Assembly (NCBI GenBank): GCA_947478455.1
Contig: CANJWR010000029.1
Coordinates: forward strand, 1-34,943
Reading direction: 5' to 3'
Source: Beijerinckiaceae bacterium
Lineage (GTDB): Bacteria; Pseudomonadota; Alphaproteobacteria; Rhizobiales; Beijerinckiaceae
DNA: 34,943 nt
A program made the position numbers and the translations under genes. The notes beneath the pieces are model-generated. The model was not told the DNA's origin. It saw only the letters and a program-made list of their open reading frames with translations, and ran no database searches. How positions within the stretch are numbered: position 1 is the first letter of the stretch; each line of letters begins with the position of its first letter. Below, in pieces: positions 1-34,943 of the stretch.

Positions 1-249
1 GAAGACGTGGAGCTTCAGGAAGCCCCACTGGTCAATTCGGCGACCGACAATCACTTCACGGGTGTCGTCGACCAGCGCATCTTCCTGGGCGACTTTGTTG
101 ACCTTGAGGTCAAGGTAGGCGACTACCTGCTGCGTTCGCGGGCCCATCCGTCGCTGCGGACCCCGATCGGCGACAAGATCAACATCCGGATGAACCCCGA
201 GAAGTGCGTCGCGATCGAAGACGATGGCGGCATTCGCTCGGCGGCCTGA
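1..249 (+). CDS. ABC transporter ATP-binding protein, C-terminal fragment (TOBE-type domain)
   Basis: The reading frame is open from the first base and stops at 249, so only the last 82 residues are present and the start lies left of the window. The fragment reads like the regulatory C-terminal TOBE_2 domain of PotA/FbpC-type ABC ATPases, with GVVDQRIFLGDFVDLEV and a later DKINIRMNPEKCVAIED. Walker motifs are outside the window. In this transporter class the ATPase works at the inner membrane with one or two permeases and a periplasmic binding protein. Two binding proteins of a fitting class follow downstream (1525 and 5021), so this is probably the ATPase of the same importer. The next gene begins 70 nt later on the same strand. 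Confidence 0.8.
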   Translation, partial: EDVELQEAPLVNSATDNHFTGVVDQRIFLGDFVDLEVKVGDYLLRSRAHPSLRTPIGDKINIRMNPEKCVAIEDDGGIRSAA

Positions 250-319
250 TCCGGCCTCGCATTTGCATCGGCGCGCCGCGCATCACGCGAAGGCGCGCCA
301 CCAACTCAAGGAGCCATGA

Positions 320-1441
320 ATGGCAAAAGACGCGATTGTATCGACAGAATTGGCGAAGAAGTTCGAGACCGAAAAAGAAACGCCCTACACGCGCTGGGTG
401 GCCAGCGAAGGTCTGGAGATCATTCCAGCCCTTTATGTGCGCAACCTCCGCACAGTCGAACTGAAGCCCTGGGCGCGCCGTGGCGGCAATGCCGTATTCG
501 TCAATCACGACGCATCGCGCACGTCCAACGACAGCTATGTGATGGAAATTCCGCCGGGCAAGAAGCTCGAGCCGCATCGCCAGCTGTACGAGGAAATGAT
601 CCTCATTCTCGACGGTCGCGGTTCGACGACGGTCTGGAACGACGAAGGCAAGCGCATCACCTTCGAATGGGGTCCGGGTTCGCTGTTCGCGATACCGATC
701 AACACCCTGCACCAGCACTTCAATGGCTCGGGCCGCGAGCCGGCGCGCTACATCGGCGTCACCAACGCGCCCCCGGTCGTCAACCTGTACGAAGATCTCG
801 ACTTCGTCTTCAACACGAAGCACGATTTCAAGAGCCGCTTCTCGGGCGAGCCGGATTACTTCGCCGCCAAGACCGAGCAGAAGGGCTTCCTGCTGCAGAC
901 CAACTTCGTGCCGGATGCGGTGAACCTGCCGCTGATCAGCGCCAAGGAGCGCGGCGCTGGCGGTGGCCATATCCGCTTCAACATGGCCAAGGGCTCGATG
1001 AACAGCCACATCTCGCAGTTCCCGGTCGGGACCTACAAGAAGGGCCACGCTCATGGTCCGGGCGCATACGTCATCATCCTGTCGGGCGAAGGCTATTCGC
1101 TCATGTGGCCGGAAGGCGAAGAGCCCAAGCGCTACGACTGGGAAGTCGGCACGCTCATCGTTCCGCCGAACATGTGGTTCCACCAGCACTTCAACACGGG
1201 CCCGACGCCTGCGCGCTATCTGGCGTTCAAGCACGAGGTCGTGTCGATCCGTAACGCTCAGGGCGTGCCGAAGGCCTGGATCAGCCGTCGCATCGGCGGC
1301 GATCAGGTGGATTACGCCGATGAAAAGCCGTTGGTGCGTTCGCTCTTCTCGTCGGAACTGTCCAAACATGGCCTGACGCCGAGGATGGACGATGCCTATG
1401 CGACCGAACTCGAGACGCTGCCGCCCAAGGCCGTCGCCTGA
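320..1441 (+). CDS. Double-cupin protein, paralogue 1
   Basis: A 373-aa protein with two cupin domains, roughly residues 60-150 and 220-305, similar in size and layout to bicupin dioxygenases such as gentisate 1,2-dioxygenase. Close relatives are, as I recall, often annotated as cupin proteins or 'ethanolamine ammonia lyase-activating protein'; neither name proves a function. The C-terminal domain has His243-Ala-His245 and His288, a three-histidine metal site lacking the usual cupin glutamate, as in the gentisate dioxygenase family. The N-terminal domain keeps His86, Glu92 and His131 but has Gln88 where the second histidine is expected. The start is set by AAGGAG at 308-313. It has no signal peptide, so it is cytosolic. 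Two paralogues lie downstream (2642, 3790). An oxygenase or isomerase acting on an imported acid is inferred from context only. Confidence 0.85.
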   Translation: MAKDAIVSTELAKKFETEKETPYTRWVASEGLEIIPALYVRNLRTVELKPWARRGGNAVFVNHDASRTSNDSYVMEIPPGKKLEPHRQLYEEMILILDGRGSTTVWNDEGKRITFEWGPGSLFAIPINTLHQHFNGSGREPARYIGVTNAPPVVNLYEDLDFVFNTKHDFKSRFSGEPDYFAAKTEQKGFLLQTNFVPDAVNLPLISAKERGAGGGHIRFNMAKGSMNSHISQFPVGTYKKGHAHGPGAYVIILSGEGYSLMWPEGEEPKRYDWEVGTLIVPPNMWFHQHFNTGPTPARYLAFKHEVVSIRNAQGVPKAWISRRIGGDQVDYADEKPLVRSLFSSELSKHGLTPRMDDAYATELETLPPKAVA

Positions 1442-1460
1442 TCTGGTCCTATGACTACCG

Positions 1461-1489
1461 GGGGAACAGCGCATCGGGCGCTGTTCCCC
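1461..1489 (+). other. Strong intercistronic hairpin
   Basis: A perfect 12-bp inverted repeat (1461-1472 pairing with 1478-1489) with a 5-nt loop lies in the 83-nt gap between bicupin 1 and the first binding protein. No run of T follows directly, so it is a weak candidate for an intrinsic terminator. It is more likely an mRNA-stabilising or processing element that sets cupin and binding-protein levels separately. Confidence 0.7.
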
Positions 1490-1524
1490 TGTCGTTTAAA
1501 CAATCGCTTTTCGGGGAGACGCAC

Positions 1525-2607
1525 ATGACCGGACGAACCTCCAATCATCTCGCCGCCCTTGGATTTGGGCGCATTGCGCTGGGCGCCGCTTTTGCGCTGG
1601 GACTCTCGCTCGCCACGCCTGCAGTTCACGCGCAGACGATCCAGGAACTCGCCAATTATGCCGGCGCGGATCGAACCGAAAAGCTGATTGCCGGAGCCAA
1701 GAAAGAAGGCTCGGTCATGCTTTATACGTCGCTGCAGATCGAGGACGTGAATGCGCTCAGCTCCGTCTTCCAGCAGAAATACGGCGTGAAGCTCAACGTC
1801 TGGCGCGGCAGCGCCGAGGATGTGCGCCAGCGCGCCATTGTCGAGACCCGCGCCAATCGCAACGAGGTCGATATTTTCGAACTCGGCGGACGCGAAATGG
1901 AATCGTTGCATCGCGAGAAGCTTCTCTCGGCGATCAAGTCTCCGGTTTTTGCCGATCTGGTTCCGCAAGCGCTTTCGCCCCATGGCGAATGGACCGGCAC
2001 GCGCCTCAATGTCATCACCGGCGCCTACAACACCAATCTTATCAAGAAAGAAGATGTGCCCAAGACTTATGAGGATCTGCTTGATCCCAAGTACAAGGGC
2101 AAGCTTGGAATCGAGGCCGAGGACGAGGACTGGCTCGCCGCCATCGTCACCGAGATGGGCGAGGAAAAAGGCCTGAAACTCTTCCGCGATATTGTCGCCA
2201 AGAACGGCATGTCGATCCGCAAGGGCCACACACTGCTGGTCAATCTCGTGGCCTCCGGCGAAGTCCCGATGGCGCTCACAGTTTACACATACAAGGCCTC
2301 GCAGCTGATCACTGGCGGAGCCCCCATTGCGTTGCTTGGCCTTCAGCCGGCAGTCGCGCGCGTCAACGGCATTGGGGTCGCCGCCAAGCCGGCGCATCCG
2401 CATGCGGCCATTCTGTTTTACGATTTCGTTCTCGGTCAGGAAGGCCAGTCGATCCTGCAAAAGCGCGAGTTTACCCCGACCAACCGTAAGGTCGAGGAAT
2501 TGCCCAAGGAGCTGCGCGTCACCTTCAGCGATCTGCCGAAGCTGCTCGACGAAAAGGACAAGTGGTCGAAAATCTACCGCGATATTTTCGCCGCTCGCGC
2601 CCGCTGA
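1525..2607 (+). CDS. ABC transporter periplasmic substrate-binding protein, paralogue 1
   Basis: A 360-aa protein with a Sec-type signal peptide: a hydrophobic stretch at about residues 15-33, with cleavage likely after AVHA at 36. The mature part starts as extracellular binding proteins of the iron/putrescine-type class 1 cluster do, with a conserved LIAGAKKEG and later LWRGS/VWRGS-like and YNTNLI segments. It would bind its ligand in the periplasm and deliver it to a permease not seen here. The paired tyrosines typical of ferric-binding proteins are not evident (VYTYKAS instead), so an organic ligand is as likely as iron. GGGGAGA at 1514-1520 is the ribosome site. It is clearly paralogous to the protein at 5021 along its whole length, and bicupin 2 follows 34 nt later. 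Confidence 0.88.
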   Translation: MTGRTSNHLAALGFGRIALGAAFALGLSLATPAVHAQTIQELANYAGADRTEKLIAGAKKEGSVMLYTSLQIEDVNALSSVFQQKYGVKLNVWRGSAEDVRQRAIVETRANRNEVDIFELGGREMESLHREKLLSAIKSPVFADLVPQALSPHGEWTGTRLNVITGAYNTNLIKKEDVPKTYEDLLDPKYKGKLGIEAEDEDWLAAIVTEMGEEKGLKLFRDIVAKNGMSIRKGHTLLVNLVASGEVPMALTVYTYKASQLITGGAPIALLGLQPAVARVNGIGVAAKPAHPHAAILFYDFVLGQEGQSILQKREFTPTNRKVEELPKELRVTFSDLPKLLDEKDKWSKIYRDIFAARAR

Positions 2608-2641
2608 ACCAAATCAAAAACGATCGACTGGAGGAATATTG

Positions 2642-3754
2642 ATGGCAAAGGGCCCGCTCGCTTCTGAAGACCTCGCGAAGAAGTTCGCTGTCGAGAAGAT
2701 CACGCCATATATGCGCTATGTGGCCGACGAAGGGCTCGACATCATCAGCGCGCATTATGTGCGCAACCTGAAGACGGTAGATCTGAAGCCGTGGGCGCGT
2801 CGCGGCGGCGCGGGCGTCTTCATCAATCACGAGGCCTCGCAGGTCACCAACGATTGCTACGTTTGCGAAATTCCGCCGGGCAAGGCGCTCAATCCGCAGC
2901 GTCAGATGTTCGAGGAAATGGTGCTCGTTCTCACCGGGCGCGGGTCGACGACGGTCTGGAACAAGGCCGGCAAGAGCATTACGTTCGAGTGGAAGGCGGG
3001 CGCGATTTTCGCCATTCCGCTGAACTGCATGCACCAGCATTTCAACGGTTCGGGGCAGGAACCGGCGCGTTTCGTGTCTGTGACGAACTGCCCTTCCGTG
3101 CTCAATCTGTACGACGATCTCGACTTCCTGTTCGGCCTCGATTTCGACTTCAAGCGCCGCTTCACCGGCGAGCCGGATTTCTTCTCCGCCAAGGGCGAGC
3201 AGAAGGGCTTCATGCTCACCACGAACTTCGTGCCGGACGCGGTCAATCTTCCGCTCATCGAGGCGAAGGAGCGTGGCGCGGGCGGTGGGCACATTCGCTT
3301 CAACATGGCCAAGGGCTCCATCGCCAGCCACATTTCGCAATTTCCGGTCGGCACCTACAAAAAGGCCCATGCGCACGATCCTGGCGCGCATGTCATCATC
3401 CTGTCGGGCGAGGGCTATTCGCTCATGTGGGCCGAAGGCGAGGAGCCCAAGCGCTACGATTGGGAACTCGGGACGCTCATCGTGCCGCCCAATGGCGTTT
3501 TCCATCAGCATTTCAACACCGGCCCGACGCCGGCGCGCTATCTGGCGTTCAAACATCCGGGCGTGCGCAACGAGCAGGGCGTTCCGCTGGCGTGGATCAG
3601 CCGCCGTCTCGGGGGCAACCAGATCGACTACGCGGACGAAACCGAGCTGGTTCGCAAGACATTCGCCGAAGCGCTCGGCAAACACGGCCTGAAGCCGAAA
3701 ATGGATTCCTTCTACGAAGCCGAATTGCCGACGCTGCCGCCCAAGCGCGCCTGA
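2642..3754 (+). CDS. Double-cupin protein, paralogue 2
   Basis: A 370-aa protein that aligns without gaps to bicupins 1 and 3 over at least the first 290 residues. The C-terminal cupin keeps His243, His245 and His288 and has an extra His250. In the N-terminal cupin both motif-1 histidines are glutamine (Gln86, Gln88); Glu92 and His131 remain. The N-terminal site is therefore probably empty or altered, while the C-terminal site should bind a metal such as Fe(II). GGAGGA at 2630-2635 with a 6-nt spacer fixes the ATG at 2642 and rules out the much longer upstream extension of this frame. It has no signal peptide. It sits 34 nt after binding protein 1 and 35 nt before bicupin 3, so all are probably on one transcript. 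Confidence 0.85.
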   Translation: MAKGPLASEDLAKKFAVEKITPYMRYVADEGLDIISAHYVRNLKTVDLKPWARRGGAGVFINHEASQVTNDCYVCEIPPGKALNPQRQMFEEMVLVLTGRGSTTVWNKAGKSITFEWKAGAIFAIPLNCMHQHFNGSGQEPARFVSVTNCPSVLNLYDDLDFLFGLDFDFKRRFTGEPDFFSAKGEQKGFMLTTNFVPDAVNLPLIEAKERGAGGGHIRFNMAKGSIASHISQFPVGTYKKAHAHDPGAHVIILSGEGYSLMWAEGEEPKRYDWELGTLIVPPNGVFHQHFNTGPTPARYLAFKHPGVRNEQGVPLAWISRRLGGNQIDYADETELVRKTFAEALGKHGLKPKMDSFYEAELPTLPPKRA

Positions 3755-3789
3755 CGTCTGCCGATCTTAAACCTGAACCGGAGAGCCTG

Positions 3790-4908
3790 ATGGCCAAGAC
3801 CGCAATTGTGTCCGACGAACTTGCCAAGAAGTTCGAGACCGAAAAGAACACCCCCTATGGCCGTTGGGTCGCCGAGCAGGGCCTCGACATCATCAGCGCG
3901 CAATATGTTCCGAACCTGCGCACCGTCGAACTGAAGCCGTGGGCCCGTCGCGGCGGTCGCGGCGTGTTCATCAACCATGACGCCTCGCGCACTTCGAACG
4001 ATTGCTACGTTTGCGAAATCCCCAACGGCGGCAAGCTCGCCCCGCAGCGCCAGCTGTATGAGGAAATGGTCCTCATTCTTGACGGTCGCGGTTCGACGAC
4101 GATCTGGAACGACGCCGGCCAGCGCATGACGTTCGAATGGAAGGCGGGCGCCATGTTCGCGATTCCGCTGAACACCTGGTACCAGCACTTCAACGGTTCA
4201 GGGCAGGAACCGGCGCGTTATGTCGGCGTCACCTTCCTGCCGTGGGTGCTGAACCTGTATGACGACCCGGACTTCGTGTTCGGCACGGCTTATGATTTCA
4301 AGAACCGCTTCAACGGCGAGCCTGACTACTTCTCCGCCAAGGGCGACCAGAAGGGCTTCCTGCTCACCACCAACTTCGTGCCGGACGCAGTGAACCTGCC
4401 GCTGATCACCGCCAAGGAGCGCGGCGCCGGCGGCGGTCACATCCGCTTCAACATGGCCAAGGGTTCGATGGCGAGCCATATTTCGCAGTTCCCGGTCGGC
4501 ACCTACAAGAAGGGTCACATGCATGGCCCGGGCGCGCACGTGATCCTGCTAAGTGGCGAAGGCTATTCGCTGATGTGGCCGGAGGGCGACGAGCCCAAGC
4601 GCTACGACTGGCAGCCCGGCACGCTGATCGTGCCGCCGAACGCCTTCTTCCACCAGCATTTCAACACTGGCCCGACGCCGGCGCGCTATCTTGCGTTCAA
4701 GCATTCCTCGCCGCGCAACGCGCAGGGCGTGCCGCTTTCGTGGATCAGCCGTCGTCTCGGCGGCAACCAGATCGACTATGCTGATGAGACCGATATGCAG
4801 CGCAAGATGTTCGCCGACGCGCTCGCCAAACACGGCCTCGCACCGCGCATGGACGAAGCCTACAAGTCAGAACTCGAAACCCTGCCGCCCAAGCGCGCAG
4901 AGGTCTGA
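3790..4908 (+). CDS. Double-cupin protein, paralogue 3
   Basis: A 372-aa protein, closer by eye to bicupin 1 at its N-terminus (AIVSDELAKKFETEK) but with the QRQ motif of bicupin 2. The C-terminal cupin is intact (His243, His245, His250, His288). The N-terminal cupin has Gln86, Gln88 and Tyr131, so all three histidines are lost and only Glu92 remains. This is the most degenerate of the three N-terminal domains. The ATG at 3790 is preceded by CCGGAGAG at 3779-3786. Ends of the three proteins are alike (TLPPK). Its function is not established. A heteromer with the other paralogues, or a shift of substrate range, is possible but only inferred. Confidence 0.85.
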   Translation: MAKTAIVSDELAKKFETEKNTPYGRWVAEQGLDIISAQYVPNLRTVELKPWARRGGRGVFINHDASRTSNDCYVCEIPNGGKLAPQRQLYEEMVLILDGRGSTTIWNDAGQRMTFEWKAGAMFAIPLNTWYQHFNGSGQEPARYVGVTFLPWVLNLYDDPDFVFGTAYDFKNRFNGEPDYFSAKGDQKGFLLTTNFVPDAVNLPLITAKERGAGGGHIRFNMAKGSMASHISQFPVGTYKKGHMHGPGAHVILLSGEGYSLMWPEGDEPKRYDWQPGTLIVPPNAFFHQHFNTGPTPARYLAFKHSSPRNAQGVPLSWISRRLGGNQIDYADETDMQRKMFADALAKHGLAPRMDEAYKSELETLPPKRAEV

Positions 4909-4952
4909 TTTTTTTTAGTCGCGCGCCAGCCGGCGTGCGCAAACGAGTTTGA

Positions 4953-4973
4953 CCCTGCGGGATGCCCGCAGGG
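4953..4973 (+). other. Intercistronic hairpin before binding protein 2
   Basis: CCCTGCGGG (4953-4961) pairs perfectly with CCCGCAGGG (4965-4973) around a 3-nt loop. It lies in the 112-nt gap between bicupin 3 and the second binding protein. A run of eight T (4910-4917) lies upstream of the hairpin rather than after it, so this is not a standard terminator. The position mirrors the hairpin at 1461-1489, also just ahead of a binding-protein gene. Confidence 0.6.
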
Positions 4974-5020
4974 GCCGATCGGTCGCCACAAGACCGACGG
5001 TGTCAGAGAGGGAGAAGGCT

Positions 5021-6079
5021 ATGGTCGCGCATTTCCTGTCGCGTGATGTCGCACGTCGTGCGTTGCTTGTTTCTGCCGCAGCGGGCGCTCTGGCGCTGTC
5101 GGTTTTCGGTGCGCAGGCGCAGACAGCCGCCGATATTGCAGTCCTGGCCGGCCCCGACCGCATGGACAGGATTGTTGCGGGCGCGAAAAAAGAGGGCGGA
5201 CTGACGCTCTATTCCTCCGGCACAGTTGAGGATATGGGCGGCATCATTGCCGGCTTTGAAAAGAAATACGGCCTCAAGGTCAAACTCTGGCGCGGAAGTT
5301 CAGAAGATATTCGTCAGCGCGCCGTCACGGAACGCCGGGCCAATCGCTTCGACGTTGACGTGATCGAGACCGCCGGCCCCGACATTGAGGCCATGCACCG
5401 CGAGGAACTGCTCCAGAAAATCGTTTCGCCGACGCTTGCCGACATGATGCCGCAGGCCTTGCGCCCGCACGGCGAATGGGTGACGGGCCGCCTGAGCATT
5501 TTCACCATCGGCTACAACACGAATCTGGTGAAGGATGCGCCGAAATCCTACGAGGATTTTCTTGACCCGAAATGGAAGGGCAAGCTCGGCATCGAGGCTG
5601 AGGACGCCAACTGGTTCATGGCCGTCGCGGGCGTGATGGGCGAGGAAAAGGCCATCGACCTGTTCAGGAAGATCGTGGCCACGAACGGCGTTTCAGTCCG
5701 CAAGGGCCACACGCTTCTGGCCAATATGGTGGCCTCGGGCGAAGTGCCGTTGGCCCTGACGCTCTACAATTACAAGGCCGAGCAACTGGCCGCCTCCGGC
5801 GCGCCTCTGAAGCCTGTCTATCTGCAGCCGCTCGTGGCGCTGCCGACCGGCGTGGCGGTGGCCCGCAAGGCCCCCAACCCCCATGCGGCTGTGCTCTTCT
5901 GGGAATTTTTCCTCACCGACGCCCAGCATATTCTGATTTCGCAGGACAATGTGCCCACCAATCGCAAAATCAAGGAGCCTCCGCCGGGCCTCGTGCTGAC
6001 CGATCCGGTAAAGCTGCTCGACGAGGGCGACCGCTGGGTGAAAATCTACAAGGATATCTTTGCCCCGAAGGCGCGCTAG
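5021..6079 (+). CDS. ABC transporter periplasmic substrate-binding protein, paralogue 2
   Basis: A 352-aa protein starting at the ATG after GAGAGGGAGAAGG (5005-5016). The frame stays open upstream to 4949, but that extension has no signal-peptide logic and no ribosome site. The start chosen gives a signal peptide with arginines at 11-12, a hydrophobic core and likely cleavage after AQA at 33. The mature protein is a paralogue of the 1525 gene: it shares IVAGAKKEG, LWRGSSEDIRQRAV, YNTNLV, KGKLGIEAED and IRKGHTLL-like segments. Two importers or one importer with two ligand specificities are both possible. A stand-alone cupin follows after 78 nt. Confidence 0.88.
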   Translation: MVAHFLSRDVARRALLVSAAAGALALSVFGAQAQTAADIAVLAGPDRMDRIVAGAKKEGGLTLYSSGTVEDMGGIIAGFEKKYGLKVKLWRGSSEDIRQRAVTERRANRFDVDVIETAGPDIEAMHREELLQKIVSPTLADMMPQALRPHGEWVTGRLSIFTIGYNTNLVKDAPKSYEDFLDPKWKGKLGIEAEDANWFMAVAGVMGEEKAIDLFRKIVATNGVSVRKGHTLLANMVASGEVPLALTLYNYKAEQLAASGAPLKPVYLQPLVALPTGVAVARKAPNPHAAVLFWEFFLTDAQHILISQDNVPTNRKIKEPPPGLVLTDPVKLLDEGDRWVKIYKDIFAPKAR

Positions 6080-6157
6080 CCGTTCGGAATCAGTAGGCAA
6101 GCGCGCTGCGCCTGTGCTATCAAACGTCCAAATCCGCCAGTCAGATGTGAGACACCA

Positions 6158-6712
6158 ATGGGAATTATCGATCCGCGCGAGCAGATGCGCGCACATGCGC
6201 AAACGCAATATGTCGATTTCTATTCCGAGGCCCTCAAGGCTTCCGAGCAGTTCCGCAAGGAATACGACGGTCGCGTGAACGTGGTGAAGTCTGCCGACAT
6301 GCCGCTGGAGCGTTCGCCCAATGGCCTGATCAAGCACATCATCCACGAGAAGATGGACACCAAGGAGTGCTGCCTCGACATCTACATGCAGTTCCTGGCT
6401 CCCGGCGCCGCCTCCGGCAAGCATCGCCATCTGTCGGAAGAAGTCTTCTACGTCGTTGAAGGCTCGGGCTACGACCTGCACTGGGACGTGAAGTTCGACT
6501 GTCAGGACGTGATGGAATTCGAATGGGAAACCGAGCCACAGAAGTTCGAATGGACGCAGGGCGACTTCGTCTACATTCCGCCCTATTGCGCCCATAAGCA
6601 CTTCAACTCGGACCCGAACAACGAAGCGCGCATCATCGTCATCAACAGCCGGATCGTGAAGCCCATGGGCTTTGACTGGTTCGAGCAGATCGAGCGCGCC
6701 GAAGGGTTCTGA
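6158..6712 (+). CDS. Single-domain cupin protein
   Basis: A 184-aa protein with one complete cupin metal site: His89-x-His91, Glu95 and His146 (motif 2, PPYCAHKHFN). It is the only protein of the cluster with all four canonical ligands. About 80 residues precede the barrel and are not recognised. It has no signal peptide. The ribosome site before the ATG is weak (TGAGACACCA). It ends the cupin cluster, with a clear terminator about 30 nt downstream. A dioxygenase or isomerase role beside the bicupins is plausible, but the substrate is unknown. Confidence 0.82.
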   Translation: MGIIDPREQMRAHAQTQYVDFYSEALKASEQFRKEYDGRVNVVKSADMPLERSPNGLIKHIIHEKMDTKECCLDIYMQFLAPGAASGKHRHLSEEVFYVVEGSGYDLHWDVKFDCQDVMEFEWETEPQKFEWTQGDFVYIPPYCAHKHFNSDPNNEARIIVINSRIVKPMGFDWFEQIERAEGF

Positions 6713-6741
6713 TCCACGCGGGCTTTCAGCCACAAAGTTTG

Positions 6742-6775
6742 AACGCGCCCGGCCATGCCAGGGCGCGTTTTCGTT
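6742..6775 (+). terminator. Rho-independent terminator of the cupin cluster
   Basis: A perfect 9-bp stem (6742-6750 with 6761-6769), a 10-nt loop and a T-rich tail (TTTTCGTTT). It closes the cupin/binding-protein transcript. It also argues that the next gene starts at 6791 and not at an upstream in-frame codon inside the terminator. Confidence 0.85.
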
Positions 6776-6790
6776 TCAGGAGATGATTCG

Positions 6791-7207
6791 ATGTGCGGCG
6801 AAATCGAGGAAGAAGGCGGGCCGAGTTCTTTCGAGGACGCGCTCTACAATCGTTTTTTGGTTCATACGCGGAGCCTTCTGGCGAAACAGAAGACCGCGCA
6901 GGCGGCCAATCGCGATCCGATGTTCGATCAACTCGACAAGCTTTTCGCCGACGCCCTGTCGCGAGCCACGCGCGATTCGGAAGAAGCCGACGAAAACGAT
7001 CGCTATCAGATTATGGCCATGCAGCCGCTCGTCTTCGCGCGGCTCGCGGGCTTCATGGCGGCCCACTGCTCGTTGCAGGAAGACCCGATGCGCAAGGTGA
7101 TGGAAGCTCTCATGCACGGCTATGCGGAGGCCGAGCGCATCGAGAACGATCACGGCCACGATCATGACCACGACGGCGCTCACGGCCATTACGGCCATCA
7201 GCATTAG
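6791..7207 (+). CDS. Small protein with histidine-rich C-terminal tail
   Basis: A 138-aa protein of unrecognised family. CAGGAGA (6777-6783) places the start at 6791; the longer in-frame version would begin inside the terminator. The body is acidic and helical in appearance, with an LYNRFLVHTRSLLAKQ segment and a later QPLVFARLAGFMAAH segment. The last 18 residues contain eight histidines alternating with Asp, Gly and Ala, a pattern typical of Ni/Zn/Co/Fe-binding tails in metallochaperones and transporters. It has no signal peptide or membrane segment. Its position right after a metal-dependent cupin cluster suggests metal storage or delivery, which is inference only. It is probably transcribed partly by read-through, since I see no strong promoter in the short gap. 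Confidence 0.7.
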   Translation: MCGEIEEEGGPSSFEDALYNRFLVHTRSLLAKQKTAQAANRDPMFDQLDKLFADALSRATRDSEEADENDRYQIMAMQPLVFARLAGFMAAHCSLQEDPMRKVMEALMHGYAEAERIENDHGHDHDHDGAHGHYGHQH

Positions 7208-7238
7208 TTGAAGACGCCGGAAGCCAAGCTCCGCCGTC

Positions 7239-7261
7239 ATGGCCGGGCTTGACCCGGCCAT
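7239..7261. repeat. Dispersed alphaproteobacterial palindrome (ATGGCCGGG-type)
   Basis: ATGGCCGGG (7239-7247) and CCCGGCCAT (7253-7261) form a 9-bp palindrome with a 5-nt loop. It lies between two convergent genes (stops at 7207 and 7280). From memory, this 'GTCATGGCCGGGCTTG-CCCGGCCATC' form is repeated many times in Bradyrhizobium-like genomes. It may also act as a bidirectional transcription stop, though it lacks T runs. Confidence 0.7.
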
Positions 7262-7279
7262 CTGGTCCAGACGCCGCGT

Positions 7280-8266
7280 CTAGATCTTGAACGCTTCCAG
7301 CGTCTCCGGCGCAAACAATTCTTCCGGCTTCAGCAGGCGCTTCGACAGGCCCTGCTCGTAGTGATAGCGCAGGAATGTCTCGAGCGTCTTGATGTTCGGC
7401 TCGTAGCCATAGGCCCAATAGTCCTTGCCCATCAGATCGACGGCTTCTTCCGCATGGGCGTTGAACCACGGCAACATGCCTTTTAGCGCAGCGGTTTCCA
7501 ACACATCGTGATAGGTGCGGCGCTGGGCTTCCTGAAACGCCTTGAACAGCGACTGGGCGATCCACTTGTTGGCTTCGTAAACCTCGCGGCGGATCGCCAC
7601 CGTGTGCATGATCGGGAACATGCCGGTCTTCTTGTAATAATCCTTCTCGATATCGACGAAGTTCGGGAACAGGCGCGTCACCTTCTTGCCATCGTAGGTT
7701 GAAGGCTTGCGGGCCGTGTAGAAGGCGTCCACCTCGCCATCGACCAGCATCTTCGCCAGCGTGCGATCCTCGGGGATCGACGACACCTTGATGTTGGGCG
7801 GTAGATCGAGCTTCTGCTTTTCGGGGCGGCCGGGCTCTTCCTCGCCGCCTGTGAGATATTGCACGCTGTCCACCGGCACGCCGTAATGATCCGACAGAAT
7901 GCCGCGAATCCACACAGGCGCGGTCATCTGATATTCCGGCACGCCGATCTTGCGGCCGATCAGGTCCTTCGGCTCGCGAATGCCGGATTTCGCGCTGAGA
8001 TAGATGCAGGAATGCCGGAAGAAGCGTGATGGAAACACTGGAATCGCCACGAAGGGGCGCGTGTCCTTGAATAGCGACACCGTGTAGGACGACAGCGACA
8101 TCTCGGCCACATCGAATTCGCGATGGCGCACCATGCGGAAGAATGTCTCTTCCACCGGCAGATCGAGATAGTTGAGGTCGATGCCGTCGGGCTGGACGCT
8201 GCCGTCCTGCAGGGCGCGGGTACGGTCGTAGTTCCAGCACGCAAGCGTCAGTTTCAACCTGGACAT
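7280..8266 (-). CDS. 4,5-dihydroxyphthalate decarboxylase-like protein
   Basis: A 328-aa protein with no signal peptide. It has a type-2 periplasmic-binding-protein fold signature but resembles the cytosolic 4,5-dihydroxyphthalate decarboxylases (Pht5 family), with ACWNYDRTRAL at the N-terminus, the RHREFDVAEMSLSSY segment and AYGYEPN near the C-terminus. That enzyme removes a carboxyl group from 4,5-dihydroxyphthalate to give protocatechuate. Members of this family are often mislabelled as ABC binding proteins, and the missing signal peptide argues against that here. AGGGAGA sits 4 nt before the ATG. It is last in the minus-strand set of ferredoxin, IclR and reductase (44 nt after the reductase). 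The real substrate may be another vicinal diol carboxylate. Confidence 0.8.
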   Translation of the reverse strand: MSRLKLTLACWNYDRTRALQDGSVQPDGIDLNYLDLPVEETFFRMVRHREFDVAEMSLSSYTVSLFKDTRPFVAIPVFPSRFFRHSCIYLSAKSGIREPKDLIGRKIGVPEYQMTAPVWIRGILSDHYGVPVDSVQYLTGGEEEPGRPEKQKLDLPPNIKVSSIPEDRTLAKMLVDGEVDAFYTARKPSTYDGKKVTRLFPNFVDIEKDYYKKTGMFPIMHTVAIRREVYEANKWIAQSLFKAFQEAQRRTYHDVLETAALKGMLPWFNAHAEEAVDLMGKDYWAYGYEPNIKTLETFLRYHYEQGLSKRLLKPEELFAPETLEAFKI

Positions 8267-8310
8267 TCTGTCTCCCTTCGGGGTCGCTTTTGCTTTCGGG
8301 TGACTTCGTA

Positions 8311-9318
8311 TCAGAAGAACTGATCGAAATGCACTTGCGCGGGCGGCGTTTTATATTCGACGATCATTTTGGTAATGGCCTGCGCCATCATGGGCGGGCC
8401 AGCAAAATAGATTTCGCAGTCGCGGAGCTTCTCGCCGAGAAGTTCTTTTGCATAGTCGTGCACGAACCCAACCTTGCCGGTCCATGACGGATCGGCCTCG
8501 GGCATCGAGATCGCCGGGTGATAATGCAGGCGCGCTCCATAGCCGGGCAGGGTGCTCAGCAATGTTTCGTTGAATAGGTCGCGCGACGTGCGGCCGCCGT
8601 AGAAGAAATGAATCTGCTGTCCCGCCAGCTTCGGACTCGCGGTTGCGGCGCGCGCCAGCGACACCATCGGCGACAGGCCGGAACCACCGCCCAGCAGTAC
8701 GATGTCGCGCGGCGCATCCTCGCGCAGATAGGCCATGCCGTAGGGCCCATCGAGTCCGACTGTCTCGCCGGTTTTCAGATTGTCGAACAGTGCGCCCGTG
8801 CAGGCGCCGTTCGGCACGCGACGAATCTGGAAATGCCATTCCTCGCCGCTCGTCGTGACGTTGCACATCGAATAAGCGCGCGCGCCCTCGACTCCTGCCG
8901 CCGCAATCAGCCCGTACTGGCCGGGCAGAAACGGCTTCGGCGCTGCAAGCCTGAAACGGAATTCACGAATGTCGTGCGTGATGTCTTCGATCGCCGTCAG
9001 AGTTCCGACCGTTTTCGCCGGCGCGAAGTGGCTCTTGTAGTGATCGCGCAGATTCAGCTTGATCTTGCAGTCGGTCAGCGGCTTCGCCTGACATCCCAGA
9101 TAGCGCTTGCGCTGCAGGTCGCGCTCGCTCCAGCCCGGAGGATCCTTGCGCAGATGTTCGATCTCGCCTTCCAGCAGTTCGAACTTGCAATTGCCGCAGG
9201 AGCCGACGTTGCATTCATACGGGAAGCCAAGACCCTGACGCACGGCGGCGCGCATGATCGTGTCGTCCTCGGGGCAATCGAAAGCAGTCTGTGTCGCGGG
9301 GATCAAAATCTGGGGCAT
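8311..9318 (-). CDS. Ring-hydroxylating oxygenase reductase (2Fe-2S / FAD / NAD)
   Basis: A 335-aa flavoprotein reductase that passes electrons from NAD(P)H to a Rieske component. Residues 1-90 are a plant-type ferredoxin domain with Cys36, Cys41, Cys44 and Cys76. The FAD domain follows, with RAYSMCN. Then comes the nicotinamide domain, with LLGGGSGLSPM and EIYFAGPPMM, ending in an aromatic residue. Domain order matches BenC, NahAa and phenol hydroxylase reductases. The length is normal. No strong ribosome site is seen; the start is 30 nt after the IclR stop. Electron partners are probably the Rieske ferredoxin (10267) and the oxygenase (10770). Confidence 0.92.
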   Translation of the reverse strand: MPQILIPATQTAFDCPEDDTIMRAAVRQGLGFPYECNVGSCGNCKFELLEGEIEHLRKDPPGWSERDLQRKRYLGCQAKPLTDCKIKLNLRDHYKSHFAPAKTVGTLTAIEDITHDIREFRFRLAAPKPFLPGQYGLIAAAGVEGARAYSMCNVTTSGEEWHFQIRRVPNGACTGALFDNLKTGETVGLDGPYGMAYLREDAPRDIVLLGGGSGLSPMVSLARAATASPKLAGQQIHFFYGGRTSRDLFNETLLSTLPGYGARLHYHPAISMPEADPSWTGKVGFVHDYAKELLGEKLRDCEIYFAGPPMMAQAITKMIVEYKTPPAQVHFDQFF

Positions 9319-9348
9319 GGTTCGCTTCGTGTGAGGGCGTGAAATGTT

Positions 9349-10215
9349 TCAGAGATTTGCCACGGACTTGTAGCCAAGGCGCGCAGAAATGATCGCTGCG
9401 GAGTTCACAACTTGCGGAGCGAAGGCGGCCAGCAATTCGTCCGGCAGCCTTTGCAATGGGCCCGCGACCCCGACCGCCGCCACCACCGCACCGGTGTCGT
9501 TGCGGATGGGCGCGGCCACAGAGCGCATGCCGAGTTCGCATTGCTCGTCCTCGCGCGCAAAACCGTTGATCCGCACCTGTTCGAGCGCTGCGCGAATATG
9601 CTTCGGATTTGTGTCGGTCTTGATGGTCCGGGGCTGGAACCCTTGCGCAAAAATCTCGTCGATGAACTCGGGCGACTGGAACGCCAGAATGGCGCGCCCC
9701 TCGGCCGTGCAGAAGGCAGGCTTGCGCGATCCGAGGTCGGCCCGCATGCGGATCGCGTGATTGCTCTCGAGGTTGAGCACATACATGATCTGGGCGCGGT
9801 CTAGGATCGCCAGATGCACCGTCTCGCCGGTCGCCTCGCGCAGGTCGAACATGATCTGGCGCGCTTCGGTCGAGACATTCATTCGCTGACGAACCAGCGC
9901 GCCGAGGCCGAACAGCGCAATGCCGAGCCGGTATTTCTCGTTGTCGCGGTTCTGCTCCAGCATCCCTTCGGAAACGAGAGTTGAGGCGAGCCGGTAAACC
10001 GTGCTCTTGGCGACGCCCAGCCGTTTGGCGAGGCTGGTGACGCCGATCTCAACCTCGCCTTCCGAAAAGGTCTTGAGCAGCCTTACCGCCATGGCGACGG
10101 ACGAAAGGCGCGTCGGCGCGGGGCGCTTGCCGCCCTGCTCGGAAGAACCGGACGCAATGGTCCGGCCAGCGGGGCTTTTGCCCGCGTCGATCTTCCCCTG
10201 CGCTCCGTTCTCCAT
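9349..10215 (-). CDS. IclR-family transcriptional regulator
   Basis: A 288-aa regulator. A low-complexity N-terminal extension (residues 1-35) precedes the winged helix-turn-helix (about 58-80, VTSLAKRLGVAKSTVYRLAS) and the IclR effector domain (about 100-275, with SEFIDEIF-like and ARxxGYAxxxxE-like segments, here GFAREDEQCELGMRSVAAPI). IclR proteins bind small acids in the C-terminal domain, and those next to aromatic pathways often act as activators. It is encoded inside the oxygenase electron-transfer operon, 51 nt after the ferredoxin, so it probably controls its own transcript and the divergent oxygenase through the half-sites at 10640-10664. Confidence 0.9.
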   Translation of the reverse strand: MENGAQGKIDAGKSPAGRTIASGSSEQGGKRPAPTRLSSVAMAVRLLKTFSEGEVEIGVTSLAKRLGVAKSTVYRLASTLVSEGMLEQNRDNEKYRLGIALFGLGALVRQRMNVSTEARQIMFDLREATGETVHLAILDRAQIMYVLNLESNHAIRMRADLGSRKPAFCTAEGRAILAFQSPEFIDEIFAQGFQPRTIKTDTNPKHIRAALEQVRINGFAREDEQCELGMRSVAAPIRNDTGAVVAAVGVAGPLQRLPDELLAAFAPQVVNSAAIISARLGYKSVANL

Positions 10216-10266
10216 ATCGTCCTGTCCGGTGAATGGCGGTTGGCGAAGGCCCCGCAGCGCGATGGG

Positions 10267-10578
10267 CTAGGCTTCGATGAAGAGCGTGTCGCCCTCAATG
10301 ATCGCCTGATAGGTCTTCATCGGGATCATGCAGGGCGGATCCACAACTTCGCCGGTCTTGATGTTGAACGATCCATTGTGGAAATCGCACTCCACCACAT
10401 CGCCGTGGATCGGGCCTTCCGAGAGGGATCCCGGGCCGTGGCTGCAAATGTCGTCCATGACGTAAAAGGCGCCGTTCAGATTGAAAACGGCCAGTACCAG
10501 ATCGCCCTTTTCGACCTTGATGGCTGTGCCTTCGTCAACTTCGGAAGTCTTGCACAGTTCGATCTTCTGGCCGCTCAT
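10267..10578 (-). CDS. Rieske-type ferredoxin
   Basis: A 103-aa soluble electron carrier. The Rieske [2Fe-2S] ligands are Cys45-x-His47 and Cys64-x2-His67, within DICSHGPG and ECDFHNGSF. Its size matches BphF/CarAc/NahAb-type ferredoxins of three-component dioxygenases. GAGGAG lies 10 nt before the ATG. It is first in the minus-strand operon and divergent from the oxygenase gene. It would carry electrons from the reductase (8311) to the oxygenase (10770). Confidence 0.93.
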   Translation of the reverse strand: MSGQKIELCKTSEVDEGTAIKVEKGDLVLAVFNLNGAFYVMDDICSHGPGSLSEGPIHGDVVECDFHNGSFNIKTGEVVDPPCMIPMKTYQAIIEGDTLFIEA

Positions 10579-10594
10579 TCAGCCCCACTCCTCG

Positions 10595-10622
10595 TTGACG
10601 TTCCCCGATTTCCAACTATAAC
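10595..10622 (+). promoter_or_regulatory. Probable sigma-70-type promoter for the Rieske oxygenase
   Basis: TTGACG (10595-10600) and TATAAC (10617-10622) are separated by 16 nt and face the oxygenase gene at 10770. Transcription would begin near 10629, giving a leader of about 140 nt that contains the GGAAC/GTTCC sites. The complement of the same AT-rich core gives TATAGT for the minus strand with no good -35, suggesting an activator-dependent divergent promoter. Confidence 0.5.
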
Positions 10623-10639
10623 AGTCCCGCGCCGGATGA

Positions 10640-10664
10640 GGAACAGCGTTCCGCATGCAGGAAC
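10640..10664. promoter_or_regulatory. Candidate IclR operator: GGAAC/GTTCC half-sites
   Basis: GGAAC (10640-10644), GTTCC (10648-10652) and GGAAC (10660-10664) form two overlapping inverted repeats with 3-nt and 7-nt centres. They lie between the divergent ferredoxin and oxygenase genes. Binding by the IclR regulator encoded at 9349 is inferred from location and symmetry. Confidence 0.5.
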
Positions 10665-10769
10665 TTGGCCGGCTAAATAGCAATTGTCCCCGTGATGGTC
10701 AACGCCGGACGGGTCATTTGATGGGTTACCCGCTGCGACCAGCCGTCACGGGAAACACCTTGGGAGTTC

Positions 10770-12059
10770 ATGATGCTCAAGAAAGAACAGAACGACTACA
10801 TTACCCAGACCGGCCCAGGCACCCCCATGGGGAACCTGTTCCGCTGCTACTGGATGCCCGCCCTGCTCTCCGAAGAGCTGCCGGAACCCGATTGCCCACC
10901 CGTTCGCGTCAAGCTTCTGTCTGAACGCCTGATCGCCTTCCGCGACACAGAAGGCCGTCTCGGCCTGATCGATGAGTTCTGCGCCCATCGCGGTCCCTCA
11001 CTGTGGTTCGGCCGTAACGAGGAATGCGGCCTGCGCTGCCCCTATCACGGCTGGAAGTTCGACGTGACCGGCCAGTGCGTGGACGTTCCGTCCGAACCCG
11101 CCGAGAGCGGTTACGCCAAGAAGATCAAGCTCAAGTCCTACCCGCTGATCGAAAAGGGCGGCGTTCTTTGGACTTACATGGGCGATCCCGAAAAGCAGCC
11201 GCCGGAGCCGGAATTCGAGTTCTGCACGGTTCCGCTCAACCAGACCTTCTCCAGCAAGCGTTTGCAGGAATGCAACTGGCTGCAGGCCATGGAAGGCGGC
11301 ATCGATTCGAGCCACGTCTCGTTCCTGCATCGCGGAGACCTGAACAACGATCCGCTGTTCAAGGGCGCTGCCGGCAACAAGTACAATCTGGGCGACATGG
11401 CGCCGGTATTCGAAGTCGTTGAATCGTCGGGCGGACTGCTGATCGGCGCGCGTCGCAATGCCGAGGACGACCAGTATTACTGGCGCATCACCCCCTGGGT
11501 CATGCCTTGCTACACGGGCGTGCCGCCGCGCGGCGACCATCCGCTGCACGGCCATTTCTGGGTTCCGATCGACGACGAAAACTGCTGGGCCTGGAGCTAC
11601 GACTATCACCCGACCCGCGCGCTGACCGATTCCGAAGTCGCCGCCATGCGCGACGGCAAGGGCGTTCACGTCAAGTATGTGCCCGGCACCTACATCCCGC
11701 TCGCCAACAAGACCAACGACTATCTGATGGATCGCGCCGCCCAGAAGGCCGGCCGCACCTTCAGCGGCGTCGAGGGCATCGGCATGCAGGACGCCTCGCT
11801 TCAGGAGAGCATGGGCCCGGTCTGCGATCGTACCCGTGAAAACCTCGTCGGCACCGACAACGGCATCATCATGGCCCGTCATCGCCTGATGCGCGCCGCG
11901 AAAGCGTTGGCCGATAAGGGCACGCAGCCTCCCGGCGTCGACGTTGAGCATCAGAAGGTGCGTCAGGCGGCTCTGCTGCTGAAACGCGACGTGCAGTACA
12001 AGGACGGCGCAAAGGAAGCGCTGATCGCCAAGAAGGGTGTCAGACAAACGTCCGTCTAG
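10770..12059 (+). CDS. Rieske non-haem iron oxygenase, alpha subunit (phthalate 4,5-dioxygenase-like)
   Basis: A 429-aa terminal oxygenase. The Rieske domain has Cys71-x-His73 and Cys90-x2-His93. The catalytic domain has the mononuclear iron motif Asp179-x2-His182-x4-His187. The N-terminus (GPGTPMGNLFRCYWMPALL) resembles the phthalate 4,5-dioxygenase branch, whose members are alpha-only and hydroxylate or dihydroxylate aromatic acids or O-demethylate them. No beta-subunit gene is nearby. The start is one of two consecutive ATG codons (10770, 10773) after TGGGAG. Phthalate dioxygenases usually take electrons directly from a single reductase, but here a separate Rieske ferredoxin is encoded divergently, giving an unusual three-component layout. 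The exact substrate cannot be read from the sequence. Confidence 0.9.
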   Translation: MMLKKEQNDYITQTGPGTPMGNLFRCYWMPALLSEELPEPDCPPVRVKLLSERLIAFRDTEGRLGLIDEFCAHRGPSLWFGRNEECGLRCPYHGWKFDVTGQCVDVPSEPAESGYAKKIKLKSYPLIEKGGVLWTYMGDPEKQPPEPEFEFCTVPLNQTFSSKRLQECNWLQAMEGGIDSSHVSFLHRGDLNNDPLFKGAAGNKYNLGDMAPVFEVVESSGGLLIGARRNAEDDQYYWRITPWVMPCYTGVPPRGDHPLHGHFWVPIDDENCWAWSYDYHPTRALTDSEVAAMRDGKGVHVKYVPGTYIPLANKTNDYLMDRAAQKAGRTFSGVEGIGMQDASLQESMGPVCDRTRENLVGTDNGIIMARHRLMRAAKALADKGTQPPGVDVEHQKVRQAALLLKRDVQYKDGAKEALIAKKGVRQTSV

Positions 12060-12089
12060 CAGGCGGCGTTCATCGATGGAGCGAGCGAA

Positions 12090-12608
12090 ATGCTGAGCGA
12101 ATCCGAACGTATGACCACAGCCCACGAGGCTGGTTTCCGGATCAAGGATCCGAATTCCAAACCGCGTGCGGTCGCCGTCATCGCCATCGACAAGGCGAGC
12201 GCCGCCATTGTCGACCAGATCTCGAAAGAGAAATGGCACGGAGCACATTTCTTCACGTCGCTCTCTTTCTCGACCGACAAGTCGCCGGCGGAAGGCGAGT
12301 CGCAGGCCATGAAAGCATGGCTCAACGATCTCGCCGGACGCGCGCTCAATCTCGTCGCCGAAGTCGAAAAGTCCGACTTCGTCGTCGTCATCACAGCAGC
12401 GGGAGAAGATGCGCGCGCGGTTTCGGTGATCTCCGACGCCTGCGCGATGTTCCACAAATCGTTGCTGGGTCTGGTGATTCCGCAGGACAATACGAGCGAG
12501 GCCGATATCGATCATTCGCTCGGCCATTTGCGTCCCCATACGCGCATGCTGGTTGTCGCGCATGGCATCGACTACATTGAAGTCATGCTGACGGCTTTGC
12601 GCGCATGA
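12090..12608 (+). CDS. Unrecognised 172-aa protein, possibly a degenerate FtsZ/tubulin-like Rossmann domain
   Basis: I do not recognise this family with confidence. The protein is soluble, with no signal peptide or membrane segments. Two stretches resemble FtsZ N-domain strands and helices in order: VAVIAIDKASAAIVDQI, followed by a short turn and HGAHFF, where FtsZ has its first glycine-rich loop; and DFVVVITAAGEDARAV, where FtsZ has its G-box. The glycines needed for GTP binding are absent, so GTPase activity is unlikely. It starts 30 nt after the oxygenase stop, with GGAG at 12077, and ends at a terminator, so it is co-transcribed with the oxygenase. The FtsZ likeness is a visual impression only. 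Confidence 0.65.
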   Translation: MLSESERMTTAHEAGFRIKDPNSKPRAVAVIAIDKASAAIVDQISKEKWHGAHFFTSLSFSTDKSPAEGESQAMKAWLNDLAGRALNLVAEVEKSDFVVVITAAGEDARAVSVISDACAMFHKSLLGLVIPQDNTSEADIDHSLGHLRPHTRMLVVAHGIDYIEVMLTALRA

Positions 12609-12636
12609 GCGTCGCAGGCTGACGGCGCAGAAATTG

Positions 12637-12661
12637 AAGGCGGCGTCAGCGCCGCCTTTTT
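12637..12661 (+). terminator. Rho-independent terminator of the oxygenase operon
   Basis: AAGGCGGCG (12637-12645) pairs with CGCCGCCTT (12650-12658) around a TCAG loop and runs into TTTTT. It lies 28 nt after the 172-aa gene. Confidence 0.88.
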
Positions 12662-12687
12662 CGTAATCAAATGTCGGGACTGTCTTG

Positions 12688-13233
12688 ATGAAGAAAGCCC
12701 GCCCGGTGCGGCGCTATATCGATAGCTCTCTGGTGGGAATGGCGGCCATCACAGCTGCCGCCGGCGCTGCCTGTTATTGGCTGGAAGGACGCGACGCCTT
12801 CTTCGACAGTTTCAACTCCGACTTCCAGAATTTCCTCGACATTGCGCCGAAAATGGCCGGCGCGCTTCTGCTCTCGGCCTATATTCAATTGCTGGTGCCA
12901 CGCGATATGGTGGCCCGCTATCTGGGTGACCAGAGCGGCCTGCGCGGCGTCTCGCTAGCCACGGGTCTGGGCTTCGGCACGCCGGGCGGCCCGTCCACAT
13001 CTTTCCCTGTCGTGGCGGCGCTCTATCATGCCGGTACGGGGCGCGCGCCGCTCGTGGCCTATCTTACCGCCTGGTCGACCATCGGCTTCAACCGCATTCT
13101 GACCTGGGAATTACCGCTGCTCGGCATGGAATTCGCCATCCTGCGGGAATTGGCGTCGTTGCCGCTTCCATTCGTTGCAGCCTTTGTGTCCAGCCTGCTG
13201 CCCATCGCGTTCAAGCAGAAGAAGCCGACCTGA
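12688..13233 (+). CDS. Permease half A (ArsP/DUF318-like membrane protein)
   Basis: A 181-aa membrane protein with four or five hydrophobic segments. The core segment has GTPGGPSTSFPVVAAL followed by AYLTAWSTIGFNRI. The same pattern recurs in the next gene, as expected for the two inverted halves of UPF0718/ArsP-type permeases, which are normally one polypeptide of about 300-400 aa. A TTG codon sits just before the ATG at 12688 and could be used instead; the ribosome site is weak. The stop overlaps the next start (TGATG). The transported substrate is unknown; organoarsenical export is known for some family members but nothing local supports it. Confidence 0.75.
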   Translation: MKKARPVRRYIDSSLVGMAAITAAAGAACYWLEGRDAFFDSFNSDFQNFLDIAPKMAGALLLSAYIQLLVPRDMVARYLGDQSGLRGVSLATGLGFGTPGGPSTSFPVVAALYHAGTGRAPLVAYLTAWSTIGFNRILTWELPLLGMEFAILRELASLPLPFVAAFVSSLLPIAFKQKKPT

Positions 13234-13745
13234 TGGCGGCCACGATTTTCGTTTACGCTCTCGCAGGTCTTGTCACGTGGCTCGCATGGCGGCGTCGCGA
13301 CGGCACTTACGAACAGGGGCTGCATCTTTCGTTCGAACGTTTGTTCGAGGTTCTGCCGCGCACGGCGATTGCACTCCTGCTGGCTGGCTTTATCGGGCGT
13401 CTGGTGCCCAGCGATCCGGTGGCCCGGATGATCGGTCCCGAAAGCGGGTTCGTCGGCATTCTGCTCGCCGGCATGGTGGGCGGCTTCATTCCTTCAGGGC
13501 CTATGGTGTCATTTCCTGTCGTCGTCGTTCTTGTGCAGTCCGGCGCAGGCTTTCCGCAGACCTGCGCATTCATCACTGGCTGGTCTGTGCTCGCGCTGCA
13601 TCGCGTGCTGATCTATGAAATCCCCCTGATGGGCTGGCAGTTCAGCCTCACGCGGCTGATCTCGGTCCTGCCGCTGCCGCCCCTTTGCGGATTGCTGGCA
13701 ATGGCGCTGACGTGGGTCTATCCGATCAAGTGGCCGCCGTGGTGA
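13233..13745 (+). CDS. Permease half B (ArsP/DUF318-like membrane protein)
   Basis: A 170-aa membrane protein with its own ATG overlapping the previous stop by one base, a sign of translational coupling. It has about five hydrophobic segments. The motif GGFIPSGPMVSFPVVVVL followed by AFITGWSVLALHRV repeats the layout of half A. The pair probably makes one transporter as a heterodimer. The first segment (TIFVYALAGLVTWLAW) is a credible membrane anchor, so this is not just a frameshifted tail of half A. A bidirectional terminator follows. Confidence 0.75.
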   Translation: MAATIFVYALAGLVTWLAWRRRDGTYEQGLHLSFERLFEVLPRTAIALLLAGFIGRLVPSDPVARMIGPESGFVGILLAGMVGGFIPSGPMVSFPVVVVLVQSGAGFPQTCAFITGWSVLALHRVLIYEIPLMGWQFSLTRLISVLPLPPLCGLLAMALTWVYPIKWPPW

Positions 13746-13764
13746 GCGTCGCAGCCGCAATAAA

Positions 13765-13790
13765 AAACGCCGGCCCGAAGGCCGGCGTTT
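13765..13790. terminator. Bidirectional terminator between convergent genes
   Basis: AAACGCCGGC (13765-13774) pairs with GCCGGCGTTT (13781-13790) around a 6-nt loop. The plus strand ends in TTT. The minus strand exits into six T (complement of 13762-13767), serving the molybdenum hydroxylase operon that ends at 13815. Confidence 0.8.
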
Positions 13791-13814
13791 CCGATTCATG
13801 GCTCAAATCCGGGC

Positions 13815-16076
13815 CTAAACGAAGCCGGCCTTGATGCGCTCCGGGGTGAACGGCGCCTGGCGCTGGCGCACGCCCGTTGCGTCGTAGATCGCATTGGCGA
13901 TGGCCGCCGCAATCGGACGCATGGAGCATTCGCCTGCGCCGTTCGGCGGCAGATCCTTGCGGTCGATCAACACGACGTCGATCATCTCCGGCGCTTCCGT
14001 CATGTCGAGGATCGGGTAGCTCAGCCAGTCGACGCTGGTGACAGTGCTCTGGCTGAACTTCGCCTCTTCCCACAGGGAGCGGCTGGTTCCCTGCACGATG
14101 TTGCCTTCAATCGTCTGGGTCAGCAGTTGCGGGTTGATGATGATCCCGCATTCATGGCCGACCGTGAACTTGCGTCCCCAGACCTTGCCGGTCGAGCGAT
14201 TGATCTCGACTTCAGCCACGATGGCGCAACGAGAACCGCTGCGCTGCGAGAACGAGATGCCCTGTCCGACCAGCACATCGCCGCGCACTTCCTTGCGCGC
14301 CGCAGTGCGGGGCTTCCAGCCGGCCTTCTCGGCCGCCGCTTTCACGACCGCGAGGTCGCGCGGGTCTTTAAGGTTCTTCAGCCGGAACTCGACAGGATCC
14401 ATGTTCAGCGAGAAAGCCAGTTCGTCGATGAAGGATTCACTGGCGAAGTGGATCTGCGGACCGACCGGATCGCGCAGATGCGACGTGCGCACCGGCGACG
14501 AACGCTCGACCAGCGGAGCCACGACTTCCCACGCCTTGCGCTTGGCCGGGAACCCGTAGGATTCTTCCGGCGCCCCGAAGGCGGCCTCGAACTTCAGCGG
14601 AACGCCCGCCTGCTGGCCAGCAAGCGTATGAGCCGGCTCGCTCTCGTTGCTGTTCACATCGAGCCGCGAGAAGCCCTTCGACTCGAAGTGCCAGGCGGTG
14701 ACATTGCCGTCCTTGTCGATAGCGGCGCGCGACGTGTGGACCGAAGCCGGACCTTTCGGATCCCAGCCCGTGCCTTCCGCGCGCATGAACTGCATGCGAA
14801 CCGGCTTGCCGAGCGCCTTGGCGACCAGCGCCGCAGCCGCCGCCGCATCACCGGAATCGTTGCGGCCATACGAACCAGAACCGTGCGCGTAGATGCCGCG
14901 CACTTTTTCCTGCGGCAGTCCGAGCGCGTTGGCGACGCCGTCGCGGCCGAAATGCGGCTTTTGGGTCGGCGTCCAGACGGTCGACAGACCATCGGGCTTG
15001 TAGTCGACGACCGCGCAGGCCGGGCCCATTCCGGCATGGGACTGGAACGGCCATTCGTAAGTGGCTTCGACGATGCGCGCGGCGTTCTTGAACGCCTCGT
15101 CCACATTGCCGACATCCTTGCCGTCATCGCGCTTGATCGCCTTGGCGTTGCGGATGTGCTCGTAGAGTTTCTTCTGTTCCGGGAAGGGCGGTTTTACGTC
15201 GCTCCACGTCACCTTGAGTTGACGCGAGGCCTTGATGGCGTCCCATTCCTTCGGCGCGGCGACTGCGAGGAATTCCTTGATACGCACAATCTGCACGCCC
15301 GGAATATCCTTCACGGAAGCTTCGTCCACATTCACCGGCTCTGCGCCGACGACCGGCGGCATCACCATGCGGGCATGGACCATGCCGGGAACCTTGATGT
15401 CGCTGATGAAATCAGCGGTGCCGAGAACCTTCTCGGCGACGTCGCGCCGCGGCGGCGAGGTGCCGACGACCTTGTATTCGGAAACCGCCTTCGGCTTGCC
15501 CTTGCCCTCGACGAACAGGGCGTTGCCGATCTGCTTGTTCCAGGTGAGCTGCGTGTCGAAATAACGCCCGCCGATCAGATCTCCGTAGGAGACCTTCTTT
15601 GACGCATCGGTCTTCGAGCTGACGACGCCGTTCGAGACGGTGAGCTGGTCAGCCGGAACGCCCAGGTGTTTCGAGGCGAGTTCGACGAGCTGGTAACGCG
15701 CTTCCGCAGCCGCCGATTTCATGGCCTTGCCGCCCGACTGCACGCCGGTCGAGCCCGAGGCGCCGCCCATGTTAACGCTGGTGGCTGTGTCGCCCTGCAT
15801 GAGCGTCACCTTCTCGATCGGCAGATCGAGCTCCTCGGCGATCATCTGCGAAACGCCGACATCGGTGCCCTGACCCATGTCCATCTTGCCCCAGTAGGCG
15901 GTGCAGGAGCCATCGGCGTTCAGGGTGATATAGGTCGACAGATTTTCGGGCTTCAGTTCGGGGCGAGTAGCCGCGCCGAAAACAGCCGCGCGGGCGGATG
16001 CGCCCGGCAGCACAACAGAGATCGTCAGCGCGCCGGCGCCGGTGAGCAGTGAACGGCGATTGATGTTGATTGTCAT
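13815..16076 (-). CDS. Molybdopterin hydroxylase large subunit (isoquinoline 1-oxidoreductase beta type)
   Basis: A 753-aa member of the xanthine oxidase family, IorB-like. It starts at the ATG at 16076 after GGGAGGA; the frame extends 24 codons upstream without a ribosome site. The N-terminus is a Tat-type signal (NRRSLLTGAG, then a hydrophobic stretch ending ASARA), so the enzyme is probably exported folded with its small subunit. The molybdenum-cofactor region includes GQGTDVGVSQMIAEEL near the N-terminus and ASESFIDELAF later; the catalytic glutamate is expected in GAGECSMRPIAAAIANAIYDATGVR-like C-terminal sequence, at the GAGE. Such enzymes hydroxylate N-heteroaromatics or oxidise aldehydes. 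The small subunit is encoded 11 nt upstream. No cytochrome c subunit, the third partner in some relatives, is present here. Confidence 0.9.
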   Translation of the reverse strand: MTININRRSLLTGAGALTISVVLPGASARAAVFGAATRPELKPENLSTYITLNADGSCTAYWGKMDMGQGTDVGVSQMIAEELDLPIEKVTLMQGDTATSVNMGGASGSTGVQSGGKAMKSAAAEARYQLVELASKHLGVPADQLTVSNGVVSSKTDASKKVSYGDLIGGRYFDTQLTWNKQIGNALFVEGKGKPKAVSEYKVVGTSPPRRDVAEKVLGTADFISDIKVPGMVHARMVMPPVVGAEPVNVDEASVKDIPGVQIVRIKEFLAVAAPKEWDAIKASRQLKVTWSDVKPPFPEQKKLYEHIRNAKAIKRDDGKDVGNVDEAFKNAARIVEATYEWPFQSHAGMGPACAVVDYKPDGLSTVWTPTQKPHFGRDGVANALGLPQEKVRGIYAHGSGSYGRNDSGDAAAAAALVAKALGKPVRMQFMRAEGTGWDPKGPASVHTSRAAIDKDGNVTAWHFESKGFSRLDVNSNESEPAHTLAGQQAGVPLKFEAAFGAPEESYGFPAKRKAWEVVAPLVERSSPVRTSHLRDPVGPQIHFASESFIDELAFSLNMDPVEFRLKNLKDPRDLAVVKAAAEKAGWKPRTAARKEVRGDVLVGQGISFSQRSGSRCAIVAEVEINRSTGKVWGRKFTVGHECGIIINPQLLTQTIEGNIVQGTSRSLWEEAKFSQSTVTSVDWLSYPILDMTEAPEMIDVVLIDRKDLPPNGAGECSMRPIAAAIANAIYDATGVRQRQAPFTPERIKAGFV

Positions 16077-16087
16077 CTCGTCCTCCC

Positions 16088-16549
16088 TCAGGCCTGCGAA
16101 GCGCGCTTGACGGCGCGCAGAATGGAAACATGCGTGCCGCAGCGGCACTTGATGCCCGCCATGGCGTCGCGGATCTGCGCGTCGGTCGGCTTAGGTGTAT
16201 GTTCAAGCAGCGCCGCTCCGGTCATCAGCCAGCCGTTGAGGCAATAGCCGCATTGCGGAACCTGTTCGGCGATATAGGCTTCCTGCAGCTTGTGCGGCTT
16301 GCCGTCCTTGCCGATACCGGCAAGCGTCGTAACCTTGCTGGCGCCGACGGAATCAACCGTCGTGATGCAGGAGCGAACCGGCTCGCCGTTGATCCAAACC
16401 GTGCAGGCGCCGCACTGGGCGAGGCCGCATCCGAAGCGCGGATTTTTCAGTCCGAGATCGTCGCGCAACGCATAGAGCAGCGGCATATCCGGATCTGCTT
16501 CAATCGTATGCGCCTTGCCATCGACATTCAGCTCGATGCGTGTGGCCAC
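16088..16549 (-). CDS. Molybdopterin hydroxylase small [2Fe-2S] subunit (isoquinoline 1-oxidoreductase alpha type)
   Basis: A 153-aa iron-sulfur protein if started at the GTG at 16549, which has GGAGGA just before it. An ATG at 16561 is also in frame but lies upstream of that ribosome site. The plant-type cluster ligands are Cys41, Cys46, Cys49 and Cys61; the second cluster ligands are Cys100, Cys103, Cys135 and Cys137 (QCGYCLNG and CRCGTH). These two clusters carry electrons away from the molybdenum site in the large subunit at 13815. It has no signal peptide, so export would depend on the Tat signal of its partner. Confidence 0.9.
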   Translation of the reverse strand: MATRIELNVDGKAHTIEADPDMPLLYALRDDLGLKNPRFGCGLAQCGACTVWINGEPVRSCITTVDSVGASKVTTLAGIGKDGKPHKLQEAYIAEQVPQCGYCLNGWLMTGAALLEHTPKPTDAQIRDAMAGIKCRCGTHVSILRAVKRASQA

Positions 16550-16696
16550 GGGTTCCTCCATCAAATTTCTTGAGAGCCATATGCTCGTTGCGCGCGCGCC
16601 AGTCGACGCAGGCGACGACGGACACTATGCGACAGAATGGACCTGCGCCAGAGGGTCGCAGGCCGCCCTCGGGGAAATATTTATGCAGGCGATTTT

Positions 16697-16711
16697 GGTG
16701 CGGCGCACCAT
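16697..16711. promoter_or_regulatory. 15-bp perfect palindrome upstream of the molybdenum hydroxylase genes
   Basis: TGGTGCG-G-CGCACCA is a perfect dyad in the 169-nt gap between the sulfatase-like gene and the small subunit start at 16549. It has no T tail, so it fits a protein-binding operator better than a terminator. The regulator is unknown. Confidence 0.4.
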
Positions 16712-16718
16712 CGCGTCG

Positions 16719-18470
16719 TTACTTTTGCGCCGTCACCCAGCCGGCTTCCGCAAGCCAGTGCTGGAATGTCAGCAGCGCGCCGCGATCCGCGCAGGAGCCA
16801 AAAAGCCCATTGCAGGTCTTCAGCAATTGCGCGCGCTGGCGAAACACTGTGTCGAGCGGCAGACCGGCAGCCTGAACCGTGACTGTCGCAAGATGCGGAA
16901 TTTCCAGAATCGGAACCTCCGGCAGAGCCGTGCGCGGCGTGAAGTTCAGTCCATCGACGGAGTAATAGGTCTGGAAAGCCGTCGATGTTGGTTCGAGCTG
17001 CCAGGAGGTCCCGCCTTCCGCAATCCCCATGGGGTTTTCGACCGGCACCTTTTTCAGCGCCGGCTGATGATCGCCATAGCCGACGAACAGGAATGGCTCG
17101 TTGGGGAAACGATCCGCCAGTCTGCTACGGAAAACATCGCGGTCGCGCTTGGCGAGCACGAGACGCCACAGATATTCGTCGAATTCCTTGTCGTTGTTCC
17201 AGCGCAGATTTTCGCCTGGATGGACCTGTTCGGCCGCATAGCGGAAATCCCACGGCATGTGTGTCGACATGCTGGAGGCCGCGATGAACTGCGGACGGCG
17301 CTTGCCGTCGGCGCGGGCGCGCTCCAGCACCTGCAGCGCCTGATCGTAGTAGAATAGATCACGCTGCCGCTCGTCAGGAGCCTTGTGGACCTTGCGGTCG
17401 ATCACCTGATCGAACCCTATGGCCTGATAGAAGCGTTTGGAACCGGCGAAATCGGCCGACGATGGATAGATGATCGTCGTTTCGTAGCCGCATGCCTTGA
17501 GGTATTGCGGCAGCGAGTGGCGCAGCCGCCCGGTCATGATCTGGGTGGCGAAATTGCGCATGCTGCCGAACGTATTCGTCGAGAGGCCCGTCAAAGCGGA
17601 AAAGTCCGACAGCCAGGTTCCGCCCCCGAACGTTTCGACCCGCATGGAATGCAGTCGCCCGTCGAAGGACTTGAAGAAGGGATCGATTTCTTCCGGATAT
17701 TTCAGGCCCGGATAGACGCCCGGCGGCATGGCGGATTCATTCAGGAAGAAAACGATGTCGGGTGGCGTTCCTTGGGGCGAGCAGGAAATGGCGTCGACCG
17801 GGATAGGCGTTGCATTCGCCTGCGCGGGAGCGTCGAACACATTGTTCAGCCGCACAAGCTGCGGCAGATCACGGAACGACGACAGGAAGGCCGAAAAAAC
17901 CGAACGGCGGTCGGAGAAGAAATCGACATTGTTGTTCAGAAGCGGCGTGATGGAGCCCGCCATGCTGGCAATGGCCAGAACCGCAACGCCGGCCCGCGCC
18001 AGTGCGCCGCCGCGCCACGGGCGCTCCTTGCGCCAGAACAGCGTCAGGCCGCCAATGATCGCCATCCCTGCCAGGGTGCTGACGAAAGCCTGTTCCTTGA
18101 AGGTGTCATAGAAAAACGTGATCTGGCTCAAGGAGCGCAGATAAAACGACACATCGTAGATGTGCAGGTTCATCGCCACGATGGAATATTTAAAGACGGA
18201 CGAAACGAAGATCGAGCCGAAGACGACCATCGCCAGCACGAAGGCCAGCCGCCAGCGCCTGATGAGGGCGAACAGCAGGGCCGAGAAACCCAGGAACACG
18301 CCCGCCGCAGGCAGCGTAAACGGCATATGAGTTTCAACCGTCAGGAAGAACCAGACCCAGCCGCCGACCATCGCCGCCATGGCCAGATTGCCGGGCGTCA
18401 ACCACCGGCGCGGCGCGGATGCGCCGTCGGACGAAGTACCGGCGGAAAAAACGGGCCATTGCCAACGCAT
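16719..18470 (-). CDS. Membrane sulfatase-like / phosphoethanolamine-transferase-like protein
   Basis: A 583-aa inner-membrane protein. The first ~190 residues hold about five membrane segments. The large periplasmic C-terminal part belongs to the alkaline phosphatase/sulfatase superfamily, with FFLNESAMPPG (nucleophile and metal region), GGGTWLSDFSALTGL and a late metal motif GYGDHQPA. Related enzymes move phosphoethanolamine or phosphoglycerol onto cell-surface glycans or lipids. The substrate here is unknown. It is followed on the same strand by the molybdenum hydroxylase genes after a 169-nt gap, and it is divergent from the 18726 gene. No functional link to the catabolic genes is evident. 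Confidence 0.82.
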   Translation of the reverse strand: MRWQWPVFSAGTSSDGASAPRRWLTPGNLAMAAMVGGWVWFFLTVETHMPFTLPAAGVFLGFSALLFALIRRWRLAFVLAMVVFGSIFVSSVFKYSIVAMNLHIYDVSFYLRSLSQITFFYDTFKEQAFVSTLAGMAIIGGLTLFWRKERPWRGGALARAGVAVLAIASMAGSITPLLNNNVDFFSDRRSVFSAFLSSFRDLPQLVRLNNVFDAPAQANATPIPVDAISCSPQGTPPDIVFFLNESAMPPGVYPGLKYPEEIDPFFKSFDGRLHSMRVETFGGGTWLSDFSALTGLSTNTFGSMRNFATQIMTGRLRHSLPQYLKACGYETTIIYPSSADFAGSKRFYQAIGFDQVIDRKVHKAPDERQRDLFYYDQALQVLERARADGKRRPQFIAASSMSTHMPWDFRYAAEQVHPGENLRWNNDKEFDEYLWRLVLAKRDRDVFRSRLADRFPNEPFLFVGYGDHQPALKKVPVENPMGIAEGGTSWQLEPTSTAFQTYYSVDGLNFTPRTALPEVPILEIPHLATVTVQAAGLPLDTVFRQRAQLLKTCNGLFGSCADRGALLTFQHWLAEAGWVTAQK

Positions 18471-18570
18471 GACGCTGAAATTCCTGTACCTGTTTTCGCC
18501 CCCAATGCCGATATGACATTTCTATCTCAAAATAGGAGTGAGGGGGGCAAAACGCAAACGGCATTGGTTT

Positions 18571-18595
18571 AAATATGGGCGAATTGCCTATATTT
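18571..18595. promoter_or_regulatory. 25-bp AT-flanked imperfect palindrome in a divergent promoter region
   Basis: The 25-bp element starts AAATATGGGC and ends TGCCTATATTT; 10 of 12 arm positions are complementary. It lies in the 255-nt gap between the divergent sulfatase-like gene (18470) and the binding-protein gene (18726). It is much more AT-rich than its surroundings, as expected for an operator or core promoter. I see no textbook -35/-10 pair around it. Confidence 0.45.
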
Positions 18596-18725
18596 TTCCT
18601 GAACCAGCGCCGTTCAGCCGCCATACAGCTTTGCATGCTTCGCTTGATCCGCACCCGCAAATCCGGATAACTGTCAGGCGTCGGCCCGTTGAGTGAGGCT
18701 GGCAGGGAACCGGGAGGAACAGACC

Positions 18726-19781
18726 ATGCGCAATCGTGCAATCGTAATCGGGCTGCTGGGTTTTGCCGCAATCTCCGGTCCGGCTCTGGCGGACGCGGTC
18801 TCGGATTTCTATTCCGGCCCCGGCAAACAGATGAAGATGATCATCCGCTCCGGCGTTGGTGGCGGCTACGATCAATATTCGCGCATGATGGCGCGCCATA
18901 TCGGCAAGCATATTCCGGGCAACCCGACCGTCGTGCCGATCAACATGCCGGGTGGAGGCGGCATCGTCGCGGCCAACTATGTCGCCAAGATTGCGCCGCG
19001 CGACGGCACGATTCTCACCATGGTCAGCCAGGGGCTCTCGGTCGATCAGGCGCTCGGGCTCAACCCGTCTTTTCAGGCCGATCTGCGCGAGTTCAACTGG
19101 ATCGGCAACATGAGCAATTCGAGCCAGACCCTGGCCGTCTGGCATACCTCGCCGACGAAGACGCTCGACGACGCCAGAAAGCGCGAAACTTTGATCGGCT
19201 CGACGGGCGCAGGCTCCATTTCGACCCAGTTGCCGGTTATTTTCAACAATATGCTCGGCACGAAATTCAAGATCATCGCCGGCTACTCGGACGGCAAGGA
19301 CGTCGATATCGCCATGGAGCGTGGCGAGGTCGAGGGCCGCGGCGCAAACCCGTGGGTGAGCTACCAGTCGCAATCGCCGCGCTTCATCACCGACAAGCTG
19401 ATCATCCCGCTTGTGCAGATGGGCCTTGTGCGCGATCTGCCGAATGTTCCGATGCTGAACGAACTCGCCCGCCGCCCGGAGGATCAGCCTGTCCTGGACT
19501 TCATGTCCAAGGCGGCGGCGGTTGGTCGCCCGATCGCCACCACGCCCGGCACGCCGCCAGACCGCGTGGCGGCGCTGCGCAAGGCTTTCGACGCCACCAT
19601 CAAGGATCCCGAATTCATCAAGGAAGCCGAGACCAGCCGCGCTGAAATTAACGCAATGAGCGGCGAGGAACTGGCGCGCATCATCGGCGAACTCATCGGC
19701 GCTCCGGCTCCGGTGCTTGCGGCGGTCAAGAAAGCGCTTGAATCGAAAGACGTGACCGAAGACCTGCCGAAGAAGAAGTAA
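18726..19781 (+). CDS. Tripartite tricarboxylate transporter (TTT/Bug) family binding protein
   Basis: A 351-aa protein. GGGAGGAACAG before the ATG at 18726 fixes the start; an 11-codon upstream extension is not needed. The signal peptide is short, with likely cleavage after ALA at 22. The mature part has the Bug-family hallmarks MIIRSGVGGGYDQYSRMMARH and PGGGGIVAANYVAK. These proteins capture carboxylates or aromatic acids in the periplasm. The membrane subunits (TctA/TctB) are not in the window, so it is an orphan here. The acyl-CoA dehydrogenase follows 42 nt later and is probably co-transcribed. Confidence 0.85.
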   Translation: MRNRAIVIGLLGFAAISGPALADAVSDFYSGPGKQMKMIIRSGVGGGYDQYSRMMARHIGKHIPGNPTVVPINMPGGGGIVAANYVAKIAPRDGTILTMVSQGLSVDQALGLNPSFQADLREFNWIGNMSNSSQTLAVWHTSPTKTLDDARKRETLIGSTGAGSISTQLPVIFNNMLGTKFKIIAGYSDGKDVDIAMERGEVEGRGANPWVSYQSQSPRFITDKLIIPLVQMGLVRDLPNVPMLNELARRPEDQPVLDFMSKAAAVGRPIATTPGTPPDRVAALRKAFDATIKDPEFIKEAETSRAEINAMSGEELARIIGELIGAPAPVLAAVKKALESKDVTEDLPKKK

Positions 19782-19823
19782 TCAGGCGTCGACGCCGACC
19801 AACCAGCCAGCGAGGAAACCCAG

Positions 19824-20975
19824 ATGGACTTTTCACTGCCCGAAGAACTGCGCATGATGAAGGATCAGGTGCGGCGGTTCGTCGATACGGAGATGATTCC
19901 GGTCGAACGCGAATCCTGCGACGGGCAGGAACTGAAGCCGGAGTTCCGGAAAAAGTTCGAAGACGGCGTCAAGAAACTAGGCCTCTGGAAGATGGACATT
20001 CCGGAGGAATTCGGCGGCGGCGGCTTCGGCATTCTGGCCTCCGTCATCGTCTGGCAGGAACTGTCCCGCACGGTTGCGCTGCCGTCGCGCGGCAGCGGCA
20101 TTCTGGGCCCGAATGTCCGGGCGATCCTTTATTCGCTGGAAGGGGAGCTGAAGGAAAAATATCTGATGCCGGTGTTGCGCGGCGAGAAGCGCGCCTGCTT
20201 CGCCCAGACGGAGCCGGATGCCGGGTCCGATCCGGGCGGGATGCGCACGACCGCGGTGCGCGATGGCGATCACTACGTCATCAACGGCACGAAGCGCTTC
20301 ATCAGCGGCGCCGGTAAGGCCGACTTCATGCAGCTCATGGCGGCGACGGATCGCTCCAAAGGTTCGCGCGGCGGCATCTCATGTTTCCTCGTGGACTTTG
20401 GCACGCCGGGCGTGAAGCTCGGCGCTCGCTACAACACCATGATGGGCGACCAGCCGTGGGAGATCATTCTCGATAACGTGCGGGTGCCGGCGACCCAGAT
20501 GGTTGGCGAGGAAGGCGGCGGTTTCCGTCTCGGCCAGAAGTGGCTCGGAGTCGGTCGCGTTCATCACGGCGCGCGTGCGCTCGGCGTCGCCGAACGCTGC
20601 CTCGAAATGGCCACGTCTTATGCGAAGCAGCGTTCTACATTCGGGCGTCCGCTATCCGAGCGTCAGGGCATCCAGTGGATGCTGGCCGACATGTTCATCG
20701 AACTGGAAGCCGCAAAGCTGCTGGTCTATCGCGCCGCCTGCCAGATCGAGTCCGGAGTCGATGCGCGCACCGACGCCTATCTGTGCAAATACTATGCGGA
20801 CGAAATGGCCTTCCGGGCCGCCGATACGTGCATGCAGATCCACGGCGGCATCGGCCTCACCACCGATCTGCCGATCGAAAAATTCTGGCGTCAGCAGCGC
20901 AGCTACCGCATCACCGAAGGCGCAAGCGAGGTGATGAAGATGGTCATCGCCCGCCATGTGTTGAAGGCTTACTGA
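19824..20975 (+). CDS. Acyl-CoA dehydrogenase family protein
   Basis: A 383-aa flavoenzyme of normal family length. It carries both family signatures: CFAQTEPDAGSDPGG in the middle domain and QIHGGIGLTTDLPIEKFWRQ near the end. Glu365 in YRITEGASEV is at the position of the catalytic base of medium-chain acyl-CoA dehydrogenase. It would oxidise a CoA thioester at the alpha-beta bond using FAD, passing electrons to ETF. GAGGAAA lies 6 nt before the ATG. The pairing with a TTT binding protein suggests the imported acid is activated to a CoA ester, but no CoA ligase is encoded nearby. Confidence 0.92.
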   Translation: MDFSLPEELRMMKDQVRRFVDTEMIPVERESCDGQELKPEFRKKFEDGVKKLGLWKMDIPEEFGGGGFGILASVIVWQELSRTVALPSRGSGILGPNVRAILYSLEGELKEKYLMPVLRGEKRACFAQTEPDAGSDPGGMRTTAVRDGDHYVINGTKRFISGAGKADFMQLMAATDRSKGSRGGISCFLVDFGTPGVKLGARYNTMMGDQPWEIILDNVRVPATQMVGEEGGGFRLGQKWLGVGRVHHGARALGVAERCLEMATSYAKQRSTFGRPLSERQGIQWMLADMFIELEAAKLLVYRAACQIESGVDARTDAYLCKYYADEMAFRAADTCMQIHGGIGLTTDLPIEKFWRQQRSYRITEGASEVMKMVIARHVLKAY

Positions 20976-20995
20976 GCAAGAACGAGGACCCCGAA

Positions 20996-21073
20996 CCGTC
21001 ATTGCGAGGAGCGCAGCGACGAAGCAATCCAGCACACGATGAATGGATTGCTTCGCTACGCTCGCAATGACGG
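20996..21073. repeat. Dispersed alphaproteobacterial inverted repeat (CATTGCGAG / GCAATCCA type)
   Basis: The left arm (20996-21031) begins CCGTCATTGCGAGGAGCG; the right arm (21044-21073) ends CGCTCGCAATGACGG. Together they make a long imperfect hairpin with a 12-nt centre. It lies between the convergent acyl-CoA dehydrogenase and RidA-like genes. Elements of this form are, from memory, common in Bradyrhizobium, Rhodopseudomonas and related genomes. Confidence 0.85.
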
Positions 21074-21093
21074 TCTTTTCCGGGCGGTCGCCG

Positions 21094-21777
21094 TCAGGCC
21101 CGCGCCGTCACTTCGATTTCGATGCGCTTTGTCGCCGCCGAATAACCTTCCACCGTCGTCAGATTGATCGGGCAACCGGCCGCGGCAAAACGCGCCGCGA
21201 TGGCCTTGCGACCATCAACGACATTCACCTTCTTCGACATAAAGGCCGAAATCACGACAGCCTTCGAAATGTGCGTGCCGGCGACAGCCAGCGATGCGTC
21301 GATCTTGTGACGAATGGCGTCGAGTTGCGTCTCGAAGGTCGCAGATTCATCCGTATTGCCGGAGAGAAAAACCAGTCCGTCCAGCGTCACGAACATCGGC
21401 GGCGCAATGACCGGCTCATATTCCCGCACGGTCTTTTTCGCTTCGGCAGCGAGTGGGCTTACGGCAGTCAATTCCATGATGACGCGTGAACCGCGCGGCA
21501 TACGCTCAGCGTCTACAAAACTCGAACTGCCGCCGCGCAGATCGCCGACCAGAGTGGCGCGCCTCACGTCACTGGCCGCCTGCCGTGTAGCGCTGTCGAG
21601 CGCAAACAGGCGGCTGCGCACAATATGCGCCTTGGCAAAGCCAGCCTTCTCGACTTCCGAAACGGCGCGCGCCAGAGCCAGCTTTGCTTCTGCCTCGACA
21701 GATTCCTTGCCGTCGCCGGCGACGCTGATGTTGAACGCATCGCGTCCGTCGATAGTCGTCCACGTTCTGTTGATCAC
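21094..21777 (-). CDS. RidA-family protein with N-terminal extension
   Basis: A 227-aa protein if started at the GTG at 21777, five bases after GGGAGG. An open frame continues 20 codons upstream but lacks a ribosome site. The C-terminal 110 residues resemble RidA/YjgF: GLVFLSGNT, an FETQLDAIRHKIDASLAVAG helix, and IEIEVTARA at the end. RidA proteins hydrolyse reactive enamines/imines, and 2-aminomuconate deaminase is a family member. The N-terminal ~115 residues resemble a second, diverged copy (KLALARAVSEVEKAGF), giving a two-domain protein longer than the usual 130 aa. It lies 88 nt after the FAD monooxygenase and is possibly in the same operon. Confidence 0.75.
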   Translation of the reverse strand: MINRTWTTIDGRDAFNISVAGDGKESVEAEAKLALARAVSEVEKAGFAKAHIVRSRLFALDSATRQAASDVRRATLVGDLRGGSSSFVDAERMPRGSRVIMELTAVSPLAAEAKKTVREYEPVIAPPMFVTLDGLVFLSGNTDESATFETQLDAIRHKIDASLAVAGTHISKAVVISAFMSKKVNVVDGRKAIAARFAAAGCPINLTTVEGYSAATKRIEIEVTARA

Positions 21778-21865
21778 ATGCGCCTCCCGGGCATTCGCCT
21801 GTCGTAAACCTATCGTGAAAGCCTTTCGGGCTTCCACACATTTGAGAATTCAGCCCATGCGCCGG

Positions 21866-23092
21866 TCAGGGCGAGGGCGTCAGCGCAAAGCCGGCAATCT
21901 TCTTGTAATTGTCTGACAGTGTCCGCAATTCATCCTGCGTAATGTATTTGTCGAGATTGTCGAACGGCTTGTCGCCCACGAGTTCCTCGACCTTGATGTT
22001 GATGAAGTCGGGCGGGTTCGACCGGTTGGTCATCACCACCTTGTTGGCAGGGCCGACGCGTGCTGCATCATAGGCCTTCAGCGCCGACAGAACACCCGCC
22101 TCGCGCGCCAGACAATCGGCCAGAGTGCGGGCGTCGATGGAGCCCTGCGCAGCGCCGTTAGAGCCGCGCGGATACATGGGATGGGCAGCGTCCCCGGCGA
22201 GCGTTACGCGCCCGAAGGTCCATTGATCCACAGGATCTTTGTCCACCATCGGATATTCGAGGATCATTTCGGAATCGCGGATCAGCGCCGAAACGTCCAG
22301 CCAATCGAACTTCCAGTCCTTGTAGATGTGATGGAAGTCTTCGAGCTTGCCGGCCTCATTCCAGTCGTTCTTGTGGAGGTTCGAGCCTTCGATTTCCGCC
22401 ATCCAGTTGATGAGCTGGTTGCCCTGACCATCCACGTCATTGATGATCGGATAGATGACGATCTTGCCGGTCTTGATGGAGCCGACGCGCATATAGCTGC
22501 GGCCCGACAGGATCGGCTTACGCTTCGTGATGCCGCGCCAGGTGTTGATGCCGCCAAACGCGATTGCGTCATTGGGGTAAAGCTGTTTGCGGATGACGGA
22601 ATTGACGCCGTCGCAGGCGATCAGCGCGTCAGCACGCACGGAAGACAGCTTGCCGCCGGTCGACGTTTCGAAATGAGCCGTGACGCCATTGGCGTCCTGA
22701 TCGAAGCCGATGCACTTGCGGTCGGTGATCACCCGGTCGGCGCCGAGCCGCTCGCGCGCTGCGTTGAACAGGGTCAGATGCAGGCGACCGCGATGAATGC
22801 CGACTTCCGGCAGGCTGTAGCCCGCATGTCGGCCGCGCGGCTCCTTGTAAATCAACTGCCCGAAGCGGTTGAAGAAACAGCTTTCGAGATTCTCGATGCC
22901 CTGCGCTTCAAGCTGCTTGTCGAGGCCGAGCGCCGCGAATTCTTTCATCGCGTGGGGAAGCAGAGTAATGCCGACGCCGATTTCCTTCACCTCGGGCGAG
23001 CGCTCATAGACCCGGCACGAGATGCCGCGATTGTGCAGGTTGAGTGCGAGCGCGAGACCCGCAATGCCGCCACCCGCGATAGCGATTTCCAT
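21866..23092 (-). CDS. FAD-dependent aromatic monooxygenase (salicylate hydroxylase-like)
   Basis: A 408-aa class A flavoprotein monooxygenase. It starts at 23092, with GAGAAGG upstream; the frame is open further up but overlaps the preceding gene. The FAD fingerprint is Gly7-x-Gly9-x2-Gly12. The DG motif is CDGVNSVIRK. The second FAD motif is VTLAGDAAHPMYPRGSNGA. Such enzymes use NAD(P)H and O2 to add a hydroxyl group ortho or para to an existing one, often with decarboxylation. Thirteen bases separate it from the extradiol dioxygenase gene upstream, so its product is a likely substrate for that enzyme. The exact aromatic acid is unknown. Confidence 0.88.
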   Translation of the reverse strand: MEIAIAGGGIAGLALALNLHNRGISCRVYERSPEVKEIGVGITLLPHAMKEFAALGLDKQLEAQGIENLESCFFNRFGQLIYKEPRGRHAGYSLPEVGIHRGRLHLTLFNAARERLGADRVITDRKCIGFDQDANGVTAHFETSTGGKLSSVRADALIACDGVNSVIRKQLYPNDAIAFGGINTWRGITKRKPILSGRSYMRVGSIKTGKIVIYPIINDVDGQGNQLINWMAEIEGSNLHKNDWNEAGKLEDFHHIYKDWKFDWLDVSALIRDSEMILEYPMVDKDPVDQWTFGRVTLAGDAAHPMYPRGSNGAAQGSIDARTLADCLAREAGVLSALKAYDAARVGPANKVVMTNRSNPPDFINIKVEELVGDKPFDNLDKYITQDELRTLSDNYKKIAGFALTPSP

Positions 23093-23105
23093 ATCTGACG
23101 CCTTC

Positions 23106-23987
23106 TCAGTAATAATTGTGATGCGAGCCGAAAACCCATTGCGCCCGCAGCGTATCTTTCGGCCAGACCTTTGGGCGCAACGGCATTTCCTCATGCCACG
23201 GACGCGGCTCCCAATAGCCGAGTTCTTCGTCCTTCATCAGGTCCATTTCGCAAAACATTTCAACACGCAACTGGTCATGATTGCGGTGGTAGGCGGCGAC
23301 GTTATGGCCGACGATATGGCGGATCGGTCCCCACAGCAGTGGGATATTGTGGCGCGTCAGCGTTTCGCATGTGCGGTGCATGTCGCTCCAGTCGCGCACT
23401 TCAAACGCAATGTGGTGCAGGGCAGGCTGATCAAAACGGACGAAATTGATCGTGTGATGATCCGGCGAGCAGCGCAAAAACGCAAAATGGTCGCCGACCC
23501 AGTCGGAGACACGGAAGCCCAGTACGTCGGTGTAAAACTTCACCAATTTCTGCACGTCCTCGACGCGATACGCCACATGGCCGAACTTGAGCGGACTTAT
23601 TCCGCGCTCGATCTTGTCCTGCTTGTGAAACTGGTAATCGGAATAGACCTCGATCAGCGTGCCCTTGGGGTCTGTGAACACCACGGCTTCCTTCACTCCC
23701 GGTGAAATGCCGCTGCGCCGTTCGCTTTTTACGCCCGATTTCTGCAACTTGCTGACGAGTTCGCCGAGATCCGTTCCGGGCTTCACCTGAAATGACAGGC
23801 GACGCAATTGCGCGTCCGTTCCGCGTTCGAGCCCTATCGCTTCCTGCCCAAGTTTCGTAGCGAACAGCGCATGATCCTTGCCGCGCTCGACGAGCGTCAG
23901 GCCGACGACATTGTTCCAGTAGTCGATCTGGCGGTCGAGATCCGGTGTTGAAAAGGTCGCATGGCCGAGGCGTCGCACCTGAATCAT
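23106..23987 (-). CDS. Extradiol ring-cleavage dioxygenase (VOC family, catechol 2,3-dioxygenase-like)
   Basis: A 293-aa type I extradiol dioxygenase with two VOC modules (about 5-118 and 132-250). The metal ligands of the second module are His137 (FGHVAYRV), His191 or His192 (ALHHIAFEV) and Glu243 (RVEMFCE), the expected 2-His-1-carboxylate set. His234 in YHRNHDQ is well placed as a second-sphere residue. AGGAGAG precedes the ATG. It is first in a minus-strand operon with the FAD monooxygenase. It would cleave a catechol-like ring with O2 and Fe(II) or Mn(II). The substrate is not known. Confidence 0.88.
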   Translation of the reverse strand: MIQVRRLGHATFSTPDLDRQIDYWNNVVGLTLVERGKDHALFATKLGQEAIGLERGTDAQLRRLSFQVKPGTDLGELVSKLQKSGVKSERRSGISPGVKEAVVFTDPKGTLIEVYSDYQFHKQDKIERGISPLKFGHVAYRVEDVQKLVKFYTDVLGFRVSDWVGDHFAFLRCSPDHHTINFVRFDQPALHHIAFEVRDWSDMHRTCETLTRHNIPLLWGPIRHIVGHNVAAYHRNHDQLRVEMFCEMDLMKDEELGYWEPRPWHEEMPLRPKVWPKDTLRAQWVFGSHHNYY

Positions 23988-24092
23988 AGCGTCTCTCCTG
24001 AGCCGGCGGCTTTGCCCCGCAACCGGCGCAATGATTTCTAGGGCTGCGCTCGAATGGAGGCAAGGCGTCGCAATGCAAACAAAGGGTCAAAT

Positions 24093-24120
24093 AAAAAGGC
24101 GCGCCTTTCGGGCGCGCCTT
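24093..24120 (-). terminator. Rho-independent terminator downstream of bioY
   Basis: AAGGCGCGCC (24096-24105) pairs with GGCGCGCCTT (24111-24120) around a 5-nt loop. Read on the minus strand the hairpin exits into TTTTTAT. It lies 25 nt past the bioY stop. Confidence 0.85.
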
Positions 24121-24144
24121 GAACCGGCAGAATTCAAAAACTAA

Positions 24145-24744
24145 TCAGGCGTCGCGGCGCGGCAGGATTTTCCACAACATTGGCATGACGGCGGCAGCCA
24201 GAAGGGTCTTTACCAGCGTGGCGAGGATGAAGGGCTCGGCGCCGCCCATCCAGGCCTTGTCCCAACCGATGATGGCCGCCAACCAGGACAGGCCGAAGGC
24301 GAAGATGATCGCATGGCCCGCCGCCATGACGACGAGCAGCCTGCCGATCGAGCGATCCTGGCCACGCTCTGCGCAGAAGCCCACGAAGGCGGCGGCGACG
24401 AGGAAACCCAGCAGGAAGCCGCCCGTCGGTCCCATCATGTAGGCGAGGCCCAGACCCTTCTCGGGGGTACCGGCGAAGACCGGCAGGCCGAGCGCGCCTT
24501 CAACCAGATAGAGCGCCACCGTCGCGGCCGCGAGGCGGCCGCCGTAGGCTGCGCCCAGCAAAAGAACAACCAGCGTCTGCAAGGTCAGCGGAACCGGATA
24601 GAACGGGATTTGCGCCTTGGCCGAGACCGCCAGAGCCAGCGTTCCGGCGATAGCCAGAACAGAAAGTCGCGCGAAACGGGCCGAAGTTGCAGTCGCCGCC
24701 GGCCAGATGGCCGACACAAAGGTCGAAGGCTGATTGGGGCGCAT
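24145..24744 (-). CDS. bioY: BioY biotin transporter substrate-specificity component
   Basis: A 199-aa integral membrane protein of normal BioY length with about six membrane segments. The family-specific stretch AKAQIPFYPVPLTLQTLVVLL-like sequence is present near residue 45, followed by GAAYGGRLAAATVALYL and GPTGGFLLGF. BioY binds biotin as the S component of an ECF transporter, or works alone in some bacteria. No bioM/bioN genes adjoin. AGGAGAG lies 8 nt before the ATG. It is divergent from the MBL hydrolase gene. I saw no TTAT-TATAA BioR-type site in the 129-nt gap. Confidence 0.92.
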   Translation of the reverse strand: MRPNQPSTFVSAIWPAATATSARFARLSVLAIAGTLALAVSAKAQIPFYPVPLTLQTLVVLLLGAAYGGRLAAATVALYLVEGALGLPVFAGTPEKGLGLAYMMGPTGGFLLGFLVAAAFVGFCAERGQDRSIGRLLVVMAAGHAIIFAFGLSWLAAIIGWDKAWMGGAEPFILATLVKTLLAAAVMPMLWKILPRRDA

Positions 24745-24873
24745 GTAATCCTCTCCTGAGCGATGCTGCAGATTAACCGGCTTGCGGTCCGCCTGTCATC
24801 TCCGTGTATAGTTTCCGCCATGCCGGCCCGCAAGACGCGGCCGTTCCGTCTTTCGACTGCCCTGTGAGTTGCG

Positions 24874-25794
24874 ATGGCTGACGCTGCCGACGATTTGAAG
24901 TTCGACCGCTCGGTGGCGGCGCCCGTAGGTGAGTTGATTCGCGTTTCGCCGCTGGTGCGACGGATGATAGCGCCGAATCCCGGACCGTTCACGTTCACCG
25001 GAACCTGCACATATGTGGTCGGCAATGGCCGCGTCGCGTTAATCGATCCCGGCCCTGACAGCGAGCAACATGTCGCAGCCTTGCTGGCGACCCTGTCGGG
25101 CGAAACGATCACGCATGTCGTGGTGACCCATACCCATCGCGATCATTCTCCGGCCGCGCGGGCGATTCGCGCCGCGACCGGCGCAAGGATTGTCGGCTGC
25201 GCGCGCCATGTGCCGGTTCAGGACGCGCCGTCCGGGCGGCTCGACGCCAGCCACGATCTCGATCACGCGCCCGACGTGGAGATGCGCGACGGCGATGTGA
25301 TGTCCGGCGATGGCTTCAGTCTGGAAGCGGTGGCGACGCCCGGCCATGCATCGAACCATCTGTGCTTCGCGCTGCCGGAGGAGAATGCCCTTTTCTCCGG
25401 CGATCACGTCATGGGCTGGTCGACGTCGGTCGTATCGCCGCCTGATGGCAATATGGCGGCCTATATGGCGTCGCTGGACAAGTTGCGGGCGCGCAGCGAG
25501 GCGATCTACTGGCCCGGACACGGCAACCCGGTGCGTGAGCCGGAGCGGTTTGTGCGCGGGCTAGCCACCCATCGCCGCCAGCGTGAGACGTCCATTCTCC
25601 AGCGGATCGCCGCCGGTGACGAAACCATCGTGGCGATTGTCGAGCGCATCTACGTGGGGCTCGATCCACGTCTGAAGGGCGGGGCGGGCCTGTCGGTGCT
25701 GGCGCATCTCGAGGATCTGGTGGCGCGCGGGGCGGTGACCAGTTCGGACGGCGCTGCGACGCTGACAGCACAGTACAGGATTGGCAGCGTCTGA
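24874..25794 (+). CDS. MBL-fold metallo-hydrolase (LACTB2/glyoxalase II-like)
   Basis: A 306-aa soluble hydrolase. The zinc motif His86-x-His88-x-Asp90-His91 (THTHRDH) is complete. A third histidine is in TPGHASNH, the bridging aspartate is in LFSGDHVMG, and a late histidine is in YWPGHGNP. A C-terminal winged-helix-like tail (about 225-300, with GGAGLSVLAHLEDLVARG) is typical of LACTB2-like members. It probably hydrolyses a thioester or phosphodiester; the substrate is unknown. The ribosome site is weak (GTGAG). A poor TTGCGG-N17-TGTATA promoter candidate ends at 24810. Convergent with the ATP synthase operon. Confidence 0.85.
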   Translation: MADAADDLKFDRSVAAPVGELIRVSPLVRRMIAPNPGPFTFTGTCTYVVGNGRVALIDPGPDSEQHVAALLATLSGETITHVVVTHTHRDHSPAARAIRAATGARIVGCARHVPVQDAPSGRLDASHDLDHAPDVEMRDGDVMSGDGFSLEAVATPGHASNHLCFALPEENALFSGDHVMGWSTSVVSPPDGNMAAYMASLDKLRARSEAIYWPGHGNPVREPERFVRGLATHRRQRETSILQRIAAGDETIVAIVERIYVGLDPRLKGGAGLSVLAHLEDLVARGAVTSSDGAATLTAQYRIGSV

Positions 25795-25812
25795 CGCAGA
25801 ATGGCCGAAACG

Positions 25813-25837
25813 AAAACGGGAGCCCGAAGGCTCCCGT
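25813..25837. terminator. Terminator of the F0 ATP synthase operon (bidirectional position)
   Basis: ACGGGAGCC (25816-25824) pairs with GGCTCCCGT (25829-25837) around a CGAA loop. On the minus strand it is followed by TTTTCGTTT, so it mainly serves atpF, which ends at 25864. It lies 20 nt after the MBL hydrolase stop as well. Confidence 0.8.
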
Positions 25838-25863
25838 AAAATTCGTCCCGCAATGTCGGGTGT

Positions 25864-26343
25864 CTAGTTCAGACGGCTTTTCAGCGCGCCGATTTCCTTC
25901 GACACAAGGTCGGCGGCGGCAGCGCCGGTGGTCTGGCTGCGCAGCACGGTCTCGGCGGCCTTGACGGCGGCGTCGGCGGCGGCGGCGCGCACTTCCGAGG
26001 TGGCTTGAGCTTCTGCAAGAGCGATCTTCGATTCGGCCTGCTTGGTGCGGCGGGCGACGAAATCGGCCATGCGCTCGGCGGCTTCGCGGGCGAGAGCTTC
26101 GGCTTCGGTCTTGGCCTGAGCGATGATCGCCTGAGCTTCTGCCTCGGCCTCGGAACGCTTCTTCTCGAACGAGGCCAGCACCGCAGCGGCTTCGTCCCGA
26201 AGACGCTTGGCGTCGGCAAGTTCCTTGGCGATCTGCGCGGCGCGGCCGTCGAGTGCGGCGGTCAGTTGGCGATGTACGCCCAGATAGCCGAGCAGGCAGA
26301 CAAACAGCACAAAGCCGAGAGCGACGAAAAATTCGGCGTCCAT
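25864..26343 (-). CDS. atpF: F0F1 ATP synthase subunit b
   Basis: A 159-aa peripheral-stalk subunit. It starts at the ATG at 26343, with GAGGAGA upstream; the open frame before it is a proline-rich artefact overlapping atpF'. One membrane segment (about 5-22, FFVALGFVLFVCLLGYLG) is followed by a long charged helix rich in Ala, Glu and Lys that would form the coiled-coil stalk. It is last in the F0 operon, 10 nt after atpF'. The F1 genes are elsewhere, as is usual in this bacterial group. Confidence 0.93.
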   Translation of the reverse strand: MDAEFFVALGFVLFVCLLGYLGVHRQLTAALDGRAAQIAKELADAKRLRDEAAAVLASFEKKRSEAEAEAQAIIAQAKTEAEALAREAAERMADFVARRTKQAESKIALAEAQATSEVRAAAADAAVKAAETVLRSQTTGAAAADLVSKEIGALKSRLN

Positions 26344-26353
26344 GGGAGTCTCC

Positions 26354-26908
26354 TCAGCCGTTCTTGGTGGCGGCGACGGCGGCGCTGATCTGCGCTGCGT
26401 CCGGGGTCTTGCCGGTGATCTGCGCCACGATGGCCGAGGCGGCCTCGGCTGCAATCGAGCCCACATTGGTCATGGCCTGCGCCTTCATGGCGGAAACCTG
26501 AGCCTCTGCGGCTTCGAGCTTTGTGTTCAGTTCGGCCTCAAGCGCTTTGCGCTTGGCGTCCGCGTCAGCGGCGAGCTTGTCGCGCGTCTGCTGGGCGGTG
26601 GCCTGCGCGCGCGCCTTGGCGTCGGCGAGGGTCTTTTCGTAGGCTGCGCCGGCTTCGGTCGCCTTGCCCTGCATGGCGGTTGCAGCGTCGAGATCTCCGG
26701 AAATGCGCGCCTGACGCGTCTCCAGGATGTTCGCGACGCGCGGCAGCGCGACCTTCGACATCAGGTAGTAGAGCGCGCCGAATGTGATCGCCAGCCAGAC
26801 AAGCTGCGACGAGAAGGTGGTCGAGTCGAACGGCGGAAATGCGCCGCCTTCATGCGCTGCGCCGCCGGGAACCTGGGTTCCTGCCGTTTGGCCCTTTTCG
26901 TCCGCCAT
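26354..26908 (-). CDS. atpF': F0F1 ATP synthase subunit b' (second stalk subunit)
   Basis: A 184-aa b-type subunit with an N-terminal extension of about 35 residues before the membrane segment ([21 protein letters not shown], about 37-57), as in alphaproteobacterial b' proteins. A long Ala-rich helix follows. It pairs with subunit b as a heterodimeric stator linking F0 to F1. Separate b and b' genes are known in photosynthetic bacteria and Hyphomicrobiales. No strong ribosome site is seen. A stable hairpin lies in the gap to atpE upstream. Confidence 0.92.
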
Positions 26909-26948
26909 GATCGAATCCAGACTGAAGTGGAATACAGAAAGAGAAGAA

Positions 26949-26975
26949 CGCGCGTCCTGCCGGGCAGGACGCGCG
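26949..26975 (-). other. Hairpin between atpE and atpF'
   Basis: A perfect 12-bp stem (26949-26960 with 26964-26975) with a 3-nt loop sits 7 nt past the atpE stop in the 73-nt gap. It is followed on the minus strand by TTCTTCTC, not a clean T run. It is well placed to protect the atpE message or cause partial termination, which would help make the high copy number of subunit c. Confidence 0.7.
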
Positions 26976-26981
26976 AGAAGA

Positions 26982-27209
26982 TTACTTCACGAAGAGCAGG
27001 ATGATCGCCACGAGGAAGGCGAAAATGCCAAGACCTTCGGCGAGCGCCGCGCCGATGAACGCGCGACCGAACTGGCCGTCAGCGGCCGACGGGTTGCGCA
27101 GAGCGCCGGAGAGGAAGTTACCGAAAATCGTGCCCACGCCGATGGCGGCGGCGCCCATGCCGATGGCGGCGAGACCGGCGCCGATGTACTTGGCTGCAAC
27201 AGGATCCAT
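26982..27209 (-). CDS. atpE: F0F1 ATP synthase subunit c
   Basis: A 75-aa hairpin membrane protein. Helix 1 has the glycine-rich [16 protein letters not shown] ring-packing pattern; the polar loop is RNPSA; helix 2 carries the proton-binding Glu58 in [12 protein letters not shown]. It forms the rotating c-ring. GAAGGAG 6 nt before the ATG is the strongest ribosome site of the operon, in line with the need for many copies. Confidence 0.96.
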
Positions 27210-27265
27210 TTTAAACTCCTTCAGGTGGTGTGTTTGGGTCCGACTAGCTGTTGTTCAAATATTTA

Positions 27266-28021
27266 TTAGTGGCCCGGGTGGATTGCGTCGTTGAGATAGA
27301 CGCAGGTGAGGATCGCGAAGACGTAGGCCTGCAGGAACGCGACGAGAAGTTCGAACGCAGTCAGCAGGACGATCGCCGCGAGCGGCAGGATCGACGCGAT
27401 GCCCGTAAGAGCGCCGGCGCCGAGCATCAGCGTCACGAAGCCGCCGAATACCTTGAGGGTGATGTGGCCCGCCAGCATGTTGGCGAACAGACGAACCGAG
27501 AGCGAGATCGGGCGGGAGATGAACGAAATCACCTCGATCAGCACGATGAACGGCATCAGCACCGGCGACACGCCCGACGGCACAAACAGATGCAGGAAGT
27601 GCGAGCCGTGACGCATCACGCCGTACACAATCACTGTGCCGATGACGAGCGCCGCGAACGCGAAGGTCACGATGATCTGGCTGGTGACGGTGAATGTGTA
27701 GGGGATCAGGCCGACGAGGTTCGAGAACAGCACGAACATGAACAGCGAGAACACGAACGGGAAGAACCGCATGCCTTCGTGACCGGCGGAGCTTCGCACC
27801 GTCGATGCGACAAACTCGTAAGCCATTTCGGCTGCCGATTGCAGGCGGCCAGGGACCAGCGATTTCGATGATGTGCCGACGATCATCAGGAGCGAGATCA
27901 ACCCGACCACGATCACCATGAACAGCGACGCGTTGGTGAATGTGACGGCGCCCACATGGTCCGAAAACAACGGATTGATTTGGAACTGATGGATCGGATC
28001 GATCGCGTTCTCTGCGGCCAC
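27266..28021 (-). CDS. atpB: F0F1 ATP synthase subunit a
   Basis: A 251-aa integral membrane subunit forming the proton half-channels. The N-terminus [12 protein letters not shown] is typical of alphaproteobacterial subunit a. The essential arginine lies in [16 protein letters not shown]. Helices and length match the family. The start codon is GTG at 28021; no ATG is better placed. It lies 37 nt after atpI and 56 nt before atpE. Confidence 0.94.
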
Positions 28022-28058
28022 GTTCTGAACCCCGTCTGATGGCGCTGGCGCCGGAAAC

Positions 28059-28451
28059 CTATTTGTCTTTCGAATCCGGCCCTTGCGAGCCGGCGTTTTG
28101 CGAACCCGAAACCTTGGCTCCCGTCGACCCCATGGCCAGACGGTAGACGTTCCAGAACCCCGCCGCCGTCCCGAGAGCCAGGAAGACGATGAGAAAAAGC
28201 GGCGTTGTCGAGAGCCACTCGTCGAGCTGCCATCCCAGAAGGCAACCGACCACGACCCCCGCGACGAATTCGGACATGACGCGAAAAGCCAGGCTCATCG
28301 CACGTCCGGTGCCTTCTGCGGACGCCTGCGCGCCATCACGACGCGCCTTGTCCGCACCTGCCGTCTGACGGGCGTTTTCGAGCGCTCCGGAGAGCTTCTC
28401 GAGTCGCGCCGCCATTTCGCGGTCTTCGGATTCGCTATCGGGTTTGGTCAT
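28059..28451 (-). CDS. atpI: ATP synthase protein I (AtpI/AtpZ type)
   Basis: A 130-aa protein at the head of the F0 operon. A charged N-terminal half (1-45) is followed by two membrane segments ([19 protein letters not shown] and [21 protein letters not shown]), the usual AtpI layout, with a hydrophilic Ser/Gly-rich tail. It is thought to help assemble the c-ring or carry Mg2+. The ATG has GGAG 8-10 nt upstream. Confidence 0.88.
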
Positions 28452-28594
28452 AGAACTACTCCGCGTCGCGGCAAAGGCCGCTTATAGGGCGCGGGCAGCT
28501 CAGTGACCAGAAAGTCCCGAGAAGAAACCAGCCATGCGAACAAACATTCGCACGGCGATCCGACAGATGCCGGACCGACCTTGCAAGCGGCGCG

Positions 28595-28623
28595 ACCATA
28601 TGTTCGAGGCCTAAATGTGTCAA
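28595..28623 (-). promoter_or_regulatory. Sigma-70-type promoter of the F0 ATP synthase operon
   Basis: On the minus strand TTGACA (28623-28618) and TATGGT (28600-28595) are separated by 17 nt. It gives a leader of roughly 137 nt before atpI. The -35 hexamer is a perfect consensus match. The whole gap 28452-28818 holds this promoter and the hairpin at 28681, but no convincing gene. Confidence 0.65.
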
Positions 28624-28680
28624 GGCGAGCCGGAAAGGATTTATAGTATTGAAATTGAAGGGATATTTCTCCAAATTTCG

Positions 28681-28707
28681 GCCGCCTGCCCAAACGTCGC
28701 AGGCGGC
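28681..28707. other. Hairpin in the atpI/GNAT intergenic region
   Basis: GCCGCCTGC (28681-28689) pairs with GCAGGCGGC (28699-28707), with a 9-nt loop. There is no T run on either side and no gene ends here, so the role is unknown. An AT-rich stretch (28637-28676) precedes it. Confidence 0.5.
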
Positions 28708-28818
28708 CTGCCGTCATGTCGCCAAAAAGGATTCGGGAAGAGGCGGCGATTCCACGCGCAAACCGCCGAATTTCGCCGGTCGGGAGCGCCGCGCTTTTAA
28801 TTTACTTCTATAAAGACG

Positions 28819-29319
28819 ATGAGCCTTGGCTTCGAGGCGCAGATCCGAGGAACAAAATTGACCGGAAGATTCGTCATCCGCGACGTCGCCCGCGCTGATT
28901 TCGACCAGTGGCTGCCGCTCTGGGAGGGCTACAACACCTTCTACAGGCGCGTCGGCCCGACCGCCGTGTCGCCGGAGGTCACCCAAACCACATGGGCGCG
29001 CTTCTTCGATTCGTATGAGCCGGTTCATTGTCTGGTGGCGGAGGCCGGCGGCGCGCTAATAGGGCTCGCGCATTATATCTACCACCGCAACACCGTGATG
29101 CTGGGGCCGACCTGCTATTTGCAGGATCTCTTCACCGGCGAGGCAGCAAGGGGCAGGGGCGTCGGGCGCGCTCTGATCGAGGGCGTTTACGAGCGCGCCC
29201 GGGCGGCGGGTTCGACGCGGGTTTACTGGCAAACCCACGAGACCAACGAGACCGCCCGGAAGCTGTATGACGCGATAGCCGAGCGCTCGGGCTTTATCGT
29301 CTATCGCCGGGATCTCTGA
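28819..29319 (+). CDS. GNAT-family N-acetyltransferase
   Basis: A 166-aa acetyltransferase. The acetyl-CoA pyrophosphate-binding motif is ARGRGVGRALIEGVYERARAAG (about 110-131), preceded by the strand LQDLFT; a C-terminal WQTHETNETARKLYD matches motif B. The substrate amine (small molecule, peptide or antibiotic) cannot be told. The ribosome site before the ATG is weak (AAAGACG). It is convergent with the ABC ATPase gene, stops being 8 nt apart. Confidence 0.85.
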   Translation: MSLGFEAQIRGTKLTGRFVIRDVARADFDQWLPLWEGYNTFYRRVGPTAVSPEVTQTTWARFFDSYEPVHCLVAEAGGALIGLAHYIYHRNTVMLGPTCYLQDLFTGEAARGRGVGRALIEGVYERARAAGSTRVYWQTHETNETARKLYDAIAERSGFIVYRRDL

Positions 29320-29327
29320 GCTTTCGC

Positions 29328-30128
29328 TCAAATCACCCAGTCGTCCCGCACGGGCGCGGCGTCGGCTGTGATGTCGGCCTTCACCGCCATGGCGATTTCC
29401 TGGAGCGCAATCGCCCCGCGTCGTCTGGGATGCGGTTGCTCGATAGTCCGCACCGAACGCACCACGCCGGGCTTGCCGCCCAGCGCCACGATCCGGTCGG
29501 CGAGATAGACTGCCTCGTCGATGTCGTGGGTGACGAAGATGATCGTCTTGTGTGTCTCGCGCCGGATGCGGATCAACTCGTCCTGCAAATTCTCGCGCGT
29601 CGCAATGTCGAGCGCGCTGAAAGGCTCGTCCATCAGCAGAATCGCCGGTCGCACCGCCAGCGCGCGGGCCAGCGCCACACGCTGCCTCTGGCCGCCCGAC
29701 AATTGATGCGGCCAGCGTTGCGCCAGATCGGCCAGCCCAACCAGACCCAGAGCCTGCATGGCGCGATGCAGCCGCTCTGCCTTCGGCAGCGCCGACTTTT
29801 CCAGCCCGAACGCCACATTGGAAATGACCCGCCGCCACGGCAGCAGGCGCGCATCCTGAAACACCAGCGACAGAGGCCTCTCGGCCTCCGGATCGGGCGA
29901 CAGTTTCACCCGCCCGGTCGTCGGCTTCGCCAGATCCATCAGCACGCGCAGCAGCGTCGATTTGCCGACGCCCGAAGCGCCCACGATGGCCACGAACTCG
30001 CCGCGCGCCACCGTCAGGTCGAGGCCGCGCAGAACATCGGTGCGCCGGCCATCCTGCATGAAGGACAGCGACAGATCCTCGATCTCGATGACCGGGGCGG
30101 CAGAGGGGGCTTTCGTCACGGCTTCCAT
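29328..30128 (-). CDS. ABC transporter ATP-binding protein, NitT/TauT (SsuB-like) family
   Basis: A 266-aa ATPase. Start at 30128: the frame is open upstream, but that part lies inside the permease gene. It has Walker A GASGVGKST, a Q-loop VFQDARLLPWRRV of the nitrate/sulfonate type, the signature LSGGQRQRVALARAL, Walker B ILLMDEPFSALD and the H-loop THDIDEAVYLAD. It drives import through the permease whose 3' end overlaps this start by 13 nt. The usual periplasmic binding protein gene is absent from the window, so the substrate (nitrate, sulfonate, taurine, thiamine precursor or aromatic acid) is open. Confidence 0.92.
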   Translation of the reverse strand: MEAVTKAPSAAPVIEIEDLSLSFMQDGRRTDVLRGLDLTVARGEFVAIVGASGVGKSTLLRVLMDLAKPTTGRVKLSPDPEAERPLSLVFQDARLLPWRRVISNVAFGLEKSALPKAERLHRAMQALGLVGLADLAQRWPHQLSGGQRQRVALARALAVRPAILLMDEPFSALDIATRENLQDELIRIRRETHKTIIFVTHDIDEAVYLADRIVALGGKPGVVRSVRTIEQPHPRRRGAIALQEIAMAVKADITADAAPVRDDWVI

Positions 30129-30922
30129 TTCAGCAGCCTCCCCTGCGCGAACATGAAAGCCGCATCCATAATTCCGTAAAGCGCCGCCATGGTGAGCATG
30201 TAGACAATCACAATATCGGTCGCCAGCAGGCTCGACGCCTGCATCATCCGGCTGCCGAGGCCGCTGACGCCGTTCAGTTCGGCCGCCACCACCGCCATCC
30301 ACGCCTGACCGAGTGCCGTGCGCAGGCCGATCAGCATGCCAGGCGTCGCAGCCGGCAGCAGAACCTTGATGAGCTTTTCCCAGCCGTTGCGAAACCCGAA
30401 GGCTTCAGCCACTTCCACCAGATCGCGGTCCACGGTGCGGATCGCCCCGTGGGCGGCGAAAAACGTGATCCAGAACACCCCGATGGAGATGATGAACACC
30501 GCCGCCGCCTGATCCACCCCGAACCAGATGATCGCAAACGGCGCCCAGGCCAGATTGGGGATCGGCCGCAGCAGCCGCACCACCCAGGCCAGAAAATCCT
30601 CCAGAAACCTCGACATGCCGGTGAAGACGCCAAGCACCGCGCCCAGTCCGGCCCCCACCCCGAATCCCAGCAGATAATGGCCGAGGCTGAGCCCCACCAT
30701 TTCGAACCAGATGCCTGAGCGGAATTCCTTCATGAACGCCGCCGGCAGGCTCGACGGCGGCGGCAGGAACATCGGCGCAATGAGCCCGAAGCGCGGTGCG
30801 GCCTCCCACAGGAGCAGGAAGCAGGCGAGCCCGAGGGCGGCGAGAAGGACAGGTTTCTGGCGCAACGGGATTTCCGCGAGCAAAGGAAGTCCACATGAAC
30901 TGTTTCCCACCAAACAAGTCAA
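30116..30922 (-). CDS. ABC transporter permease, NitT/TauT (SsuC-like) family
   Basis: Up to 268 aa, with about six membrane segments. The permease EAA loop is EVAEAFGFRNGWEKLIKVLLPAATPGMLIGLR-like, the normal contact with the ATPase. The N-terminus is uncertain: the frame opens with TTG at 30922, GTG at 30910 is another choice, and no ATG precedes the first membrane segment (about residues 24-40). It overlaps the ATPase by 13 nt, indicating translational coupling. It is divergent from the MFS gene. Confidence 0.85.
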   Translation of the reverse strand: MTCLVGNSSCGLPLLAEIPLRQKPVLLAALGLACFLLLWEAAPRFGLIAPMFLPPPSSLPAAFMKEFRSGIWFEMVGLSLGHYLLGFGVGAGLGAVLGVFTGMSRFLEDFLAWVVRLLRPIPNLAWAPFAIIWFGVDQAAAVFIISIGVFWITFFAAHGAIRTVDRDLVEVAEAFGFRNGWEKLIKVLLPAATPGMLIGLRTALGQAWMAVVAAELNGVSGLGSRMMQASSLLATDIVIVYMLTMAALYGIMDAAFMFAQGRLLKWKP

Positions 30923-31058
30923 GATAGTCGTATTAAGTTGCGCGTCTTGTGCGCATCCGCCTTGCCAAATTTCGAATTGCGCGATGACCCGGCCGCTTTA
31001 TGCTGCGGCGCAAATTCAGACCGGGCTGTTTCGCGCCGGCCTGCCCGGAATCCTGCCC

Positions 31059-32309
31059 ATGAGCCTAAACCCGCAAGCTTCCGCCGCCTCCGCGCGCGCC
31101 CGTCGCCTGTCGCCAGAATTGATCATTGTGGCGGGCTGCATGATCGCGGTTTTGACGTTTGGCCCGCGCTCGGCTCTGGGCGTCTTCCAGATGCCGGTGC
31201 TGAAGGATTTCGGCTGGGGCAGCGACACTTTCTCCTTCGCCATGGCGATTCAATATCTGCTCTGGGGCGCAGGCCAGCCTTTCGCCGGGGCCATCGCGGA
31301 CCGCTACGGTTCGCGCATTGTGCTTGTCGGCGGCACGCTGCTTTACGCCGCCGGGCTTGCGCTCATGTCGATCTCGACGACGCCTCTGGCCTTCGATCTC
31401 ACAGCCGGCGTTCTGATGGGCTTTGGCCTGTCTGGCTGTTCGTTCAATCTCGTCATCGGGGCCTTCAGCAAGCTGTTGCCCGAAGAGCGGCGCTCGACCG
31501 CCTACGGATTGGGAACGGCCGCCGGCTCTTTCGGGCAGTTCATTTTCTCGCCCTTCGCGGGCGCGATGGTCGGCAGTCTTGGCTGGCAGACCACGGCGTT
31601 GATTTTCGCCGCCGTAATGATGGTCGTGATTCCGCTGACGGCGGCTGTCGCCAGCCCACCCATGAACCAGAACGCCGCTCTCGCCGGCCCGCCGCCGCAG
31701 ACATTCAGACAGGCGCTGAGCGAGGCCTTCGGCCATCGCTCTTATGTGCTTCTGGTGATCGGCTTCTTCACCTGCGGCTTCCAGCTCGCATTCGTGACGA
31801 TCCATTTCCAGAAATACGTGGTCGAGGCCGGGCTCGAGCCCTCCGTCGGCTACTGGGCCTTCGCGCTCGTCGGTATTTTTAACATGATAGGGTCTTTCAG
31901 TGCCGGCTGGATCGGCAACCGCGTGCCGCGCCGCTGGGTGCTGTCTTTCATCTATCTGTCGCGCTCGCTGGTGACGCTGGCCTTCATTTCGCTGCCCGCG
32001 ACACCAATGTCGGCCTATGCATTCGGGGCCCTGTCAGGGCTGCTCTGGCTTTCGACAGTTCCGCCCACCTCGTCGCTCATCGGGTTGATGTTCGGCACGC
32101 GCTATATGGCGACGCTTTACGGCTTCGCCTTCTTCTCCCACCAGGTCGGCGGCTTTATCGGGCTGGTGCTGAGCGGCGCAGTACGCGAGTCGACCGGTTC
32201 CTACACGGCCATGTGGTGGGCCTCGATCGCGCTCGGCGTCGCCTCGGCGCTCATCAACCTGCCGATCGTCGAGAAGCCGGTTCAACGCACCGCAACGGTG
32301 CCGGCCTGA
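31059..32309 (+). CDS. Major facilitator superfamily transporter
   Basis: A 416-aa membrane protein with about twelve hydrophobic segments. The MFS loop 2-3 signature is GAIADRYGSRIVLVGG. The overall look is of the oxalate/formate antiporter-like or monocarboxylate group (GPRSALGVFQMPVLKDFGW near the N-terminus). The start at 31059 leaves a short cytosolic N-terminus; an in-frame ATG at 30984 would add 25 residues but has no better ribosome site. It would move a small organic acid using the proton gradient; the substrate is unknown. The 136-nt gap upstream, shared with the permease gene, holds no clear promoter. Confidence 0.85.
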   Translation: MSLNPQASAASARARRLSPELIIVAGCMIAVLTFGPRSALGVFQMPVLKDFGWGSDTFSFAMAIQYLLWGAGQPFAGAIADRYGSRIVLVGGTLLYAAGLALMSISTTPLAFDLTAGVLMGFGLSGCSFNLVIGAFSKLLPEERRSTAYGLGTAAGSFGQFIFSPFAGAMVGSLGWQTTALIFAAVMMVVIPLTAAVASPPMNQNAALAGPPPQTFRQALSEAFGHRSYVLLVIGFFTCGFQLAFVTIHFQKYVVEAGLEPSVGYWAFALVGIFNMIGSFSAGWIGNRVPRRWVLSFIYLSRSLVTLAFISLPATPMSAYAFGALSGLLWLSTVPPTSSLIGLMFGTRYMATLYGFAFFSHQVGGFIGLVLSGAVRESTGSYTAMWWASIALGVASALINLPIVEKPVQRTATVPA

Positions 32310-32344
32310 AGGGCGGGTTACACGCGAGTTGTTGGCGTTGGTGT

Positions 32345-32370
32345 ATCGAAGCCGCTCAGGCGGCTTCGAT
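32345..32370. other. 11-bp hairpin between convergent genes
   Basis: ATCGAAGCCGC (32345-32355) pairs with GCGGCTTCGAT (32360-32370) around a TCAG loop. It spans the stop codon of the small minus-strand gene. No T run follows on either side, so termination strength is doubtful. Confidence 0.55.
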
Positions 32371-32592
32371 CGGGGTGATCTGATGTTCGGCAACCACCCG
32401 CTCGAACACTTCTCCGTCGCTCTTGATCCGGTACTGCAGATGCGTGCCGAGCGGCGGCAGGCAGGCGGTGATTCGACACGTGCCGGGCGGACGCGGAAAC
32501 AGCGGCGATTCGACGTTCACAGCCTGTCCGAGCTTGTATCTGTGGGTCTCCGACTGCGTCGGCTGTACCCGTTCGGCTTGCTTGTAGGCCAT
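32356..32592 (-). CDS. Small hypothetical protein (78 aa)
   Basis: Unrecognised family. GGAGGA 7 nt before the ATG at 32592 supports this start; the open frame upstream of it has no coding look. The protein is soluble and basic to neutral, with a PRPPGTCRITACLPPLG centre and a QYRIKSDGEVFERVVAE end that looks like a small beta-rich fold. Small genes of this kind near recA occur in related genomes as far as I recall. Function unknown. Confidence 0.68.
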   Translation of the reverse strand: MAYKQAERVQPTQSETHRYKLGQAVNVESPLFPRPPGTCRITACLPPLGTHLQYRIKSDGEVFERVVAEHQITPIEAA

Positions 32593-32769
32593 GATGTCGT
32601 CCTCCGGATCGCGGCCACAAAAGCGAGCATCCGCAAGCGAACAAGCCGAGCCTCCAAGGGGAAGATCGAGCGAACCGTCACGGTTTCTAGCATGGTTCTT
32701 TGATTTCAGGGCGAAAATCGACGTTTTGGCGAAAAAGCTCTTTCCAGTAATTAACCATAATTTGCACGA

Positions 32770-32784
32770 GAACAAAAAAAGAAC
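32770..32784. promoter_or_regulatory. LexA (SOS) box upstream of recA
   Basis: GAAC (32770-32773), seven A, GAAC (32781-32784): an exact match to the alphaproteobacterial LexA site GAAC-N7-GAAC (GTTC-N7-GTTC on the other strand). Two more GAAC half-sites follow at 32789 and 32795. It lies about 87 nt before the recA start. The 278-nt gap 32593-32870 otherwise holds no gene. Confidence 0.82.
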
Positions 32785-32870
32785 TTGCGAACAGGAACAA
32801 ATCAGGTACGTTGAATTCATCAGACAGTCGTTGCGCTTCTTATTAAGCCCGTGCCAGAAGGAATGGACCT

Positions 32871-33947
32871 GTGACCCAAGCGAATCTCCGCCTCGTGGAA
32901 GGAACGTCCGTGGATAAGACCAAGGCGCTCGACGCCGCCCTGTCGCAAATTGAACGCGCCTTCGGCAAGGGCTCGATCATGCGTCTGGGCAAGAACCAGA
33001 AAGCCGTCGAGATCGAGACCGTATCGACCGGTTCGCTCGGGCTCGATATCGCGCTCGGCGTCGGCGGCCTGCCGCGCGGGCGCATCATCGAGATTTACGG
33101 ACCGGAATCCTCCGGCAAGACGACCCTGACACTTCATGTGATCGCCGAAGCCCAGAAGCGCGGCGGCATCTGCGCCTTCGTGGACGCCGAACATGCCCTC
33201 GACCCGGTTTACGCCCGCAAGCTTGGCGTCAATCTGGAAGACCTGCTGATTTCCCAGCCCGACACCGGCGAACAGGCGCTCGAAATTACCGATACGCTGG
33301 TTCGTTCCGGCGCGGTCGATGTTCTGGTGGTCGATTCCGTGGCGGCCCTGACGCCCCGCGCCGAAATCGAGGGCGAAATGGGCGAAGTCCAGCCGGGTCT
33401 TCAGGCCCGCCTGATGAGCCAGGCCCTGCGCAAGCTCACCGCCTCGATCTCGCGGTCAAACACGATGGTTATCTTCATCAACCAGATTCGTATGAAGATC
33501 GGCGTCATGTACGGTAGCCCGGAGACCACGACTGGCGGCAACGCCTTGAAATTCTACGCTTCTGTCCGTCTCGATATTCGCCGCATCGGCGCCATCAAGG
33601 ACCGCGAGGAAGTGATCGGCAACCAGACCCGCGTCAAGGTCGTCAAGAACAAGGTGGCTCCACCGTTCAAGCAGGTCGAATTCGACATCATGTATGGCGA
33701 AGGTATCTCCAAGATGGGCGAACTGGTCGATCTTGGCGTGAAGGCCGGCGTGGTCGAGAAATCCGGCGCCTGGTTCTCCTACGACAGCCAGCGCCTCGGT
33801 CAGGGCCGCGAAAACGCCAAGACCTTCCTCAAGGAAAATCCCGATCTGGCCAACAAGATCGAACATTCGATCCGCGAGAATTCCGGCCTTATCGCCGAAC
33901 GTATTCTCGAAAATGCCGATCCTTCGGAAGATTCCGACGAATCCTGA
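32871..33947 (+). CDS. recA: Recombinase RecA
   Basis: A 358-aa DNA strand-exchange ATPase and LexA coprotease. Walker A is GPESSGKTT; Walker B is [12 protein letters not shown]; the DNA-binding loops include [21 protein letters not shown]-like and [21 protein letters not shown]-like sequence; an acidic tail (DPSEDSDES) ends it. The start codon is GTG at 32871 after [13 protein letters not shown] before [10 protein letters not shown] is the usual N-terminus in Hyphomicrobiales, which argues against the later GTG at 32910. SOS control is shown by the LexA box upstream. alaS follows, as in many alphaproteobacteria. Confidence 0.98.
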
Positions 33948-34137
33948 GTTCCGCCGCCGTTTCGCAGATCGCGAGAGCGGTTCGGGAACTGACGAAGGCG
34001 ACCCTGCCGGGGTTCTTCGTCAGGCCGGTCAATGGGCAAGGTCCCCGTCCATCCCGGCGTTCCCGAACTCCTCCCGTACGGCGGGGCGGGGACGGACTCG
34101 CTAACGTCCTCGACAGTCTCCTGTCCCGCCGCTAGAT

Positions 34138-34170
34138 ACAGCCCGGATCAATCGATCCGGGCTGTTGCAT
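34138..34170 (+). terminator. Probable recA terminator
   Basis: ACAGCCCGGATC (34138-34149) pairs with GATCCGGGCTGT (34154-34165), with a 4-nt loop and a weak tail (TGCATTT). It is in the 334-nt gap between recA and alaS. The rest of the gap has no ORF or clear promoter that I can support. Confidence 0.65.
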
Positions 34171-34275
34171 TTCAGCAGTCTGGCCAGCATCTTGCTATCT
34201 GCTCTCCGCAAACGGATGCGCCCGTGCGCATCTTTCGGGACGACGCGGAGCGCGGGTAGCCAATGAACTGAGTAA

Positions 34276-34943
<668 letters not shown>

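Follow-up and report, generated by a model that had tools for sequence, protein, structure and literature searches.

A EutA-family ATPase is the most constant neighbour of bicupin genes in a possible system of aromatic polycarboxylate catabolism in a Beijerinckiaceae bacterium

What holds together a row of cupin and solute-binding protein genes that stands behind an ABC importer gene, and what might it do? The stretch analysed here (the window; 34,943 nucleotides of a Beijerinckiaceae bacterium) carries, at positions 320-6712, three bicupins, two paralogous solute-binding proteins (SBPs) and one single-domain cupin, all on the forward strand behind the tail of an ABC-ATPase gene. This row is real: open reading frame (ORF) calls and Pfam agree with the order given in an initial annotation of this DNA (bicupin, SBP, bicupin, bicupin, SBP, cupin, on one strand). 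The genes of the row and those that follow it are:

1-249, forward: ABC importer ATPase, C-terminal 82 residues, sharing 67% identity with the final 82 of the L107 ATPase
320-1441, forward: bicupin 1, 373 aa; Cupin_2; C-terminal cupin with H243, H245, H288 and H290
1525-2607, forward: SBP1, solute-binding protein, 360 aa; SBP_bac_6
2642-3754, forward: bicupin 2, 370 aa; in the rows examined, its group is confined to the window, L107 and L168
3790-4908, forward: bicupin 3, 372 aa; second paralogue, present in many genomes of the genus
5021-6079, forward: SBP2, 352 aa; SBP1 paralogue
6158-6712, forward: single-domain cupin, 184 aa; Cupin_2; KHRH...E...H ligand pattern, by eye
6791-7207, forward: small protein whose C-terminal tail is rich in His; matched by neither Pfam nor NCBIfam
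7280-8266, reverse: 4,5-dihydroxyphthalate decarboxylase homologue; full-length match to 9jp7, E 4e-85
8311-9318, reverse: Fer2-FAD-NAD reductase; BenC is the nearest NCBIfam model, score below cut-off
9349-10215, reverse: IclR-family regulator
10267-10578, reverse: Rieske ferredoxin; PF00355; HcaC-like, below cut-off
10770-12059, forward: Rieske oxygenase alpha subunit; among solved structures closest to isophthalate dioxygenase 9ina, E 5e-146
12090-12608, forward: 172-aa protein (c10) with no family match
12688-13745, forward: two ArsP_1-like half permeases (c23); both fall in a cluster whose L121 member matches PF03773

The window is an entire contig, cut within the ABC-ATPase gene. Another contig of the same genome, C17, ends in this same gene and shares an exact 149-base overlap with the window start. 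C17 carries the remaining part of the importer ATPase gene (ABC_tran and TOBE_2) and adds, upstream of the row, an ABC permease and a EutA-family ATPase. As the window begins inside the ATPase gene, the genes of the permease and the EutA-family protein fall just beyond its edge; the initial annotation missed both.

Parts of the gene row are seen again in named relatives and 48 of the 51 genomes of the genus carry a closely related bicupin (E no higher than 1e-110), so the row is not a product of chance. We gathered 79 loci by similarity to the window bicupins, and the set therefore leans to near relatives; 33 of these are well flanked (about 10 kb on both sides), while 46 were set aside for a short flank, and loci of one genus are non-independent. 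They include Proteobacteria and Actinobacteria, mycobacteria and streptomycetes among them. Plasmid records yielded one annotated example (P. zundukense) and one unannotated. Gene families within the loci were defined with an in-house pipeline of ORF calling and BLAST. Single members were checked against Pfam for the EutA, Rieske, ATPase, permease, CobW, PanB-like, HpcH, TPP, HIBDH-like and aldolase clusters; the TctC, TctA, MFS, porin, RND, chromate transporter, ADH, PIP, LigJ-like and Xdh clusters were named by reading the sequence or an annotated record. The CobW match occurs in 11 loci, in 7 of them as a partial match at the locus edge. The single-domain cupin family is present in 42/79 named and 19/33 well-flanked loci, the His-tailed small protein in 9/79 named loci and c10 in 16/33 well-flanked loci, mostly 3' of the Rieske oxygenase.

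The initial annotation took the gene order for a duplicated bicupin-SBP unit. Both families have indeed been duplicated, and trees place the copies in groups common to several species. Where the upstream gene is visible in relatives, an SBP of the SBP1 group follows bicupin 1 and one of the SBP2 group follows bicupin 3; however, bicupin 2 has no SBP of its own, and the SBP that comes after bicupin 3 can belong to either of two groups. The bicupin-SBP neighbourhood also recurs across genomes, with an SBP in 18/33 well-flanked loci and within 1 kb of the bicupin in 10/33. As a general unit it fails: 15/33 loci lack an SBP, and the numbers of bicupins and SBPs are uncorrelated (Spearman -0.07). 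The locus counts thus reject a conserved bicupin-SBP unit. The trees (quick or fasttree type) do resolve several bicupin and SBP groups but leave the order of the duplications undecided; since the bicupin tree is weak at its deep nodes, a partial co-duplication is possible.

The two SBPs are 54-55% identical and both match Pfam SBP_bac_6, 1, 8 and 11. The nearest solved relatives of SBP1 are of the FbpA/FutA type. In the alignment with FutA1, the second Tyr of the Fe(III) dyad falls on Lys257 of SBP1 (Y256-K257), which makes these SBPs unlikely as ferric iron importers; among the 40 commonest aligned variants of the locus SBPs, the conserved Tyr mostly precedes K or M.

Across these loci, the most constant partner of the bicupin is instead the EutA-family ATPase, whose gene lies outside the window. 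It is present in 32 of the 33 well-flanked loci (55/79 of all loci), compared with 18 for the SBP, 19 for the cupin, 21 for the Rieske oxygenase and 16 for the decarboxylase. In a draw of 337 alphaproteobacterial genomes, nine carried the bicupin (limit E 1e-60) and eight the EutA family (limit E 1e-40), and all eight were among the nine (P 9e-14, with the window's genome left out and relatedness ignored); that the three class searches covered the same 337 genomes we infer from equal numbers and equal handles in their listed parts. Within the genus, 50/51 genomes had a EutA-family match above the cut-off. Starting from EutA, 10 of 17 further genus genes (a non-random choice of ours from the listed matches) abut a bicupin and three abut two single cupins; the others lie without a cupin beside formate dehydrogenase genes (3/17; L230 identified by library, L229 and L231 by eye) or a TctA-like gene (1/17). 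The clade of the EutA protein corresponds to that of the bicupin or cupin in 48 of 50 same-strand neighbours at most 500 bases apart, compared with a mean of 14.8 and a maximum of 29 in 10,000 shuffles; here the clades were defined after the trees had been seen, near-duplicate loci were removed and two L155 EutA proteins outside the four clades went uncounted. Genes that are adjacent and inherited together would likewise yield matched clades.

Of nine stretches around more distant bicupin-family genes of the window's own genome, two contain a EutA gene (L057 and L063), some of the stretches being short. A draw across the phylum is a poor test, because nearly all matches were short fragments with E above 1e-10; 5/299 genomes had a near full-length EutA match. 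One of the five is the window's own genome, one (G017) has the gene beside EutB, and the remaining three match at E 3e-166 or better, with EutB alongside in both of the two checked. The four genomes other than the window's look to be of the eut type.

EutB itself is mostly absent. It occurs in 23 of the 337 class-draw genomes, none of which is among the eight with the EutA family, and in 5/51 genus genomes and 2/15 named genomes. All three eut-type EutA genes (L236-L238) have EutB next to them, whereas the 132 other stretches searched, those of cupin-linked EutA genes included, yielded none; this statement rests on L239 and L242, the L187 query being out of frame and L188 and L240 probably on the wrong strand. 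We therefore reject ethanolamine use as the role of these genes, and the name 'ethanolamine ammonia-lyase reactivating factor' is misleading here.

Pfam does place these proteins in the EutA family: in four cluster members, PF06277 covers nearly the whole protein (about 470 residues, E 2e-106 to 1e-118), and the ATPase-type motifs are conserved. The same four stay below the NCBIfam EutA equivalog cut-off, at best 298-331 bits against 598, or at most about 55%. Fold matches of EutA-L are of the ASKHA type (Ppx/GppA phosphatases, a sugar kinase and 2-hydroxyacyl-CoA dehydratase activators). Judging from the family and its motifs, the protein may renew the cofactor of a client at the expense of ATP. 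Genomes of the genus hold several EutA-family copies each. Most long-form EutA proteins have His-rich N- and C-terminal segments; the tails of EutA-L are probably disordered (pLDDT below 50). Of 1096 called genes of at least 100 aa, 40 have ten or more His among their last 45 residues; 39 of these are EutA and one is the small His-tailed protein. The tail is missing in the actinobacterial EutA partners seen (n=6) and in shorter EutA types, so it is not essential.

Bicupin 1 shares 73% identity with bicupin 2 and 78% with bicupin 3. The three had been described as alignable without gaps, which is nearly right: bicupins 2 and 3 align with bicupin 1 except at the ends and at one 2-residue gap. 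Pfam matches Cupin_2 in all three and in the single cupin. The AlphaFold model of bicupin 1 (mean pLDDT 91) has two cupin barrels; the best fold matches are oxalate decarboxylases (TM about 0.47) and seed storage bicupins, with gentisate dioxygenase from rank 29. Gentisate dioxygenases bind their metal through three His. Across 159 bicupins, the C-terminal H243 (158/159), H245 (156/159) and H288 (159/159) are near invariant, forming a putative metal site of this three-His type, and H290 is kept in 158/159; we take these positions to be those of the cupin metal-ligand motifs. In the main bicupin clade, the N-terminal barrel has lost its motif-1 His. Membership of the gentisate or aminosalicylate dioxygenase families is rejected, as scores are far below the NCBIfam cut-offs (19 bits against 442 for gentisate dioxygenase, bicupin 1 only; 22-29 bits against 650 for aminosalicylate dioxygenase). 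The ligand pattern and the gene company would fit an enzyme of aromatic-acid catabolism that is either an oxygenase of the Fe(II) type or cleaves C-C bonds.

This gene company includes the Rieske oxygenase, whose alpha subunit is identical to isophthalate dioxygenase (IPDO) of Comamonas testosteroni KF1 (9INA) at 151/301 counted positions. In IPDO, R234 and H257 are the carboxylate anchors and F249 lies at the ortho face (PMC12445078). In an alignment of 44 Rieske rows, near-copies and a few rows not adjoining a bicupin included, R234 and H257 correspond to R239 and H262 of the window protein, each kept in 43/44 rows, while F249 corresponds to Arg254, with Arg in 39/44. Among the window genes read, we recognised no iphB-type dihydrodiol dehydrogenase. 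The Rieske gene is absent from 12/33 and the decarboxylase gene from 17/33 well-flanked loci. Still, that the bicupin and EutA genes often lie beside an isophthalate-dioxygenase-like Rieske gene and a decarboxylase homologue suggests that the cluster serves catabolism of aromatic polycarboxylates, with substrate and mechanism as we infer them below.

We give roughly even chances to the following explanation: a bicupin with a C-terminal His metal site is served by its own ASKHA-fold EutA-family ATPase, in aromatic-acid catabolism. The operon would comprise the EutA-family ATPase, ABC permease and ABC ATPase (C17), bicupin 1, SBP1, bicupin 2, bicupin 3, SBP2, the cupin and the His-tailed protein, with the bicupin and the ATPase as its core. 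The ATPase would spend ATP on loading its bicupin with metal, or on removing or renewing that metal, much as EutA does for B12-dependent ethanolamine ammonia-lyase but with another client, and the His tails may hold the metal. The importer, with its variable SBPs, would take up a polycarboxylated aromatic acid, which the isophthalate-dioxygenase-like Rieske enzyme would hydroxylate (trimellitate, for instance, to 4,5-dihydroxyphthalate). Next, CO2 would be removed by the decarboxylase homologue, and the bicupin would act on the catechol-type product, with duplicated bicupins and SBPs widening the range of acids handled. More tentatively, EutA-family ATPases may act widely as chaperones that use ATP to load metal into, or reactivate, cupin enzymes and perhaps molybdenum or Rieske enzymes too, with His-rich tails as metal stores and ethanolamine ammonia-lyase as just one client type; the window bicupins would then be oxygenases in an undescribed pathway for benzene polycarboxylates, trimellitate being an example.

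A rather less likely alternative is that the EutA-family protein reactivates nothing and is itself a pathway enzyme, an ASKHA-fold ATP-dependent kinase, hydrolase or ligase that activates the bicupin's intermediate. Its fold matches would suit this, its gene recurs as regularly as expected of a catalytic partner, and some EutA genes have no adjoining cupin. However, the EutA partners sit in clusters of varied content and pair with single cupins as well as bicupins, their His-rich tails suit metal handling, and Pfam puts them in a reactivase family. It seems unlikely that the bicupins are binding, isomerase or oxalate-decarboxylase-like proteins, with EutA serving the Rieske oxygenase or another cluster enzyme: the top fold matches and the N-terminal barrel without its motif-1 His speak for this, but the C-terminal His are near invariant and EutA is present in loci without the Rieske gene (Rieske missing from 12/33, EutA from 1/33).

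The proposal of the initial annotation, that duplicated bicupin-SBP units give each import specificity its own cupin enzyme, appears very improbable. It draws on the partial pairing and on the SBPs close to bicupins in 10/33 loci, yet up to five SBPs lie beside a single bicupin, copy numbers do not follow each other, bicupin 2 goes without an SBP, and other loci have TctC-like or MFS-like importers (named by reading of sequence). That EutA is a moved or leftover ethanolamine-utilisation gene still reactivating ethanolamine ammonia-lyase is scarcely credible. PF06277 does span the protein and the P. zundukense copy is annotated with the EutA name, but the class draw refutes this for its eight EutA genomes, and the scores reach little more than half of the equivalog cut-off.

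In at least one annotated record, the name ethanolamine ammonia-lyase reactivating factor EutA has been given to such a gene, while most cupin-linked carriers here lack EutB. If the bicupin pairing is functional, it would give reactivating ATPases a new class of client and offer a direct handle on how cupin metal sites are loaded or rescued. It also indicates an uncharted aromatic-acid pathway in Proteobacteria and Actinobacteria, with a testable substrate class. The initial annotation called the system a candidate undescribed one; the literature we searched, which leaves out most subscription journals and bioRxiv, yielded no recognisable paper on a EutA-bicupin or EutA-Rieske system.

Several parts of the cluster have known counterparts from which they depart. 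The SBPs belong to the sequence family of FbpA/FutA/PhnS-type ABC importer binding proteins, but lack the Tyr-Tyr dyad of FbpA-type Fe(III) binding proteins and form groups of their own (S1-S3). The Rieske oxygenase keeps both carboxylate anchors of IPDO, but has Arg in place of F249 and a BenC-like reductase and a ferredoxin alongside. The decarboxylase, a homologue by sequence, matches 4,5-dihydroxyphthalate decarboxylase 9jp7 over its full length, in other gene company. Like gentisate, salicylate and 5-aminosalicylate 1,2-dioxygenases, the bicupins have two cupin domains with a His cluster conserved in one, and gentisate dioxygenase 3bu7 is a weak sequence match as well as a fold match; they differ in having the near-invariant His in the C-terminal barrel and a partner ATPase, and in scoring far below the family cut-offs. 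Finally, the ATPase shares its Pfam family and conserved ATPase-type motifs with EutA, the reactivating factor of B12-dependent ethanolamine ammonia-lyase, and its gene also lies near that of a presumed client metalloprotein. Here, however, the neighbour is a cupin rather than EutB, most of the genomes lack EutB, most long forms carry His-rich segments, and the cupin-linked proteins form clades separate from EutB-linked EutA, with several copies per genome in the genus.

The row of genes described in the initial annotation was confirmed in place, with all members on the plus strand. It forms an operon; together with the genes behind it, the order is:

window start, plus: ABC ATPase tail (last 82 residues)
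320-1441, plus: bicupin 1
1525-2607, plus: solute-binding protein (SBP) 1
2642-3754, plus: bicupin 2
3790-4908, plus: bicupin 3
5021-6079, plus: SBP2
6158-6712, plus: cupin
directly after the cupin: small protein with a His-rich tail
behind the small protein, minus: 4,5-dihydroxyphthalate decarboxylase homologue
behind the small protein, minus: BenC-like reductase
behind the small protein, minus: IclR regulator
behind the small protein, minus: Rieske ferredoxin
behind the small protein, plus: Rieske oxygenase
12090-12608, plus: 172-aa protein without a family match
behind the 172-aa protein, plus: two ArsP_1-like half permeases

The window is a complete contig of a 4.60 Mb genome in 317 contigs, and the gene that is key to the row, encoding an EutA-family ATPase, is hidden beyond its edge. 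The end of a second contig (C17) of that genome carries this gene and two ABC transporter genes: a permease, with BPD_transp_1 in two stretches, and part of an ATPase, with ABC_tran and TOBE_2, of the same cluster as the tail at the window start. An identical run of 149 bases is common to both contig ends. The row is unbroken in relatives; in locus L112 it reads EutA (divergent), EutA, permease, ATPase, bicupin, SBP, bicupin, SBP, decarboxylase and further genes. Adjoining the cluster (13815-16561) are large and small subunit genes that by eye resemble a xanthine-dehydrogenase-type molybdenum hydroxylase; among relatives, they recur in L120, and L121 and L122 have the large subunit. Towards its right end the contig appears to carry housekeeping genes: ATP synthase F0 genes, recA and the first part of alaS were recognised by eye (25864-28021 and 32871-34943).

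We collected 79 loci by similarity to the window bicupins; by record title, they come from Alpha-, Beta- and Gammaproteobacteria and Actinobacteria. In the 33 with about 10 kb on each side, the most constant bicupin partner is EutA (32/33; the exception is L161) and not the SBP (18/33). The other families were Rieske (21), cupin (19) and decarboxylase (16), with TctC-like proteins in 14. Sixteen loci have the 172-aa protein, in most cases behind the Rieske oxygenase; by eye, this protein is reminiscent of part of an FtsZ-like Rossmann domain. The distance from EutA to a bicupin is at most 1 kb in 19/33 loci and at most 5 kb in 27/33, against 10/33 and 17/33 for the SBP; across all 79 loci, the counts are 55 and 40. 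Bicupin copy number correlates weakly with that of EutA (rho 0.47, P 0.006) and not with that of SBPs (rho -0.07, P 0.69). The proposed bicupin-SBP pair recurs elsewhere, but not as a constant unit, 15/33 loci having no SBP.

The EutA-bicupin association also holds between genomes. Within the genus (51 genomes), 48 have a close bicupin, 50 an EutA-family match above cut-off and 5 EutB, the canonical EutA client. We also drew 337 alphaproteobacterial genomes evenly (limits E 1e-60 for bicupin, 1e-40 for EutA); bicupins occurred in nine genomes and the EutA family in eight, all among the nine; the ninth genome is 70% complete. With the window's own genome removed and relatedness ignored, the chance of this overlap is 9e-14. 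EutB, present in 23 of the 337, was in none of the eight, and in 2/15 genomes reached via the named loci; it is missing from most of these genomes. In L236, L237 and L238, EutA adjoins EutB and has no cupin neighbour; in the EutA tree, two of these form the outgroup, beside which the third stands on a very long branch.

Starting from EutA instead, we hand-picked 17 further EutA genes from the matches in the genus: ten abut a bicupin, three abut two single cupins, three lie beside formate dehydrogenase genes (TIGR01591 above cut-off in L230, the others by eye) and one beside a TctA-like gene. Pairs of single-domain cupins next to EutA (C7:799-3609 of the window's genome, or L214; L223, L225, L234) look as if a bicupin had been split. 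In three genomes of the genus, an EutA-family gene with a His-rich N-terminus has a uvrC-like gene (by eye) on one side and the formate dehydrogenase genes on the other (L229:6737-8332, L230:6773-8356, L231:6241-7833), hinting at a molybdenum-enzyme client. Contrary to the general pattern, only two (L057, L063) of nine stretches, some of them short, round distant bicupin-family genes in the window's genome (35-43% identical to bicupin 1) carry EutA. In the EutA tree, the cupin-linked members form clades that we named M, S, C and L. For 48/50 same-strand neighbours within 500 bases, the clade of the bicupin or cupin is the one expected from the EutA clade, against a mean of 14.8 and a maximum of 29 matches for shuffled pairs; joint inheritance of adjacent genes contributes to this matching.

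The EutA-family members of the loci conserve ATPase-type motifs. The EutA-L model (L123; pLDDT 81, tails below 50) gives partial matches to Ppx/GppA, 2-hydroxyacyl-CoA dehydratase activators, PilM, MreB and EutJ (TM to query 0.24-0.32 among the matches listed). H-x-H and DHDHD-like letters mark an N-terminal segment of long-form EutA, which in most cases also has a His-rich C-terminal tail; in the window's genome, its last 54 residues include 21 His. At least 10 His in the last 45 residues were found in 40/1096 called genes (at least 100 aa), 39 of them EutA; the tail is absent from the six actinobacterial EutA partners seen. We infer that EutA would load or reactivate the bicupin metal. A CobW/G3E GTPase gene beside the Rieske ferredoxin gene inside the cluster (L116, PF02492; L158, L189, L193, L196, L203) hints further at metal handling.

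The bicupin fold is evident from a model (pLDDT 91) and from fold matches, with oxalate decarboxylases first and gentisate dioxygenase from rank 29; gene company makes the protein a candidate oxygenase. Across 159 bicupins, H243 (158), H245 (156), H288 (159) and H290 (158) are conserved, which correspond to ligand positions of the C-terminal barrel in the cupin motifs. In the main clade, His or Tyr replaces the usual Glu there. In the N-terminal barrel of this clade, Q-R-Q mostly stands in place of the motif-1 His, but H131 and H133 are largely retained, and a His at 88 is found in clades M and S. One metal site is therefore likely, in the C-terminal barrel, and there may be a second.

The suggested co-duplication may hold in part. 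Bicupins 1, 2 and 3 form separate groups, each common to several species (in the rows used, bicupin 2 was confined to the window, L107 and L168), and SBP groups S1, S2 and S3 are likewise common to several species. Where the gene order can be seen, S1 proteins stand behind bicupin 1 and S2 proteins behind bicupin 3, with S3 directly behind bicupin 3 in L192, but the deep nodes are weak. Both families are strongly expanded in the window's genome, with 62 SBP-family and 14 long bicupin-family matches in 4.6 Mb. The second Tyr of the Fe(III) dyad is missing from the SBPs, which makes an organic ligand a better fit than iron.

No paper on an EutA-bicupin system was found in the literature searched. 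The decarboxylase next to the Rieske gene matches 9jp7, of the 4,5-dihydroxyphthalate decarboxylase family. Going by structure, our guess for the Rieske substrate is trimellitate, which would be hydroxylated at C4/C5 and lose one carboxylate, giving 4,5-dihydroxyphthalate, on which that decarboxylase family acts. The nearest solved structure to the Rieske oxygenase is isophthalate dioxygenase (9ina, E 5e-146; 151/301 positions identical in the rows counted), and ten active-site letters given in PMC12445078 fall on the expected residues at offset 23, which confirms that positions were mapped correctly. In that enzyme, R234 and H257 bind the two carboxylates, and a V178A/F249H double variant is reported also to accept phthalate and terephthalate (PMC12445078). 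Like isophthalate dioxygenase, the window protein keeps R234 and H257, as do 43/44 Rieske-family rows each; unlike it, the window protein and 39/44 rows have Arg at the F249 position, which suggests a substrate with one additional carboxylate.
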